From Tenericutes bacterium MZ-XQ (lineage in GTDB: Bacteria; Bacillota_I; Bacilli_A; Acholeplasmatales; Acholeplasmataceae): DNA of 64,000 bases. Shown piece by piece: positions 1 through 64,000 of this stretch. Below the pieces are notes generated by a model. That model saw only the letters and a program-made list of their open reading frames with translations, ran no database searches and was not told where the DNA came from. Location: positions 2,052,858 through 2,116,857 of the forward strand of contig CP017950.1 in assembly GCA_002838205.1 (NCBI GenBank), written 5' to 3'. Position numbers and translations under genes: made by a program. Each line of letters begins with the position of its first letter. Positions within the stretch are counted from its first letter, which is position 1.

Positions 1-544
1 CTTTGATGGTGATTTCTTTAATTCGTTTGTTTGATATACATTTAGGTGTGTCTATCTTTAATGATAATGTTTCAATTTCTAATAATGATAATGCATGTTT
101 GGATAACTGTTTGGATATATCTTCAAAGTCTTTAGATATCTTTTTAATAAAATGTCCTCTAGGCAGTATATACTCATGATCATTTGGTTTATAGACCATT
201 CGATCAACAAGTGAGAAAAAGCCATCTTTTTTTAAGTATCTAGGTAGTTTTACTTTTTTACTTTTCTTTGATCTCATCGATCCAAAAAAAGCTTTCATGG
301 CTTCATCAACTTTTTTTATAACTGACTGTCCCAACGATGTTGATAAGGTTCTATAATGGATGCTATCTTTTAATAATTTGTAATTATCAACATAGCTTAA
401 ATATGTTCCATATTCAAAATAATGTTGTCTAACATGATACAAGGCTTGATTGTATAAATGCTTGGCTTCATGCATTAGAAAAAGTAAGAATTTTTTCTCA
501 TTTTGACTTAAATATAACTTCGTTTTTATGGCTTTGTAGCGCAT
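1..544 (-). CDS. tnpB: TnpB-family RNA-guided nuclease, N-terminal part (copy A, cut by window edge)
   Basis: This reading frame starts at ATG 542-544 and runs off the left edge of the window, so only about the first 181 residues are present. It aligns base for base with 5159-5702 of the complete copy downstream, with only scattered substitutions (for example near 80, 161, 268-275 and 440). The visible part is the N-terminal wedge and recognition region; the RuvC catalytic half lies outside the window. TnpB proteins of IS200/IS605-type elements are omega-RNA-guided DNA nucleases. No tnpA is visible beside it. Whether this copy is intact cannot be judged here. Confidence 0.9.
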   Translation of the reverse strand, partial: MRYKAIKTKLYLSQNEKKFLLFLMHEAKHLYNQALYHVRQHYFEYGTYLSYVDNYKLLKDSIHYRTLSTSLGQSVIKKVDEAMKAFFGSMRSKKSKKVKLPRYLKKDGFFSLVDRMVYKPNDHEYILPRGHFIKKISKDFEDISKQLSKHALSLLEIETLSLKIDTPKCISNKRIKEITIK

Positions 545-636
545 GTAAGTCCCCCCTTTCATCAAATGTTTACTATATATCTATTTTACCATTTTTATAC
601 ATATGATAAAAGGTTGAAATAGAATTTCCTATTAAG
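1..636. repeat. Direct repeat, copy A (tnpB 5' half plus element left end)
   Basis: Positions 1-636 match 5159-5793 with a few substitutions and one extra C in the run just upstream of the tnpB start. The match continues about 90 bases upstream of the tnpB start codon and stops after the shared ATTAAG at 631-636. This defines the left end of the element. Copy A ends against the htpG terminator. Confidence 0.92.
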
Positions 637-640
637 CAAA

Positions 641-670
641 AAAAGCCTTAGGATATCGCCTAAGGCTTTT
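641..670 (-). terminator. Intrinsic terminator after htpG
   Basis: AAAAGCCTTAGG (641-652) pairs with CCTAAGGCTTTT (659-670) around a 6-base loop. On the minus strand the stem is followed by a U run. It lies 3 bases beyond the htpG stop codon and next to the end of TnpB element A. Confidence 0.9.
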
Positions 671-673
671 GTT

Positions 674-2545
674 TTACTTTGATGACTCAATCATTAATTT
701 CACTAAGTTATTAGAAAACTCAGTTGGATCCTCAATTGGTAAACCTTCGATAAGCATCGCTTGATGATATAAAAGTGATGCGTACTCATCAATCTTATGA
801 CTATCTTTTTGATAAACACTTTCTACTGCTTTAAATAAATCATGGTCAGGATTAATTTCTAAAATCTTCTCAGCCTTAATATCTTGTTGATTAGGCATAG
901 ACTTTAAAATCTTTTCCATCTCTAGACTTAATCCTTCACCAGAAACTAAACACACAGGTGAATCTTTAAGTCTTGCAGTTAATTTAACATCTTTAACTTT
1001 ATCTTTTAATGCTTTCTTCAATGCTTTTAAAATGTCTTTATGTTCTTTTTCTTTTGCTTTTAAATCTTCTTTTTTAGTATCATCTATAAAATCAGCTTCA
1101 CCTTGTTGAACTGATTTAAATGGTACTTCTTCATAACTATTTAATATTTGAATCATGAACTCATCTATTTCATCAGTAAATAGTAAAACTTCATAACCCT
1201 TCTCTTTCATCATATCCATTTGTGGAAGATTTAAAATACTTTGTTTTGATTTACCAGTCGCATAATAAATCGCTTTTTGATCTTCAGGTTTTCTATCAAC
1301 ATACTCTTTAAATGTGACATAATCATCTGATTGAGATGTCTTAAACATAATCAAGTCTTTTAAAGTATCTTTATGAATTCCAAATTGATCATACACACCA
1401 TATTTCAAATTATTCTTATATGCTTCATAAAATTCGATATAACTTTCTCTTTCGTTCTTAAGCATACTTTCTAACTCACTCTTTATTTTCTTTTCTAAGT
1501 GAGAAGCAATTTTTTTAACTTGTCTATTTTGTTGAAGTAACTCTCTTGAGATATTTAAAGATAAGTCCGCAGAATCTACCAAGCCTTTAACAAACTTAAA
1601 GTGATCAGGGATTAAATCTTTATTCTTATCTTGGATAAACACACCTTTTGAATAAAGTTGTAATCCTTTTTCATATTTTTCACTATAAAAATCATATGCT
1701 GGTTTTTTAGGGATGAAAAGTAGTGCGGTATATGTTAACATACCTTCTACTTTAGTGTGAATAACTTTTAAAGGATTTTCATAATCATTAAATTGATGTT
1801 TATAAAAATCGTTCATCTCTTCATCTTTAATATCTGATTTTTGTCTTTTCCAAATTGGAATCATTTGGTTCAATGTTTCTTTTTCTAATTTAGGTTTCTT
1901 ATCATCACCTTTATCAACCATAATGTTAATTGGATATCTGACATAATCAGAATACTTTTTAACAAGGGATCTTAGTGTATAAGTCTCTAAATATGTTGAA
2001 TAATCCTCTTCGTTTTCTTGATCATCTTCATGTAGATATAAAACAATTGTTGTTCCTACATCTTCTTTCTCGATTTCATCAATCGTGTAAGAAGACTCAC
2101 CTTTTGAGGACCATTTATAACCTGTATTTGAATAAGGGCTTCTAGTAAAAACTTCTACCTTATTAGATACCATGAATGCTGAATAAAACCCTACCCCAAA
2201 CTGACCAATAATATCAACATCTTGTTTTTCTAATTTTTCTAAAAATTGTTTAGACCCACTTTGAGCAATGGTACCTAAATTTTCAACAAGTTCTTCTTCA
2301 GTAAAACCTATACCATTATCTTTAATGGTCAATGTTCTATCTTGTTTATTTGGTTCTAGCCAAATTTCATAATCAGTTGATGATACTTTATCATCAGTAA
2401 GTGATACATAATGTCTCTTATCGATTGCATCACTTGCATTTGAAATCAATTCTCTTAAAAAGATTTCCTTTTGTGTGTAGATTGAATGTGTCATTAAATG
2501 CAATAATTTCTGTGATTCTGTTTTAAATTGTTTTGTTTTTGACAT
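674..2545 (-). CDS. htpG: Hsp90-family chaperone HtpG
   Basis: The 623-residue product is a cytosolic ATP-dependent chaperone of the usual bacterial HtpG length. The GHKL ATP-binding domain is clear in the first 220 residues: NASDAIDK, DNGIGF and GQFGVGFYSAFMV are the nucleotide-binding motifs. Middle and C-terminal dimerisation domains follow (SRELLQQNR in the middle domain). The start has a strong ribosome site, GGAGG, 7 bases upstream. It follows ridA by 44 bases and is probably the last gene of the fruK-gtrA-ridA-htpG operon, ending at the hairpin at 641-670. Nothing is unusual in the protein. Confidence 0.97.
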   Translation of the reverse strand: MSKTKQFKTESQKLLHLMTHSIYTQKEIFLRELISNASDAIDKRHYVSLTDDKVSSTDYEIWLEPNKQDRTLTIKDNGIGFTEEELVENLGTIAQSGSKQFLEKLEKQDVDIIGQFGVGFYSAFMVSNKVEVFTRSPYSNTGYKWSSKGESSYTIDEIEKEDVGTTIVLYLHEDDQENEEDYSTYLETYTLRSLVKKYSDYVRYPINIMVDKGDDKKPKLEKETLNQMIPIWKRQKSDIKDEEMNDFYKHQFNDYENPLKVIHTKVEGMLTYTALLFIPKKPAYDFYSEKYEKGLQLYSKGVFIQDKNKDLIPDHFKFVKGLVDSADLSLNISRELLQQNRQVKKIASHLEKKIKSELESMLKNERESYIEFYEAYKNNLKYGVYDQFGIHKDTLKDLIMFKTSQSDDYVTFKEYVDRKPEDQKAIYYATGKSKQSILNLPQMDMMKEKGYEVLLFTDEIDEFMIQILNSYEEVPFKSVQQGEADFIDDTKKEDLKAKEKEHKDILKALKKALKDKVKDVKLTARLKDSPVCLVSGEGLSLEMEKILKSMPNQQDIKAEKILEINPDHDLFKAVESVYQKDSHKIDEYASLLYHQAMLIEGLPIEDPTEFSNNLVKLMIESSK

Positions 2546-2589
2546 TTTATCGCCTCCATTAAAAATTGTAGTAAATTTAGTTATCTATG

Positions 2590-2967
2590 TCAAGATTTTT
2601 GTGCAATCACATCGATTTCAACGAGTCCATCTTTCGGTAATTTCGATACTTCTATCGTTGATCTTGCAGGTTTATGATCTTTAAAGAAATCTTGATAGAT
2701 TTCATTAACAATTGAAAATACAGATAAGTCTTTTAAATATATCGTCACTTTACAAACATCAGTGATTTTAAAATCAGCTGAACTCAAAATTGATTCAATA
2801 TTTTTTAACACCTGCTTTGTTTGTCCTTCAATATCGTTTGATACAAAATTTTGTGTCTTAGGATCAATGCCTAATTGTCCTGAAGTGTATAATGTTTTTT
2901 GCTCTAAAATTGCTTGGCTATAAGGACCTATAGCCTCTGGGGCATCTTTTGTGTGTACATATTTCAT
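2590..2967 (-). CDS. ridA: RidA-family enamine/imine deaminase
   Basis: The 125-residue protein is a full-length Rid/YjgF family member. These cytosolic trimers hydrolyse reactive 2-aminoacrylate-type enamines formed by PLP enzymes. Visible family marks are the N-terminal AIGPYSQAI, TSGQLGID, and the late RSTIEVSKLPKDGLVEID segment with the substrate-binding Arg. The start ATG has an AAGGAG site and overlaps the end of the gtrA-like gene by 4 bases, implying translational coupling. Confidence 0.93.
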   Translation of the reverse strand: MKYVHTKDAPEAIGPYSQAILEQKTLYTSGQLGIDPKTQNFVSNDIEGQTKQVLKNIESILSSADFKITDVCKVTIYLKDLSVFSIVNEIYQDFFKDHKPARSTIEVSKLPKDGLVEIDVIAQKS

Positions 2968-3386
2968 ATCGTTTTCTCCTTTGGTATTCTTGTATTCATT
3001 TGATTTTTGTAAATAAACTGTCTTGAATATAAAAATTCAGTAACAAAATTGATGATCATTGTTCCACCTAATACAACATACTCATTAACTCCTAAATCTA
3101 CAAATGCATCACCCCACCATGTTGATAGTGGCGTGAATATCAAATAGAATATTAATATTTTAGTCATTGCGATGGGTACATTATTAGCAGATTTAAAAGT
3201 AAATCTACGATTAAATGTAAAGTTCCATAAAACTGATAGTGTTAATGCTGTTAAATAAGCTGGCCAATAAGGGACATGTATCAACTCAAAAATCAGTGTG
3301 AAAGAGAGAATCTGTATAACTCCCGCTGATATGGAAAATCCTGTAAACTTTAAAAATTGGATGATATCTTCATTTTTTATTTTCAT
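2964..3386 (-). CDS. GtrA-family membrane protein
   Basis: The 140-residue protein has four predicted hydrophobic segments (about 13-35, 40-58, 72-92 and 102-120) and the family-typical SVLWNFTFNRRFTFKS motif after the second one. GtrA proteins are small membrane proteins linked to transfer of lipid-linked sugars or teichoic-acid and O-antigen modification; many act as flippases or accessory factors. It sits between ridA and fruK with 4-base overlaps on both sides. Its substrate cannot be read from the sequence. Confidence 0.85.
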   Translation of the reverse strand: MKIKNEDIIQFLKFTGFSISAGVIQILSFTLIFELIHVPYWPAYLTALTLSVLWNFTFNRRFTFKSANNVPIAMTKILIFYLIFTPLSTWWGDAFVDLGVNEYVVLGGTMIINFVTEFLYSRQFIYKNQMNTRIPKEKTI

Positions 3387-4291
3387 TTGATTTTTACAAT
3401 GTTGATTTGCTCCTTGATTTCAGTTTCATGTTCTATATCTGCAATATAAGATAAACTTACATATGTCGCCTCAAGAAGTGCATTTTCTAAAGCCATTTTA
3501 TACTTAGCACTTAAAAACCCTGCAAGTAATGCATCGCCAGCTCCAACCGTTTGGTGAACTTTGATATCAGGAACTGTAATTTTGTATTGATAATCCTTTG
3601 ATACATAAAGACTACCTTTTTTACCTAAACTCACAATCACTTCTGAAACACCTGAATCAATGATCTTTAATGCTTCTTCAATAATTTCATCATCTGTTTT
3701 TAATTTTTTACTCGTATAATACTCTAACTCCTCTAAATTGGGCTTAATGATATCCGGACTAGCAGTAAGTCCAACTTTTAACCATTCTTTAGACGTATCT
3801 AAAACAATCTCTCTACATAACGGCTTTAACGTTTCAATCATAACTTTATATACATCTACTTCATAATTAATTGGTGCACTACCTGATATGATAAGCACAT
3901 CGTTCTTTTTGATGATTGACTTTAATAAAACAATGAGTTCATCCATTTTTGTTAAATCTATTGGAAGTCCAGCTTCATTAATCTCATATGTAGATGACTC
4001 TTTTTGATCAAATATTTTCAAGTTTTCTCTTGTCTCTTCTGGTACACGAACAAACTGATGATCAATGTGTAATTTAGACATCGCTTTTTCAATGAACTTA
4101 CCATTAGTCCCACCAACAAAACCAGTCACGAACGTTTTTTCTTCTAGTTGTTTTAAAACTTTTGAAATATTAATACCTTTTCCACCTGCAACCTTTGTTT
4201 TTCTTAGCAATTTTACATGCTTGTCAACTTTTAAATGATTAACATCTAACATGACATCGACTGCTGGATTCAATGTAACCGTGATAAACAT
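3383..4291 (-). CDS. fruK: 1-phosphofructokinase / PfkB-type sugar-phosphate kinase
   Basis: The 302-residue protein begins ITVTLNPAVDV, the usual start of the FruK/LacC branch, followed by KVAGGKGINISKVL (PfkB signature 1) and the C-terminal catalytic VGAGDALLAGF with the base Asp. FruK phosphorylates fructose-1-phosphate to fructose-1,6-bisphosphate; LacC acts on tagatose-6-phosphate and cannot be fully excluded. No fructose PTS gene is adjacent, so the substrate assignment rests on sequence style alone. It is the first gene of the operon, with a GGGGTG ribosome site and a promoter at 4312-4340. Confidence 0.85.
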   Translation of the reverse strand: MFITVTLNPAVDVMLDVNHLKVDKHVKLLRKTKVAGGKGINISKVLKQLEEKTFVTGFVGGTNGKFIEKAMSKLHIDHQFVRVPEETRENLKIFDQKESSTYEINEAGLPIDLTKMDELIVLLKSIIKKNDVLIISGSAPINYEVDVYKVMIETLKPLCREIVLDTSKEWLKVGLTASPDIIKPNLEELEYYTSKKLKTDDEIIEEALKIIDSGVSEVIVSLGKKGSLYVSKDYQYKITVPDIKVHQTVGAGDALLAGFLSAKYKMALENALLEATYVSLSYIADIEHETEIKEQINIVKIK

Positions 4292-4311
4292 CTAAAACAC
4301 CCCTTATATCT

Positions 4312-4340
4312 ATTATAGTACTTTCTTTAAGATAATTAAA
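4312..4340 (-). promoter_or_regulatory. Candidate promoter of the fruK operon
   Basis: On the minus strand, -10 TATAAT (4312-4317) lies 17 bases after a weak -35 TTTAAT (4335-4340). An inverted repeat, AGTACTTT (4317-4324) and AAAGTACT (4350-4357), overlaps the -10 and flanks the -35; it could be an operator, but it is short and AT-rich. Confidence 0.55.
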
Positions 4341-4400
4341 GCACACAATAAAGTACTAAAATTCATTTTTGTGTTTGAAATATTCTCACACAGAACAAAA

Positions 4401-4416
4401 GTAATTTAAAAATTAC
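4401..4416 (-). other. Hairpin downstream of tnpB (candidate right end / omega-RNA segment)
   Basis: GTAATTTAAAAATTAC has 7-base arms around two A residues, 18 bases past the tnpB stop. TnpB elements usually carry the guide-scaffold RNA over the end of tnpB and their right end. The true right boundary cannot be set because copy A is cut off before this point. Confidence 0.4.
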
Positions 4417-4433
4417 TCCTTTAAAACGACACC

Positions 4434-5702
4434 TTACCCAAATAGGTAAGTCCGTTTAGGCGTGTTCCAACCTTTAAACCCTGTCCCTAAGGCATCAGGC
4501 TTACATTTTCTAATCATATTTAATGAGGCATTTAAATCTGCATTAATTAAAGTGCCTTTTTTACTTTCATAAAGTCCTCTTTTAATTCTTCTGCCAGAAT
4601 ACTCTTTTTGATTAAATGCATCTTGATCAATAAAAGATGCCACTGATGTGTATGCCTCATTAATGGCTTGATATGAAATATCATTTGCTTCTGCTAAAGT
4701 TATGATTCTATCTCTTAATCGTGCGATTGGGATCGATTTAAACCACTGATTATTTTTCTTACTTGTTTTCGCATCTTTAAACCCTTCATTATATCCGATG
4801 ATGATTTCTTTTACATGTTCTTTTTTAGCATGTTCAATAATCAATTTAGCTGCTTTATATATCCCATAAGACATTTGATGGTTTCTTTTTTCCATCAATG
4901 AAATCATTCTTTTTGTAAGTACATGTTGGTTTTCTCTTAAAGAAGCTAGCTTTGATATACGTTTCCAATATCTTTGATTCATACTTTTTAATCTTAACCC
5001 GTCGACTAATAGATGATTCCCACTAGTTACTGCACACATGGCTAAGTTATTATATCCAAAGTCAATCCCCATCACTTCTTTTTTAGTGTTATGCTCATTG
5101 GTTTCATCATCATCTTCATAAACATGTATCACTTCGATGTACTTGCCATCATATTTTTCTTTGATGGTGATTTCTTTAATTCGTTTGTTTGATATACATT
5201 TAGGTGTGTCTATCTTTAATGATAATGTTTCAATTTCCAATAATGATAATGCATGTTTGGATAACTGTTTGGATATATCTTCAAAGTCTTTAGATATCTT
5301 TTTAATAAAATGTCCTCTAGGTAGTATATACTCATGATCATTTGGTTTATAGACCATTCGATCAACAAGTGAGAAAAAGCCATCTTTTTTTAAGTATCTA
5401 GGTAGTTTTACTTTTTTACTTTTCTTTGATTTGACCGATCCAAAAAAAGCTTTCATGGCTTCATCAACTTTTTTTATAACTGACTGTCCCAACGATGTTG
5501 ATAAGGTTCTATAATGGATGCTATCTTTTAATAATTTGTAATTATCAACATAGCTTAAATATGTTCCATATTCAAAATAATGTTGTCTAACATGATATAA
5601 GGCTTGATTGTATAAATGCTTGGCTTCATGCATTAGAAAAAGTAAGAATTTTTTCTCATTTTGACTTAAATATAACTTCGTTTTTATGGCTTTGTAGCGC
5701 AT
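4434..5702 (-). CDS. tnpB: TnpB-family RNA-guided nuclease (copy B, complete)
   Basis: The 422-residue protein has the three RuvC-like acidic residues expected of TnpB: Asp214 in GIDFGYNNL, Glu306 in GYNEGF and Asp389 in INADLNASLN. The zinc-ribbon cysteine pairs usual between Glu and the last Asp are absent; the equivalent stretch (YTSVASF...GRRIKRGLY) has no Cys. A subgroup of Firmicutes TnpB proteins looks like this. It stands alone without tnpA, as in IS1341-type elements, so it would depend on a transposase in trans. The start is ATG 5700-5702, same as copy A. Confidence 0.92.
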   Translation of the reverse strand: MRYKAIKTKLYLSQNEKKFLLFLMHEAKHLYNQALYHVRQHYFEYGTYLSYVDNYKLLKDSIHYRTLSTSLGQSVIKKVDEAMKAFFGSVKSKKSKKVKLPRYLKKDGFFSLVDRMVYKPNDHEYILPRGHFIKKISKDFEDISKQLSKHALSLLEIETLSLKIDTPKCISNKRIKEITIKEKYDGKYIEVIHVYEDDDETNEHNTKKEVMGIDFGYNNLAMCAVTSGNHLLVDGLRLKSMNQRYWKRISKLASLRENQHVLTKRMISLMEKRNHQMSYGIYKAAKLIIEHAKKEHVKEIIIGYNEGFKDAKTSKKNNQWFKSIPIARLRDRIITLAEANDISYQAINEAYTSVASFIDQDAFNQKEYSGRRIKRGLYESKKGTLINADLNASLNMIRKCKPDALGTGFKGWNTPKRTYLFG

Positions 5703-5793
5703 GTAAGTCCCCCTTTCTTCAAATGTTTTCTACACTTCTATTTTACCATTTTTATACATATGATAAAAGGTTGAAATAGAATTTCCTATTAAG
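5159..5793. repeat. Direct repeat, copy B (tnpB 5' half plus element left end)
   Basis: This matches 1-636 in the same orientation, ending at the shared ATTAAG (5788-5793). The two copies are about 5.16 kb apart and enclose fruK-gtrA-ridA-htpG. Confidence 0.92.
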
Positions 5794-5944
5794 TAAAAGG
5801 GACTGTAAAGAAATGAAGAATTAATCTTCTTCATGGACTACATCGTCCTTTTTTCTTTAAAATTGTGGATAACTCTCCAAAAACACCTATTTTTGAGCAT
5901 ACTAAAAAGAGATTAGCTAAAATCTTTAGTTTTCAACTAGAAAA

Positions 5945-7444
5945 TTATTCTATGATTCTATACTTTTTCTTATGATATTTTGCTAAATTATACCCGATTG
6001 CGATGAGCGTAAGCTCAAACTTAACATTTTGAATGCCACGACGTTTAAATCTTCTAAATTTCATAGCCTCTTTGATGACGCCAAATGCCCCTTCAACTTG
6101 TATCGAACGTTGTGTTCTAAGTTCAATACCTAATGGTGATGTTAAGTTTTTGATCACTTCTTTTTGATAGGCTATATTTTCATCATTGACTTCTTTGGTT
6201 TTACCGTTTGGTAACTGATAGACATCATTGCCTCTGTGATTATGAAATAAGTAAGTTAATCTTTCGCCATTTTTTGCGATGTAATCTTTTTTGTCTTTGA
6301 TTAAATCATGAGAGAAATACGGGTCATTCATTCTTTTCTTATCTAATGTATCTTTGCTATACATACTGTATTTTTGATATAACTGCATATTGCATGCTGT
6401 AATATATCTATAGTTCATCAATCCCCCATATCCTGCATCAGCTACAGGATATAATGGATATCTGCCATATGCTTTCTTATAGCCTTCTAAAAAGGGGATT
6501 AATGTTTGATAATCATTTCGATCTTGATAAATATCTAAGTGTAGGATGTATTCATCAGATACGCCAATTTGTACATTATACCCCGGCTTTAACTGACTAT
6601 TTCTCATATGGTCTTCTTTCATGTGCATAAATGTCGCGTCATGATCAGTTCTTGCACAGGAGTTTCTATTGGGACCTATCGTTTTGATAAAATCATTATA
6701 TTCAAGTAGCTTTAAATGATAGTCTTTTATATGTTCATAATCCCTTTGTAGAACTGTTTTTCTTTGTCCTTTCCCATATACAAACTGTGTCCCTTGTTTT
6801 TCAAGTTCACGTGTTAGAAAGTCTAGAATCCTTTTTAGATATTCTACTTCATAGATGTCATATACTGGAAAAAAGATATCCATCTGTTGATAGGTATCAT
6901 TGAGTGCTTTGATCTGTTTGGTGATTTTTTTATATAATTTATCTCGGAATTTTTCTAATGACTTTTTCCAGATAAAGGTGTATTTGTTTGCGTTCGCTTC
7001 AATCTTTGTGCCATCGATATAGAGTTTCTCTATATCTATGCTTTCTTCTTGAATCAAAAATTGATTCAGATCATAATAAATAGCTTCTAGATTCTTAATT
7101 AAATAGCGATCCATAAAATCTTTAATCGCTTGATGCGTTGGTTGTAGTTCATCTGTTAACCACAGGATACGTATATCATTTCTTGCTGCTTTTTCCATCG
7201 CTCTTAAACTTGTGATGTTTTCCATCTGGCAAAACAGGATCAATTTGAGCATATTGACTGGATCATAACCGATTCTTCCTCTTGGATCTCTTTCGGTTTT
7301 TAAGTACTTTTTGACCTCCATTTTTGAAAATACTTCGTCAAATGTTCTTACTTCACTATCAAATGGTATTAAAATACCTGTAGATAGTGGTAATTTTAAC
7401 TGTTTTGCGTTAAAATAAACTTGGTGAAATTGAGTGTTTGTCAT
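5945..7444 (-). CDS. IS1182-family DDE transposase
   Basis: The 499-residue transposase matches the IS1182 pattern. An N-terminal DUF772-like helical domain (about 50-130: GRIGYDPVNMLKLILFCQMENITSLRAMEKAARND) is followed by the DDE catalytic core. The candidate acidic residues are Asp in YIDGTKIEANANKY, Asp in PVADAGYGG, and Glu in QVEGAFGVIKE near the C-terminus. The frame is uninterrupted and the ends are preserved, so the element may still be active. Confidence 0.95.
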   Translation of the reverse strand: MTNTQFHQVYFNAKQLKLPLSTGILIPFDSEVRTFDEVFSKMEVKKYLKTERDPRGRIGYDPVNMLKLILFCQMENITSLRAMEKAARNDIRILWLTDELQPTHQAIKDFMDRYLIKNLEAIYYDLNQFLIQEESIDIEKLYIDGTKIEANANKYTFIWKKSLEKFRDKLYKKITKQIKALNDTYQQMDIFFPVYDIYEVEYLKRILDFLTRELEKQGTQFVYGKGQRKTVLQRDYEHIKDYHLKLLEYNDFIKTIGPNRNSCARTDHDATFMHMKEDHMRNSQLKPGYNVQIGVSDEYILHLDIYQDRNDYQTLIPFLEGYKKAYGRYPLYPVADAGYGGLMNYRYITACNMQLYQKYSMYSKDTLDKKRMNDPYFSHDLIKDKKDYIAKNGERLTYLFHNHRGNDVYQLPNGKTKEVNDENIAYQKEVIKNLTSPLGIELRTQRSIQVEGAFGVIKEAMKFRRFKRRGIQNVKFELTLIAIGYNLAKYHKKKYRIIE

Positions 7445-7460
7445 ACTTCAATTATACCAA

Positions 7461-7490
7461 AAAACCGGGTCTTTTAGGAGACTCGGTTTT
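7461..7490. terminator. Bidirectional hairpin inside IS1182, upstream of the transposase
   Basis: AAAACCGGGTCT (7461-7472) pairs with AGACTCGGTTTT (7479-7490) with one G-T pair. A/T runs on both sides fit a bidirectional terminator. It separates the transposase from read-through from the yerC side. Confidence 0.75.
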
Positions 7491-7544
7491 TGTTTAGGTC
7501 TGTTTTATTTATTTACAGGCCCATCTCTTTTATATACTTAAAGT

Positions 7545-7844
7545 TTAATCTTTTTCTACCTTCTTAAATAAAGTATGATATCCTTCTGCACCGTAAGTCA
7601 GTGACTTTGCAACTCTAGATATAGTTGCTGTTGAAGCTTTAGTTTCTTTAACAATATCTTGATAAGAATGTTTTTCTTCTAACATCTTCGCCACTTTCAA
7701 CCTTTGTGCCATGTCGAACACTTCTTTAATCGTACAAAGATCTTCGAAAAAACGGTAGCACTCTTCTACTGTTTCAAGTTTTAACATCATTTCAAACAAA
7801 TCATCTATATCCTTATTTGCAAACTTTGATCTATAGCTCATCAT
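7545..7844 (-). CDS. yerC: YerC/YecD-type TrpR-like DNA-binding protein
   Basis: The 99-residue protein is a short TrpR-superfamily helix-turn-helix protein. It has the helical N-terminus (ANKDIDDLFEMMLKL), then CTIKEVFDMAQRLKVAKML and the HTH segment SYQDIVKETKASTATISRV. YerC-like proteins of Bacillota are small transcription regulators whose ligand is uncertain; unlike TrpR, no tryptophan-biosynthesis gene is nearby. Two adjacent ATGs are possible starts (MMSYR), both served by the same AAGAAGGTG site. It stands alone between IS1182 and ohr. Confidence 0.88.
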   Translation of the reverse strand: MMSYRSKFANKDIDDLFEMMLKLETVEECYRFFEDLCTIKEVFDMAQRLKVAKMLEEKHSYQDIVKETKASTATISRVAKSLTYGAEGYHTLFKKVEKD

Positions 7845-7923
7845 AACACCTTCTTTGCTTTATTATATCATCAAACTAAATTTTTTCACATAAGAAAAAA
7901 GTCTCACACTGAGACTTTAACGA

Positions 7924-8334
7924 CTAAATGAAATCAACTTCAATGTTCCCTTTAAATGCTTTTGAATATGGGCAGAAGTTTTTTGCCATTTCAATGTACT
8001 TGTTTTGTGTATCTTCATCAACACCTTTAACTCTCGCTTCAACAACTAATTTGAATCTAAACCCTTCGTTTTCGATCATCATGAGTTTCGTTTCAGCTTT
8101 AACATATAAATCATCATATTTAACCTTATCGTTTTGCAGTAAATACTCCATTGAACTAGCAAAACAAGAACTGTAACCCACAGAAAATAATTCTTCTGGA
8201 TTGGTTCCTTCTAGTCCTTTACCACCCATTTCGATAGGTTTAGCAAGTTTATATGTTATACCGCTTTGGGTATCTTTGATTTCACCGTTTCTTCCACCAT
8301 ATGTGGTTGCTGTTCTTGAAAGAAATTCTTTCAT
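7924..8334 (-). CDS. ohr: Ohr/OsmC-family organic hydroperoxide reductase
   Basis: The product is 136 residues from ATG 8332-8334, which has an AAAGGAGAG ribosome site; a longer frame upstream lacks one and overlaps the promoter. The two peroxidatic Cys motifs are present: VGYSSCFASSMEYLL and NFCPYSKAF. The N-terminal TATTYGGRNGEIKD fits the Ohr subgroup better than OsmC. Ohr proteins reduce organic peroxides with lipoylated partners. The gene is divergent from the helicase gene and shares a compact promoter region with it. Confidence 0.93.
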   Translation of the reverse strand: MKEFLSRTATTYGGRNGEIKDTQSGITYKLAKPIEMGGKGLEGTNPEELFSVGYSSCFASSMEYLLQNDKVKYDDLYVKAETKLMMIENEGFRFKLVVEARVKGVDEDTQNKYIEMAKNFCPYSKAFKGNIEVDFI

Positions 8335-8359
8335 CTTTTCACTCTCCTTTTGCACTCTA

Positions 8360-8411
8360 ATTATAACACTTCCTGAAAACCATTCAAAAGATATCGCTTT
8401 TAAAGTATAAT
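8360..8411. promoter_or_regulatory. Overlapping divergent promoters (ohr and helicase)
   Basis: For ohr on the minus strand, -10 TATAAT (8360-8365) follows -35 TTGAAT (8382-8387) by 16 bases. For the helicase on the plus strand, -35 TTCAAA (8383-8388) precedes -10 TATAAT (8406-8411) by 17 bases. The two -35 boxes occupy the same bases, so only one RNA polymerase could bind at a time. Confidence 0.65.
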
Positions 8412-8433
8412 AGATATGAAAGGATGTGATCAT

Positions 8434-10764
8434 TTGAAAGAATTTCGTGTAGCGATTAGAGATATCGTTTCTTTTTTATATGCAAGTGGAGATTTATCAA
8501 GTGAAACCTTTCAAAACGTCTCAGCGTTAGAAGGGACTAAAGCACATCAATATGTTCAAAACAGATATACTTCTGATGATAAAAGTGAAGTCTCTATCTC
8601 TTATATGTATGAAAAAAATGATCATCTGCTTTTTTTAAATGGTCGTATCGATGGACTCATCAAAGATCATGATGATTATTTATTGGATGAAATCAAATCT
8701 ACTAGGAAAAATATATTTGATGATGATTTTTCATTTAATCAAGAACACTTGGCACAACTTAAATTTTATGCCTATATGTACATGAAAAACGAAGAACTAG
8801 ATCAAATCGAGGGTAGAATCTCTTATATTCAAATATCTGATTATCAAATCAGATATTTTCCCTTTACCTTTTATCTTCGTGATTTAGAAGTATTTATTAG
8901 CGAATCTATTTCTGAATATCTAGAATGGATTTATATCATTGAAAACTATCAAAAAGAAAAATTTGATTCCATATCATCTTTATCATTCCCATTTGATACT
9001 TACCGTCGTGGGCAAAGAGAGATGATGGCTGCTGTATATCAAACTATCAAAGATAAAGATATACTTTATGCAATCGCACCTACAGGTATTGGAAAAACGA
9101 TGGCATCATTATTCTCATCCATTAAAGCACTCGATAACGACAGACAAAAAATATTTTATTCAACTGCTAAAACTCAAGGAAAGTCAATTGCAATAGATGC
9201 AATCAATATATTAAGACAAAAAGGATTAACCATAAAAGCTTTAGAAATCACCGCAAAGGACACAACATGTTTTTTAGAGAAAAGAAATTGTGATCCAAAT
9301 ATTTGTCCTTTCGCAAAAGGCTTCTTTGATCGTTTGAAGGATGCTACTATTGACATTTTTTCAAACGCAGATATGTTAGATAGATCAACCATAGAATCCT
9401 ATGCTAGAAAACACGAGATTTGTCCATTTGAATATAGTTTGTATGTGTCTTATTTTGTAGATATCATCATCTGTGATTACAATTATGTATTCGATCCTAG
9501 AGTTCATCTTGTCAGATACTTTGATGAGTTCAATTATCAACCTCTTTTACTAGTCGATGAGGCACACAACATGATTTCTAGATCTAGAGATATGTATAGT
9601 GCAACTATCTATAAATCTGATTTAATCAAATTAAGAAGATTAGGTAGTAAACTTAAGCCCTCGATTAAGCATGCAATAAAAAGAGTATTAGATGCGCTTC
9701 AAATCTACGAAGAAAGACTTGAATATGCTTATTTCTTGTCAGATAAAGATTTAGATGAAGTTTTGTATGATACTGTAAGAAATCTACTCACAAAAATAGA
9801 AAACAGTTTAAAAGAAAATCCAAAATATAACAACAAAACCCAAATATTAGATATATATTTTACATTTCTAGCATTCATAAAAATCTATGATTATTATAGT
9901 GATACTTATTTAACAAACATCTACAAAGATCAAGATGACGATCTCATCATCGAGCTTAGATGCTTAGATGCTTCAAAATATATTTTAGATACCTTGGTAA
10001 ACAAAGCATATGGTTCAACTTTTTTTAGCGCAACCCTTCATCCAATTGAATACTATAAAAAGTTGATCAGTCAAGACGTCGGAGAAACCCTGAAAATTAA
10101 ATCCCCCTTCCCGCCAGAAAACCTTAAACTTGTATTGTATAACTCAATATCAACACGTTTTAAAGATCGGTCAGATTCCATTCATGAAGTTGTTCAAATC
10201 ATCTTAAGTACAATCAATGAAAAAAGCGGCAACTATATCGCATTTTTTCCATCCTATCAATATTTAAATCAAGTTTATGATATCTTATCAAATCATGACA
10301 TTGAAATCATTTTACAAGAACGAGCGATGAATCACGAAGAAAGACATCAAACAATAAACATCTTTAAATCGGATAGCAATCAAACAAGACTTGGGTTATT
10401 TGTAATGGGTGGGATGTTTTCCGAAGGTATAGATTATATTGGTGACATGCTATCAGGTGTCATTGTTGTTGGTGTAGGACTACCTATGATTAATGAACTC
10501 AACAATCAACTCAAAGACTACTACGAAAAAACTTTTAACAAAGGATTTGATTATGCTTATCAATATCCTGGCATGAACAAAGTCATTCAAGCAGTAGGAC
10601 GCGTCATCAGAACACCCAACGATCGCGGAGTAGCAATTCTAATTGACGATCGCTTTGATACACCTTACTATAGGAAACTCTTCCCTATCGAATGGAAAAC
10701 ATATGAACGTATATCTTCACAACATAAATTAAAAATATCTTTAAATAAATTTTGGAACAAATAA
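8434..10764 (+). CDS. DinG/XPD-type Fe-S helicase with N-terminal PD-(D/E)XK nuclease-like domain
   Basis: I choose the TTG start at 8434. It has AAGGATG 8-12 bases upstream, while the ATG at 8416 is only 4 bases beyond a perfect TATAAT and has no ribosome site. From this start the protein has 776 residues. Residues about 65-90 carry a PD-(D/E)XK pattern (GRIDG then LLDEIKST). Walker A is APTGIGKT near 213. Four cysteines between about 277 and 328 (TTC, RNC, NIC, EIC) form the XPD/DinG 4Fe-4S domain. DEAH is near 373 and motif VI, QAVGRVIRTPND, near 718. Such proteins are 5'-3' DNA helicases in repair; the nuclease-like fusion resembles a CRISPR Cas4-like layout, but no CRISPR is present. A terminator follows. 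Confidence 0.88.
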   Translation: MKEFRVAIRDIVSFLYASGDLSSETFQNVSALEGTKAHQYVQNRYTSDDKSEVSISYMYEKNDHLLFLNGRIDGLIKDHDDYLLDEIKSTRKNIFDDDFSFNQEHLAQLKFYAYMYMKNEELDQIEGRISYIQISDYQIRYFPFTFYLRDLEVFISESISEYLEWIYIIENYQKEKFDSISSLSFPFDTYRRGQREMMAAVYQTIKDKDILYAIAPTGIGKTMASLFSSIKALDNDRQKIFYSTAKTQGKSIAIDAINILRQKGLTIKALEITAKDTTCFLEKRNCDPNICPFAKGFFDRLKDATIDIFSNADMLDRSTIESYARKHEICPFEYSLYVSYFVDIIICDYNYVFDPRVHLVRYFDEFNYQPLLLVDEAHNMISRSRDMYSATIYKSDLIKLRRLGSKLKPSIKHAIKRVLDALQIYEERLEYAYFLSDKDLDEVLYDTVRNLLTKIENSLKENPKYNNKTQILDIYFTFLAFIKIYDYYSDTYLTNIYKDQDDDLIIELRCLDASKYILDTLVNKAYGSTFFSATLHPIEYYKKLISQDVGETLKIKSPFPPENLKLVLYNSISTRFKDRSDSIHEVVQIILSTINEKSGNYIAFFPSYQYLNQVYDILSNHDIEIILQERAMNHEERHQTINIFKSDSNQTRLGLFVMGGMFSEGIDYIGDMLSGVIVVGVGLPMINELNNQLKDYYEKTFNKGFDYAYQYPGMNKVIQAVGRVIRTPNDRGVAILIDDRFDTPYYRKLFPIEWKTYERISSQHKLKISLNKFWNK

Positions 10765-10766
10765 TA

Positions 10767-10793
10767 AAAGGGTCGTTCACTGAACGACCCTTT
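10767..10793. terminator. Bidirectional terminator between convergent helicase and lipoprotein genes
   Basis: AAAGGGTCGTTCA and TGAACGACCCTTT form a 13-base stem followed by a T run on the plus strand. It ends the helicase transcript, and on the minus strand the giant lipoprotein transcript less perfectly. Confidence 0.92.
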
Positions 10794-10807
10794 TTTACGA
10801 CTTTTAA

Positions 10808-13800
10808 TTAAGGGATTATGATCTGATGTGCCCCATCAGTAATATACCACTGGAACATGTAATTTAGTGAATCTAACCATAAATACCCTTCAATAGTGAG
10901 TTCACTACCAACTTGGGCATTTAATTCAGTATTAAATGCATCATAATCACTAGGAACAATCTCAATACTATAATATTGATTACCATAATAACCACTTACA
11001 AAATACTCATCAGACTGAATATAATACGTATACCCATCAGAATATAAAGTACCTGTAATCTCAACATATAAGTAAGCATTGTCTTCATCTAAATACTCTA
11101 GATTCATGATATCTAAAAAATCAACGACAACAGGCGTTTTAACAACTGTTTGCCCACTTTGAAGTTCATCAACGACAGCACCTAAATCAATGTAACTCAC
11201 TACACCCATATCATCTTCAAATAGCGTTGAGCCAATTACTCTGACTTCGTCACCAATACTTAAATCCAAGTCAGCATATCCAAATGTTGCCCAATCATTA
11301 ATATAAACTTTAGTTGCATGAGTACCATCATCAATCATAAAGTAATAAATATCAGTTCCATCATAAATGATTTGGTTGATAACGCCAACTGTTTGAACAT
11401 ATGTACCTTCAGGAACACGTAAAGTTTCTTTAATACTCATATCAGTTCTTGGATGAATCGTTAACTGAATCGTTGTTTGTCCTGTAGCAAGCCCGTCTTG
11501 TGAAGTCACAGTAACCAATATATCAACAACTGTTTCAACATCAACAATATTTAACAGCATATGATTAAGATCGATATAAGCTGCATCTAGTGGATCTACT
11601 AATTCATATGCTATGGTCGTATAATAGAATGGATCTCCTAAAGGTAGGTCATCTTCAATCATCATACCTGATTTTAAATGTAGGTCTCCTAAATATTGAT
11701 CAATGAGTAAAATAACTTCATCAACACTATCTTGCCCAGCAAGTGGTATTAAATCAAGTACATCTAAAGTGCCAAATGTATCAAAGACCATATACTCATC
11801 TCTAACAAGTTTAGTTGAAATGAATCCACCGATTTGAACATATGCATCCATATAATCAAATAAATCTTCTCCACCACTCCATCCAGCTAATCTTAAATAA
11901 ATCATCTTACTATCATCAGTTAATGTAAACATTTCAAGGTATGGATCATAACCTAACTTACCACTAACAGCAAGCGGTTGTTCATCTATTGGATTTAAGT
12001 CATAATCATTGATGTATAAATCATTAATAGTCACTGGTGTATAAGTGATACTTGAACTACCATATGAAGTTGTCAATAAGTAAATATTATATGTGTAATC
12101 TGCTTTACCACTGATTAATGATTTTTGACCAATCAGTAATATTTGATCACCTGGATTCACATAACTATATCCGTAGCTTTCTAAATAATACACCTTATCT
12201 TCGATCAGTAAGTAGTAATATCCAAATCCACTCATTAAAACTTCTGCTTCTAAAACGATTTCTTTCGTGCCTTCTTCAACAGCAAATAGATCAGCAAGAG
12301 TCACTGCAGTAAATCCATTTAAGTGAACCTTAAGGATCATTTCTTTTGTAATACCATTATAAGAAACTTCAAGATTAAGCTCAATGATTTGATCTTCTCC
12401 AGTAAGTTTTGTAGAAAAAGCATTGCTATAAAACTCAATAAATTCTCCACCACTCACAACACTATATGTCATGGTCATACCTGGATAACCTTTACTAAAT
12501 ATTTGATTTAATCCTGGTAATGAAACCCATTCAAATGGCATACGTATTGGATTATAACTTTCAAACTGCATCACAACTCGATCAAGTGCCATCATAACAA
12601 CTTCTTCATCTGTGTAACCGTCTAATTGAATTGAGTTAGAACCATCGTATTTATAATCATTGAGCATGATGGTTAAACTTGTTTCATCGTATAATGAGTT
12701 CACTCCGAAAACGAATCCATCGATTGCAACTTGATATCCAACATATTGACTTAATACTGGCCAATATGCATCTGTCATTGAAATGAGAACATGATGTGTA
12801 CCATCATTGATCACGAATGCTCTTGTTGAATCAATATAAATTTCTTCTACGACACCACTTACATTTACTGGTGTACCATAAATGGTAGTATTTGTCATAT
12901 CTAGAGCAAGTAAATCTGATATTGTTTCTTCTGTAAATACATATGAGACTGTTTCATTTCTTGCATAGACAGAAATTGCATTAAAGTCAATTTCGTAACG
13001 ATTTTGAATCACAACAGCTTTTCCGCTAATCTCTAAAGTATCACCGATTAATCCATACATACCATAATCATATAATTGATAATAAACATCATAATCGAGG
13101 GTTACATAAACAATACCTGTTGTATCATCAATCAGTAATATATGTTGATTATCTATAGACTCAATGACACCAACAACCATACCTCTTATCGTATAGGCAT
13201 TTAATGGATCAGTAACCATATCTGCGATTGTTGAAATAACGACAGATGATGATTCATTATTGAGAACTGTCATGGTAATATTAAATGTTTCAGTTTCAAC
13301 TCCAAACTCAATCGTCACATCCACGCTAATTGTTTCATCAGATTCAACCGAACCAATATAATCATAGATGATATCAAGCGTACCGTTTATATCATCAAGT
13401 GGATTCATTGTAAAGATACCATCTTTAAATAATCGATAAGCTTCATTAAAGTCGAAATACGATTGTTCTTCAACAGGTTGTTGGTAAACATCTAAGATAT
13501 AAGCTTTTGCGATCGCTAGTTTTTCTAAATCTGTGTAACTAGAAACCAATACATCTCCTTCAAATCCTAAATATCTCAATACAAAACCATAATAGTAATC
13601 ATGTGTATGTAAGATTGCTCGAAGTGTGACCATTTGTCCTTCATAAAGCATAAGTTCATCTTCAGTAAGTTGATCTGGAAACTCTATGACAACTTGTCCA
13701 TAAACAGTTTCTAATATCATAGAATAGTTACCATAAGCAGTAACAAGATGACCTTCAACTTCAATCCATTGATTATAAATGCTGTAATCTTTTGAATTCA

Positions 13801-16800
13801 GATTGACTAAAGTTTCCATATCATATGTTTGATATGTATAAGTAACAGGTTGGTCAGTCTGAATGATGTCTAATACAAAATTATCTGATCCATAATTACT
13901 TACAAATCTTAGTGTATTATTGTATGTGCCTAGATATACATTAAGTAAAACTTCATCACCTTTTCTAACACCTGGAAGTGTTTCAGCAATTAAGAACTCA
14001 TTACCTAATCCATCTGAGATATAACTATACATAGGATGCCAATAAGTAATCACACCTTGAATGACATATTGTCCATACATATACTCTCCTGGAATTTCCG
14101 CCAGTGGAGTGATTTCAAGCGCATGAAGTGTTGATGTAATAGTCAAGACTGCACTTGCATCACCTTTCGTAATGGTTGCAGTCATAGATATTGGCACATC
14201 AACTAAACTATAGGTAAAACTTTGACTTTCCATATCGTAATGATCAATCATGTCTTGTGATAATTCCCAAGTAATGCTTGCGCCTAGTTCAGGGTGATAT
14301 GGATAAAGTGGGAAATAATCAAATGCATAAAACTCGATGTTTTCAAACTGATACATTGCTGATTGCTTAATGGTATCAACAAGTTCTTGATCAGTATATT
14401 CAGGAATTCTAATATCTTCTCTAATACCTTCATAAAGTAATACCATAGATTCATGACTCATACCGATATAACCTTTGATATAAACTTCTAAGTAACCATA
14501 TTGCATGAGTTTTTCGAAACCTGAATATGTTGATGATTCAACTGTTAACTCATAGATGCCATCAACTAATCTAGAACCATGATAACCCATAAATGATTCT
14601 AATATATAACCTCTAACTTCTATATACTGTCCGTATACTGTAGGATCAGTCAAATCAAGACTGTTAATTTCTTCTAAAGTCATAGGTGTTGGGACAAGAT
14701 TAAGTTCATTTTCAGTTGAAATAATATCTAATATCTCAAATCCCATATTTTCTTTACTCAAGACGACTATGTTGCCTTCTAGTCTTCTTTTAACCGTAAC
14801 AATCAAGCGATCGCCAATTCGAAGATTATCATCATTATAAGCAAATACAGAACCTGTATCATCTTTTAATAGTGCATGTCCCATTTCTGTTGTTGAGACA
14901 ACAATAACATCAAGTGTATAAGTGGCACCCTCTATACCAGTTAAAAGTTCTACAACTGTTTGTGTATAAAGCGGAATTACTGTAACACTAATTGTTATTG
15001 TGTCTGTGACGAGTGGATCTGCTTGAGACGTAAATGTTACTTCAAAATCAATCACTGTTACATCATCTACATCTATAAACATTTGTGCTGTATGATCGTA
15101 ATAGACTGCGTTGTCACCAACTGCTTGATAAGTCACAAATGTAAATCCTAGTGGGTCAGCATCAGGAATAAAGAATGTTGTCTCTTCCATATACTCATCT
15201 TCAAATCCGAATGTTGTAAACAAGTATTGAATGAGCATAACTTTTTCTAACTCTGTGAATGGATTAGCTACAACACTGACTAAAGAAAGTTCGTAATAGC
15301 CTTTATCAAATACAAGAACAAAAGTCATTTGAACTCTTTCCATAACTAAGGCTTCGAGTTCAGCTGTTCTTGTTAGATTATAAGAAGGACCGTACAAAGA
15401 AATACCCTCTAGTGATACAGTATCAAGTAATGCATATTGACCATCTTCACTGAACAATATACCTTCAAATTGATATAAATTATGAATGTATGAAGTAGAA
15501 GGTATACTTAAATCTTCGATATCAGCAAATGGAAAATCAAGTGCAACTTTAGGTGTATTTCCTGAAGAATCAACAGTCACATGTGTAATGTTTGTAATAT
15601 ACGGAATATCTCCATCAAATGCTAACTCACCAGTTATAGTAACCATATCATTAAGATCAACACCTGTATGATCACCCATGACATATACATAACTTGTATC
15701 ATCATAAATATAGAATCCTAAAACTGTTTGATCATTTTCACCATAAACAATACCTGTAACAGTAACAATCGTTCCAGATGGTTGATTTAGCTTAACAATC
15801 AAAGAATTCGGATCTGTTGCATCAATCCAATATGCATATAGTGTAATATTCTCATCTGGCATTTCGTCAAATACGAACGGTTGTGTATATCCACTATCTA
15901 AATACCAACCTCCAAAAATATAGTCTTGTTTTGTCGGTTCAGTTGGTTCTGTAATTGGTGCCATGAACAGATGAGATTCACTGACGACTGCACTTCCACC
16001 CATGGAATCATAGGTAATCGTATATGTTTTAATTTGCCATTTCGCATAAACTACTGTCATACCTGCTGGCATGTTGGTATCATCAAAACTTAATGTAAGT
16101 TCAACATCTTTATACCAACCTAAAAAGTCATAACCTGATTTGGTTGGTGTTGGAAGAGTGATTGTAGAACCGGTAAGTTCAACTAAATCATCAAGCTCAT
16201 CTCCACCTTTAGTGTCGAACTTAATCGTAGATGCTGCAGCTTCCCATTTCGCATATAATGTTATATCAGCATTTGGATATGTTGTAAGATCATTCACTTG
16301 TGTAAGTGCTTCATCTTTATACCAACCAACGAATGTATATCCTAATTTTTGTGGGTCAATCGGTAGGATAATCGCAGATTCATATAATCCAGTAGTTGGT
16401 GTAACAAGTGAGCCCTCATTTGAATCATAAGAAATTGTAATTTCATTTCTTGTATAATACACAACAACTTTTGCTGTTCCATCTGCTTCAACAAAAGTAT
16501 CTAAATCATTTAGATCATTACTAGCATCATAAGTAAAACCTGAAACAACACCTGGTGTATGTGTATAAGTAGATGCTGTAAATGCTGTTGTGTTTTGTAT
16601 TTCTTTTAGCTCATATACACCGTCAGTTAAAGTTTCTACATATATTTCAATATCCACATTCACTAATGCTGGATCCCATTTTGCATAAATCGTAATACCA
16701 TTTAGTGGCATTGTAGTGATTGTGTACGCTGTTGTTAAAGTTTCATCACTATACCATCCAGCAAATGTATATCCTTCTTTTGTTGGTGCAGTCACATCTG

Positions 16801-17809
16801 GTATATCTAACTCATATCCTAGTTCAATGGGATCAATTGTTGTTCCACCATCTGTAACAAATGTCATGGTATATACAATTGGACTCCATTTTGCATATAA
16901 TGTAATACCGCCTGATGGCATTGTACCAAATACATAAGGATCTGAAGTTAAAGCTTCATCCGTATGCCAACTTTGGAAGTTATATCCTTCCTTTGTTGGA
17001 TTTTCTGGTGCAGTAACTGTTGATAAATATAACGCTTCAATTGTTGTTATTGTAGATCCACCATTAGAATTAAAAATGATTTGATAGGTTTTAGGTGTCC
17101 ACTTCGCATACAACGTTAAATCATTTTCAGGCATTACAGTCGCTGTAAATGCTGTTGTTAATCCTGAGTCAGTATACCAAGCATCAAAGTTATAATCAGC
17201 TTTAGTTGGTGTTGGAAGTGTCGGTATAGTTTCACCTGCTTCTAACTCAAGAGCAGCAACACTACTACCTCCATTGCTATTAAAAGTGATGGTATATGTC
17301 ACAATAACTTCTTCCCATTTAGCATATAATGTGACATTATTTTCAGGAATGGTCGTAAAAGTATAAGGTGTAGTCAATGCTTGATCACTATACCATCCTT
17401 CAAATGTGTATCCATCTCTGGTTGGTGCTGAAGGTTCTCCTAATGTATCACCTGGAACACCCACAATAGCAGTAACACTACTACCCCCATTGCTTTCAAA
17501 AGTAATGGTTACTGTTGCTTCCTCATCCTCTATCCATTTTGCATATAAGGTAGGGCTTTGATTTGTCAGTAACCCTGCAATTGCAAACGGATCTGTCAGT
17601 CCTTCATCAAAAAACCAGCCGTCAAACACATAACCATCCCTGGTTGGTTCTGGCAGGTTTATGTTAGATGTATCCGCATCAATAACTAAATCATCAATCT
17701 CACTACCACCATTGGAGTTAAACGTAATGGTGATCTCTTCGGTGCCTGTACAAGCAGCCAACGAAAAAAGCATAAACATCAAAAACATTATGCTTACAAG
17801 TTTTCGCAT
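10808..17809 (-). CDS. Giant lipoprotein with InlB-type repeats and OB-like domain array
   Basis: The start is ATG 17807-17809, with GGAGG 7 bases upstream; a TTG six bases earlier is too close to that site. The protein is 2333 residues. A signal peptide with lipobox LAAC predicts N-terminal lipidation near residue 20. Residues about 25-665 hold eight InlB B-repeat/Flg_new units of about 70 residues, each starting ITFNSNGG-like and ending TLYAKW. An unrelated 75-residue MucBP-like insert lies between units 5 and 6. The rest is a long array of repeated beta-rich domains resembling OB-fold lipoprotein modules (VTVTGIVYG..., VTITGEL) alternating with Ig-like segments (ISVTVIP, TMTVLN). No enzyme motif is seen. 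It is probably a long surface adhesin or ligand-binding stalk. Function unknown. Confidence 0.85.
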   Translation of the reverse strand: MRKLVSIMFLMFMLFSLAACTGTEEITITFNSNGGSEIDDLVIDADTSNINLPEPTRDGYVFDGWFFDEGLTDPFAIAGLLTNQSPTLYAKWIEDEEATVTITFESNGGSSVTAIVGVPGDTLGEPSAPTRDGYTFEGWYSDQALTTPYTFTTIPENNVTLYAKWEEVIVTYTITFNSNGGSSVAALELEAGETIPTLPTPTKADYNFDAWYTDSGLTTAFTATVMPENDLTLYAKWTPKTYQIIFNSNGGSTITTIEALYLSTVTAPENPTKEGYNFQSWHTDEALTSDPYVFGTMPSGGITLYAKWSPIVYTMTFVTDGGTTIDPIELGYELDIPDVTAPTKEGYTFAGWYSDETLTTAYTITTMPLNGITIYAKWDPALVNVDIEIYVETLTDGVYELKEIQNTTAFTASTYTHTPGVVSGFTYDASNDLNDLDTFVEADGTAKVVVYYTRNEITISYDSNEGSLVTPTTGLYESAIILPIDPQKLGYTFVGWYKDEALTQVNDLTTYPNADITLYAKWEAAASTIKFDTKGGDELDDLVELTGSTITLPTPTKSGYDFLGWYKDVELTLSFDDTNMPAGMTVVYAKWQIKTYTITYDSMGGSAVVSESHLFMAPITEPTEPTKQDYIFGGWYLDSGYTQPFVFDEMPDENITLYAYWIDATDPNSLIVKLNQPSGTIVTVTGIVYGENDQTVLGFYIYDDTSYVYVMGDHTGVDLNDMVTITGELAFDGDIPYITNITHVTVDSSGNTPKVALDFPFADIEDLSIPSTSYIHNLYQFEGILFSEDGQYALLDTVSLEGISLYGPSYNLTRTAELEALVMERVQMTFVLVFDKGYYELSLVSVVANPFTELEKVMLIQYLFTTFGFEDEYMEETTFFIPDADPLGFTFVTYQAVGDNAVYYDHTAQMFIDVDDVTVIDFEVTFTSQADPLVTDTITISVTVIPLYTQTVVELLTGIEGATYTLDVIVVSTTEMGHALLKDDTGSVFAYNDDNLRIGDRLIVTVKRRLEGNIVVLSKENMGFEILDIISTENELNLVPTPMTLEEINSLDLTDPTVYGQYIEVRGYILESFMGYHGSRLVDGIYELTVESSTYSGFEKLMQYGYLEVYIKGYIGMSHESMVLLYEGIREDIRIPEYTDQELVDTIKQSAMYQFENIEFYAFDYFPLYPYHPELGASITWELSQDMIDHYDMESQSFTYSLVDVPISMTATITKGDASAVLTITSTLHALEITPLAEIPGEYMYGQYVIQGVITYWHPMYSYISDGLGNEFLIAETLPGVRKGDEVLLNVYLGTYNNTLRFVSNYGSDNFVLDIIQTDQPVTYTYQTYDMETLVNLNSKDYSIYNQWIEVEGHLVTAYGNYSMILETVYGQVVIEFPDQLTEDELMLYEGQMVTLRAILHTHDYYYGFVLRYLGFEGDVLVSSYTDLEKLAIAKAYILDVYQQPVEEQSYFDFNEAYRLFKDGIFTMNPLDDINGTLDIIYDYIGSVESDETISVDVTIEFGVETETFNITMTVLNNESSSVVISTIADMVTDPLNAYTIRGMVVGVIESIDNQHILLIDDTTGIVYVTLDYDVYYQLYDYGMYGLIGDTLEISGKAVVIQNRYEIDFNAISVYARNETVSYVFTEETISDLLALDMTNTTIYGTPVNVSGVVEEIYIDSTRAFVINDGTHHVLISMTDAYWPVLSQYVGYQVAIDGFVFGVNSLYDETSLTIMLNDYKYDGSNSIQLDGYTDEEVVMMALDRVVMQFESYNPIRMPFEWVSLPGLNQIFSKGYPGMTMTYSVVSGGEFIEFYSNAFSTKLTGEDQIIELNLEVSYNGITKEMILKVHLNGFTAVTLADLFAVEEGTKEIVLEAEVLMSGFGYYYLLIEDKVYYLESYGYSYVNPGDQILLIGQKSLISGKADYTYNIYLLTTSYGSSSITYTPVTINDLYINDYDLNPIDEQPLAVSGKLGYDPYLEMFTLTDDSKMIYLRLAGWSGGEDLFDYMDAYVQIGGFISTKLVRDEYMVFDTFGTLDVLDLIPLAGQDSVDEVILLIDQYLGDLHLKSGMMIEDDLPLGDPFYYTTIAYELVDPLDAAYIDLNHMLLNIVDVETVVDILVTVTSQDGLATGQTTIQLTIHPRTDMSIKETLRVPEGTYVQTVGVINQIIYDGTDIYYFMIDDGTHATKVYINDWATFGYADLDLSIGDEVRVIGSTLFEDDMGVVSYIDLGAVVDELQSGQTVVKTPVVVDFLDIMNLEYLDEDNAYLYVEITGTLYSDGYTYYIQSDEYFVSGYYGNQYYSIEIVPSDYDAFNTELNAQVGSELTIEGYLWLDSLNYMFQWYITDGAHQIIIP

Positions 17810-17849
17810 ATCCAATCCTCCGCATCCTTTTTAGAGCATTTAGGACAAA

Positions 17850-17883
17850 AATGCAGACAAGAGCAATATTTCTCGTCTGCATT
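17850..17883 (-). terminator. Hairpin with U run in the leader of the giant lipoprotein gene
   Basis: AATGCAGAC (17850-17858) pairs with GTCTGCATT (17875-17883), extended by a GAG/CTC pair. On the minus strand a run of five T residues follows. It lies downstream of the SecB-like gene, so it can terminate that transcript. It also lies downstream of a candidate promoter at 17920-17948, so it would sit in the leader of the lipoprotein mRNA. Confidence 0.75.
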
Positions 17884-17919
17884 CGGATGTAGTTATTTAT
17901 GTATAAAGCTCTTTACTCT

Positions 17920-17948
17920 ATATTACAATATTCTTAAGAATTTTGCAA
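17920..17948 (-). promoter_or_regulatory. Candidate promoter of the giant lipoprotein gene
   Basis: On the minus strand TTGCAA (17943-17948), a 17-base spacer and TAATAT (17920-17925). It would give a leader of about 100 bases containing the hairpin at 17850-17883. Confidence 0.5.
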
Positions 17949-17981
17949 TATAACTATGTAGTTTTTCCTTTAATAAGGCAA

Positions 17982-18398
17982 CTATGCTTTATTTTTAAAT
18001 AAAATATTGCTATTCATTACAGGTAATATATAAGGCGGGACATTTGAATTTGCTGTCACCGTAGTTACTAAAGCTCTGATATATGGATATAAAACGGAAG
18101 TTGCATTGGTTTTTGCGATCGGATATAATTTTTCATCTTCCCATCTAGTGAACAAAAATTTACCAGATATCTGAACATCCATAAAAAATGGAATCGCATT
18201 ATTCGGATCATCAAAAGATACAGATAAAGACATTGTAAATGTGTTATCATCGATCCTTGTCATCTCTCTATCAAATTTTGGTGTAACTTTGATTTTCGGA
18301 TGCTCTTTTACATCAAAACTTTTGTTCAATATAAATGATACTTTATCAACTGAGTATCCAATCAACCGAATTAATATATTTTGATTTTGTTCCATCAT
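17982..18398 (-). CDS. SecB-like chaperone-fold protein
   Basis: The 138-residue protein resembles SecB-domain proteins: an N-terminal beta strand region, a middle KFLFTRWED segment, then the family-typical NATSVLYPYIRALVTTVTANSNVPPYILPVMN block before the C-terminal NILF. SecB is an export chaperone in Gram-negative bacteria; SecB-like proteins in other bacteria include chaperones of toxin-antitoxin systems and stand-alone forms. No toxin or antitoxin is adjacent here, and the neighbour is an alpha/beta hydrolase 11 bases upstream. Start MM has an AGAAGGGG site. Confidence 0.75.
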   Translation of the reverse strand: MMEQNQNILIRLIGYSVDKVSFILNKSFDVKEHPKIKVTPKFDREMTRIDDNTFTMSLSVSFDDPNNAIPFFMDVQISGKFLFTRWEDEKLYPIAKTNATSVLYPYIRALVTTVTANSNVPPYILPVMNSNILFKNKA

Positions 18399-18409
18399 AC
18401 CCCTTCTTT

Positions 18410-19537
18410 CTATGGTAACTCTAAGTATTCAACAATTTTTAATATAACATCTTCTTTATCCAAAAACTCGTTATGTGCTGTATGATCAACAACATAAAAC
18501 TCATATAAATCATCAAATGCAAAAGACAACTTCTCTGATAGCTCAAATGGTATCGTCATATCCGTTTTTGATGCGATAATCAGTGGACTGACATCTACAT
18601 CTTTTGCATAGGTCATGGAATCAAATTCTTCAACAACAAGTTTGGATAATATGCCTTTAAACATAGGGAGATGCGCATTAAAGATATCTGTAATGTTGGA
18701 ATATGGTGCAATTAATATCAGTCCCTTAATATCATACTGAGATGCTATATAAGTTGCTACTCCAGTGCCTATGGAATATCCATAAACATAGATATTGTTT
18801 TGATCGACATAATCCAAGTTAGAAACATACTCATAGACTTTTTCACTCATTTGAATCATAGCATCATCATTTGTTTTTCCATCGCTTAATCCATAACCTG
18901 GATAATCGATCATAATAAACTGATAGTCTTCAAAATGAGTAAAAAAATGTTCTTTGTACATACGATAAAATGTTTGAGCTGATGATTCACCATTACCTGC
19001 AAAATAAATAATGGTTGGTAGTATCTTTTCTTGATTGATCTTTCCGAATCCTTGATAGGTTAGATTTGAATCTACATCTTCAATTTGATAAGTTTCATAT
19101 AGATCTAACTCCATAAGCTTCTCATAAGCGAAAGTGCTATGATTCGGATGATACAGCAATAGGGGTTGAGCCTTAATGATTAAAAAGGATAAAGTTATCA
19201 ATACTATCAATAGCACAAAGACAATCTTCATATAAGGATGATGATTCATTTTAAATAAATATCTTATCCTAAACTTGGGTAATCCCTTTTGCTTTCTAAT
19301 GGTTTTGATGATGTGATAAAGTACTAATATAGAAACATATATGATTGCCCATAACCTTGTCATCATAAGTAGTTCTATATACCAAGGTGCACGATATACC
19401 TCATCATAACTCAGCATACTCAAATATAATTGATATCCCCAATAAATGAAAATCATCCATACGAAAATTTTTAATATATACTCGACAATTTGTAGAGTCT
19501 TAAATGTTTTAAGTTTCATAATCTTTAATGAGTTCAT
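18410..19537 (-). CDS. Membrane-anchored alpha/beta hydrolase
   Basis: The 375-residue protein has three N-terminal hydrophobic segments (about 17-38, 52-66, 98-118) followed by an alpha/beta hydrolase domain. The nucleophile elbow is GYSIGTG; a candidate acid is Asp in SKTDMTIPFELSEKL, and the His is in DHTAHNEF near the C-terminus. The oxyanion region IIYFAGNGESS and the FMIDYPGYGLSDG motif fit the S33/BAAT-like branch. It overlaps the upstream hydrolase gene by 29 bases if this start is used; an internal ATG six codons later (19517-19519) still overlaps by 11. The substrate is unknown. Confidence 0.85.
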   Translation of the reverse strand: MNSLKIMKLKTFKTLQIVEYILKIFVWMIFIYWGYQLYLSMLSYDEVYRAPWYIELLMMTRLWAIIYVSILVLYHIIKTIRKQKGLPKFRIRYLFKMNHHPYMKIVFVLLIVLITLSFLIIKAQPLLLYHPNHSTFAYEKLMELDLYETYQIEDVDSNLTYQGFGKINQEKILPTIIYFAGNGESSAQTFYRMYKEHFFTHFEDYQFIMIDYPGYGLSDGKTNDDAMIQMSEKVYEYVSNLDYVDQNNIYVYGYSIGTGVATYIASQYDIKGLILIAPYSNITDIFNAHLPMFKGILSKLVVEEFDSMTYAKDVDVSPLIIASKTDMTIPFELSEKLSFAFDDLYEFYVVDHTAHNEFLDKEDVILKIVEYLELP

Positions 19538-20600
19538 CCATCAAATGTGGATGATGTATATCAAATTTGAATAGCGTGTCAATTTCATCCTTATTAACAT
19601 CAGAAAGTGCTTTTGGCTGATAATCGAATGCTTTATCTTTATCAACCAATAAGGATCTTACACCTTCTTTAAAATCATGAGTGTGTATGACTTGTTCACT
19701 TAGAAGTTGCTCAAATTTAAAACACTCAAACAAAGATAATTTTTGTGTTCTTTTCAACATTTCTAATGTGAAATTCATTGCGGTAGGTGACATTTCTAAA
19801 AACTTACTTCTCAACTCTACCTCAAATGGAATATCTAAATCAATAGAATCAAACATATCCATAATTGTATCTTTAGAAAATACTTTTTCAATTGATCTCA
19901 CATGAGTTTCAATAATCGATGTTTGAATATCCTGAGCAGCGTAAAGTTTTAAAAACATTGATAATTGCTCATGTGTTCCTATGGCTTTAAAAGGGTGTTC
20001 AAAAAGGGTGTTTTCAATGTTTTCCCACAAGTCATGTTTAATCACATAATCCGCAATATTTAAGTAGACTAAATCACTATCTGATAAAACAGGTCCAAGA
20101 ATACCCATATACCTGCCGACATGATGAGGTATTTTGTTCAAAAAATAGCTAGCTCCAACATCCGGGAAAAATCCGATTTTTGTTTCTGGCATTGCTAGTT
20201 TTACATGTTCTGAAACCACCATATGTGAAGCTCCTATAGAAAGTCCAACACCGCCTCCAAAGACATAACCATCAATAAATGTTAATATAGGTTTTGGAAA
20301 GTTTTGGATCATATAATCCAGCGTATATTGCTTAGAAAGATATGTTCTTGGATAAACTAAGTCGCCCTTAATGCTATGCTCATATAAAGATTTTACATCT
20401 CCACCAGCACAAAAAGATTTTGGATGATTAGATGATAAATAAACCATATAAATATCATCATTGGTCTTCCATTTGACCAATTGATTACTAATAACTTCTA
20501 TCATTTCTAATGATAAAGCATTTAAAGCACTTAATCTATTTAGTTTAATCCATCCAATATGATTTTTCACTTCAAGAATTACTTGATCAGTAGTCATCAT
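19509..20600 (-). CDS. Enoyl-CoA hydratase/isomerase-family protein, 3-hydroxyisobutyryl-CoA hydrolase type
   Basis: The 363-residue length and a C-terminal extension beyond the crotonase core fit 3-hydroxyisobutyryl-CoA hydrolase (HIBCH) rather than simple enoyl-CoA hydratases. Crotonase marks include the oxyanion-hole segment SFCAGGDVKSLYE, then GYVFGGGVGLSIGAS and PETKIGFFPDVGASYFL. HIBCH releases 3-hydroxyisobutyrate from its CoA ester in valine breakdown. No other valine-catabolic gene is in the window, so the true substrate is open. The start has a GTGGGG site 8 bases upstream. Confidence 0.82.
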   Translation of the reverse strand: MMTTDQVILEVKNHIGWIKLNRLSALNALSLEMIEVISNQLVKWKTNDDIYMVYLSSNHPKSFCAGGDVKSLYEHSIKGDLVYPRTYLSKQYTLDYMIQNFPKPILTFIDGYVFGGGVGLSIGASHMVVSEHVKLAMPETKIGFFPDVGASYFLNKIPHHVGRYMGILGPVLSDSDLVYLNIADYVIKHDLWENIENTLFEHPFKAIGTHEQLSMFLKLYAAQDIQTSIIETHVRSIEKVFSKDTIMDMFDSIDLDIPFEVELRSKFLEMSPTAMNFTLEMLKRTQKLSLFECFKFEQLLSEQVIHTHDFKEGVRSLLVDKDKAFDYQPKALSDVNKDEIDTLFKFDIHHPHLMDELIKDYET

Positions 20601-20675
20601 ACATATTGCCCCACTTACAAAGATCTTTAACTCTATTTTAACATGATAATCTTATAAATGCTTGCATCAAATAAA

Positions 20676-20694
20676 AAGGCTCAAAACGAGCCTT
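20676..20694 (-). terminator. Terminator after the 7TM GGDEF gene
   Basis: AAGGCTC (20676-20682) pairs with GAGCCTT (20688-20694) around a 5-base loop; a T-rich tail follows on the minus strand. It is 5 bases past the stop codon at 20699. Confidence 0.88.
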
Positions 20695-20698
20695 GTTA

Positions 20699-22342
20699 TC
20701 ATTTATTTGTTCTATATTTTTCTTTATCTAAATACATTTTTTGATCTGCTCGTTTCACTAAGTCCTTTGGTTTGATGTCTCTATCTTGCTGATATGCTGC
20801 AATGCCATAAGATACGCTAAACTGATATGGTCTATCTTTGTTATACGCATCAACCATTTCATTAAAGAGTACTGACTGTTGTTGATATAGCTTATTGGTT
20901 ACACCGACAAAAATACAGCTAAACTCATCTCCACCGATACGATAACACTTACCCAGTTCCCCAAATGTCTTTTCAATCATCTGATATCCGTCGATTATCA
21001 TTTGGTCGCCAACATCATGCCCAAAGTTATCATTAATTGTTTTTAAATCATTAAAATCAAAATAAAGCATCTTCAACTGTTTCTTACTTTGAGGATGACT
21101 GAATAATAAATCTAAATCTTCTTCAAAAGCGTGTCTGTTTTTACTTCCAGTCAAACGATCAATGTATGCCATTTTTTCTAGTGTTTCTCGTTCGATTCTA
21201 ATATGATAATTTCTATTAAGAATCATGATATATCTAGAGAAAAGAACAATCATGAATATAACAACTATGCCTTGTACAAAAACAGAAATTAAATCAAAAT
21301 CTTCAAACAAGAATGAAGCAAACTCCATAAATCCAATGATAGCAAATATAACAAAATATAACATAAAAGTTTTTGTAGCTTGATGTCTTGGATGTCTCTT
21401 GAGATTTAACACCAATAAAACAAATACTAATAAAGCTAATAAAATAAGCGATAACTGAGTCAAGATGACACTTTCGAAAAACCCAAGAACATTAAAGTGT
21501 TGAAGTAATATAATACCTATAAATAAACTAAATGAATAAACGATGATTCCATGAAAAACTTTTACGTAATCACTTAAAATATTTCTTTTTAAATAAACTG
21601 CTATTGGTATAGGTAATAATGCAAGCGCGTAATAAGATAGAGCTCCAATCATATACTGACTATCTACAAAAATCTGTAGTGTTCTTGATTCAGAAATTAT
21701 CCATAATGACAACACAATTGCAAACAACCCTAAATAGACTACATCATTGTTTTTAATCTTATCGACAAATAAACTAATAAATGATATGATTAAGCCCAAA
21801 ATTAAAGTTAATAACCCCACCAATAAGCCACGCCCATAATCAATAAAAATATGGGCATTTAAATCGTTGTAAGCACCGTAATAGATTTCATTAACTTTCC
21901 CACTCATTGCCTCAAATGGTGTGCTTAAAAAGACTGTCAACTCTAATCCATCACTATCTGCAGGTACTGGAATATAGTGCCATAAACTTGCATAAGGTAT
22001 ACTCGGATTTTCTTCTCTTAAATCATGGGCATAGATGATGTTTCCACCGATTGCTACAACAACATCTTGTAAAGATCCTCTAATTAATAAATATTGCGGG
22101 TGTTTAAATGTTTCAGGTAAAATCAAAGAAAAACCATGAGTTTCTCCAGCTTCTAAATTAAAGTCATATGGTAAGTCAAAATAAGTGTTGGTCGCGTGAT
22201 CCTTCCAACCCTCTGATAATGGATATGCATCTGTAATTTCCAACTTGTGTTCTCCATATTGATACACTAGACCAAGACTTATAAACACACTCAAAATGAG
22301 TACACTAATGATGAGGGTCCTATATCTGAAAAAAGTTTTCAT
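20699..22342 (-). CDS. 7TM-DISM-type sensor with GGDEF diguanylate cyclase domain
   Basis: The start is ATG 22340-22342, with AGGAG 5 bases upstream; a GTG two codons earlier overlaps that site. The 547-residue protein has a signal-anchor helix and an extracytoplasmic beta-rich domain to about residue 170. About seven hydrophobic helices follow (170-375), then a GGDEF domain whose active-site loop reads IGGDEF and is intact. This matches the 7TMR-DISM layout, which senses external ligands, often carbohydrates. Predicted activity is c-di-GMP synthesis from GTP. No RXXD inhibitory site is obvious. A near-consensus promoter lies upstream. Confidence 0.9.
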   Translation of the reverse strand: MKTFFRYRTLIISVLILSVFISLGLVYQYGEHKLEITDAYPLSEGWKDHATNTYFDLPYDFNLEAGETHGFSLILPETFKHPQYLLIRGSLQDVVVAIGGNIIYAHDLREENPSIPYASLWHYIPVPADSDGLELTVFLSTPFEAMSGKVNEIYYGAYNDLNAHIFIDYGRGLLVGLLTLILGLIISFISLFVDKIKNNDVVYLGLFAIVLSLWIISESRTLQIFVDSQYMIGALSYYALALLPIPIAVYLKRNILSDYVKVFHGIIVYSFSLFIGIILLQHFNVLGFFESVILTQLSLILLALLVFVLLVLNLKRHPRHQATKTFMLYFVIFAIIGFMEFASFLFEDFDLISVFVQGIVVIFMIVLFSRYIMILNRNYHIRIERETLEKMAYIDRLTGSKNRHAFEEDLDLLFSHPQSKKQLKMLYFDFNDLKTINDNFGHDVGDQMIIDGYQMIEKTFGELGKCYRIGGDEFSCIFVGVTNKLYQQQSVLFNEMVDAYNKDRPYQFSVSYGIAAYQQDRDIKPKDLVKRADQKMYLDKEKYRTNK

Positions 22343-22366
22343 AAACACTCCTAAACATTTATTAAA

Positions 22367-22395
22367 AGTATAAGATAAAATGTTGATTGTGTCAA
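22367..22395 (-). promoter_or_regulatory. Near-consensus sigma-A promoter of the 7TM GGDEF gene
   Basis: On the minus strand TTGACA (22390-22395), exactly 17 bases, TATACT (22367-22372). The predicted start is about 20 bases upstream of the ATG. Confidence 0.8.
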
Positions 22396-22429
22396 TGCAA
22401 ATGATAATTAAATAAAGTAAATGATTAGG

Positions 22430-24454
22430 TTATAAAGTTTTATGCTTATGGTGCCTTGATTTACATACATATAAATATTTATCTGCTCTTTTTTGAACAT
22501 CAGCAATCCGATCATATTTGTCTAATCGTTTGTTAAATCCAATTGATACACTAACATTTAATCCAAATAGATTTATTTGAGTTAGTTGCTCTTTAATTTG
22601 ACTCTCAATATCGAAAAGATCTATGTCTTGTTCATAAAGAATAACAAACTCATCTCCACCAATACGGCATACTGTAGCATCACTTGCAATTTTTTCTATG
22701 ACTTCGCTAACTTTTTGCAATAGTTGATCACCTACATGATGTCCGAAAGTATCATTAAACTTCTTTAAATCATCTACATCTAGTAGCATCAAGCTTATGG
22801 GGATATCTTTAGCATCGATTAATTTAATATAATCCTCATAATATCTTCTATTATATAATCCTGTTAAATAGTCATGGTATGAAAGATACTCAATTTCTTT
22901 TTGTTTTTCAATGCGTTCTGATATGTCTCTAAATACAATGACTACTCCATCTTCAATGCCGTGAATATCTTCTATAGGTGATGCTGAGTATTCAATAGGA
23001 AATTTCTGATTCTTATGATTAACCAATATACCTTGTTTGACTTGAATGCCTTTTTTGGATTTAATCACTTGCAACGCGATATTGCCTAAGCATTTTCCTT
23101 CGTTCATATCTTCAACTCTAAAAAACTTATCTAATTTTTTTTCGATAATAACTCGTGATCTTTCTTCAAAAAAAGTTTTAGCGACAGGATTAATCATTGT
23201 GATAACCCCTTTTTGATCAGTCGCAATAATGCCATCCCCGACAGAAAATAAAGTTTTTTTAAATGTGTCTCTTTCTAAAGATAGAGTTTCTTCTAATTTT
23301 TTTTGGTCAGTGATATCTCTTGCAGTTCCAGAAAATCCTATCGTTTTTCCAGTTTCATCTTTTATAGTTACTGCGTTTGTGCTAAAAAATCTCCAAGATC
23401 CATTTTTATGTTTTAATCTATAAGTGGTGATTTCAAGTCGTTTATTTTGTTTGCTAATATCTCTTAAAAATGACCCTAATTGTTTGACATCGTCTGGATG
23501 TATATAAGGTACTAAAGATGTATTTAACGCTTCTTCAATGGAATATCCTAACAATCTTTCCCATGCCTTAGAAACAAAGGTTATGTTGTACTCAAGGTCT
23601 AGTGTATAAATGATATCATAGCTACTTTCAATTAAATCTTTATATCTTCTCTCACCTTCAGCTAATCTTAATTCTAACTCTTTAGATTCTGTAATATCAT
23701 GATGAGTTCCCACCATAATCAGTGGTTTTTGATCGCTATCCCAATCGATTACTTTACCACGATCTAATACCCATCTATAACCACCATCTTTGTGCTTCAT
23801 TCTAAATGTATTTTCATAATATTCTTGTTTCTGATCGATTGAATCTTGAACTGTTCTTAATGCATGCTCTTTATCATCAGGATGTACAAGTTCTTTCCAA
23901 GTCTCAATACTTATGGGTGATAACTCTTCTAAAGTATATCCAACAATATCCGCCCATCTTTCATTAAACACAGTATATCCAGTTTTTATATTCCAATACC
24001 ATGTTGCAGTATTGGTTGCAGTTATATAATCTTGACTATCTTCTACACTTAAATTTAAGTAAGTAAATACTTTTGTTAATTCATCGGCATTGACACTGAA
24101 TCCTGAAAGTTCAACATGATGGTCAACTTCAGTAATCAGTCCTTTACTAAAATACCAATGATACGTTTCATCTTTATGTTTAAATCTTTGTAAAGTTACA
24201 AAATGATTATTCTCAGAATCAATCATAGATGTAATTAACTTTATCATTCGGTTTTGTTCATTTGGATGCCAAATATGTGACCAATCACTAAATGCTCCTC
24301 CCAAATCATCATAACCTAATATTTTCTTGCCCTTATCAGAAATAAAAAAACGATCTTTACTCGCATCCCATTTCCAAAATATTATATTTGCCAAATCTAT
24401 TGTCTTTAATATGAAATCATCTTGTTGTACAACATTTTTTGAATCATCACTCAT
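22430..24454 (-). CDS. Soluble multi-PAS diguanylate cyclase
   Basis: The 674-residue protein has no membrane segment. It carries four PAS domains at about 16-125, 140-262, 270-390 and 395-510. Each is recognised by its GY or W..LLGY-type core (ILGYDDLG, IVGYTLEELSP, LLGYSIEEAL) and by PAC motifs such as WRFFSTNAVTI. A GGDEF domain follows from about 520, with LTGLYNRRYYED and an intact CRIGGDEFVILY loop. It should make c-di-GMP in response to cytosolic cues. It is a separate transcript from the 7TM GGDEF gene, which has its own promoter, so two cyclases lie in tandem. No EAL or HD-GYP phosphodiesterase is nearby. Confidence 0.93.
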   Translation of the reverse strand: MSDDSKNVVQQDDFILKTIDLANIIFWKWDASKDRFFISDKGKKILGYDDLGGAFSDWSHIWHPNEQNRMIKLITSMIDSENNHFVTLQRFKHKDETYHWYFSKGLITEVDHHVELSGFSVNADELTKVFTYLNLSVEDSQDYITATNTATWYWNIKTGYTVFNERWADIVGYTLEELSPISIETWKELVHPDDKEHALRTVQDSIDQKQEYYENTFRMKHKDGGYRWVLDRGKVIDWDSDQKPLIMVGTHHDITESKELELRLAEGERRYKDLIESSYDIIYTLDLEYNITFVSKAWERLLGYSIEEALNTSLVPYIHPDDVKQLGSFLRDISKQNKRLEITTYRLKHKNGSWRFFSTNAVTIKDETGKTIGFSGTARDITDQKKLEETLSLERDTFKKTLFSVGDGIIATDQKGVITMINPVAKTFFEERSRVIIEKKLDKFFRVEDMNEGKCLGNIALQVIKSKKGIQVKQGILVNHKNQKFPIEYSASPIEDIHGIEDGVVIVFRDISERIEKQKEIEYLSYHDYLTGLYNRRYYEDYIKLIDAKDIPISLMLLDVDDLKKFNDTFGHHVGDQLLQKVSEVIEKIASDATVCRIGGDEFVILYEQDIDLFDIESQIKEQLTQINLFGLNVSVSIGFNKRLDKYDRIADVQKRADKYLYVCKSRHHKHKTL

Positions 24455-24589
24455 ATTTTCACCATACTTTTGTGATTTAATTTTATCATAGATAACTATA
24501 CTTTAATTCTTAAGTTTTCCTTAACAAATGCTTCATTTCTTAGATTTTCGGTTAAAATCCATAAAATTCTCTCCTGCAGTTTACTTTTC

Positions 24590-24619
24590 TTGACAGATGC
24601 TTTAAAATAGATGTATACG
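24590..24619 (+). promoter_or_regulatory. Promoter of the ferredoxin gene
   Basis: TTGACA (24590-24595) and a -10 near TATACG (24614-24619) with an 18-base spacer; a TG dinucleotide just before the -10 may compensate for its mismatch. The 135 bases between the PAS-GGDEF start and this promoter show no other feature. Confidence 0.65.
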
Positions 24620-24638
24620 GAGATGGAGGATTGAATTT

Positions 24639-24806
24639 ATGCCAAGAAGAATAACAGATGTTTGTATTGCATGCGGCGCATGCCAAGCAGAATGTCCTGT
24701 TGATTGTATCTCTGAAGGTGATATCTACGTCATAGATGAAGATATTTGCATTGATTGCGGTGCTTGCCAAGAGGTATGTCCAACAGACGCTATTATTGAA
24801 GTTTAA
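24639..24806 (+). CDS. Small 2[4Fe-4S] ferredoxin
   Basis: This 55-residue gene is easily missed because of its size. It has two complete cluster motifs: CIACGACQAEC followed by PVDCI, and CIDCGACQEVC followed by PTDA. These are the CxxCxxCxxxC-P pattern of clostridial-type ferredoxins. The start ATG has GGAGGA 8 bases upstream and a promoter at 24590-24619. The protein carries low-potential electrons. It is monocistronic and convergent with the peptidoglycan operon; a ferredoxin is also the partner required by the bifurcating lactate dehydrogenase type encoded at 60208-63603. Confidence 0.96.
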   Translation: MPRRITDVCIACGACQAECPVDCISEGDIYVIDEDICIDCGACQEVCPTDAIIEV

Positions 24807-24820
24807 TAGCTTAAAAAGCA

Positions 24821-24850
24821 AAAAAACGCCTATACTTCTAGGCGTTTTTT
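24821..24850. terminator. Bidirectional terminator between ferredoxin and nagB
   Basis: AAAAAACGCCTA (24821-24832) pairs with TAGGCGTTTTTT (24839-24850). A and T runs on both flanks end both the ferredoxin transcript and the long minus-strand operon. Confidence 0.93.
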
Positions 24851-25573
24851 TTATATTTTTGAGCCAGCTTGTTCATCAACAATCACGACCACATTTGGGT
24901 GTAATTGTAATATGGATGCTGGTAAATCTTCTGAAACTTCTCCATAAATCATTTTATAAACTGCATCTGCTTTTTCTTTTCCACTAGCCATAAGGATAAT
25001 TTCTTTACTTCTCATGATGTTCTTAATACCCATTGTAATCGCGTATTTTGGCACTTCATCCAGACTATTAAAAAACCTCATATTATCTCTTCTAGTTTGT
25101 TCATCTAACTCAACAATAAATGTCTCATTACCAAAAGGTGTACCAGGTTCATTGAACCCAATGTGACCATTGCTACCAATACCTAATATTTGAATGTCTA
25201 TATGTTGTTTACTTAAATCTTTATTATAAGCCTCTGCATGACTATCAATATGATTAACATCATTATTCGGTATATGAACATTTTCTAACTTCATATCAAC
25301 TTTTGAAAAAAGATGATTATGCATATACTGATAATAACTTTGCGGATGATTCCGATCAATGCCAATGTATTCATCTAGATTAAAACTAACGACCTCTTTA
25401 AAACTAACGAGGTTTTTTTCGTATGCTTCAATAAGTTTTTCATATAATCTAATCGGTGTGGATCCTGTTGCTAATCCTAAAACTGATTTAGGCTTTTTAT
25501 TTAATTGTTCTACAAGAATTTCACTTGCTTTTTGACTCACTTCTTCGTAGTTTTTACATCTGATTATTTTCAT
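24851..25573 (-). CDS. nagB: Glucosamine-6-phosphate deaminase
   Basis: The 240-residue protein is a full-length NagB: LGLATGSTPIRLYEKL (phosphate loop), SFNLDEYIG with the catalytic Asp, QILGIGSNGHIGFNEPG, and KEIILMASGKEKADAV. It converts glucosamine-6-phosphate to fructose-6-phosphate and ammonia, the last step of amino-sugar breakdown. It is the final gene of the 15-gene operon that begins at 43995. NagA, the deacetylase that would supply its substrate from GlcNAc-6-phosphate, is not in the window. Confidence 0.97.
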   Translation of the reverse strand: MKIIRCKNYEEVSQKASEILVEQLNKKPKSVLGLATGSTPIRLYEKLIEAYEKNLVSFKEVVSFNLDEYIGIDRNHPQSYYQYMHNHLFSKVDMKLENVHIPNNDVNHIDSHAEAYNKDLSKQHIDIQILGIGSNGHIGFNEPGTPFGNETFIVELDEQTRRDNMRFFNSLDEVPKYAITMGIKNIMRSKEIILMASGKEKADAVYKMIYGEVSEDLPASILQLHPNVVVIVDEQAGSKI

Positions 25574-25582
25574 GTTCTCATC

Positions 25583-26485
25583 CTATATGTTGTATTTTAA
25601 TGACTCTCTTATGTTTCCATGATGTTGATCCAACAATTCCTTAATTTTTGATGGATCTTCAATCTTGCTCATGATTGCAAATATGGCATATTTCACAGAA
25701 CCGTATTTATCTAGATATCTTTGTGCAACATCAGTTCCTACACCAGTAATCTCGGTAACAATTCTTTGAGCTCTTGAGACCAGTTTATCATTACTCATCT
25801 GCACATCAACCATTAAATTCTCGTAAACTTTACCTATTTTCACCATAGATGCCGTTGTAATCATATTGCAAATCAATTTTTGGGCAGTTCCACTTTTCAT
25901 GCGTGTAGAGCCTGTCAAAGGTTCGGCACCAGTAATCGCTTCAATTGGATATGCTGCAACTTTAGCAATTTCAGAATCAAAACTTGTTGTAATACAACCT
26001 GTCTTACATCCAATCTTATTGGCATATTCTAAAGCACCCACAACATATGGTGTTCTACCGCTTGCTGCAATACCAATAACAACATCATTCTTATTTAAAT
26101 GGTGATTTTCTAAATCAAGGACAGCTGCTGCTTTAGAATCTTCAATCCCTTCTATGGCAAGTCTAAGTGCTGTATCCCCACCAGCAATAATTCCAACAAC
26201 CATATCTTCTGGTACACCAAAAGTTGGAGGGCATTCACTGGCATCTAAAACCCCGATACGTCCCGATGTTCCTGCGCCAATATAAAACAGTCTGCCTCCG
26301 TGAGTAAAAGCTTCTGTGACAACTTCTACAACTTCAGATATTTGATCTAAAGCTTTTTCCACAGCTAATGGAACTGTTTTATCCTCATTGTTAATTAAAA
26401 CTAAAATTTCTTTTGTTGATACGATATCAATGTTCTTAGTCTTGTTGTTTCTTTTTTCAGTACTGATTTTACTAATATCTATCAT
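25583..26485 (-). CDS. murQ: N-acetylmuramic acid 6-phosphate etherase
   Basis: The 300-residue protein has the MurQ SIS-domain signature: GRLFYIGAGTSGRIGVLDASECPPTFG, then GVAPED-like VPEDMVVGIIAGG, and PLTGSTRMKSGTAQKL. MurQ cleaves the lactyl ether of MurNAc-6-phosphate, giving GlcNAc-6-phosphate and D-lactate. It follows the kinase gene by 4 bases, as expected if both serve the same substrate. The D-lactate product has a plausible consumer in the lactate dehydrogenase/Etf genes at 60208-63603. Confidence 0.97.
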   Translation of the reverse strand: MIDISKISTEKRNNKTKNIDIVSTKEILVLINNEDKTVPLAVEKALDQISEVVEVVTEAFTHGGRLFYIGAGTSGRIGVLDASECPPTFGVPEDMVVGIIAGGDTALRLAIEGIEDSKAAAVLDLENHHLNKNDVVIGIAASGRTPYVVGALEYANKIGCKTGCITTSFDSEIAKVAAYPIEAITGAEPLTGSTRMKSGTAQKLICNMITTASMVKIGKVYENLMVDVQMSNDKLVSRAQRIVTEITGVGTDVAQRYLDKYGSVKYAIFAIMSKIEDPSKIKELLDQHHGNIRESLKYNI

Positions 26486-26489
26486 AAAA

Positions 26490-27401
26490 TCACCCCTTCT
26501 TTAGTTTTAAAAGACTTAAATAATAAGCGCCTTTCACAGGACTTTCATCATTTTCATTTAAATCAAAGTCTTTTATACTCATCTTAATTTGTTCTAAAAA
26601 ATATTTTTTCATTATAGCTGATTTAGTAAGAAATCCGCCTCTTAATGCGATAATCAGTTTTTGTCTATGTTTCATTTTCAAATATGCTCTAATGGTCTGC
26701 CTTGCTAAAGTTTTCGCTTCATCCTCTATAAATTTGATAGCTTTTGTATTTCCATTTGAAGCAAGTTGATCTATATATGATGAAATTTTTGCAACTTTGG
26801 TTTTTTCATTTGCATATACAAAATCTCTAATTCCAAAATGATGTTTTACATTTAAATGGTCTAGGATTAGTTTACCAAACTCGTCATATGATCCTTTATC
26901 TTCATAAACATCAATCACATCTTTTAAGGCTGAAATACTTAAATGATATGCTGAACCTTCATCACCAAGCAAATGACCGTATCCACCAATTTGCTCTAAC
27001 CTTTGCTCATCACTATACATAACAACGCTACCCGTGCCACCAATCACCATAATGACATTTACATTCATTGTTTTTTTAACATCATATAAAGCAATTAAGA
27101 CATCGCTTTCTAAGCTGACTTTAGCGTGATACTTTTCTCCTAAAGCGTCTTCAAAAGATGCTTTTTCTCTTATTTTCGAGTATCCAGATATACCAAGTTG
27201 AATCCATAACTCATCTGTTTGTTTAAGATCTTTTGTTAAGTGGTCTAAAACATCAAATAAATTTTGAGTTGCTTGGTCATAGTCAATATTAAAATTTGAG
27301 AAACCAGATGTATATCTTTTAATCTCGACACCTTCTAGGTTATATAAAACACCTAAGGTTTTGGTGCCCCCACCATCTACACCAATAATATAATTACTCA
27401 T
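26490..27401 (-). CDS. murK: BadF/BadG-family amino-sugar kinase, probable MurNAc/GlcNAc kinase
   Basis: The 303-residue ASKHA-fold kinase begins IGVDGGGTKTLGVL (phosphate 1 motif) and has VNVIMVIGGTGSVVMY and GYGHLLGDEGSAYHL, typical of N-acetylglucosamine kinases of this family. In Clostridium acetobutylicum the homologue MurK phosphorylates both MurNAc and GlcNAc and is next to murQ; the same arrangement here favours that dual role. A pure GlcNAc kinase remains possible. Its start overlaps nagZ by 8 bases. Confidence 0.85.
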   Translation of the reverse strand: MSNYIIGVDGGGTKTLGVLYNLEGVEIKRYTSGFSNFNIDYDQATQNLFDVLDHLTKDLKQTDELWIQLGISGYSKIREKASFEDALGEKYHAKVSLESDVLIALYDVKKTMNVNVIMVIGGTGSVVMYSDEQRLEQIGGYGHLLGDEGSAYHLSISALKDVIDVYEDKGSYDEFGKLILDHLNVKHHFGIRDFVYANEKTKVAKISSYIDQLASNGNTKAIKFIEDEAKTLARQTIRAYLKMKHRQKLIIALRGGFLTKSAIMKKYFLEQIKMSIKDFDLNENDESPVKGAYYLSLLKLKKG

Positions 27402-28977
27402 ATTTAACCGGGACCTTTCCTTTTAACTCTAGTTCACCTTTTAAATATTTTAGCAATACTTTCATAGAGTTAGGTGTGTATTCATATAAACACACGTAGT
27501 TCTTTATTTTCTTACTATAATAGAGATCATATGGGTTTCTTAAAGAAATTACATGCATCTCTTTGTTTAATTCCGATAGTTTTTCAATAAGTTCAATTTG
27601 TTCTTGATACACATTACCATTATAGGTTGTAACCACTAACTGATCATACTGAGTTGCTTGTGTACATACAAGTTCGATATCACTTTGACTTGGTCTAATT
27701 GAAAGTTTAATCATATCAAGAGACTTCATGTCTTTTTCTATCATCTCGAACATGTCGTGATGTCCTAATCTTTCATCAGCAATCGTTGTTGCTTTAGGCA
27801 TAATACCTATAAATAATGCCTTTTCTTTTAGTTTCAAAGGTTCACCTTTAACAAGACTCGCGGCACCTTCAACAACCTTATAACTCAAATCAACTACTTC
27901 TTTCTTTAAGATATCTTTTGATATATCTTCATATGTTTCTTCTAAATGAACAGGGTGAACAAACATTTTTTTAAAATCTAGAATACGTTTCACTCTATCG
28001 TCTATAACATTTTCATCTATTTTACCGTTAAGTACTGCATCCTTAATATAAGCTAAAGATTCGATTTGCAACGCTCTTGAATGGCAGATACAATAAATAT
28101 TAACTCCAGCTTCAACTGCCATTAAACTTGCGTTTACAGTACCATAATTGTCAGCAATAGCTTTCATCTGCATACCATCAGTAACAATCAAACCCTCAAA
28201 CTTAAACTCATTTCTTAGTAAATCCGTTATGACTTCTTTTGATAAAGTTGTTGGAAGGCCATCCTTAGTAAGCGCAGGAAAATCAATATGACTACTCATC
28301 ATTGCTAATAAACCCTGATCAATCGCTTTTCTAAATGGAACAAATTCAATTTTTTCTAATCTTTCGCGATCATAATCAACTTTAGGCATACCTAAATGCG
28401 AGTCGACAACGGTATCTCCATGACCCGGAAAATGCTTTCCTGTAGCGATCACATGGTTTTGCATACCTTTGATATACGCTGAACCATATTCACTAACAAC
28501 TTTTGGATCATCTGAAAAACTTCTTACACCAATTACTGGATTTTTGGGATTATTGTTCACATCAAGTACAGGCGCAAAATTCATATTCACACCTAATTTT
28601 TTTAGTTCATACCCCATATAATCCGCAATTTTATAAGTATCATCAATACTTGCGTTTGCTGCTAAAGTCATTGCACCAGGAAAAAACGTCGCACCTTGCT
28701 GAATTCGTGTGACCATACCGCCTTCCTGATCGATACCTATAAATAAAGGTATACCTATATGCTCATAAGCAAGTTTCTGTAATGTTTGATTTAATTGTTT
28801 TAATTGTTTTCCACTTGTAATATTTCTAGTAAATAAGATCACATTTCCTGCTTTATATTTTTTGATCATTTCAATAGTTTCATCCGTAACAGATTCGCCA
28901 TCAAAACCAAACATCAGCAATTGTCCAATCTTTTCTTCTAGTGTCAAGTTTTTAACATCAAATTTATGATTATTCAT
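27394..28977 (-). CDS. nagZ: Family GH3 beta-N-acetylglucosaminidase
   Basis: I favour ATG 28975-28977, which overlaps the namZ stop (527 residues); an ATG 12 codons upstream is also open. The GH3 core has LLMFGFDG, GIDQEGGMVTRI and the NagZ catalytic loop KHFPGHGDTVVDSHLGMP with its His-Asp dyad; the nucleophile Asp is in LIVTDGMQMKAI. NagZ removes non-reducing GlcNAc from peptidoglycan fragments. There is no signal peptide, unlike the secreted Bacillus subtilis NagZ, so it should act on imported fragments. A C-terminal domain of about 180 residues follows the barrel. Confidence 0.93.
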   Translation of the reverse strand: MNNHKFDVKNLTLEEKIGQLLMFGFDGESVTDETIEMIKKYKAGNVILFTRNITSGKQLKQLNQTLQKLAYEHIGIPLFIGIDQEGGMVTRIQQGATFFPGAMTLAANASIDDTYKIADYMGYELKKLGVNMNFAPVLDVNNNPKNPVIGVRSFSDDPKVVSEYGSAYIKGMQNHVIATGKHFPGHGDTVVDSHLGMPKVDYDRERLEKIEFVPFRKAIDQGLLAMMSSHIDFPALTKDGLPTTLSKEVITDLLRNEFKFEGLIVTDGMQMKAIADNYGTVNASLMAVEAGVNIYCICHSRALQIESLAYIKDAVLNGKIDENVIDDRVKRILDFKKMFVHPVHLEETYEDISKDILKKEVVDLSYKVVEGAASLVKGEPLKLKEKALFIGIMPKATTIADERLGHHDMFEMIEKDMKSLDMIKLSIRPSQSDIELVCTQATQYDQLVVTTYNGNVYQEQIELIEKLSELNKEMHVISLRNPYDLYYSKKIKNYVCLYEYTPNSMKVLLKYLKGELELKGKVPVKYE

Positions 28978-30109
28978 AGAGGTGATATTGTCCTTTCGTT
29001 TCTTTAAATGCATGTGAATCTTCTGCTAACTTCATATATATTTCTTCTAATGATAATCTTTGAGTTCTTAAAAAATCATCACCATTTAATAAATCAATCA
29101 TTGGATTCATACCTTCTTTATAAGGTGGTAAAAATTTGAATTCTTCGTGCATATTTGCTATATAGTGCAACAACGTAAACCCTGTTTTAATGGGTTTGAA
29201 TGTCTGATAGTTTGTAACTACAACCTCAATACCTTCACATAAATGATCCTTATGCTTAGAAAATGTTGGTGTGAAATATACTTTTCTAAATTTGACACCT
29301 TCTAGGTCTGCATCATTCATTTTATCGATGACTGCATTGCTCTTAAGCCACGGTGCACCAACAAAACTAAATGGTTTTGTTGTCCCTCTACCTTCACTTA
29401 CATTTGTTCCTTCAAAATAGCATGTTGCTAAATACGTATATGTAGACTCTTTTGTAGGGATATTCGGACTTGGCAAAACCCAAGGAAAATCTAAATGGAT
29501 AGCATCTAGATCTCTTTGATATCCACTCATTTTAATAACGTCCAAGTCACATCCAATTTCATAGGCATCATTAAACATTATCGCAAGCTCTCCAACGGTA
29601 AGACCATATCTTTGAACAAGCGGATAATAGCCAACAAATGAACGATATTTTAAGTCTAAAATATTACCTTCTACTTCAACCCCACCAACAGGATTTGGGC
29701 GATCAAAGACAACAAATTTTTTACCGAACTCTTTTGCAGCCATCATAGCATATGCCATGGTATAAATAAATGTATAAAATCTAGATCCTACATCTTGAAT
29801 ATCAAAACATAAGACATCAATATCTTTTAACATATCGTAGCTTGGTTTTTTATTTTGACCATATAATGAATAAACCATACAACCAGTTTCTTCATCTAGG
29901 TAATTTTCTAATTTAACACCTGCTTGCAAATCACCACGAACGCCATGTTCAGGCGCATATAACGCAACCAGATCTGTCTTTTCTTTTAAAATGTCAATGG
30001 TTGATTTAAAGTTTCTGTCTACGCCAGTCGGATTTGTAATAAGTCCAACCTTTTTACCTTTAAATAAATCTAGATACATATCAATGTTTTCTATACCTAC
30101 TTTAAACAT
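28970..30109 (-). CDS. namZ: Exo-beta-N-acetylmuramidase NamZ (DUF1343/GH171)
   Basis: The start is ATG 30107-30109 with a GGTG site, giving 379 residues. The protein is a DUF1343 member throughout: GLITNPTGVDRNFKSTIDIL, ALYAPEHGVRGDLQAG, FDIQDVGSRFYTFIYTM, FDRPNPVGG, and EGRGTTKPF. The B. subtilis homologue (YbbC/NamZ) removes MurNAc from non-reducing ends of peptide-free glycans. Unlike that enzyme, no signal peptide is seen, so this one is predicted to be cytoplasmic. It lies immediately before nagZ, so alternating MurNAc and GlcNAc removal is encoded together. Confidence 0.95.
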   Translation of the reverse strand: MFKVGIENIDMYLDLFKGKKVGLITNPTGVDRNFKSTIDILKEKTDLVALYAPEHGVRGDLQAGVKLENYLDEETGCMVYSLYGQNKKPSYDMLKDIDVLCFDIQDVGSRFYTFIYTMAYAMMAAKEFGKKFVVFDRPNPVGGVEVEGNILDLKYRSFVGYYPLVQRYGLTVGELAIMFNDAYEIGCDLDVIKMSGYQRDLDAIHLDFPWVLPSPNIPTKESTYTYLATCYFEGTNVSEGRGTTKPFSFVGAPWLKSNAVIDKMNDADLEGVKFRKVYFTPTFSKHKDHLCEGIEVVVTNYQTFKPIKTGFTLLHYIANMHEEFKFLPPYKEGMNPMIDLLNGDDFLRTQRLSLEEIYMKLAEDSHAFKETKGQYHLYE

Positions 30110-30743
30110 CACTTTTCACCAACCCTTCAACATAATCAACAATCTTATCAGTAATTAAAGCATTTAACAATATTGGAATAGATAATCCAGCAAAAACGAA
30201 GATGAGTTGTGTTATTGGTGTCATAAGGAGCACAAACGGCAAAGCCGTTGTTAACACCAATAACACAGTTCTCAAGAAATACTTTCCAGATAAATAAAAC
30301 GCTAATTTAAACATTAAAACTACTTTTGCTTTAGGAACAACATACATCACAGCAAGTGTATAAAGTGTTACAATAAATGCGCTAACTAAGAATGCCAGTG
30401 TAACATAATATCCTGCCAAATAAAACCATGTAGATTGTTCATTTAATATATCAACATAATATGTTGTATTGATATACCCTAAAACAAGAACAACAATAAA
30501 GATAAGTCCAATACCAATCTTTTTACCAATATCCTCTAAGAAGAACTTGAAATAGCCTTTAAATAATTTTTCTTCATCTTTATGAATATAGCAATGAAAA
30601 AGTTTATACCCAGCTGCTAAACTTGGATAAATTGTGACAACTAAAAGACTTGTGAAAATCATTAAAATATTAATCATAATGATTCTTATCATCCAGTCAG
30701 CAACCGTATTAATTTTTTGATATAAAGACTTTTCGTAAACCAT
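30102..30743 (-). CDS. DUF624/YesL-family membrane protein
   Basis: The 213-residue protein has about five transmembrane helices (near 18-40, 75-92, 103-128, 150-172, 175-198) and matches the YesL/DUF624 type: WMIRIIMINILMIFTSL at the start and SLAAGYKLFHCYI after the first helix. YesL-like genes commonly sit beside carbohydrate ABC transporters of Bacillota; their biochemical role is not known. It overlaps namZ by 8 bases and follows the permease gene by 11 bases. Confidence 0.82.
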   Translation of the reverse strand: MVYEKSLYQKINTVADWMIRIIMINILMIFTSLLVVTIYPSLAAGYKLFHCYIHKDEEKLFKGYFKFFLEDIGKKIGIGLIFIVVLVLGYINTTYYVDILNEQSTWFYLAGYYVTLAFLVSAFIVTLYTLAVMYVVPKAKVVLMFKLAFYLSGKYFLRTVLLVLTTALPFVLLMTPITQLIFVFAGLSIPILLNALITDKIVDYVEGLVKSDV

Positions 30744-30754
30744 GAAATCTCCTT

Positions 30755-31753
30755 TTAACCAACGATACCAGTACGTTCGATGGATTCAACAAATTGTTTT
30801 TGTACAAATAAATACATAATCAGTAGTGGTAACATCATGAGTAATGCTGATACATTAGAGATGAGTGCTAAGAATACTGGGTTTTCCCAAACATCTTGAC
30901 CAATTAAATCCAATCCACCTGTATAGAACAATGCAGCATACATATTCTCAGCAGCGTTAATCAATCGCATCGTAAGTAATGGAAATTGCTGTGTACTCAC
31001 TTCAAAAATCTTAACATAATATGCATCATTCCATTGCCATACAAATGCAAATAAGCCAACTGTAACTAGCGCTCCTCTTGCATTTGGTAGCATAACACTC
31101 CAAAATGTTCTAAAGACTCCTGCACCATCAATCATCGCTGATTCTTCTAATTCTTTAGGAAGCCCTTTAAAGAAACTTCTAAAAATATAGATAAATATAC
31201 CACTTCTAATCCCCATGCCAAGACCACTCATTAAATAAATGGATCCTTCTTTACCAATTAAACCGAGATTTCTAAAATATAAATACTGTGCCAATGATAA
31301 AGCTTGTGGTGGGATAACTATTGTCAATATGACTAAAATAAATAATATATTGCTTCCCTTAAATTTAAGTCTTGAAAATGCATATCCTGCAAGAGCAGTT
31401 GATGCCATCTGTAAAATCATAGAAATGCCACTTAACTTAAATGAATTAAATACTGCATGTCTATAATCTAAAACAATACTAGCAATTTTTATATTCATAA
31501 CACTCCAGTTTTCTGGAATCCAGATGACTGCAGGATTATTAACATCTATAGGAGCACGAAGCGCCATTAAGATTTGCTGAATGGTTGGGAACAATATCAC
31601 AAAACATAAACCAATAAGTAAAATACTTCTTATAAATGTTAAACTAAATTCTTTTGCTTTTCTTGAACGTCTCGCATTTTTCTTTGGATCTTTAATATCC
31701 TCAACTACTCCATGATAAGAGGCCTTAAGTTGTTCTAATATATTAGTTTTCAT
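30755..31753 (-). CDS. Carbohydrate ABC transporter permease (MalG type), pair 1
   Basis: The 332-residue protein has six transmembrane helices after an unusually long polar N-terminus of about 40 residues. The EAA loop is ELEESAMIDGAGVFRTFWSVMLPNARG, the contact site for the ATPase. C-terminal VQKQFVESIERTGIVG fits MalG-type permeases that end ...G(I/A)VKG. It pairs with the permease at 31743-32675, whose end it overlaps by 11 bases. Confidence 0.93.
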   Translation of the reverse strand: MKTNILEQLKASYHGVVEDIKDPKKNARRSRKAKEFSLTFIRSILLIGLCFVILFPTIQQILMALRAPIDVNNPAVIWIPENWSVMNIKIASIVLDYRHAVFNSFKLSGISMILQMASTALAGYAFSRLKFKGSNILFILVILTIVIPPQALSLAQYLYFRNLGLIGKEGSIYLMSGLGMGIRSGIFIYIFRSFFKGLPKELEESAMIDGAGVFRTFWSVMLPNARGALVTVGLFAFVWQWNDAYYVKIFEVSTQQFPLLTMRLINAAENMYAALFYTGGLDLIGQDVWENPVFLALISNVSALLMMLPLLIMYLFVQKQFVESIERTGIVG

Positions 31754-32675
31754 AGTGTGACTCTCCTATCTTAAGAAGTTTTGCAAATGCACCAAGTACA
31801 ATTAAGATAAGTATAATAACTGCCACATAAATCCATGCCATTGCTGATGATAATCCCCAATTTTGACTGTTTAACTCATCACTAATAATGGTTGAAACTG
31901 ATGATGTCAAGAATGTATCTACAAGTGCATAAACTGTAACTGTGATAATATGTGGTGTAACATTTGGAAGTGTAATCAACCAGAACATTTCATAAGATGT
32001 TGCACCTTCAATCTTAGCTGCCTCGTAAAGATGCTTAGGAATAGACTGGATACTTGCTAAAAATAACAATATAGGTACACCAGCTAAAGCTAAGATATCA
32101 TAAATACGTTCAATTAATCCCACAATAAATGTAATTAAAAATGGTGCCATACCTGTTTGCAGCAGATAAAATTCTAAATCAAAGATGCGATCGATACCTT
32201 GTTGTTCTAATATCGCATTTATTGCTTCTCCTCCACCAACTGCTGAAACTACAGCTGCTGAGTTCAAAATCACAGGCACAAAGAAGATTGCTCTTACAAT
32301 CGCTCTACCTTTGAATTTCATGTTAAGCAATACAGCAATAAATAAACTGAAGATAAGCAATACAGGTAAATTGATTAATACATCTGTTGTTGTCGTCAAT
32401 AACTCAACTCTAAATGATGATATCGATGTTACATGTGTATTCATCGCATATCTATAGTTCTCAAACCCAATAAACTCTTTAACGATTTCACCAGCTTGCG
32501 GTGTTAAATCAAAGAAACTATATCTTAGCGACTCAATAAATGGTACTAAGAATAATAATAATATGCCTATAGCCCATGGCAATAAGAAAATAATTGCCCA
32601 AAATAATTTTTGTTGTTTATAAGTCATTTTTGGTAACTTTATTGGGAGTTTAGGTGTTTTTTTAATGTCTTCCAT
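31743..32675 (-). CDS. Carbohydrate ABC transporter permease (MalF type), pair 1
   Basis: The 310-residue protein has six transmembrane helices and an EAA loop, HLYEAAKIEGATSYEMFWLITLPNVTP. The first periplasmic-side loop after PFIESLRYSFFDLTP is typical of the MalF/UgpA branch. It is the first permease of pair 1 and follows the DUF5696-like gene by 3 bases. No ATPase gene is in the operon, so a shared MsmX/MsmK-type ATPase elsewhere would be required. Confidence 0.93.
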   Translation of the reverse strand: MEDIKKTPKLPIKLPKMTYKQQKLFWAIIFLLPWAIGILLLFLVPFIESLRYSFFDLTPQAGEIVKEFIGFENYRYAMNTHVTSISSFRVELLTTTTDVLINLPVLLIFSLFIAVLLNMKFKGRAIVRAIFFVPVILNSAAVVSAVGGGEAINAILEQQGIDRIFDLEFYLLQTGMAPFLITFIVGLIERIYDILALAGVPILLFLASIQSIPKHLYEAAKIEGATSYEMFWLITLPNVTPHIITVTVYALVDTFLTSSVSTIISDELNSQNWGLSSAMAWIYVAVIILILIVLGAFAKLLKIGESHYEN

Positions 32676-32678
32676 AAA

Positions 32679-35240
32679 TTAAACCCCCTCTACGACATAA
32701 CTTAAGCTTGGGATGATATATGCACCCACAGTTACTGATCTTAAGTTATAATTTATTAAAATAGTTAGTCCGTGTGAATAAGTCACTCTGTAAACATTAT
32801 TTGCTATACGCTCATGGTTAACAAGTGTCCCTTGATGAATACCTAAATCATCTAATTCTTCCACTTGTTGTTCTATAGTGTCTAACCAATTACGATAGTC
32901 AGTTGCCATATAATAATTGTACTCAGTATTTAATAGTTCTCTTGAATCATCGTAAGTTAATGTGTATTTTAAATTAGATCCTGTTTCTATATGTTTTAAG
33001 AACTGATACTGAACACTTCTATCATTTGCTAAGTTGATACTACTACTTGAATAATCAACAACCCCTGATAATACAAGTTGCAATAACGGAATTTGATCAT
33101 CAATGATTGAATATAAAGTTGCTTCTACTGGCAACTCAGTGATATAACTTGCACTTTCAAATGCATAATATAAAGGATTGTTTAACATCATTTCTTGATC
33201 TATTTGACTCAAGAATCTTTCTTGTAGCCATAATGCATATTGTTGATAAATTGTTTGATTATCCGTGTAATGTCCTGCAATCATAGAGCCCATGAGAGAT
33301 AGTTCTAGATGATCAAATGTATAATCCTTAATCATACGATTATAAATCGCTTCGTAATATAGAGGATTAATGACATATGCATCTGAGCTATGTTCAAATG
33401 GTGTCTCAGAATAAGGTAATCTAGATGGATAATGATAATTGAACATCATTGCATGACTGCCTCGAATTCTACTTGCGGTATATCTAAACTGGTCAAACAT
33501 CTTATGGTAATCTTTTGCTGTCACTATATTAATGGATTGATATAGATCAATATCTAGTGACTCTAGATATTCTTCTAATGCTTCATAATCTTTTTGTCCA
33601 CCCAAACTTTTTTCAAAATCAACACGATTATTTAAATCTTGTGATAGACCGCCATTAATTGCACCTTGATAAAGTACATTCATGGCATTTAATCCTTTAT
33701 CAGATAGTAATCCTATAATCTCTTGAGCTTGATCAAATGTTGTCATAGACTCATTTGTATAATAAGGAACGCCTAAGAAAAACTCTTTGCGATCATAAGC
33801 ACCGATAAATTCAGTTGTTAAAACTGTTTGAGTCGTTTGATCTTTTTTTGATAATCCATATGTATCTTCAAGATATTCTCTAAATGCTTTAGCGATTCCT
33901 ACATAACTATTGTCTTGGCCATCTAAAAATTGATACTCTACTGTAAAATCAGTTTGAACAATCTCTTCAGTCCATAAATCTACACCATATTGGTTAAACC
34001 CTGAACCGATGACTACCGATTCAACTTCTCTAAATGAAAATGATGTAAATACTTTGTTATATGAATCTATTCTTTCAGAAACGTCAGCGTTTAACCATGC
34101 CATTGCATCGCCTTCAGTGATAATGGCTGCAAAACCGCCATGTTCTTTAACCATACCGTAGACTGGCATATTAATTTTTTGTTGTTGTTCTGCCATTTTA
34201 TACGGTAACTGGGTTAAGTCTTGACCATAGAGACGTTTGTTATAAGCATTTTGGAAATACTTACCGTTGTTAAAGTCAATAACAGCTCCACTACCATCAG
34301 GAAGAACGATATATCCTTCTGTAGGATCTCCTAGATCATCTATCGAAACAGCAGTTCCAAATAGTGGATATAACGAAACTTTAGCAATTTTAGTTGCATC
34401 ATTTTCAACTATAGAATCTCTTAAGATCGTTGTTCTAACACCTTTATCTGTTAATACGATTTCAATTGCGATCTCAAATCTAACTTTTTCAAATTTTTCA
34501 AAGTATCCATAAGACTCGTTTTCTTCAATTGCTCTTTCTCTTGTGTAATCCATTTCATTATAGAAGATATCGTAAAGTCTTCTTTTTACAAGTGTACTTA
34601 GCTCTTTGTATTTAACAATCTCATATAATTCTCTTTCTTCGTCATATCCTGTATAAGCAATACGATTTAATATATCAAATTGATCCATACTTTCCATGAC
34701 ATCTTTTGGTAGATATTTAGGGAAATATAAATAATCTACTTCTAAATCTTCAATAACATATTTAACTTGTACACCATGATCAACATATTTTATACCAAAG
34801 GTTCTTTCACCTTCATCATTTAAAACACTTCCTGGATGATAAATACTATACTTATAATTATTAATGGTTGTTAAAGAACCTGATCGATTAAAATACTGAA
34901 TCTCTAGAGTAGATTTTTGTTTTTCAATAGCTGAATTTGTTATTTGCTTAGTCGGTATATCATTCCAAGGATCTTCTATATCTGGATTAGACAAATAAAC
35001 TTCACCATTTCGTAAATCAACAACCTTAAAATATGATGTGGTTTCATCAATATACAATTCAAAATCATCATTAGACGCTACGAGTCTATTTATGTTTGAT
35101 AAATCGTTAGCATCAGTAAAATTACTTGGATCATATGCTCTAACTTGATGTTCAACCATACTGGATGCCTTCATATTAAAAGCAAATATGTATGTGACAA
35201 CGATACCGATGATTAAAATAAGCGCGATAATCTTTTTCAT
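32679..35240 (-). CDS. Large secreted or membrane-anchored protein, DUF5696-like
   Basis: The start is ATG 35238-35240, with AGGTGG 5 bases upstream; two GTGs just before it overlap that site. The 853-residue protein has one N-terminal hydrophobic segment (about 4-22) that may be an uncleaved anchor, and is otherwise soluble and extracytoplasmic. The layout (SNPDIEDPWNDIPT, PLFGTA, EGYIVLPDGSGAVIDFNNGK, then a possible TIM-barrel-like half) resembles DUF5696 proteins as I remember them. That family is common next to carbohydrate ABC transporters in Bacillota. Its activity is unknown to me; a glycoside-hydrolase-like role is a guess. Confidence 0.7.
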   Translation of the reverse strand: MKKIIALILIIGIVVTYIFAFNMKASSMVEHQVRAYDPSNFTDANDLSNINRLVASNDDFELYIDETTSYFKVVDLRNGEVYLSNPDIEDPWNDIPTKQITNSAIEKQKSTLEIQYFNRSGSLTTINNYKYSIYHPGSVLNDEGERTFGIKYVDHGVQVKYVIEDLEVDYLYFPKYLPKDVMESMDQFDILNRIAYTGYDEERELYEIVKYKELSTLVKRRLYDIFYNEMDYTRERAIEENESYGYFEKFEKVRFEIAIEIVLTDKGVRTTILRDSIVENDATKIAKVSLYPLFGTAVSIDDLGDPTEGYIVLPDGSGAVIDFNNGKYFQNAYNKRLYGQDLTQLPYKMAEQQQKINMPVYGMVKEHGGFAAIITEGDAMAWLNADVSERIDSYNKVFTSFSFREVESVVIGSGFNQYGVDLWTEEIVQTDFTVEYQFLDGQDNSYVGIAKAFREYLEDTYGLSKKDQTTQTVLTTEFIGAYDRKEFFLGVPYYTNESMTTFDQAQEIIGLLSDKGLNAMNVLYQGAINGGLSQDLNNRVDFEKSLGGQKDYEALEEYLESLDIDLYQSINIVTAKDYHKMFDQFRYTASRIRGSHAMMFNYHYPSRLPYSETPFEHSSDAYVINPLYYEAIYNRMIKDYTFDHLELSLMGSMIAGHYTDNQTIYQQYALWLQERFLSQIDQEMMLNNPLYYAFESASYITELPVEATLYSIIDDQIPLLQLVLSGVVDYSSSSINLANDRSVQYQFLKHIETGSNLKYTLTYDDSRELLNTEYNYYMATDYRNWLDTIEQQVEELDDLGIHQGTLVNHERIANNVYRVTYSHGLTILINYNLRSVTVGAYIIPSLSYVVEGV

Positions 35241-35251
35241 ACACACCACCT

Positions 35252-35893
35252 CTAATATCTCAGATTTAATTCTTCATATATTGAAGCTACGAACTCAATA
35301 AATTGTTGAATTAAATCGAAAAATAACAAACCAAAAAACATCATGACTGCCATTGCAACCACAGTTAATATAAATGCGACGATCGTTTTTCCTAAACCAT
35401 ATTGATGAATGTTTAAAACACCCATGAATAACATCCATGCCGTTAGTCCATATGCAATGCCCATTAACAATTGATAAAATGCCATTTCTTCCATAGTTAA
35501 GAAATTAGATAATATTACACTTGGATACCCAATGATAATCAGTGGGAATAGTGCATATCCAGTCGTCATCACGATTTCTTTAAAACTACCTTTACCTTCC
35601 ATGAGTGTTGTTACTGACCAATTACCGATTGTAAATAAGCCCAACAACAATACCACAGAGAATATTTCTTGAAGGCTATTAAGCATTAACGGATTTCTCT
35701 CGTTAATCAAAAAACCTTCGTTTTGATAAGTGAATATTCTGAAAAATGCATAAAGTGCGATAAAAATTAATGCAACACTCATCTTGCCTTTTTTATATCT
35801 CTTAAATTCATCATATCCATCAAATGGATGTAGCATGATGTACTTTGGAAACTTGATAAAATCAAACCAAATACGTTTAAGTTTAGTCTTCAT
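35252..35893 (-). CDS. YIP1-family membrane protein
   Basis: The 213-residue protein has five hydrophobic helices and the YIP1-domain opening FIKFPKYIMLHPFDGYDEFKRYKKGK, followed by a cluster of helices with GNWSVTTLMEGKGSFKEI. Bacterial YIP1 proteins are of unknown function. It overlaps the NHL/TPR gene by 11 bases and precedes the DUF5696-like gene by 11, so these three are translated as a unit. Confidence 0.83.
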   Translation of the reverse strand: MKTKLKRIWFDFIKFPKYIMLHPFDGYDEFKRYKKGKMSVALIFIALYAFFRIFTYQNEGFLINERNPLMLNSLQEIFSVVLLLGLFTIGNWSVTTLMEGKGSFKEIVMTTGYALFPLIIIGYPSVILSNFLTMEEMAFYQLLMGIAYGLTAWMLFMGVLNIHQYGLGKTIVAFILTVVAMAVMMFFGLLFFDLIQQFIEFVASIYEELNLRY

Positions 35894-37355
35894 ATAGTAT
35901 GCTACCTCCCTTTTTGTATGTTGATCTGATCTTAAAGCCTATGAACAAGCCTGCTGTTAATACAATACCACCAGCAATCCATCCAAAATTAGCTTTTAAA
36001 ATCTCGTTTCGATATGCTTGATAAGCTTTTGAATAATAGTAGCGATCATGCCCTAAATTGAAGTATTCAACAGCTGTTTTATATTCACCTTCTCGTAAAT
36101 AATATTTACCGATACCATTATAAGCAATTTCATAATTTGTATTTAGCACTAATACTTTCGCCCATAATTCAGCAGCTTTTTCAAACTCACCATTTGTGTG
36201 ATGCATAATTGCTTGATTAACTTTTGAACCAAAATCAGTAAGTTGATAAACGATGACTGTTCTAGATTTCCTATCTAAAACTAAAAGTTCATCGCCTAAA
36301 TACGCTAATGATACACCTTCAGAGAATTTATCTGATTGCGCACCTTCATCCCCATTGATATAAAGTAAATTACCTTCACTATCATATGTGAAAAGTCTTG
36401 AGCGTTTTTGATCTAAAACAGTATAAATACCATGATCTGTATAAGCTATATCAACTAAATCACTTGGCCCATCAATAACATAGTTGTTCATACCTTCAAT
36501 ATAATGAATATCCCCCATTGGTGGATGGTATCCTCTTGGATTTAACACATCAACGCCTTTTGGATTTATCAACTGAATCATGTTTTCAGCATTTTCTTCT
36601 GAAGGTTTAGATGTTGCGTAGATGAAGTTTTTTTCATCCATAACAACATTTGTATATTCAGTAGGTAAATATAATTGAAGTTGAGCAAGTTGTTCTTCTG
36701 TCATAATTGATCTTTGAAAGATTTCGATAGGGTTTAGTGACACTGGGTTTACCCCAGTATATCTATTAAAACTACCATCACTATCAAGTTCAAGTATACC
36801 TTCATAAACATTTCTAGCAACCACATACATTCTTTCTGAACTATCGACAGTAATCTTTCGTGGTTCAAAATTGATCTCATCAAATGTTGCATCTTCAATA
36901 TCACTAAACAATCCGACAACTTCAAAATCGTGATTTAACTTAACGATTCTAAAGTTACCACTATCAGCAATATAAATACCCGTTTCATTGATATCCACAC
37001 CATAAGGTGATTTTAATGTCACTTCAGTAACAACCTCCAACCCTTGATCAAGCATTTGCTGTTGATACTCAGCGCTTGTAGTAAATAATGAGTATTCTGA
37101 ATCTAGTTGAAAATTATCATCGACTATAATCAATGCATTTTTTCCTGAATCAACCATATAAATCATATCATCATAAACCACTATATCTTCAGGCGATGTT
37201 AAGGATGTTCCTATAGTGTTTCCATTAAAATATGTTGCAAAGTTCATACCTGGTGCAGAATGAATGACATCACCATAATATGAGTAATTGTATCTTAATG
37301 CAGAAAGTTGTATAGGTAATGTGAACAACATCGAAAATATCATAAATAATTTCAT
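35883..37355 (-). CDS. Membrane-anchored beta-propeller (NHL-like) plus TPR protein
   Basis: The 490-residue protein has a signal peptide (about 1-18), a beta-propeller region to about 380, a short TPR stretch and a C-terminal membrane helix (about 458-476). The propeller shows repeated strands such as DIVVYDDMIYMVDSGKNALI and GIYIADSGNFRIVKL; the TPR stretch is about 385-450 (AAELWAKVL, YNGIGKYYLREGEYKTAVEYF). A basic cytoplasmic tail follows the helix. The propeller and TPR should face outward, perhaps as a scaffold at the importer. Function unknown. Confidence 0.8.
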   Translation of the reverse strand: MKLFMIFSMLFTLPIQLSALRYNYSYYGDVIHSAPGMNFATYFNGNTIGTSLTSPEDIVVYDDMIYMVDSGKNALIIVDDNFQLDSEYSLFTTSAEYQQQMLDQGLEVVTEVTLKSPYGVDINETGIYIADSGNFRIVKLNHDFEVVGLFSDIEDATFDEINFEPRKITVDSSERMYVVARNVYEGILELDSDGSFNRYTGVNPVSLNPIEIFQRSIMTEEQLAQLQLYLPTEYTNVVMDEKNFIYATSKPSEENAENMIQLINPKGVDVLNPRGYHPPMGDIHYIEGMNNYVIDGPSDLVDIAYTDHGIYTVLDQKRSRLFTYDSEGNLLYINGDEGAQSDKFSEGVSLAYLGDELLVLDRKSRTVIVYQLTDFGSKVNQAIMHHTNGEFEKAAELWAKVLVLNTNYEIAYNGIGKYYLREGEYKTAVEYFNLGHDRYYYSKAYQAYRNEILKANFGWIAGGIVLTAGLFIGFKIRSTYKKGGSILYED

Positions 37356-37367
37356 ATCATCACGCTC

Positions 37368-38261
37368 CTATTTCATTCCAGAATGACTGAACGTTTCAAC
37401 AATTCTAGATTGTGAGAAGATAAAGAATGTTACAGGCACTATCATCATAATGAAAGAGACTGCAGCAATCGTACCAGCACGTTCGATCGTTCCTTGTGCA
37501 ATTTGTCTTAAAGCATAACTAACAGGTTTTAATTCTTCACTAAAAATAAATGATCCACCATCAGTAATCCATAGTCTTTGGAATAGTAAGATGATGAGTG
37601 TTAACCACGCAGGTTTAACCAGTGGCATCACAATTTGGAAGAAAATACGATACTCGCTTGCGCCATCAATTTTCGCGCTTTCAATTAACTCCATTGGAAT
37701 TTGCTCCATAAATTGCTTCATAAGGTATAAACCTAATGATGAAGCTATTGCAGGAAATATAATCGCCATTGGTGTATCTACTAAACCAATCCATGAAACA
37801 ATAATATAGTTAGGTGTAGCAGTAACTTGAGGTGCGAACATCAATGAATATACAACAAGTGTAAAAATAATTGTTCTTCCAGGAAATTTATATTTAGCTA
37901 AAGGAAATGCAGCCATAGAAGCAATTAAAACATGTCCTAAAGTTCCTGTTACAGTAATTAAAATGGTATTAAAGAAATATCTTGTAAACGGAATCCATGA
38001 ATTGCTCATCAACTCCGATAAATCTCTAAAGTTGTCAAATGTAATATTTCTTGGTAATAATCTAGGTGGGAATAAGAATAACTCATCTAGAGGTTTAAAT
38101 GCATTAGACGCAGTCATAATGAGTGGAAATGCACTGAATGCACCAAATATCAATAATACAATAAACAGTGTAATATCTCCAGCTTTAGAACGATTAATTC
38201 TTTTCTTCTTACGATACTTTCTGTTTTTTATTTGCTCAATAATCTGTTGCATATTATTCAC
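37368..38261 (-). CDS. Carbohydrate ABC transporter permease (MalG type), pair 2
   Basis: The 297-residue protein has six helices and an EAA loop, ELIESAKIDGASEYRIFFQIVMPLVKP. The C-terminus, IFSQSRIVETFSHSGMK, matches the MalG-type ending. It starts 7 bases inside the preceding permease gene. It is clearly a second, separate permease rather than a duplicate of 30755-31753, since the two differ throughout. Confidence 0.93.
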   Translation of the reverse strand: MNNMQQIIEQIKNRKYRKKKRINRSKAGDITLFIVLLIFGAFSAFPLIMTASNAFKPLDELFLFPPRLLPRNITFDNFRDLSELMSNSWIPFTRYFFNTILITVTGTLGHVLIASMAAFPLAKYKFPGRTIIFTLVVYSLMFAPQVTATPNYIIVSWIGLVDTPMAIIFPAIASSLGLYLMKQFMEQIPMELIESAKIDGASEYRIFFQIVMPLVKPAWLTLIILLFQRLWITDGGSFIFSEELKPVSYALRQIAQGTIERAGTIAAVSFIMMIVPVTFFIFSQSRIVETFSHSGMK

Positions 38262-39177
38262 CCACCTTTCTTAAGATAGAGCGAACAACAATATTCGCAG
38301 TCATCATGATTAAGAATAATAATGTTGCAATCGCTGATGCATACCCTAAATCAAAACGAGTTGACCCGTAATCAATTAAGTGGGTTACAATTGTATGTCC
38401 CGCATACTGAATAGACGGGAAACCTACCAGTTGCATCGATACTTCTGCAATTGCTAATGATGTTGTAATTTGCATCACAGCACCAAATAGTAGTTGTGGT
38501 TTCATTGATGGCAATGTAATATACCATAGTTCTTGCCAACGGTTTCTAATACCATCGATTGCGCCTGCTTCATATAGTGTTTTATCAACACTTTGAAGCC
38601 CTGCAATAAATGCTAAGAAAGAAACACCTAAACTCAACCATAATTGTACTAAGATGATCACACCTAGCATATAGTCAGGATCTTTTAACCACAAAATCGG
38701 ATTATCAATAAATCCTAAGTTCATTAATATAGCATTGGCATATCCATGAACATCCCCAGAGAAAATTAATAACCAAATCAAAAATGCATTACCTGAAATC
38801 GATGGTGCATAAAAGATTAAAGTCATAAATGCTCTTAGTTTAGGTTTAAGTTCATTGATCAACCAAGCAAATACAAACGCAAGTAAATAACTTACAGGTC
38901 CTGTGACTACCGCAAGTATTAACGTATTTTTTAAAGCGATGATGAACACATCATCATCAAGTAATAACTTCGCATAATTATCTAAACCAATAAATCTTGG
39001 TGTTTCTAATAAATTAAAGTAAGTAAAACTAATCCCCAGCGACATAAACACTGGTATAATCGTAAAAGTTAAAAACAAGATAACATATGGAGCCATTAAT
39101 ATATAATTATGCTTATTTTGTTTTACTTCTTTCCATAAAAGCTGTCTTTTCAGCTTCATGTCAATCTTTGATTGCAT
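38254..39177 (-). CDS. Carbohydrate ABC transporter permease (MalF type), pair 2
   Basis: The 307-residue protein has six helices and an EAA loop, TLYEAGAIDGIRNRWQELWYITLPSMKP. It opens MQSKIDMKLKRQLLWKEVKQNKHNYILMAPYVI, typical of UgpA/LacF-type permeases. It follows the 971-residue binding protein by 16 bases and is coupled to the second permease. Confidence 0.93.
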   Translation of the reverse strand: MQSKIDMKLKRQLLWKEVKQNKHNYILMAPYVILFLTFTIIPVFMSLGISFTYFNLLETPRFIGLDNYAKLLLDDDVFIIALKNTLILAVVTGPVSYLLAFVFAWLINELKPKLRAFMTLIFYAPSISGNAFLIWLLIFSGDVHGYANAILMNLGFIDNPILWLKDPDYMLGVIILVQLWLSLGVSFLAFIAGLQSVDKTLYEAGAIDGIRNRWQELWYITLPSMKPQLLFGAVMQITTSLAIAEVSMQLVGFPSIQYAGHTIVTHLIDYGSTRFDLGYASAIATLLFLIMMTANIVVRSILRKVGE

Positions 39178-39193
39178 ATTAATGCCTCCTTTC

Positions 39194-42109
39194 TTAATCT
39201 AAACCGAATTCTCTTCTTTTCTTTTCAATCTCATCATTAATCACTTGAACATAATCATAAATGGTTTCTCTTGGATTAGCAAACTCATCAATAACAAGTC
39301 TAAATGCGTTATCTAAATGTCTACCTGTCATGTATCCACCTGGAACTTCAGGAATACCGCGAACCCATTGCCATTGTTCATAAAGTTTTCGATATTCTTC
39401 AACTGTCCAAGGTAGCTGAGCAAGTGCATCGACATTAGCTGTTGGATATCTTGCTGCTGCTCCTAAGATACCTTCCATTTCACGTCCAAATTGAACTTGC
39501 ACTTCTGTGCTTGTCCACCATTTTAAATATTCCCATGAAGCATCTTTTTTAGAAGATTGATCCATAATCATAACACCTGTGTTCGTTGATACAGTTTCTC
39601 TTCTGATTTGTGATTGTCCAAACTCATCGATATATTCTGTACCTGGAACTGATGAAAAATCCCATTTACCTCTAATTTCAGGTGCAAACACACTTAAAGT
39701 ATTGTAAATATTGTAATATGTAACCCCAATAGGCATTTGCCCACTTCTAAATCTATTTACGAAGTTTGCTTCTACAGGGAATGAATAATCTGTATAAAAT
39801 CTTGTCCATGTTTCAAAAACTTCAGGTCCCATACCTTCATTAAATCCACTTTCTGTATTACCATTAATATAGAATTCTCCATCATTTTGATAGAACATAG
39901 TGGAAAAGATTGGGTTTGAAGGTAAGTTAACAATATTACCTTGAGTAATTGGAACTGGCAAGTAAAACTCTAAATTATGTTTTTGAAGATCTGGAATCAT
40001 TGAAATCACGTCATCCCATGTTTGTGGAACTTCTAATTCAATCTCTTCAAAAATATCCGTTCTATAGAACATCATTAAGAAAATTTGTTGTTCAGGTAGA
40101 GCATAATAACCACCTTCATGCTCAAAGCCTACCATTGAACTATCCATAAAACGATCTTTGACATCTGCAAAATCAGCAAACTTAGACAAATCATAAACTG
40201 CGTTTCTCATCGCATAATTCACTGGAATATTATATGTAACACCCATTGCAACATCAGGTCCTTCACCTGCTAGAGTAGCCGGTAGTAGAACTGCACCGTT
40301 TACAAGTTTTAAATCAACTTGTATGCCAGTTTCTGATGTAAATGATTCATCAATGAGTTTTCTCAAAATGTTTGCTTGATCCTTACCTACAGATAACCAA
40401 ACTTCGATGGTTTCGTTGATTTCACCTGTATCTGTTTGTCCAATTGCGGTGTAATCAGTAGTGAAACTTGCGAAAAATGACTGTATGCTAAAGATAGTTC
40501 GTTTGAACCATGATGCTTTATTCTGTGGAAGTTTTGCATCAGGTGCGTGGAGTACAAAATAATCAATTTCTAAAGGTTGTTCAGATAGTAAAATAACTAA
40601 CGTACCCAGTGAAGATATATTTGCACTATATGTAGATAAATTTTTATGAATTTCTCTTGGTTTTTCTACAAAATCATCAAGCTGTAAAATCACTGTATCT
40701 AAGATACCTGTTTTCTCGCTTTTTGATCCAGAAATTTCAATGATTCTTTGTCTTATATTAGATAAATTAACTCTTTCGTTATCCAATCTTTCGACCAAAC
40801 GATCAACTCTTGTGACTAACTCATAATCACGATATGGATCTGGTTCGGGTCCTGTATATACTAAGATTTCTCTATATAGTTTATTTAAATTGTTAATTGA
40901 GTTTTGAATTTGTGCGATTAAAGGACCATATTCTCCAAGTGACACTTCCATTGAAAGTTCATGAGTTCCTGCTTCTAAATAAAATAAATATGGTTCTTCC
41001 AATGTACCAATGGTTTGAATGCGCCAATCGTTTGAAAATGGAAATTGATAATTTTCCATTTCTGCAAATGGAATTTCACCATCGATGTAGATATTTCTAC
41101 TAACATTCATACCAGAGGCAAGTTTTTGTTTAACTCTCATACTTATTGCATATAACCCTGATGTTTCAACATCTATTGTCCATGTCATTTGATCTCCAGA
41201 GACTCTCCAATTAGCTCCACCGATTGTGTTTAACTTAATCAATGAAGGATGACTCGGCATCGTCAGTGGACTCGTACGATCGTTTAATGGATATAAGGTT
41301 GGTGATGATGTATAAGATACATCTTCTGCTTGAATCATTATGTTCTCTTGGTTAATCACTTGATAGTTCATATCTTGATACATTTCATATACTTCTTCAT
41401 AAGATTTAATTTGCTTCACAGATAGAAGTTCGATTGTATCAATTAACAATGGTTCTCTTACAGATTCTATAGTGATACTATTTGTGCCTTCTTCGAAATA
41501 AAATTGATACGGTTCATTGACATACCCTATAGAGTCTTTAACAAAATCATTTGTCCAAAATGGTGTTTCAATTTGACTTGGTCTAATATCATTACCATGA
41601 ATATCCACTTCAGGTTGTCCCTCAGATGCCCACAGACGATGAAAAACAATGTTACTTGCTCCTGTAAATGGAACTTCACCATTGATATAAATTGTACGTT
41701 CAACTGATGAACTTTTCCCTTCATATGGGAAATAATTTACTTTAATATTATAAAAACCCGCTTCAGCAACTTCAACATTCCATGTTACTGAACCACTCTC
41801 TTTTGTTAAAAGTGGACTTGAGACACCTTCATATACATCTAATATTTCTTGTTCGCCTTCAATACTTGAATAGCTAGAAGCATTAATTGTAATGATTTTA
41901 TTTTCAGGATAGTCTTGAGGTTTATTGGAAACATAACTGAAATAAGCTTCAGCATCATATTCGCCAAGCACTGAAGGATCCACCTCACTTACAGGTTCTC
42001 TATTATAATCCAAATAGTTCTTTTGTGCTCTAGCCACGAGACTATCAATAATTGCATACACCGTCACTAACAACACAATCGATAATGTTATAATAAGAAA
42101 TTTTTTCAT
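39194..42109 (-). CDS. Membrane-anchored solute-binding protein with two carbohydrate-binding-like domains
   Basis: The 971-residue protein is more than twice the usual size for a family 1 binding protein. A hydrophobic N-terminal segment (about 4-24) without lipobox Cys probably anchors it. Two related jelly-roll-like regions (about 65-232 and 255-400) share patterns such as RTIYINGEVPF / RNIYIDGEIPF and PYQFYFEEGTNSITIE / PYLFYLEAGTHELSME. A helical linker rich in charged residues follows (about 405-530). The binding-protein fold occupies about 575-971 (IEVWLSVGKDQANILRKLIDESF, GEGPDVAMG, YALPEQQIFLMMFYRTDIFEE). The fused domains suggest capture of a long polymer before transfer to the permeases. 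Confidence 0.85.
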   Translation of the reverse strand: MKKFLIITLSIVLLVTVYAIIDSLVARAQKNYLDYNREPVSEVDPSVLGEYDAEAYFSYVSNKPQDYPENKIITINASSYSSIEGEQEILDVYEGVSSPLLTKESGSVTWNVEVAEAGFYNIKVNYFPYEGKSSSVERTIYINGEVPFTGASNIVFHRLWASEGQPEVDIHGNDIRPSQIETPFWTNDFVKDSIGYVNEPYQFYFEEGTNSITIESVREPLLIDTIELLSVKQIKSYEEVYEMYQDMNYQVINQENIMIQAEDVSYTSSPTLYPLNDRTSPLTMPSHPSLIKLNTIGGANWRVSGDQMTWTIDVETSGLYAISMRVKQKLASGMNVSRNIYIDGEIPFAEMENYQFPFSNDWRIQTIGTLEEPYLFYLEAGTHELSMEVSLGEYGPLIAQIQNSINNLNKLYREILVYTGPEPDPYRDYELVTRVDRLVERLDNERVNLSNIRQRIIEISGSKSEKTGILDTVILQLDDFVEKPREIHKNLSTYSANISSLGTLVILLSEQPLEIDYFVLHAPDAKLPQNKASWFKRTIFSIQSFFASFTTDYTAIGQTDTGEINETIEVWLSVGKDQANILRKLIDESFTSETGIQVDLKLVNGAVLLPATLAGEGPDVAMGVTYNIPVNYAMRNAVYDLSKFADFADVKDRFMDSSMVGFEHEGGYYALPEQQIFLMMFYRTDIFEEIELEVPQTWDDVISMIPDLQKHNLEFYLPVPITQGNIVNLPSNPIFSTMFYQNDGEFYINGNTESGFNEGMGPEVFETWTRFYTDYSFPVEANFVNRFRSGQMPIGVTYYNIYNTLSVFAPEIRGKWDFSSVPGTEYIDEFGQSQIRRETVSTNTGVMIMDQSSKKDASWEYLKWWTSTEVQVQFGREMEGILGAAARYPTANVDALAQLPWTVEEYRKLYEQWQWVRGIPEVPGGYMTGRHLDNAFRLVIDEFANPRETIYDYVQVINDEIEKKRREFGLD

Positions 42110-42130
42110 TACAATCCACTCCTTTGAAAT

Positions 42131-42155
42131 ATCCCCCTTTATGATAAAGGGGGAT
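42131..42155 (-). other. Strong stem-loop between the two solute-binding protein genes
   Basis: ATCCCCCTTTAT (42131-42142) and ATAAAGGGGGAT (42144-42155) are perfect 12-base arms. The tail is U-poor, so partial termination or mRNA 3'-end protection is more likely than full termination. Such hairpins raise the level of the upstream binding protein relative to the permeases. Confidence 0.75.
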
Positions 42156-42174
42156 TGACTTCATTTTTTTTATA

Positions 42175-43995
42175 TCAGGTTAAATAATCCTCTAAAGCAG
42201 TTTCATAAATCGGTTTAATACGATCCATGTTTGTTCTTGCAGTACCTTCTCTAATACCTGCATTAATATTAGAACGCCATCCGTTTTCACCATAAGCACT
42301 AATACCAATTGCATTAATTAGTTCTAAATATATCTTGTCATAAATAGCTAAGTAAGCTTCAACATATAATTCATCATCAAACTTAGTCAACAATGTAAGT
42401 TCAAACTCATCTTTTAATTCTTGTTCAGTCTTCCATAGTTGAAGTTCGTTCCAAACTTGGAATACTAATTCTTCTTTTTCTGGAGTCATACCACTAGCAA
42501 TGTTATAAACGGCAACACCAGATACTGGTGATACATACTCTCCACCACTAGTCTTAAATGCGTCTGACATTGGATAAGGAACAAATCCTAGTTCAAATGC
42601 TAATCCACCCCATCTATTATCAGCAGTTACAAACCATAAACTACCTGGATGCATAGCAACTTTACCAGTTTGCCATAATGGTGAACCTGCATCATATTGT
42701 CCTGATGGTTCAAATAAACCTTGAGTCCATAAATCACTTAAGAATGTATAAGTTTCTAATGCTGGTGTTTGAGCAAACGATACTCTACCAGTTGTTGCAT
42801 TAATTAAACTACCGCCATTAAGTGGTACCATTGATTCTGCATAAGCACTTGGTACGCCACCTAAAGCATATAAATCTTCGCCTTGAGCAGATAGTGCAGT
42901 TTGCACTTCAGTTGCCCATGCTTCAAATCTATCCCATGTCCATAATCCATCTAAATATAATTGAGAAGGATTTTCAACACCTAAACTTGCGACTAAATCA
43001 GCGTTATAATATAAGCCAACATCAACGGTTAAATTGTTAGCACCAAAACCATATACATGATTCATATATGAACCAACTTCAATAAAGTCTTCGTGAATAT
43101 TTGCGCCATGTGTACTCATGTATTGGTCAACAGGAACAATTGCATTTCCATCAGCTAATTGTTGAATCCAGTCACTTGTTGTCCAGTATATATCTGCAAG
43201 TGGATCTCCAGCAACAGAAGCATTAATAATTGCTGTAACTCTTGAAGGGCCCCATGCAGCACTCGCTGGATAAGCTTGATATTTAACAATTACGTTTAAT
43301 TCTTCTTCAACAGCTCTTTGTCTAGCTTGTCTAGCTTGTTGTTCAGTACCACTAAAATCTGGGTGGAATGGGTCAACTTCATAAGGTGCACCATGCATAA
43401 TCACGATTTCAGTTGGATCAGCAACTTGATTATCTTCTTCAACTACGATTTGTCTAGTTGCTTTTACTTCTTTTCCATTGCTATCTACAACTGTATAAGT
43501 AAGTGTATAAGTTCCTGGTGTACTTGTGTCTACTGCTCCTGTAACTGTAATTGTTGAAGTGATATCTCCATTTACAGTATCTGTAGCTGTAACACCTTCA
43601 AGTGGATTGAATACAGAACCAAATGCAATTGTTTTATTTGCAACTCCAGCAAATGAAGCTGTAGCATTAGGGTCTGGATTTACAGTGACTTCTCTAGTTA
43701 CAGTAACTTCATTGCCATCACTACCAGTAACTTTGTAAGTTAGTGTATATGTACCAGGCGTATTTGTGTCCACTTCACCAGTAACTGTGATTGCTGAAGT
43801 AATATCTCCATCAACTCTGTCAGTTGCTGTTATGCCATCTAGTGGATCAAAATCTGATTCAAATTCTATTGTAATATCAGTTGCACCAAGAATTGACGCT
43901 GTATCAGTTGGATCTACTGGATCTTCAGGATCACCACAAGCAACAAGCCCAAATGCAAAAGCTAATATTAGTAATAAACTAAATACTTTTTTCAT
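42175..43995 (-). CDS. Lipoprotein solute-binding protein with two Ig-like domains
   Basis: The 606-residue protein has a signal peptide ending in lipobox LVAC near residue 20. Two tandem DUF5011-type Ig-like domains occupy about 35-195; both carry FDPLDGITATDRVDGDITS / FNPLEGVTATDTVNGDITS and the ITVTG.VDT.TPGTYTLTY core. A family 1 binding-protein fold follows (about 200-606: EELNVIVKYQAYPAS, VAGDPLADIYWTTSDWIQQL). It is the first gene of the long operon, behind a promoter and a cre-like site. Its ligand is inferred from context to be a wall-derived oligosaccharide. Confidence 0.88.
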   Translation of the reverse strand: MKKVFSLLLILAFAFGLVACGDPEDPVDPTDTASILGATDITIEFESDFDPLDGITATDRVDGDITSAITVTGEVDTNTPGTYTLTYKVTGSDGNEVTVTREVTVNPDPNATASFAGVANKTIAFGSVFNPLEGVTATDTVNGDITSTITVTGAVDTSTPGTYTLTYTVVDSNGKEVKATRQIVVEEDNQVADPTEIVIMHGAPYEVDPFHPDFSGTEQQARQARQRAVEEELNVIVKYQAYPASAAWGPSRVTAIINASVAGDPLADIYWTTSDWIQQLADGNAIVPVDQYMSTHGANIHEDFIEVGSYMNHVYGFGANNLTVDVGLYYNADLVASLGVENPSQLYLDGLWTWDRFEAWATEVQTALSAQGEDLYALGGVPSAYAESMVPLNGGSLINATTGRVSFAQTPALETYTFLSDLWTQGLFEPSGQYDAGSPLWQTGKVAMHPGSLWFVTADNRWGGLAFELGFVPYPMSDAFKTSGGEYVSPVSGVAVYNIASGMTPEKEELVFQVWNELQLWKTEQELKDEFELTLLTKFDDELYVEAYLAIYDKIYLELINAIGISAYGENGWRSNINAGIREGTARTNMDRIKPIYETALEDYLT

Positions 43996-44080
43996 TTCAT
44001 AACCTCTCTTTTCATTATTATAATTTATTTATTTTTTCAAACTCTATTTACATGTTAATTATACTATTTTTTGCCCATCA

Positions 44081-44108
44081 TTTATAGGCTAAACAGCCAT
44101 ATTTTCAA
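44081..44108 (-). promoter_or_regulatory. Candidate promoter of the 15-gene operon
   Basis: On the minus strand TTGAAA (44103-44108), 16 bases, TATAAA (44081-44086). A second TATAAT at 44058-44063 is possible but has no good -35. Confidence 0.5.
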
Positions 44109-44124
44109 ATATGAAAAATAATTT

Positions 44125-44138
44125 TCAAAGCGTTTACA
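44125..44138 (-). promoter_or_regulatory. cre-like CcpA site upstream of the 15-gene operon
   Basis: The minus strand reads TGTAAACGCTTTGA, 13 of 14 against the cre consensus TGWAANCGNTNWCA. It lies about 17 bases upstream of the candidate -35. Confidence 0.7.
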
Positions 44139-44171
44139 TCACGTGAAAAATAAACTCTTGATAGATAAAGC

Positions 44172-44192
44172 GCCCGATATAAATTATCGGGC
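44172..44192. terminator. Hairpin after the 44239-46734 gene
   Basis: GCCCGATA (44172-44179) pairs with TATCGGGC (44185-44192). A six-T run follows on the plus strand and a short U stretch on the minus strand. It is the likely end of the surface-protein transcript, leaving the operon promoter separate. Confidence 0.65.
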
Positions 44193-44238
44193 ACTTTTTT
44201 ATAGATTGTTTATCTAATGATTAAGTTAATTATTTTGC

Positions 44239-46734
44239 TTATCCTCTTTTTCTAATAAAGAATATAGCAGCAGCACCAAGTATTAAACTAAATGTAACAA
44301 AGATTGCACTTGTACCAGTGATTGCAGATCCACAACCAGTATCTTCTGGAAGTGATGCATCAATCAATGCTTGAATTTGAGCTTCTGTAATAACGCCAGC
44401 GTCAATTAAATCTTGAACGTCTTCTTCAGAAAGAACGTTTGCTTCAATTAATGCTAATACGTCAGCTTCTGCAAGTACGTTCGCTTCAATTAATGTTATA
44501 ACATCTGCTGATGATAAAGTGTTTTCTTCAATTAACGCTTCTACATCTGCTTCAGTAAGCATAGCTTCTTTAACGACTACGTTAAATGATTGAACATCTG
44601 TATGACCTGCAGCATCTTCTACAGTTACTTCAACTGTGTAAGTACCTGGAGTAGTCACATTTAATCCACCATTGTTAGAAACATACATAACTAAGTCATC
44701 TTGAGCATCAGTGAAGTCATAAGCAACAACGTTAGCTAAGATAGCGTTATTTACGTTTGAATATTCACCAGCATAAATTGAATAGTTTTGATTAACAACC
44801 ATTAAAATTGGAGCTGTCATATCATCAACTGTTAAGATATAGCTGTCAGTTGTAACGATGTCATAACTGAAATCATCTGTACCTGGCTCAAAAGTGATTG
44901 GATCACCAAATGCTAAATTGGCAGCTCTTAATCTTGGAGCTTCAACTGAACCATGAGCAGTAACGATGAATTCGCCTTCTTCTAAAGTCATAGCTGCTTG
45001 CCATGCAGTAAATAATTCTAAACTACCTACAACAGTTCCTGTTGATGTTGTATGTTCCCAGTTATATCTATCATATCTTTCCATCATAGTTCCATCAGCA
45101 GCAACTTTAACTATTACTGATCCCCAACCTGATCCAATACCACGGAAAATTTCAGCATCAGTAAACACCATTGGTGCAGCATGAAGGTTAGTTGCAATAT
45201 CTCTATTCACATCTAACTCTGGATCTAAATCAATAACTTCACCATTAATAGTTACAGCAGTTTGAATACCAGGAATAAATACGTTATGCGTAAATTCTAA
45301 GTCAATTTGATATTCACCTGGGAATGGGTTATAAACATTTAATTCTGCAGGATGTGTAACTTCGATAGAAGATGTTTTATCATTTCCATAACCATCATCA
45401 GCAGTAATACCTTCTAATAAATCAATAGCAATACTTTGATTGATGAATCGATCTTCAACGCCAGCAAATCTTGGAGGCATAACACCAATAACAACGTCAA
45501 CAACTACTTCTGTTTCATCGCCTTCTGGAGTTACAGCTTGATAAATCGCTTGATAACCAGCACCGAATTCACTTGCATCAACAGTTGTTACAGCAGCACT
45601 AGGTGTATAAGCATCTGTACCACTATCATAAGTGAAGTTAATTGTTTCTAGAACAACTTCATCTCTAACGATATCAACTACATAATCAAGTTTTTCTTCG
45701 TTGTTAATGATTGCGCCTGTATCATCTAACATATCTAACCATTCAACTGAAACTGTATTTGATAAATCAAATGTTCCATTGTATTCTACAACAATGTTTA
45801 CACCTGGTGTAACAGCATCGTCATCTAAATCAGTTAAGCCATCAAATGCAGCTGGTTGGTGAGTATATTCAGAAACCATTGGATCTACTGTTTCACTAGT
45901 CATAATTGCTGGAAGAGCCTTAATGAAATCTAAATTTTTAGCATTACCAGTTCTATCTAGGTAAGCAAAACTCATGACTGTCCATCCTGAAGGTAAGATA
46001 ATGTCAACTGGGTTGCTATCAATTACACTTGACCAAGCACTTTCAGGATCTAAAGCTATGTCAACTCCATCTGCGATCATTTCAACAAACTTAAGTCTTT
46101 CTAATACATAGCCATCACTATCTGTATCATCTAACTTCATTCTGATGTTATCTACAACAGTGTTAGGTGTTTCTGTAGCTGGATCAGAAGCAGCATCATA
46201 AGCATCTATTTCTGTTTGAGTAGCTAATCTCCAATCAGGAGCAACTTCTGTACCATCGTTATGAATGTAATAAGTGTTTACAGCATCTTCATACATTTGA
46301 AGAACACCATTTTCATCAAAATGTAAGAATACATCATGTCTAGCACCTGAGTATAAGTCCATTCTGTTCTTATCTCCACTATCCACCTTTAACTCAGCAG
46401 TTTCAGCTGTATTGTTTATGATTGTAGAACCGAATGATGACCAAGAAATACCAGTCATTTCTAGCATTGTAAAATTACCATTGCTATCATCATCACTAAA
46501 ATCAGATACATATCTCACTGAACCTCTTACTGAATGATATCTATGTCCACCATAAGTAAACGTCCAGTTAGCTGTACCCACTCTTGTACCTAAACATGAA
46601 TCTGATGTTGTCAAACATCCAGGTTGGTCATATGGATACAAATCAATAATTTCATCTTCTGCATATGCACGGCTTCCCGCTAATAGCAGAAATGAAGCAA
46701 AACCTAGTAATAAAAATACTACAATTTTTTTCAT
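44239..46734 (-). CDS. Secreted surface protein with repeat stalk and CGSAI-type C-terminal membrane tail
   Basis: The 831-residue protein has a Sec signal ending AYA (about residue 25). A unique N-terminal domain and Ig-like regions follow (about 400-500 with APRFAGVEDRFINQSIAI-like opening, and a late Ig region before 725). Residues about 730-795 are five 14-residue repeats of the form TEADVEALIEENxL, a helical stalk. The last 35 residues read GCGSAITGTSAIF, a hydrophobic helix, then IRKRG. The same tail ends the giant GHL10 protein. The promoter is overlapped by a perfect cre site. No enzyme motif is seen; a sugar-binding or adhesive role is a guess. Confidence 0.8.
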   Translation of the reverse strand: MKKIVVFLLLGFASFLLLAGSRAYAEDEIIDLYPYDQPGCLTTSDSCLGTRVGTANWTFTYGGHRYHSVRGSVRYVSDFSDDDSNGNFTMLEMTGISWSSFGSTIINNTAETAELKVDSGDKNRMDLYSGARHDVFLHFDENGVLQMYEDAVNTYYIHNDGTEVAPDWRLATQTEIDAYDAASDPATETPNTVVDNIRMKLDDTDSDGYVLERLKFVEMIADGVDIALDPESAWSSVIDSNPVDIILPSGWTVMSFAYLDRTGNAKNLDFIKALPAIMTSETVDPMVSEYTHQPAAFDGLTDLDDDAVTPGVNIVVEYNGTFDLSNTVSVEWLDMLDDTGAIINNEEKLDYVVDIVRDEVVLETINFTYDSGTDAYTPSAAVTTVDASEFGAGYQAIYQAVTPEGDETEVVVDVVIGVMPPRFAGVEDRFINQSIAIDLLEGITADDGYGNDKTSSIEVTHPAELNVYNPFPGEYQIDLEFTHNVFIPGIQTAVTINGEVIDLDPELDVNRDIATNLHAAPMVFTDAEIFRGIGSGWGSVIVKVAADGTMMERYDRYNWEHTTSTGTVVGSLELFTAWQAAMTLEEGEFIVTAHGSVEAPRLRAANLAFGDPITFEPGTDDFSYDIVTTDSYILTVDDMTAPILMVVNQNYSIYAGEYSNVNNAILANVVAYDFTDAQDDLVMYVSNNGGLNVTTPGTYTVEVTVEDAAGHTDVQSFNVVVKEAMLTEADVEALIEENTLSSADVITLIEANVLAEADVLALIEANVLSEEDVQDLIDAGVITEAQIQALIDASLPEDTGCGSAITGTSAIFVTFSLILGAAAIFFIRKRG

Positions 46735-46772
46735 TTATTTTCCTCCTATTTTATAATTAAACTTTCAACATC

Positions 46773-46801
46773 ATTTTATATCTTAATGAAAACGCTGTCA
46801 A
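46773..46801 (-). promoter_or_regulatory. Promoter of the surface-protein gene
   Basis: On the minus strand consensus TTGACA (46796-46801), 17 bases, TAAAAT (46773-46778). The -35 box lies inside the cre site at 46787-46800. Confidence 0.82.
46787..46800 (+). promoter_or_regulatory. Perfect cre site overlapping the promoter
   Basis: TGAAAACGCTGTCA matches all 14 positions of TGWAANCGNTNWCA. It covers the -35 box and the first spacer bases, the position where CcpA-HPr(Ser-P) blocks initiation. A partial second copy, AACGCTGTG (46799-46807), lies directly beside it. Confidence 0.82.
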
Positions 46802-46865
46802 CGCTGTGCTAGCATTTACATTAGTAAAGCCTTATTTTTGCATATCTTGAATATTTTTTTCAATA

Positions 46866-49800
46866 TTATCTTATAGTTCCAGGTAAATATGAATAGAACA
46901 CTCTTGATGATTCTACACCGTCCACTGTAACTGTAATCGTATATGAAACAGTCATAGCTCTTTCTGGCATTTGAATAATTCTACCCGTATTGTCTAAGTA
47001 TTCGGGGTAATCACTAACCATGCTGATTTGTGCGCCTTGGAATGTTGAAGCAATTAAATACTCATGTGCAAGCAGTTCTTCAAATAATGGTGTTAGTCCA
47101 CCTCTAAGCATAGATTGTGGACACATTTTTCCACTAAAGTGATTATGGTATTTCATATGATCAACTGGTAAATTGTAATCAACTAAAAGTTGTGCTGATA
47201 ATTTAGCAGTTCTTTGCCATACTCTATAGTTATCTCCATCTTGAGCAACTGATGTTTCAATACCAATACTATTTCTATTTCCGCCACCGATGAGTTCGTT
47301 ATTTGTTCCCCAAACGACACCGGCTACTCTACTACCATCTCCAGCATGATAAGCTATTTCATCTAAAGGAACATGTTGATATACGTCTTTATCATCCATA
47401 GTATAATGCCATGAAACAAAGACATTACTGTTGATTGCGCCATTGTATAAATAATTAGCGTGTGCTAAAGCACCTTGTCCTGGACTTGTATTTGCGGTTT
47501 CGTGAATCGTTACATAATAAACATTTTCATCGTTATATCTAGGCATGTGATCTAGAGGATCAGATTTTTTGATGCCAGGTCTATTTACTCCGATTGGTAT
47601 CATCTTTGAGGTGTTAATATCTAGTTCATCAAAGTAAAATCTTGATACACTCTCGTACTTGAAATCCATATAGTTATGTGTCACTCCATAAACTAACCAT
47701 TTATGAGGTGTTGTATAGCTGATTTGTCCTGTGGTTAACACATCTAATAGATCAGATTCTAATAACTGATTATGGAATGTTAATGTGTATTCTGTTTGAA
47801 CATCAGGGTGATTAGCAAGTGTAACTACGAATGTTACTTGACCTGCACTATGTGAAGAAACTTCACCAAATTGATTGATCGTAGCAACATCAGGATTCAA
47901 TGATTCAAATAACACTGGTTCATCTGAAATTTGAACCGGAAATACGAGTGTATCTAGTGTTAATATATCACCAACAATGAGTTGTTGTGATGTCGTAGAT
48001 GGTGAAACCTCTACCCCAGGATCTGTTGTTACTTCAACACTAACAATTGTGTTGATAGAAAAATCACTACCTAATCTTAATGTAACATCTGAAAAACCAC
48101 TTTTTAAAGCGATAATGACACCATATGACTTAAAGAAAACTACTTCTGGATTTGATGTGATCAATCTAACTTTATCAGGATCTGATCCTATCGGTAACAC
48201 CTCAAAATGAAATGTGTGTACCTCTGAAACTTCAAGTAACAACTCATTTGCTTCTGCGATAATTTTGACAGGGATTTTAGGATCATAATCTTCTATACTG
48301 ACGATATCTGATGGATCACTATAAAACCCTCTCAAATCATGTTCAGTAATATTTTCAAAATCGCTATATAAAGGAGTTTCTACACCCCAATAATTTAATG
48401 TGAAATCAATATGATGATCCATATTAGCTTTTGCAGCTAATCCAGTGTAATTTGAAACTTCATTAAATCTCACATAATCAGCGATGTCAATTGATGATTT
48501 TGTTTGAAGTTCAATCGCGTTAATGACTTGATCAATCACATTTCTTTCAACTTGAACAACTGTTGAAGGATCATAATCTGACACTGCCATGATTGAGATT
48601 GCATGTTCTACATTTGTAATTTGATTGCCAAATACAATAATCTCACCATTTAGATAGTCTTCAATATAAATCGCATGACCATCTAAATTTGTAAATATAT
48701 TTTGTTCGATATGAATATCATGAACTGTAGATAGATTTAAAAATTTGTCTACGGTTACTCCATCCACGTGATTATCTATAAAAGTGAAATTTCCTATACC
48801 AGCTTGATTCATAATCGTTGCTGATCCTGTAAAACTAAAGTTGCTCATGTGAATATGATCAGCTGCAATTTCAATACTGCCTGATAATATAGCACCTTCA
48901 CTACCCATAAATGTTAAATTGTCTTGACTTACAACAAAATCTTCTTCATAAGACCCAGCAAATACGATTAAAGTTGCACCTTGTTCAGCTACTTCAAGGG
49001 CATCACTCATATTGGCGAATAAATCAACACCATACTCAAAATTTACACCTAAATGTAAAACAGTATCAGATGTGACTTTTGTTTCATCAACAAGCAAATA
49101 ATTAACGATTTCAACTTCAAAAGTATCGGTAATACTATTATCAAAATCAGAAATAGCAGTAATCGTTACCATACCAGTCTTTAATGCAGTTAAAACCCCA
49201 GTTTCACTGATGGTTGCGATCTCGCTATCACTAGATGACCATGTTACATACTCATAAGCATCATCAGGTCCGACTTCTGCATTTAATGTCTGTGTTGTGT
49301 TTATATTAACTTTATTATGTCCTTGAATAATGATGGTTTCAGCTTCATTAAATACTCTAACTGTAATTTCTTCTCTGACTTCGTCATCATAACTTGAAAT
49401 CACTTCAATTGTTGTTGTTCCATTTTTAAGTCCGGTGATTTCACCAGTTGCTGAAACTGTTAGAATTGTATCATCTTCAACTTCAAAATACACATCATCA
49501 TTAGAAGTAAACGGAATGTCTTCAGTCATACCAACCCACATTTCATAATAATCTTGTTCTACTTCTAAGGTGATGATTTTTCGAACGATAATTGTAATCT
49601 CTATAGATACCGTTGGATCTGTTACAGATGTAACTGTAAGTGTTCCTTCACCTTCTTCGATTCCAGTGACATTACAATCATTATCAACATCAAATGTAGG
49701 ATCATTTTTATCATCACAAACATATGTATCATTGCTTGTTATTTCGATAGCTATTGTTTCTCCTACTTTTAGTGTATAAGATGTTTGAGCTGACTCTAAA

Positions 49801-50114
49801 ACAACATCCTTTTCAACAATCACAGCAAGCGTTACTTGAACCTCTGGGTTTATAGTAGACGTAATACTTACTGTAACCTCTCCTGGGCTTAATGCTTCTA
49901 TAAGTCCTGAATCACTAACAGTTAAAACATCTTCATTACTGGATAAGTATGTTAATGTTTCATCATTACTTAATGCATCAATTTGATAGGTGTCTCCCTC
50001 TTTCAGTGTAATCTCTTGATCCGGGATAGATATTGTAATATCCTCTTCCACACACGCAAATAGACTAACTGATAAAATAAGTGCCATCCATATGTACGCA
50101 ATTTTCTTATGCAT
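46866..50114 (-). CDS. Lipoprotein N-acetylmuramoyl-L-alanine amidase with Ig-like and beta-helix domains
   Basis: The start is ATG 50112-50114 with GGAGG 9 bases upstream, giving 1082 residues; a longer frame has no ribosome site. A signal peptide ends in lipobox LFAC. Four BIG2-type Ig-like domains (about 20-340) are followed by a right-handed beta-helix (about 345-590), two more Ig-like domains, and an Amidase_2 domain (about 850-1020). Zinc-ligand and catalytic candidates are His in VTIHETAN, Glu in SIGIETS, and His and Cys in HNHFSGKMCPQS. It should remove stem peptides from peptidoglycan at the outer surface. Its start overlaps the amiE-like gene by 8 bases. Confidence 0.92.
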   Translation of the reverse strand: MHKKIAYIWMALILSVSLFACVEEDITISIPDQEITLKEGDTYQIDALSNDETLTYLSSNEDVLTVSDSGLIEALSPGEVTVSITSTINPEVQVTLAVIVEKDVVLESAQTSYTLKVGETIAIEITSNDTYVCDDKNDPTFDVDNDCNVTGIEEGEGTLTVTSVTDPTVSIEITIIVRKIITLEVEQDYYEMWVGMTEDIPFTSNDDVYFEVEDDTILTVSATGEITGLKNGTTTIEVISSYDDEVREEITVRVFNEAETIIIQGHNKVNINTTQTLNAEVGPDDAYEYVTWSSSDSEIATISETGVLTALKTGMVTITAISDFDNSITDTFEVEIVNYLLVDETKVTSDTVLHLGVNFEYGVDLFANMSDALEVAEQGATLIVFAGSYEEDFVVSQDNLTFMGSEGAILSGSIEIAADHIHMSNFSFTGSATIMNQAGIGNFTFIDNHVDGVTVDKFLNLSTVHDIHIEQNIFTNLDGHAIYIEDYLNGEIIVFGNQITNVEHAISIMAVSDYDPSTVVQVERNVIDQVINAIELQTKSSIDIADYVRFNEVSNYTGLAAKANMDHHIDFTLNYWGVETPLYSDFENITEHDLRGFYSDPSDIVSIEDYDPKIPVKIIAEANELLLEVSEVHTFHFEVLPIGSDPDKVRLITSNPEVVFFKSYGVIIALKSGFSDVTLRLGSDFSINTIVSVEVTTDPGVEVSPSTTSQQLIVGDILTLDTLVFPVQISDEPVLFESLNPDVATINQFGEVSSHSAGQVTFVVTLANHPDVQTEYTLTFHNQLLESDLLDVLTTGQISYTTPHKWLVYGVTHNYMDFKYESVSRFYFDELDINTSKMIPIGVNRPGIKKSDPLDHMPRYNDENVYYVTIHETANTSPGQGALAHANYLYNGAINSNVFVSWHYTMDDKDVYQHVPLDEIAYHAGDGSRVAGVVWGTNNELIGGGNRNSIGIETSVAQDGDNYRVWQRTAKLSAQLLVDYNLPVDHMKYHNHFSGKMCPQSMLRGGLTPLFEELLAHEYLIASTFQGAQISMVSDYPEYLDNTGRIIQMPERAMTVSYTITVTVDGVESSRVFYSYLPGTIR

Positions 50115-51165
50115 GTTTATTTTCCTCCCTATACTCATATATTTTTTGAGCAATATGTTTTCTATAACCAATAATTTCATTAAGTTCTCGCTTCGGATGC
50201 ACTGCATTTGATAACATGACAAAACCTATCTCATGTTTTCTATCGATGAACATATTACATCCGGTAAAACCTGTATGTAAAATCGTTTGATCAAAATCAG
50301 ACATATCTGATGATGATCCACCTTTAGTTGGTTTATCCCATCCTAAAGCCCTTTTTAAGATGTTCCCATTCAAAGATGGCAACTCTTTTTGAACTTTGAA
50401 TAATAAATCAACATTCTCTTTTTTTAACACAAATCTATTTTCTAATATACTTTTTATGAAAATATTTAAGTCATTAACTGTTGAAAATAATCCAGCGTGT
50501 CCTGCACCACCAATCGCAAAAGCTTTTTCATCGTGGACAAGACCCTTTAAAAATCCTTTATAGACTTCATCATCTCTAAATTCTGTTGGTGCACATCTAT
50601 AACCATTTGGTTGATATGATGTATCTTTCATACCTAAAGGTTTAAAAATGATTTCTTGACTGTATTCATGTAAAGTTTTTCCAGTGATTTTTTCAATCAT
50701 AAACCCAAGCAAAATAAATCCGATATCCGAGTATATAATATATTCACCTTTATTCACCTTCAGTTTAACACTTTTAATTTTATTTTCAACATCTTCTCTA
50801 TCTCTTAAAGTGTTTGCTCTTGGAATATCCGCTGGAAGTCCTGATGAATGTGTAAGTAAGTCATAAACATTAGTTTCTGAAATTGGATAGTAATCGATGA
50901 TTTCATTGACTTTTGTATCTAAGGTCAATTTGCTTTCTTCAATAAGTTTCATGATTAATGTCGTTGTTGAAACAACCTTAGTTAGTGATGCAACATCATA
51001 GATTTCATCACCCTTTAGTTTTACCTCTGAAGGGTAGAGTTGTTTATATCCAACATAATCGCTTTTGGGTATTTGATTTTTTTCGACATATCCAAAATGC
51101 ACTCCAGGAAAGTGTTTTTTTAAAACACCTTCCTTTAGTATATTATTAATATTATTTATGATCAT
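50107..51165 (-). CDS. Beta-lactamase-fold serine hydrolase, AmiE-like
   Basis: The start is ATG 51163-51165, with AAGG 7 bases upstream; a TTG two codons earlier overlaps that site (352 residues). The active-site Ser-x-x-Lys is SLTK in YDVASLTKVVSTTTL. The second motif is Tyr-Ser-Asp in YIIYSDIGFILLG, and the third is HTG in LHTGFTG. In B. subtilis a homologue, YbbE/AmiE, in the murQ-murR-murP-amiE-nagZ-namZ operon is assigned as an N-acetylmuramyl-L-alanine amidase. This neighbourhood supports the same role. A generic class C beta-lactamase-like esterase is the alternative. There is no signal peptide. Confidence 0.85.
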   Translation of the reverse strand: MIINNINNILKEGVLKKHFPGVHFGYVEKNQIPKSDYVGYKQLYPSEVKLKGDEIYDVASLTKVVSTTTLIMKLIEESKLTLDTKVNEIIDYYPISETNVYDLLTHSSGLPADIPRANTLRDREDVENKIKSVKLKVNKGEYIIYSDIGFILLGFMIEKITGKTLHEYSQEIIFKPLGMKDTSYQPNGYRCAPTEFRDDEVYKGFLKGLVHDEKAFAIGGAGHAGLFSTVNDLNIFIKSILENRFVLKKENVDLLFKVQKELPSLNGNILKRALGWDKPTKGGSSSDMSDFDQTILHTGFTGCNMFIDRKHEIGFVMLSNAVHPKRELNEIIGYRKHIAQKIYEYREENKHA

Positions 51166-51186
51166 TTCCAAACCTTCTTTTTTAAA

Positions 51187-54100
51187 TTACTTGATATGAT
51201 TTGCTTGTTTTTTTCTTATGAAGAACAATGCTGATCCACCTAAAATAAAGCTGAATGTCATAAATATTGCACTAGAACCTGTAATCGCTGATCCACACCC
51301 TTTTTTTGGTGTAGGCTCTTCTATAGCAACACATGTTCCATCGATATATTCAAAACCATCTTCACACGTTGTACTCACAACTTCAAAAGAAATTGTGCTA
51401 ACAAAACTTTCTACATCATAAGCTCCAATCGCTTTAAAACTGATTTCGTATGTGCCGGCCTCATCAACAACTATACGTTCATCATATAATGTCCATTGTC
51501 CGTTGTTGATCTTATAATATATCGCATCATTTGATGATAAGGTTAAAGTTACACTATCTTCATATTTACTACCGCTAATCAACGTACCAGTAATACTATA
51601 TGTTGGCGAAGTCACTGCATTTACAATTTCAAGATTAATGGTTTCTATCAAACTTTCAAAACCATCTTCATCTACTGCTTTATATAAAATTGTATAATTT
51701 CCTATTTCATCGATGGTAATAGCTTCGGTATATAACGTCCAACTAGCGTTGTCAATCTTATAATAAACATCATACTCTGATGTAAAGTTTATTGTTGCAT
51801 CAGTTTCATAAACATGATCGACAACCATATCACCTACAACATCTATTGTTGGAACTTCAATAACCTTAACAACGTCGCTTTCCCAAGGGAATGTTGCATA
51901 CTTTGTCCAATAATGTTCTTGAATTCTTTCTAATGCTTGAACGACATTGTTATTAAAACTATTTAATGTTTTATAAGAGAAGAATGAACTACCAACAACA
52001 CTGTCGTACTTAGATATGTATCTTAATTGTTCAGTAATCTCATTCGGATTATCCCAACTTCCATCAGCATATCGGTAAAATCCATGACCAATAATGAGAT
52101 CAACTCCATGTGCTTCAGTTAACTGTGCCCACCAATCTACAAGATCAGCAAACGGCGCAGCTCCATGATCAAACTCCCAATAAAGTTGTGGCATGATGTA
52201 ATCTAACCAACCTTCCATCACCCATTTTCTTGTGTCTGCATATTGATCACTATAACTTTGAAGTGCATATGGACTTGTATTTGATCCAAATGCTCCACCT
52301 GATAGCCAAATACCAAATGGACTGATACCAAATTCAACTGTTCTATCTCTATTTCTGTTCCAGTTGTTGATAGTAATATGAAGATTTTCGATTAACATAT
52401 CAACATTTCTTCTGCGCCAATCATCAAGAGATTCACCAGTTAATTTTGTGTCGTTATACGTTTCTGCATCTTGTGAATCAGACATACCGCTATAACTATA
52501 GAAATAATCATCAAAATGAATGCCGTCAACATCATATTTAGACATTAACTCGTTCACTACATTAATGATGTAAGATCTTACACGTGGTTCTCCAGGATTT
52601 AGTATGAGTTTCCCTTGACTATCTTGAATGACTAAATCAGGATTTTGTTTTGCAAAATTCTCGTCATGAAGTGCATCTAGCTGAGTTTGTTTATCTGCCG
52701 TTCCAGTAGATACACGATATGGATTCAACCATGCATGTACTTCTATACCTCTATGATGAGCTTCATCCAAAATGAATTGGAATATATCCCAGCCCGGGTC
52801 TATACCTTCAGCTCCCATAATATATCTACTCCATGGTGCATAATCGCTATCATAAAATGCATCATTCATTGGTCGAACTTGGAAAAACATCACATTAAAG
52901 TTAAGCTCTTCTAATCGATCTAACATCGTTATGATTTCATTTTTATAACTATCTTCGCCATAATGCATGCCAATATCAATATTACTTACAGTTGCTACCC
53001 AAACAGCTCTAACTTCTGCATCTTTTTCTGTATATGTTGTTGGTAGTTCAACTGGTGTATTGGTTTGATAGTAATTTACATACTCACCATCACGAATCAC
53101 AAATCTATTGGTTTCACTTGGTGGTATATTTAATCTTATGCGTTCAGAGATTGTCTCTGATACATTCAATGCTTCATCTTGAGCATAATATTCTAATGTA
53201 TATGTTGCGTTTAAAGCTAAAATAAGTGTTTCACTATATAAATTCCAACTTGACCAAGTTTTACCATTGTGTAGTCGATAAAAAATCTCATCAGTGCCAT
53301 TTGTACTTGACAAATCGACTAATGTTTCTTCAATGTAATATATATCCTCTTTTTCACCAGTAATTGTTAGAAGTGGATCTTCTGGAGGTGTTTGGTCAAT
53401 GATGATTTCTTTAGTGACTTCATTCATAGTCGCATCATCATTTCTAAATACAATCGTATAAGTACCTTCAACATCTAATGTAAATGGTGCTGTATACGTA
53501 TGCCAACCGCCACTATTGATTTGATATGATATAGAATCAGCATCACTTGTAAATGAAATTTCAGCATGTTGATAATATGGATCTCTACCAACACCATCAA
53601 TTGAAATCACAGGATCAGGATAAGATTCTAGAGTTACCGCTATGCTTTGTGTATATATCTCAGACTCAATGCCTTCTGAATCAATCGTTTTGACCCTAAA
53701 GAAATATGTACCTGCTTGATCCAAAGTGATCGGACCTTCATATAGATTCCATTCGCCCACACTTCCTTTGTTGATTGCAACCCATATAGGATTTACATCA
53801 GATGCAAGCGTGACTGTAGATCCTACGACATATGCATCTCCAATCATTTCACCGTTAATAGTCAATGTAGGTACGTCTAAATTTTGTTTTTCTATTTCAA
53901 AGCTACGTGCTTGAACTAAACTTTCTTGAGCTAAACTATCGATAGCTTTATAGTAAACTGTATGTTCTCCTTGTTCATTAATTATAAATGGCGCAGTGTA
54001 TAACTGCCAAATGCCATCACCAGTGTGATAGTAAATATCGTGTGTTGATGAGAGTGTGACTTCAACTTCTGTTCTATATACTCCACCATCTAAAGTTCCA

Positions 54101-55410
54101 TCTAGACTTATTGTTGGTGCATCTACAGTACTCGTTTGCCATGTGTTTAAAGGTTTTGTCGTCCATAAATTAGTGGTCACTAAGTTCATATGTGTAGTAT
54201 TCAAAAAATTTGCACTATATAACATAGAGCCTTTAATCTCCGGATGTTTCTGATTATATTTGATTTGTTCATAGAACTCAACTGTAGGATACTCTGTTCG
54301 ATATATTCCGTGACCAATGATCAAGTCTACACCAGTGCCACGTACTGTTTCAGCCCACCAATCTACCACATCAGCATAAGGTGCCAATGAATGTTCTAAA
54401 TTCCAATATATCTGTGGATTGATGTAATGAACCCATCCTTCATCAACCCATTTCTTTGAATCTGCATACTGACTATAATAACTTTGGATTGAACCTGAAG
54501 CAACGTTTGCCCCATCAGGTTCTCCAACTTTCCATAATCCGATCGGTGAAACACCAAATCTAACATCTTTATTGCTATCTGTATTATGTGTATCAATGAC
54601 TGATTTTACTCCAGAGATAGCATTGTTTACACTTCTTCGTCTAAAATCTGAGAGTGTTTCATTGGTGAGCTTATAAGTGTTATAAGCATCTTGATCTTCT
54701 CCTGAAGGTAATCCACCATATGGATAAAAATAATCATCAAAATGAATACCATCAACATCATATAAATCCATGATTTCTGAGACGACATTCTTAATATAAT
54801 CCACAACAGCTGGTTCACCTGGATTTAAGATATATTTTCCATCATTGTCTTGAATGACTAAATTTGGATTCATTCTCGCGAAATTGTTTGGTGCTAAGTC
54901 GTTTAATGCTTCAGCACTTGATGTTGTTACACGATAAGGATTCATCCATGCATGAAACTCAATGCCTCTTGCATGAGCTGCAGAAACCATATAAGCCATT
55001 GCATCCCATCCTGGATCTTGTCCTTCAGAACCTGCTAAATATCTACTAAAAGGTGCGTAAGCACTTTGATAAAATGCATCATTTCTAGGTCTTACTTGAA
55101 ACAAGATAGCGTTTAGATTATTATCTTCAACATCATCTAGTAATGCATCAAATGCTGCTTTATATTGAGTTTCACTTGTGTGTAATGGGAAATTAAGATT
55201 GTATACTGTAGCAACCCACACACCTCTAAACTCACTTGTTCTTTCTACATATGTTTGTGGAGTCATCACTGGATTAGATGTACCATAATGATAAACATTG
55301 TCTCCATTTATTTGTAAAACTTCAAGTGGTCCATCGGCTTGTGTTGAAATAGACATACCCAAAGATCCTAGAAGTATGATTGCAAATATAAATAATATGA
55401 TTTTCTTCAT
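51187..55410 (-). CDS. Giant secreted protein with two GHL10 glycosidase domains and CGSAI-type tail
   Basis: The 1407-residue protein has a Sec signal (about 1-25). GHL10 (DUF187) domain 1 is about 50-425 (EFRGVWVATVYNLNFP, ILFQVRPRNDAFY, EFHAWMNPYRV, DGIHFDDYFYPYGG). Four Ig-like units of about 95 residues follow (440-800), each with YYHTGDGIWQLYTAPF-like strands. GHL10 domain 2 is about 815-1185, with the same motifs. Two more Ig units and the tail GCGSAITGSSAIF-helix-IRKK close the protein. E. coli DigH, a GHL10 protein, cleaves peptide-free peptidoglycan strands, so this is likely a surface endoglycosidase on amidase-treated glycan. Confidence 0.9.
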   Translation of the reverse strand: MKKIILFIFAIILLGSLGMSISTQADGPLEVLQINGDNVYHYGTSNPVMTPQTYVERTSEFRGVWVATVYNLNFPLHTSETQYKAAFDALLDDVEDNNLNAILFQVRPRNDAFYQSAYAPFSRYLAGSEGQDPGWDAMAYMVSAAHARGIEFHAWMNPYRVTTSSAEALNDLAPNNFARMNPNLVIQDNDGKYILNPGEPAVVDYIKNVVSEIMDLYDVDGIHFDDYFYPYGGLPSGEDQDAYNTYKLTNETLSDFRRRSVNNAISGVKSVIDTHNTDSNKDVRFGVSPIGLWKVGEPDGANVASGSIQSYYSQYADSKKWVDEGWVHYINPQIYWNLEHSLAPYADVVDWWAETVRGTGVDLIIGHGIYRTEYPTVEFYEQIKYNQKHPEIKGSMLYSANFLNTTHMNLVTTNLWTTKPLNTWQTSTVDAPTISLDGTLDGGVYRTEVEVTLSSTHDIYYHTGDGIWQLYTAPFIINEQGEHTVYYKAIDSLAQESLVQARSFEIEKQNLDVPTLTINGEMIGDAYVVGSTVTLASDVNPIWVAINKGSVGEWNLYEGPITLDQAGTYFFRVKTIDSEGIESEIYTQSIAVTLESYPDPVISIDGVGRDPYYQHAEISFTSDADSISYQINSGGWHTYTAPFTLDVEGTYTIVFRNDDATMNEVTKEIIIDQTPPEDPLLTITGEKEDIYYIEETLVDLSSTNGTDEIFYRLHNGKTWSSWNLYSETLILALNATYTLEYYAQDEALNVSETISERIRLNIPPSETNRFVIRDGEYVNYYQTNTPVELPTTYTEKDAEVRAVWVATVSNIDIGMHYGEDSYKNEIITMLDRLEELNFNVMFFQVRPMNDAFYDSDYAPWSRYIMGAEGIDPGWDIFQFILDEAHHRGIEVHAWLNPYRVSTGTADKQTQLDALHDENFAKQNPDLVIQDSQGKLILNPGEPRVRSYIINVVNELMSKYDVDGIHFDDYFYSYSGMSDSQDAETYNDTKLTGESLDDWRRRNVDMLIENLHITINNWNRNRDRTVEFGISPFGIWLSGGAFGSNTSPYALQSYSDQYADTRKWVMEGWLDYIMPQLYWEFDHGAAPFADLVDWWAQLTEAHGVDLIIGHGFYRYADGSWDNPNEITEQLRYISKYDSVVGSSFFSYKTLNSFNNNVVQALERIQEHYWTKYATFPWESDVVKVIEVPTIDVVGDMVVDHVYETDATINFTSEYDVYYKIDNASWTLYTEAITIDEIGNYTILYKAVDEDGFESLIETINLEIVNAVTSPTYSITGTLISGSKYEDSVTLTLSSNDAIYYKINNGQWTLYDERIVVDEAGTYEISFKAIGAYDVESFVSTISFEVVSTTCEDGFEYIDGTCVAIEEPTPKKGCGSAITGSSAIFMTFSFILGGSALFFIRKKQANHIK

Positions 55411-56627
55411 GTTGACCTTCCTCCCTGAAATAATTTCTTTAATCTTTTCATGCCTTCTTCTGTTTTACCTTCATCTATGAAAGTGTGATAAGTGAAAAAG
55501 ACATGACCTTTAACTTCTTTATATTGTGAAACATATTTAACTTGATTAATGATCTCATTAGGGTTTTCAAACTCACCCTCATTACCTAAACGATAAGCAC
55601 CATGTCCGACATATAAATCTACATCAGTATCCTTAACAGCATCTACCCAAAAGTCTACGATATCCGCAAATGGCGCAATTTCATGACCTAACTCCCAATA
55701 AATCTGCGGAACAATATAATCTATATATCCTTTTTTGACCCAGTCATAACTATCTGCATATTCGTTGCTATAACTTTGACTGCATTTTGGATCAGTATTT
55801 GACCCATGGTGTTCTTCGGTTTTATTTCTCCAAATGCCAAATGGAGAAACACCAAATCTTAGTTTAGGGTTTTCTTTTTTTATATGGTCATATACACGCT
55901 TGATGACTTCAGTTACTTGTTCTCTTCTAAAGTCGTCTAAAGTTTGTGTTTGGATTTCTCTTTGTTCATATTCTTTTAAATCGTTATCTTCATCGATTAA
56001 TCCACCGTAAGGATAAAAATAATCATCAAAATGAATGCCATCAACATCATAATTTTGAATAAGTTCTAAAATAGTTTCGATAATAAAATCTTTAACTTCA
56101 GTTCTTGCAGGATTCAATATTAATTGTCCTCGGTGATCGGTGACCAGCATTTCAGGATGCTTTTTCGCAAAGTTTAAATCATCACAAGTATCTAAATACT
56201 CTGTTTTTGATAAACCTGTTTTCATAGAAACTCTATATGGATTCATCCACGCATGAAACTCAATATGATGCTTTCTAGCTTCTTCAATAATCCATTTTAA
56301 AACATCAAAAGGAGGTCTTTCTCCTTCTTTTCCAGTTAAAAATCGACTGTATGGATTAAGTTGGGATTCATAAAATGCATCATTAGTTGTTCTAACTTGA
56401 AAAATAATTGCGTTCATTTGATAAGCGTTGCACGTTTCAAATATTTCATAAACTTTCTTTTTGTACAGTTCAATATCTTGAGTCGTTGGCATATCTATGT
56501 TTAGAACATTTGATACCCATAGTGCTTTAAAAGATTTATCTTTATATGTATCTGGAATGATGATATGATCTTTTGTGTTGTAATGATAAATTGGTTCTTC
56601 TGGATGTTTATACTTAAATAATTTCAT
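55407..56627 (-). CDS. Cytoplasmic GHL10-family glycosidase
   Basis: The 406-residue protein is a single GHL10 domain without signal peptide or anchor. It shares FKALWVSNVLNIDMP, NAIIFQVRTTNDAFY, EFHAWMNPYRVS, and DGIHFDDYFYPYGGL with both domains of the neighbouring secreted protein, so the three domains are paralogues. It probably cuts imported peptidoglycan oligosaccharides inside the cell. It ends over the start of the secreted GHL10 gene by 4 bases and follows the GH4-like gene by 3. Confidence 0.9.
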   Translation of the reverse strand: MKLFKYKHPEEPIYHYNTKDHIIIPDTYKDKSFKALWVSNVLNIDMPTTQDIELYKKKVYEIFETCNAYQMNAIIFQVRTTNDAFYESQLNPYSRFLTGKEGERPPFDVLKWIIEEARKHHIEFHAWMNPYRVSMKTGLSKTEYLDTCDDLNFAKKHPEMLVTDHRGQLILNPARTEVKDFIIETILELIQNYDVDGIHFDDYFYPYGGLIDEDNDLKEYEQREIQTQTLDDFRREQVTEVIKRVYDHIKKENPKLRFGVSPFGIWRNKTEEHHGSNTDPKCSQSYSNEYADSYDWVKKGYIDYIVPQIYWELGHEIAPFADIVDFWVDAVKDTDVDLYVGHGAYRLGNEGEFENPNEIINQVKYVSQYKEVKGHVFFTYHTFIDEGKTEEGMKRLKKLFQGGRST

Positions 56628-56630
56628 TTT

Positions 56631-57926
56631 TTACTCCTTATGATAGTATGTGAGTCGTTTTTCATTTAATAATCGATACGATTGAAATATAATATCAACT
56701 TCTCTAATATTGAACATTAAAGGGTGTGATTTAATCGCAAGAGAAACTTTATCCAAGTCTTTCAAATAGATAGCATCAGATAAGAGTTGCTCAAATGCTT
56801 TTTGATGTTGCAATAATCCTTTTATTTGAAGCGGTAATCTAGAAACATGAACAGGTATTGGACCATCTTTTGTGATTCTAGCGGTAACTTCAACAGCACA
56901 ACCTTCTTCTAAATCTTCAACATGCCCATTATTGATTGTGTTTATGATTTGATAATCCCTTTTATCTTTAATCAGTGCATTTAATAGTTTTGCAGCTTTA
57001 CTGCTGTATATTTCAAAATCAGATGATTGATAAGTTTTTAACACTTCTTCAATTGATGATTTTTGGAACATTTTGTAAAGATTCGTTTCAAATGCTTTTT
57101 TCATTGTCATAGGTGATTTGTTTTGACGACACTTCTTTAAAAATGTTTGTTTTTCATCGTCATGATAATAAAGCATCTTTAAATCAACACTCGGAAAGAC
57201 ACCTAAATCATTCAAAAATGTATTTGACCAAAAACAGAACTCTTCTGCTCGGTTTATAATGTCTAACAATTCATGTAGTCTATCTTTTTGTTTTTGAAAT
57301 ACACTGGTAATATATGTTAATGGATTAACTCCAGCAGCATATGTAATGAGTTGATTGGTTTTCACATGTAATGCTTTTGCAAAACATTCATTCATATCTT
57401 CAGGAACATTTGAGATACCTATGTATTTTTCAATTTCTGCATATCTAAATACGGATTCACTTATAATTCCCATCGGTTGCGATAAATTAATAAACCATGC
57501 ATTTTCACAAGCAGTATTCATCATCTCAATTGCTTGATATATTTTAGGTATTGTTTTAATCGCTTTAAAGATACTTTTCATACCGTATAGATCAGATGAG
57601 AAAAGATCATTTTCACATAGCAATTTTTCATCACTTAAATCCGATGAATCTACATATAATCCAATACATGACAAGACATAATCGGCATCTTTTAAAGATT
57701 CTAGCATCTCTGTAGATGCAAACAACTTGATATCACTTTGATAGTATTTAAGTATTTTGTTGGAAAAATCATGAACACTTAATAAATAATCATGCTGGTC
57801 TTCATCATCAACAAGCCATATTTCTGATATAGTTTCATGGATTTTGTACTCAACAATCTTAGCAATAAGTTGAGGTATGTACGGCGATGCACCACCTAAA
57901 ATAACTATTTTTTTATCTTGGTTCAT
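56631..57926 (-). CDS. Divergent GH4-family protein lacking the usual metal ligands
   Basis: The 431-residue protein has the GH4 layout: NAD-binding VILGGASPYIPQLI at the N-terminus, DADYVLSCIGLY, MKSIFKAIKTIP, NAWFINLSQPMGIISESVFRY, and a C-terminal EGCAVEVTARITKDGPIPVHVSRLP. Typical GH4 enzymes bind Mn2+ through a Cys in the GxCN(V/M)P motif and a His in GLNHL. Here those read GISNVP and GVNPL, so both ligands are replaced. GH4 members usually split phospho-glycosides by an NAD-dependent redox mechanism. A changed mechanism, a new substrate, or loss of catalysis are all possible. Confidence 0.85.
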   Translation of the reverse strand: MNQDKKIVILGGASPYIPQLIAKIVEYKIHETISEIWLVDDEDQHDYLLSVHDFSNKILKYYQSDIKLFASTEMLESLKDADYVLSCIGLYVDSSDLSDEKLLCENDLFSSDLYGMKSIFKAIKTIPKIYQAIEMMNTACENAWFINLSQPMGIISESVFRYAEIEKYIGISNVPEDMNECFAKALHVKTNQLITYAAGVNPLTYITSVFQKQKDRLHELLDIINRAEEFCFWSNTFLNDLGVFPSVDLKMLYYHDDEKQTFLKKCRQNKSPMTMKKAFETNLYKMFQKSSIEEVLKTYQSSDFEIYSSKAAKLLNALIKDKRDYQIINTINNGHVEDLEEGCAVEVTARITKDGPIPVHVSRLPLQIKGLLQHQKAFEQLLSDAIYLKDLDKVSLAIKSHPLMFNIREVDIIFQSYRLLNEKRLTYYHKE

Positions 57927-57958
57927 CTTGGTTTACCTAGCTTTCGTTAATTTATGAA

Positions 57959-59095
57959 TTAGACGTATTGAATTTGTCCTAATATTTTATATGTTTTTGC
58001 ACCAGTTGCTGATTTCACATTTGATGGAAGTTTGTGTAATGTTTGGTTCGCCAAAATAACAAATGCTAATGCTTCTTTATAGGAACTGCTATATCCTAAA
58101 TCTTCAAGCATGATGACTTTTGTGTCTGGCATTTTTTTTGCTATTTCGTTTCTTATAAAGTGATTGTATGCTCCACCACCACATAAAACAAGTTCATCCA
58201 CTGGAGCTTGAATGAGTTTATGATAACTATCAACGATAGAATCAACAGTAATCATAGATAACGTTTGAATAATATCTTCTTTAGGGTATGCTTTATACTT
58301 CTTAATCATTTTTAATGTATATTCTGATCCAAATATTTCTCTGCCTGTAGATTTTGGATAAATTTGATTAAAATATGGATGACGATAGATTTCATCATAC
58401 ATTTTTTCAATCAGCTTTCCTTTGGAAGCGATGATTCCATCTTTATCATATTCCAAATTATATAATACTTGACAAGCTTCATTGATCATCATATTTCCGG
58501 GGCCGCTGTCAAATGCAATCACATCATCAAGTGTACCGTTTTTCTTTAAATAGGTCATATTAGCTATACCACCAATATTATGAATCGATCTATTAATTAT
58601 TTTGTCAGTAAATAGAATATAGTCTGCATATGGTACAAGTGGAGCACCTTGACCACCACTAGCGATATCAGCATTTCTAAAATTATAAACAACAGTTGTA
58701 CTCGTCATATCAGCTATAATCGCCGCTTCTCCAAGTTGTAGACTAGATCTATATGCTCCTTTTTCATCTTTCGCAATATGATAAATGGTTTGACCATGTG
58801 ATGCGATAAAATCAATGTTATTCAAATCTATTTGATAGTCTTTTGCAAAATCTAAAACAGCTTGACCAAATACATAACCAAGCTCAACATTCAAACTAGA
58901 TATGAGTTTTGAGGAGGATAATTTTTCATCCATTGCTTGATGGATTTGAGAGATAACATCTTCACTTAATGGATAAGTATTCTCATAAATAACTTTCACT
59001 TTTGTATCTAAAGATACACCTGATATTTCTGTTAATACAACATCAATACCATCAAGTGATGTTCCACTCATCAATCCAATTGCCAATTTTTTCAT
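57959..59095 (-). CDS. anmK: Anhydro-N-acetylmuramic acid kinase
   Basis: The 378-residue protein is a full-length AnmK: LAIGLMSGTSLDGIDVVL at the start, SHGQTIYH, QLGEAAIIAD, GGIANMTYL, FDSGPGNMMI and ELVLCGGGAYNHFI. It phosphorylates and opens 1,6-anhydroMurNAc to MurNAc-6-phosphate, the MurQ substrate. The substrate arises from lytic transglycosylases, none of which is in the window. The gene heads a transcript behind the candidate promoter at 59116-59156. Confidence 0.96.
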   Translation of the reverse strand: MKKLAIGLMSGTSLDGIDVVLTEISGVSLDTKVKVIYENTYPLSEDVISQIHQAMDEKLSSSKLISSLNVELGYVFGQAVLDFAKDYQIDLNNIDFIASHGQTIYHIAKDEKGAYRSSLQLGEAAIIADMTSTTVVYNFRNADIASGGQGAPLVPYADYILFTDKIINRSIHNIGGIANMTYLKKNGTLDDVIAFDSGPGNMMINEACQVLYNLEYDKDGIIASKGKLIEKMYDEIYRHPYFNQIYPKSTGREIFGSEYTLKMIKKYKAYPKEDIIQTLSMITVDSIVDSYHKLIQAPVDELVLCGGGAYNHFIRNEIAKKMPDTKVIMLEDLGYSSSYKEALAFVILANQTLHKLPSNVKSATGAKTYKILGQIQYV

Positions 59096-59115
59096 ATATA
59101 CACCTTTCCACTATC

Positions 59116-59156
59116 ATTATAATTCAAAATACATAGAAAAAAAGAAAGCGCTTCAG
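59116..59156 (-). promoter_or_regulatory. Candidate anmK promoter with GCGCTT palindrome upstream
   Basis: On the minus strand TATAAT (59116-59121) has a poor -35. Upstream, AAGCGCTT (59146-59153) sits in GAAAGCGCTTC; this contains a cre core but misses three outer positions of the consensus. It may be a weak cre or another operator. Confidence 0.45.
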
Positions 59157-59200
59157 TTTAGGTTGTTTTTTTCAAGTTTAAAAAAAACAAGCACTCCCAT

Positions 59201-59228
59201 GAAAAAAACATCTTCTATAAAGAAGATG
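59201..59228 (-). terminator. Terminator after murR
   Basis: CATCTTCT (59209-59216) pairs with AGAAGATG (59221-59228) around a 4-base loop, followed on the minus strand by seven T residues. It separates the regulator from the anmK transcript. Confidence 0.92.
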
Positions 59229-59229
59229 C

Positions 59230-60084
59230 TTATCGTTTAAATTTTTTAAATGTTTTATACGTCATTTCTAATGTTCTAACAGACCTATCAATATCCACAT
59301 ATGCACATCTAGCAAATAATGCATCAACCATACACATCTGTGAAATTCTTGAAGTGGTTGCTGCACTTCTAAATTCTCCTTCAAGAGATGTAGTATATAG
59401 TACGACATCTGATAAATCAGCTAACATTGAACTGCCTATTTTTGTAATGCTAATAATTTTAGCTTTGTTTTCTCTTGCCAGTAACGCTGCACTTATGATT
59501 TCTTTAGTTTTTCCTGAGTTTGAAATAAAGATGATTACATCTTTTTGATTGATGAAAGTTGCATCAACCAACTGGTCATGTGATTCACCCTGTGCAATAC
59601 AAAACTTATTAATTCTTCTAAGTTTCATTTCCAAGTCTTTGCATACCAAATAAGATGATCCTTTACCAAAGATTAAAATCTTTCTTGCGCTCATGATAAT
59701 TTCAGCTGCTTTAGTAACAGTTTCTTCATCATATAGTTTAAGTGTATCTTCTAAGACTTTAATATTGTTTTCTATTGCAGATTGTCCACAATGAGAATCT
59801 TTGGTTAAAATAACATCTGTATATTCTTTGTTTTCAGGCACTTCAACTTTAGCATTCGCAAGGATGAAATCGATTTTAAAATCTTTAAATCCTTTATAGC
59901 CTAATTTCTTACACATTCTTACAACAGATGCAGGAGATGTATAAGCAGCCTCAGCTATTTTTTCAACGCTAAAATCTTTTAGTATAGCCTTATTCTCTAT
60001 TAAATAATCTAAGACTGCGCGTTCAGCCATGCTTAAGTCTTCTTTATATTTAAGCATATTTAACATGACACTAATATCAATCAC
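59230..60084 (-). CDS. murR: RpiR/MurR-family transcription regulator
   Basis: The 284-residue protein has an N-terminal HTH_6 domain (about 1-80: KIAEAAYTSPASVVRMCKKLGYKGFKDF) and a C-terminal SIS sugar-phosphate-binding domain (about 125-260: KILIFGKGSSYLVCKDLEMKL, VIIFISNSGKTKEIISAA). MurR regulators respond to MurNAc-6-phosphate. Position beside anmK and the amino-sugar genes supports that ligand. GTG 60082-60084 is the furthest upstream start; the first ATG is six codons later, and neither has an ideal ribosome site. An 18-base palindrome lies in its leader. Confidence 0.88.
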   Translation of the reverse strand: MIDISVMLNMLKYKEDLSMAERAVLDYLIENKAILKDFSVEKIAEAAYTSPASVVRMCKKLGYKGFKDFKIDFILANAKVEVPENKEYTDVILTKDSHCGQSAIENNIKVLEDTLKLYDEETVTKAAEIIMSARKILIFGKGSSYLVCKDLEMKLRRINKFCIAQGESHDQLVDATFINQKDVIIFISNSGKTKEIISAALLARENKAKIISITKIGSSMLADLSDVVLYTTSLEGEFRSAATTSRISQMCMVDALFARCAYVDIDRSVRTLEMTYKTFKKFKR

Positions 60085-60099
60085 CTCAGGTTATTTATT

Positions 60100-60117
60100 C
60101 ACTTACACATGTAAGTG
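60100..60117. promoter_or_regulatory. Palindromic operator candidate in the murR leader
   Basis: CACTTACA (60100-60107) and TGTAAGTG (60110-60117) are perfect arms around CA. The site lies just downstream of the murR -10 (60132-60137), where a bound repressor would block transcription. Confidence 0.65.
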
Positions 60118-60131
60118 TTTTCACAAATTAT

Positions 60132-60137
60132 ATTATA
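60132..60137 (-). promoter_or_regulatory. -10 box of murR
   Basis: TATAAT on the minus strand. The expected -35 position 17 bases upstream holds only a weak TTTCAA. Confidence 0.45.
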
Positions 60138-60207
60138 CCATTTAATTTGTTTTTTTGAAACTCATATTTATTTAGTATAACCCAAAATGAAAGTATCTAT
60201 AATTATT

Positions 60208-61605
60208 CTAAATGACTTTCCCAGGATTCAGGATATGTTTTGGATCAAAGCTCTCTTTGATTCCTTTCATGATCTTTAGTTGTTTTTCGCCCAGCAAATC
60301 TTTCATATAAGATTTTTTAGCAAAACCTATACCATGTTCACCAGAAACCAAACCACCATAACTAAATGCTTTTTGATACATTAAATGAAAGCCTTTATCA
60401 ATTTTTTCCTTCCATATCTTTTCATCCATTGAATCTTTACAGAAATAGATATGTAGATTACCATCACCAACATGACCAAAATAAGGAATTCTAATATCTA
60501 ATGCTTCTGATAATTCTCTAACATATGTTAAAAACTCAGAAATATTAGATCTTGGGAGTACAACATCACATTCATCAATAGCATCTGATGAAGATTTGAT
60601 GGCTTCTAAAAATCCACCTCTTACATTCCAAACACTACTTCTTCTCTCTTCAGTATCCACTAAAAATACATCAATGGCATTATATTTTTCTAAACACAGC
60701 TTACTCGCTTTTTCAATATCTTCATCAATCGCTTTTTCATTATTACCGTCATAACTTAAAAGTAAGTAAGCTTCAAAATTATTATGAGGTATTTTTTTAC
60801 CTAAAAACTCTTCGCTGTATTGCAATGATTGTTTTTCTAAGAACTCTACAGCAACCGGAAGTACATGCTCCATAATTAACTTAGGTGCAGCTGCAATCGC
60901 ATCTTCTCTATTGATAAATGGTACGAGTAAGCTTACTGTCTTCAGTGGTTTTGGAATCAGTTTTAAAGTTGCTTCTACAATGATGGCTAACGTTCCTTCG
61001 CTACCTATGATTAAATCCTTTAATCCATAACCAGTAGAATTTTTAACAACTTTTCCACCAAATTTTTCGATTGACCCATCCGGTAGTACAACTTCTAAAC
61101 CGCGAACCCAATCTCTAGTTACTCCATATTTGATTGCTCTCATCCCACCAGCATTTGTAGAAATATTCCCACCAATTGTTGCTGTCTTTTCACCTGGATC
61201 TGGTGCGTAGAACAATCCTTCTTTTTCTACATGTTCGTAAATATCTAAAAGTAAAACTCCTGGTTCAACTCTCAGAGTTAAGTTTGTTTTATCTAACTCA
61301 ATGATTCTATTCATTCTAGATGTATCAAGTAAAATACCACCATAAATAGGTACACATGCCCCCACCAAACCAGTACCTGCACCTCTTACTGTTACAGGAA
61401 TGTTTTGTTCGTATGCATATGCCATGATATGAGATATCTCTTCTTTTGAAGTTACCAGGATATGCACATCAGGATATGCACTTACAGTTCCTAGTTCATC
61501 GTGTGAAAAATCTTTTTCAATATCTTCTTTAACAAAGAATCTTTCTTGATCTACAAAAGATGATAATATCTTGATGTCTTTTTCATCTATTTTTTTATAG
61601 GTCAT
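60208..61605 (-). CDS. FAD-linked lactate/glycolate dehydrogenase, LctD type
   Basis: The 465-residue protein is of the GlcD/D-lactate dehydrogenase family. The FAD-binding region has VTVRGAGTGLVGACVPIYGG, DPGEKTATIGGNISTNAGG and SEGTLAIIVEATLKLIP. The C-terminal FAD-oxidase domain has FGHVGDGNLHIYF and SGEHGIGFAKK. Fused order with EtfA and EtfB matches the LctBCD bifurcating lactate dehydrogenase of Acetobacterium woodii, which oxidises lactate with NAD+ at the expense of reduced ferredoxin. D-lactate specificity is inferred from the family and the MurQ neighbour. Confidence 0.88.
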   Translation of the reverse strand: MTYKKIDEKDIKILSSFVDQERFFVKEDIEKDFSHDELGTVSAYPDVHILVTSKEEISHIMAYAYEQNIPVTVRGAGTGLVGACVPIYGGILLDTSRMNRIIELDKTNLTLRVEPGVLLLDIYEHVEKEGLFYAPDPGEKTATIGGNISTNAGGMRAIKYGVTRDWVRGLEVVLPDGSIEKFGGKVVKNSTGYGLKDLIIGSEGTLAIIVEATLKLIPKPLKTVSLLVPFINREDAIAAAPKLIMEHVLPVAVEFLEKQSLQYSEEFLGKKIPHNNFEAYLLLSYDGNNEKAIDEDIEKASKLCLEKYNAIDVFLVDTEERRSSVWNVRGGFLEAIKSSSDAIDECDVVLPRSNISEFLTYVRELSEALDIRIPYFGHVGDGNLHIYFCKDSMDEKIWKEKIDKGFHLMYQKAFSYGGLVSGEHGIGFAKKSYMKDLLGEKQLKIMKGIKESFDPKHILNPGKVI

Positions 61606-62801
61606 CTTTTAGCCTCCAATATTTGATCTACCATTTTATTTAGTTCTGGTAATACTTCATAAACATCACCGACAATTGCATAATGGCTTATATCAAATAG
61701 TTTATTATGTTTATCCTTATTAACGCTAATGATAAGCTCACTATCTTTCATACCTTCAATAAATTGTACTGCTCCACTAATGCCTAGATTGATAATTAAT
61801 TTTGGCTTCACCGTTCTTCCGCTAAGCCCAATTTGTTTTTTCGCATCGAACCATCCATTTTCTATTAAAGGTCTTGTACATGCGATTTCCGCGTTTAATT
61901 TTTTTCTAAGTGGTTCGATCAAATCTAAGTCTTTCTGTTTTTTAAATGCTCGACCTACTGCGATAATGACTTCGGCATCACTGATGTCATCAACCTTAGG
62001 TTTTGGATAGTGGTCTAAAATATTTATTGTTGTTTCTTTAGAAATTTCACTTACATTTTCATAAATAATTTCACCAAAAGGTTTTACCTTTTCAGGTTTA
62101 TCAAACATTTTATATCTAATGGTTGCCATTTGTGGACGATCGTTTGGTGTATGGATTTTAGCCATGATATTTCCACCAAAAGCTGGTCTGATTTGTAGTA
62201 AGTCTTTACCTTCAGTCATATCTAACATCGTACAATCTGCAGTTAAACCAGTTTTTAATCTAGCTGCAACTTTAGGAGCAAAACTTCTTCCCATTGGTGT
62301 ACCACCATATAAAAACACGTTATTTTTATGTTTATTAAAGAACGCTTCAACAACATTCGTATAAAGTTCTACATTAAAATCCTTAAAGGAATGATCTTCG
62401 TAAACAAATACTTTATCAACACCATAAGTTAATGTTTCTTCAGCAATATGTTCTACATCATCACCAATGATGAGTGCATAGACTTTTTCATTGCTTTTCT
62501 CGGCAAGTTCTTTTGCTTTACCAATGAGTTCGAAACTTACAGGGTGCGCAACATTGTGATGTTGTTCAACGAACACAACAATACCGTTATATAGACTCTT
62601 ATCAATTTTAGGTTTTGGATTATCAATAAGTTCACATACACCATCAGGTCCTTTTTTAACACACATCTTACAAATCCTGCAAGATGCGTTAATTGATAAA
62701 TATGCATCTTGATACTCGAATGCATTAAAAGGACACATGTCAATGAGTTTATCTGCAATTTCTTTAGTGACTTTGTCTTGATTTACTTTTATATATGCCA
62801 T
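61602..62801 (-). CDS. etfA: Electron transfer flavoprotein alpha subunit with N-terminal Fe-S domain
   Basis: The start is ATG 62799-62801, with AGGTGA 6 bases upstream (399 residues). An N-terminal extension of about 70 residues has ferredoxin-like cysteines: DMCPFNAF, SCRICKMC and GPDGVC. The EtfA core follows, ending with the FAD domain GLSGRTVKPKLIINLGISGAVQFIEGM. Such extended EtfA subunits occur in flavin-bifurcating complexes, including LctC. Its stop overlaps the LctD-like start by 4 bases. Confidence 0.93.
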   Translation of the reverse strand: MAYIKVNQDKVTKEIADKLIDMCPFNAFEYQDAYLSINASCRICKMCVKKGPDGVCELIDNPKPKIDKSLYNGIVVFVEQHHNVAHPVSFELIGKAKELAEKSNEKVYALIIGDDVEHIAEETLTYGVDKVFVYEDHSFKDFNVELYTNVVEAFFNKHKNNVFLYGGTPMGRSFAPKVAARLKTGLTADCTMLDMTEGKDLLQIRPAFGGNIMAKIHTPNDRPQMATIRYKMFDKPEKVKPFGEIIYENVSEISKETTINILDHYPKPKVDDISDAEVIIAVGRAFKKQKDLDLIEPLRKKLNAEIACTRPLIENGWFDAKKQIGLSGRTVKPKLIINLGISGAVQFIEGMKDSELIISVNKDKHNKLFDISHYAIVGDVYEVLPELNKMVDQILEAKR

Positions 62802-62811
62802 AAACAATCAC

Positions 62812-63603
62812 CTACACAAATTTGCTTTCTTTTAAAATATCATACATTGCTTTTGATAAGACTTTACTTGATCCTTCGATAAGTTTTGATGCCATCTTTT
62901 TATTTGGAGGGAATATTTCTTCAACTTGTGTTGGAGAACCACTTAATCCATAATGCTCAGGATCTTGATCTTCTAGATGTTTTAATGAGATCATGGGAAT
63001 TTGATATCCAATAAATTTTTCCTTTCGTCTAAACGACGGAAGTCTAGGTACATAACTATCTTTTTCAACTGTAATCAAACAAGGAAATTTCACTTCGATT
63101 TTCTCATCATATAAATCATACCCACTAATAACGATCACTGAATCCTTTTTAACCTCAACGATTTGTTTGATATAAGGGACGTGAGGAATACCTAAAAATT
63201 CAGCAATTTCAGGCCCTACTTGTGCAGTATCACCGTCTGTAGTTTGTTTCCCACAAACAATCAAATCATAATCATCAATATGTCTAATCAATTGACTCAG
63301 TGTATAAGAAGTCGCAAGCACATCAGCGCCAGCAAATCTTCTATCAGAAATTAAAGTTGCCTCATCAGCACCCATATATAAAGCTTCGCTTAAAACACTG
63401 GTTGCGCTTGGCGGCCCCATCGTAATTGCATGTACTGATACATCATCTTTCATTTCTTTAACTTTAAAAGATGCCTCTAGTGCATATAAATCATATGGAT
63501 TCATTTTTACATTATTGCCGTCTCTTATGAGCACTCCTGTTTTAGGATCAACTTCAACCTGTGATGAAGCTGGCACTTGTTTAATACATGTTATTATCTT
63601 CAA
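62812..63603 (-). CDS. etfB: Electron transfer flavoprotein beta subunit
   Basis: I choose TTG 63601-63603, since GAGGTG lies 6 bases upstream and the protein then begins KIITCIKQVPASS as EtfB proteins do (263 residues). Other marks are NPYDLYALEAS, AITMGPPSA, YMGADEATLISD, and CGKQTTDGDTAQVGPEIAEFLGIP. It carries the bifurcating-type FAD site together with EtfA. It is the first gene of etfB-etfA-lctD. Confidence 0.94.
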   Translation of the reverse strand: MKIITCIKQVPASSQVEVDPKTGVLIRDGNNVKMNPYDLYALEASFKVKEMKDDVSVHAITMGPPSATSVLSEALYMGADEATLISDRRFAGADVLATSYTLSQLIRHIDDYDLIVCGKQTTDGDTAQVGPEIAEFLGIPHVPYIKQIVEVKKDSVIVISGYDLYDEKIEVKFPCLITVEKDSYVPRLPSFRRKEKFIGYQIPMISLKHLEDQDPEHYGLSGSPTQVEEIFPPNKKMASKLIEGSSKVLSKAMYDILKESKFV

Positions 63604-63637
63604 AATTAACACCTCTACATTCAATTCTACATTAATA

Positions 63638-63654
63638 ACATATCATAGATATGT
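63638..63654. promoter_or_regulatory. Palindrome upstream of etfB
   Basis: ACATATC (63638-63644) and GATATGT (63648-63654) are perfect arms around ATA, 35 bases upstream of the etfB start. It may be an operator for a lactate-responsive regulator; no regulator gene is adjacent. Confidence 0.45.
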
Positions 63655-63667
63655 AAAACAAAAAAGA

Positions 63668-63697
63668 ACATACGTCATTAGACATATGTTTTTTTCA
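63668..63697 (-). terminator. Terminator of the gene at the window end
   Basis: ACATACGTC (63668-63676) pairs with GACATATGT (63681-63689) with one G-T pair. On the minus strand a T-rich run follows the stem. It ends the partial gene at 63723-64000 before the etf promoter. Confidence 0.7.
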
Positions 63698-63722
63698 TGA
63701 TTAGGAAAATATATTCATTTTT

Positions 63723-64000
63723 TTAATCATTAATTGATGATTTTGTATAATCTTTAATCATATCAATGAGTAAGCTAATATCGTTAGGATAAACTTGATA
63801 AAGAAATGAGGTTGTGTAATCTGATGATTTATAGTCTACTCCACCTTTAGCCCTAACTGTGATCTCATGAATTCCAACATCTAGATCAAGTAACAACTCG
63901 TTATCATCAACAATGGTTTCAACACCATTGATCAAAACACTATAGGATATACTTCCTGGAACTTCGTTAAATCTCAACACATTTTGATCATCAACATAAA
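63723..64000 (-). CDS. C-terminal part of a protein with a fibronectin-III-like domain (cut by window edge)
   Basis: The frame is open to the right edge; about 92 residues are visible, the first GTG not being a real start. The sequence SISYSVLINGVETIVDDNELLLDLDVGIHEITVRAKGG looks like a fibronectin-type-III or Ig-like beta-sandwich, as found at the end of Bacillota surface proteins. A short helical tail ends it, with no membrane anchor. The function cannot be read from this part. Confidence 0.8.
   Translation of the reverse strand, partial: YVDDQNVLRFNEVPGSISYSVLINGVETIVDDNELLLDLDVGIHEITVRAKGGVDYKSSDYTTSFLYQVYPNDISLLIDMIKDYTKSSIND

Follow-up and report, generated by a model that had tools for sequence, protein, structure and literature searches.

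The protein of 431 residues encoded on the minus strand at positions 56631-57926 of the window, the stretch of 64,000 nucleotides analysed here from the Acholeplasmataceae member Tenericutes bacterium MZ-XQ, is a GH4 family member by sequence and predicted fold, but it fails at the residues that define a GH4 enzyme, for which reason it is properly named a GH4-like pseudoenzyme. By its sequence it is a pseudoenzyme in the usual sense, that is, the homolog of an enzyme with the catalytic residues lost. In relatives, the same operon slot holds a kinase, here called KinX, next to a GH4 protein with an intact active site. The explanation that we consider probable is that kinase and 6-phospho-glycosidase formed a pair, and that loss of the kinase left a GH4 pseudoenzyme whose C-terminal part has a non-catalytic role for which the protein is retained.

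A GH4 fold with a lost active site

The open reading frame coincides exactly with the above positions, and its product exceeds both Pfam GH4 cut-offs, with 82.8 bits for PF02056 (23.2 required) and 110.7 bits for PF11975 (24.1 required); no other protein of its 2.16-Mb genome matches PF02056. Nearly its whole length aligns with the GH4 structures 5c3m and 1s6y (phmmer, E about 1e-47). An AlphaFold2 model, calculated from an alignment with 19 relatives, has a mean pLDDT of 89.0 and a pTM of 0.91; its best match in the PDB is 1s6y (Z 48.7, rmsd 2.5 Å, 414 residues), with further matches to 5c3m_C (Z 48.7) and BglT (1up7_H, Z 44.5), and in this model the GH4 fold is predicted to extend across the full length of the protein. 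The features of the protein, with the evidence on which each assignment is based, are:

56631 to 57926, minus strand: GH4-fold pseudoenzyme, 431 aa (ORF, Pfam PF02056 and PF11975, AlphaFold2 model, PDB match 1s6y)
57879 to 57896, minus strand: Rossmann/NAD glycine motif GGASPY, residues 11-16, kept (alignments)
57639 to 57641, minus strand: Asp96, in place of a -1 subsite Arg (R96D; alignment)
57588 to 57593, minus strand: Asp112-Leu113, in place of Glu-Thr of the GQETxG motif (E112D, T113L; alignments)
57477 to 57479, minus strand: Gln150, in place of a -1 subsite Asn (N150Q; alignment)
57411 to 57413, minus strand: Ser172, in place of the metal-ligand Cys (alignments)
57321 to 57323, minus strand: Pro202, in place of the metal-ligand His (alignments)
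57183 to 57185, minus strand: Asp248, at the position of the -1 subsite (presumed catalytic) Tyr (alignment)
57111 to 57113, minus strand: Pro272, in place of a -1 subsite Arg (alignment)
56712 to 56981, minus strand: C-terminal module, residues 316-405, conserved in all degenerate lineages (windowed identity, invariant columns)

An earlier note on this DNA had proposed that the metal-binding Cys and His read Ser and Pro and that the N-terminal NAD motif is kept. Alignment with the characterised enzymes 5c3m, 1s6y and 1up7 (phmmer), as well as a MAFFT alignment, bears this out: GISNVP lies opposite GLCNVP, which places Ser172 at the Cys ligand, GVNPLTY lies opposite GLNHLSF, which places Pro202 at the His ligand, and the glycine motif, judged from the sequence, is retained. 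The site labels ‘Cys171/His200’ follow a GlvA-like numbering rather than that of BglT, and we take the catalytic base of GH4 enzymes to be the tyrosine represented by BglT Tyr241.

The loss extends beyond the metal ligands to six other -1 subsite residues that the earlier note had overlooked. The -1 subsite of ChbF is formed by C172, N150, H203, Y258, T113, E112, R96, R282 and N173, as listed in PMC13197890 (2026), and these nine positions, mapped by alignment, make up the active-site table used throughout this work. In the same order the window protein reads S, Q, P, D, L, D, D, P and N, and so keeps one of the nine residues; the reference GH4 enzymes BglT and 5c3m have all nine. Furthermore, the orthologs in three congeners (45-55% identity) all carry the Ser/Pro pair, every one of the four genus members with the gene has Asp248, and the genus carries 23 fixed substitutions that none of 17 canonical relatives shows. 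Ten of these, present in all four members, fall at positions that are invariant in those relatives. The shared Ser/Pro pair and these 10 substitutions argue against chance or an assembly error.

Kinase presence and the state of the active site

The prevailing gene order in relatives, which are mostly Acholeplasmataceae and Izemoplasma-type MAGs, is MurR-AnmK-KinX-GH4-GHL10. In the window, the genes for AnmK and the GH4-like protein are separated by a short spacer, and no KinX ortholog is found in the genome:

59230 to 60084, minus strand: MurR/RpiR-type regulator (profile)
57959 to 59095, minus strand: AnmK, anhydro-MurNAc kinase, upstream neighbour (profile)
57927 to 57958, no strand: 32-bp AnmK-GH4 spacer, the KinX slot in relatives (gene order; KinX identity)
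55407 to 56627, minus strand: single-domain GHL10 (PF02638), downstream neighbour (Pfam profile)

The MurNAc-salvage setting that had been proposed for the protein is upheld by AnmK and the regulator, by NagB- and MurQ-like genes recognised on reading the ORFs, and by NagZ- and NamZ-like genes read across relatives. Beside the pseudoenzyme, positions 46866-56627 code for three GHL10 domains and for large proteins of surface type, in which Ig-like and amidase-like parts were recognised by eye. GHL10 is, we assume, the family of E. coli DigH. The latter is a denuded-glycan hydrolase according to PMC12288456. In bacteria related to wall-less ones, the presence of such surface proteins and GHL10 domains beside the pseudoenzyme suggests that foreign peptidoglycan serves as food. 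Elsewhere in the window, ORFs resembling TnpB-type and IS-type transposases were seen by eye at 4434-5702 and 5945-7444, and positions 10808-17815 encode a protein of 2335 residues with many GYTFxGWYxD repeat units, InlB-type-like by eye.

KinX (~326 aa) belongs to the BadF family in all seven proteins scanned, and its best PDB match is the MurNAc/GlcNAc kinase 8zo3 (E 9.4e-31). Its orthologs in the order share at least 47% identity, except for the distant G039 (29%), and occur only in genomes where an intact GH4 gene adjoins. A search of the kinase-less genomes for a KinX gene elsewhere returned only paralogs of at most 31% identity (26% in G227), and relocation within the genome was rejected on this ground.

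The survey covered 160 genomes of the order, by searching with the GH4 protein and, as an anchor, with the neighbouring GHL10, followed by reading of the regions, and showed the AnmK-GHL10 slot in three states: kinase with GH4, GH4 alone, or neither. The last state is found in 11 genomes (G007, G020, G034, G040, G043, G052, G054, G056, G060, G061 and G158), nine of them without any remnant and two with weak, short matches outside the slot. At the thresholds applied, the fifth member of the window genus, G001, lacks both GH4 and GHL10 although it is listed as 100% complete, and the operon seems to have been lost there.

Where KinX adjoins a full-length GH4, 22 of 22 genomes keep all nine active-site residues, and the truncated GH4 of G079, also with KinX, keeps the seven that it covers. 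The operon GH4 lacking KinX has lost between two and nine residues in 13 of 13 genomes: seven of nine remain in G028, six in G015, five in G006, G065 and G227, four in G063 and G064, one in G000, G002, G004, G050 and G058, and none in G003. In these counts L041 and G406, which are the same contig, are entered once, the truncated Tissierella copy L051, which lies outside the operon and has both Cys and His, is dropped, and G039 and G216, where KinX lies beside GH4 but outside the AnmK slot, are placed with the KinX genomes. Loss of the metal ligands is not universal, since Cys and His both survive in the kinase-less G028 and G006, where other residues or the GQETNG segment have been lost. L047/G006 has the appearance of an intermediate: it keeps Cys, His and Tyr but has lost both the RGG.YS motif and the GQETNG segment, and its Rossmann motif reads GKTSEY.

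The contrast is also seen between two congeners, of which G406 has KinX and an intact GH4, whereas G227 lacks KinX and reads Ser/Gln. As a base rate, over 46 GH4 loci (32 of roughly 100 listed places together with 14 of the 30 loci that the same search returned) the Cys is kept in 45, the His in 45 and the Tyr in 46; the exception is G227, whose GH4 gene lies in the operon, adjoining AnmK, with no KinX.

The linked losses represent about five separate events, so that the agreement is complete and the independent sample small. A tree of 40 rows was built from five neighbouring proteins; it is without G227, L049 and G068 were left out by choice, and rows of 600 residues or fewer (L036, G082) were omitted. 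On this tree the three slot states require 8 changes and KinX 5 overall; among holders of GH4, KinX and the active-site state require 4 each, with just one independent KinX/active-site contrast on fully supported branches. A quick tree, which came with a warning of joined long branches, placed G008/L049 otherwise and, like the first, needed 8 changes to account for the slot states. A sign test cannot reach 0.05 on four or five events.

Outside the order, another BadF-like kinase comes directly after GH4 in 18 of 20 fetched loci (confirmed by Pfam in the three scanned), which makes GH4 beside a BadF kinase a recurrent pair; in L128-L145, from other families of the class, the order GH4 then BadF-like kinase is the reverse of that in the Acholeplasmataceae slot. 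Genes for RpiR-type regulators, a NagA-sized amidohydrolase and NagB are found close to other GH4 genes, in L156, L157 and L158, and in L156 PTS EIIC and IIB genes were confirmed, an amino-sugar link for that GH4 branch. Within the order, NagZ-, NamZ- and MurK-like genes (the last another BadF kinase) are found in 37, 36 and 37 of 38 genomes, whatever the state of the slot. Replacement of the KinX/GH4 step by one of them was rejected, as they are present regardless of state, and their near-universal presence makes the KinX/GH4 pair look like a side branch and not the principal route.

Selection, the C-terminal module and rival explanations

Despite the degraded active site, kinase-less GH4 is under purifying selection in the close pair G063/G064 (Ser/Glu, dS 0.44), where dN/dS is 0.078 (0.050-0.120) for GH4, compared with 0.065 for AnmK, 0.058 for GHL10 and 0.090 for a serine hydrolase. 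In the window genus the constraint is less securely measured because dS is saturated (G000-G002: dN 0.38, dS 1.80). Reading frames are uninterrupted in all 13 kinase-less copies, with shortened forms in G050 (405 aa), G058 (350 aa) and G006 (388 aa). Divergence of GH4 relative to AnmK/GHL10 averages 0.55 in KinX genomes (0.30-0.80, 91 pairs) and reaches 2.17 (6 pairs), 1.51 (10 pairs) and 1.90 (1 pair) in three kinase-less groups, with no overlap between these and the KinX genomes.

The conservation that remains is concentrated in the C-terminal module. In windows within residues 316-405, identity between degenerate and canonical proteins is 0.48-0.84, against 0.71-0.77 among the canonical proteins themselves, while over residues 1-120 the canonical proteins show 0.71-0.86 and the window genus just 0.21-0.47. 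The columns invariant in 17 canonical rows (G400, G423, G073, G079, G039 and L049 are not among them) are likewise kept more often in residues 325-405 than elsewhere: 17/25 versus 37/134 in the window genus, 22/25 versus 57/134 in genus g12, 18/25 versus 23/134 in G050 and G058 together, 24/25 versus 69/134 in G006 and, least clearly, 23/25 versus 98/134 in G227 (p 0.04), where the p-values are descriptive because the 325-405 boundary was picked after the identity profile had been viewed. There is no conservation in the final ~26 residues, those closest to the start of GHL10 (0.25, canonical versus window genus). Third-position divergence in residues 305-405 is about that found elsewhere (0.47 versus 0.53 for G000-G002; 0.50 versus 0.41 for G003-G004), on which ground a nucleotide-level element was rejected and the constraint placed at the protein level. 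The distant, intact G039 has an identity of just 0.20-0.37 in the module, so the constraint belongs to this operon lineage rather than to GH4 in general. The Rossmann motif is kept in the window genus, g12 and G227 and altered in G050, G058 and G006.

From its occurrence in G039, L046, L049, G216 and others, we infer that KinX together with an intact GH4 6-phospho-glycosidase was the ancestral content of the slot. KinX would phosphorylate O6 of an imported peptidoglycan-derived sugar or disaccharide, and the intact GH4 would then cleave the resulting phospho-glycoside. KinX is missing in several lineages, and its loss would have preceded GH4 decay; with no substrate, selection on the active site would lapse, and the metal ligands, the Tyr and the sugar- and phosphate-binding residues could then undergo the changes that are observed. 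The protein is nevertheless kept under purifying selection, as the close pair of relatives shows, above all over residues ~316-405, which may carry a non-catalytic function already present in the active enzyme; candidate roles are to hold a salvage-pathway partner or to act as a sensor of NAD(H) or of a sugar phosphate. Where this role also became dispensable the gene would have been deleted, as may have happened in the 11 genomes with neither gene. A stronger form, to which we give slightly less than an even chance, holds that the intact slot GH4 was already bifunctional and that each kinase loss leaves a pure scaffold or sensor, so that pseudoenzymes arise from it repeatedly and predictably.

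The accelerated divergence, the shortened forms and the 11 double losses, nine without remnant, would also be expected of a plain relic, a gene that drifts after kinase loss towards deletion with no residual function. This we regard as unlikely in view of the 13 unbroken frames, the upper bound of 0.120 on dN/dS in an unsaturated pair, the non-random C-terminal retention in five lineages and the confident predicted fold of the window protein, the last helped by its alignment. The earlier phrase ‘regulator-like relic’ comes close to the reading favoured here, a pseudoenzyme with a putative non-catalytic role.

The other suggestion of the earlier note, a new redox enzyme for phospho-amino-sugar glycosides, is not supported. 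A neofunctionalised protein with a new active site, perhaps a metal-free NAD-dependent oxidoreductase, would account for the retained Rossmann motif in the window genus, g12 and G227 and for the 23 genus-fixed substitutions, 10 of them at canonical-invariant positions; moreover, GH109 likewise uses an oxidation-linked elimination (PMC10628242). GH109 enzymes are not known to need a metal. However, eight of the nine -1 subsite residues are gone, the Tyr position included, each of the kinase-less lineages has its own set of replacements at the catalytic residues, unlike what a new active site common to them would show, the Rossmann motif is altered in G050, G058 and G006, and the constraint lies in the C-terminal part and not around the old active site. 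We consider a new enzyme quite improbable for the family as a whole, although a version restricted to the window genus could still hold. A working hydrolase might have rebuilt its metal site with different residues, and the genus does have a fixed Cys231 and a fixed Asp248 where canonical relatives have neither, but a search of the alignment for substitute Cys or His residues placed none in the metal site and offered only the genus-specific Cys231/Cys181 and Asp248. Such rebuilding was rejected, and with the -1 subsite lost far beyond the metal ligands and no slot kinase to supply a 6-phospho substrate, a working hydrolase of this kind is very improbable indeed.

Comparison with known systems

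In GH4 catalysis the -1 sugar is oxidised at its C3 hydroxyl, and the C3 oxygen of MurNAc carries a lactyl ether. Because this oxygen is substituted, even an intact GH4 would be unable to use MurNAc-6P at -1, and a more likely glycone for the intact pair is one like GlcNAc, GlcN or Glc. The mechanism, oxidation by NAD followed by elimination, is set out in PMC10628242, and the GH4 enzyme ChbF is reported, in PMC13197890, not to accept GlcNAc6P-GlcNAc and to need GlcN6P rather than GlcNAc6P.

Literature searches over titles and the starts of abstracts, with few subscription journals covered, returned nothing relevant on GH4 pseudoenzymes and no description of a kinase-linked GH4 pseudoenzyme slot, and the peptidoglycan passages of papers on uncultured relatives contained nothing about this operon. 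Pseudoenzymes are a known kind; their repeated origin from one slot, tied to the loss of a partner kinase, is to our knowledge new. The slot amounts to a natural replicate experiment in pseudoenzyme formation, with one missing partner and about five parallel losses, and intact sister proteins are available for comparison. It also indicates an undescribed kinase and GH4 route in the peptidoglycan-sugar salvage of relatives of wall-less bacteria, and the annotation ‘6-phospho-beta-glucosidase’ would mislabel a recognisable subset of GH4-fold proteins.

With the GH4 6-phospho-beta-glucosidases (1s6y; Gan4C, 5c3m; BglT, 1up4/6/7; ChbF) the window protein has the full-length fold, both Pfam domains and the Rossmann motif in common, but in it the metal Cys and His, the Tyr and five further -1 residues are replaced. 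The canonical GH4 proteins of the same slot in Acholeplasmataceae and Izemoplasma (e.g. L050) share 30-40% identity with it, and its C-terminal module is nearly as conserved as among themselves; they differ in having the adjoining BadF kinase and an intact site, both absent in the window. KinX belongs to the same family as the BadF MurNAc/GlcNAc kinases (8zo3, Ca_MurK and Tf_MurK, the last of which has MurNAc-6-kinase activity according to PMC5790795), although the substrate of KinX could be a disaccharide. A further parallel is the S. aureus MurP/MupG route, which hydrolyses MurNAc6P-GlcNAc (PMC6262408) and likewise phosphorylates and then cleaves a peptidoglycan disaccharide; MupG, however, is a DUF871 protein with no NAD requirement, whereas here the pair is a BadF kinase and a GH4 protein.
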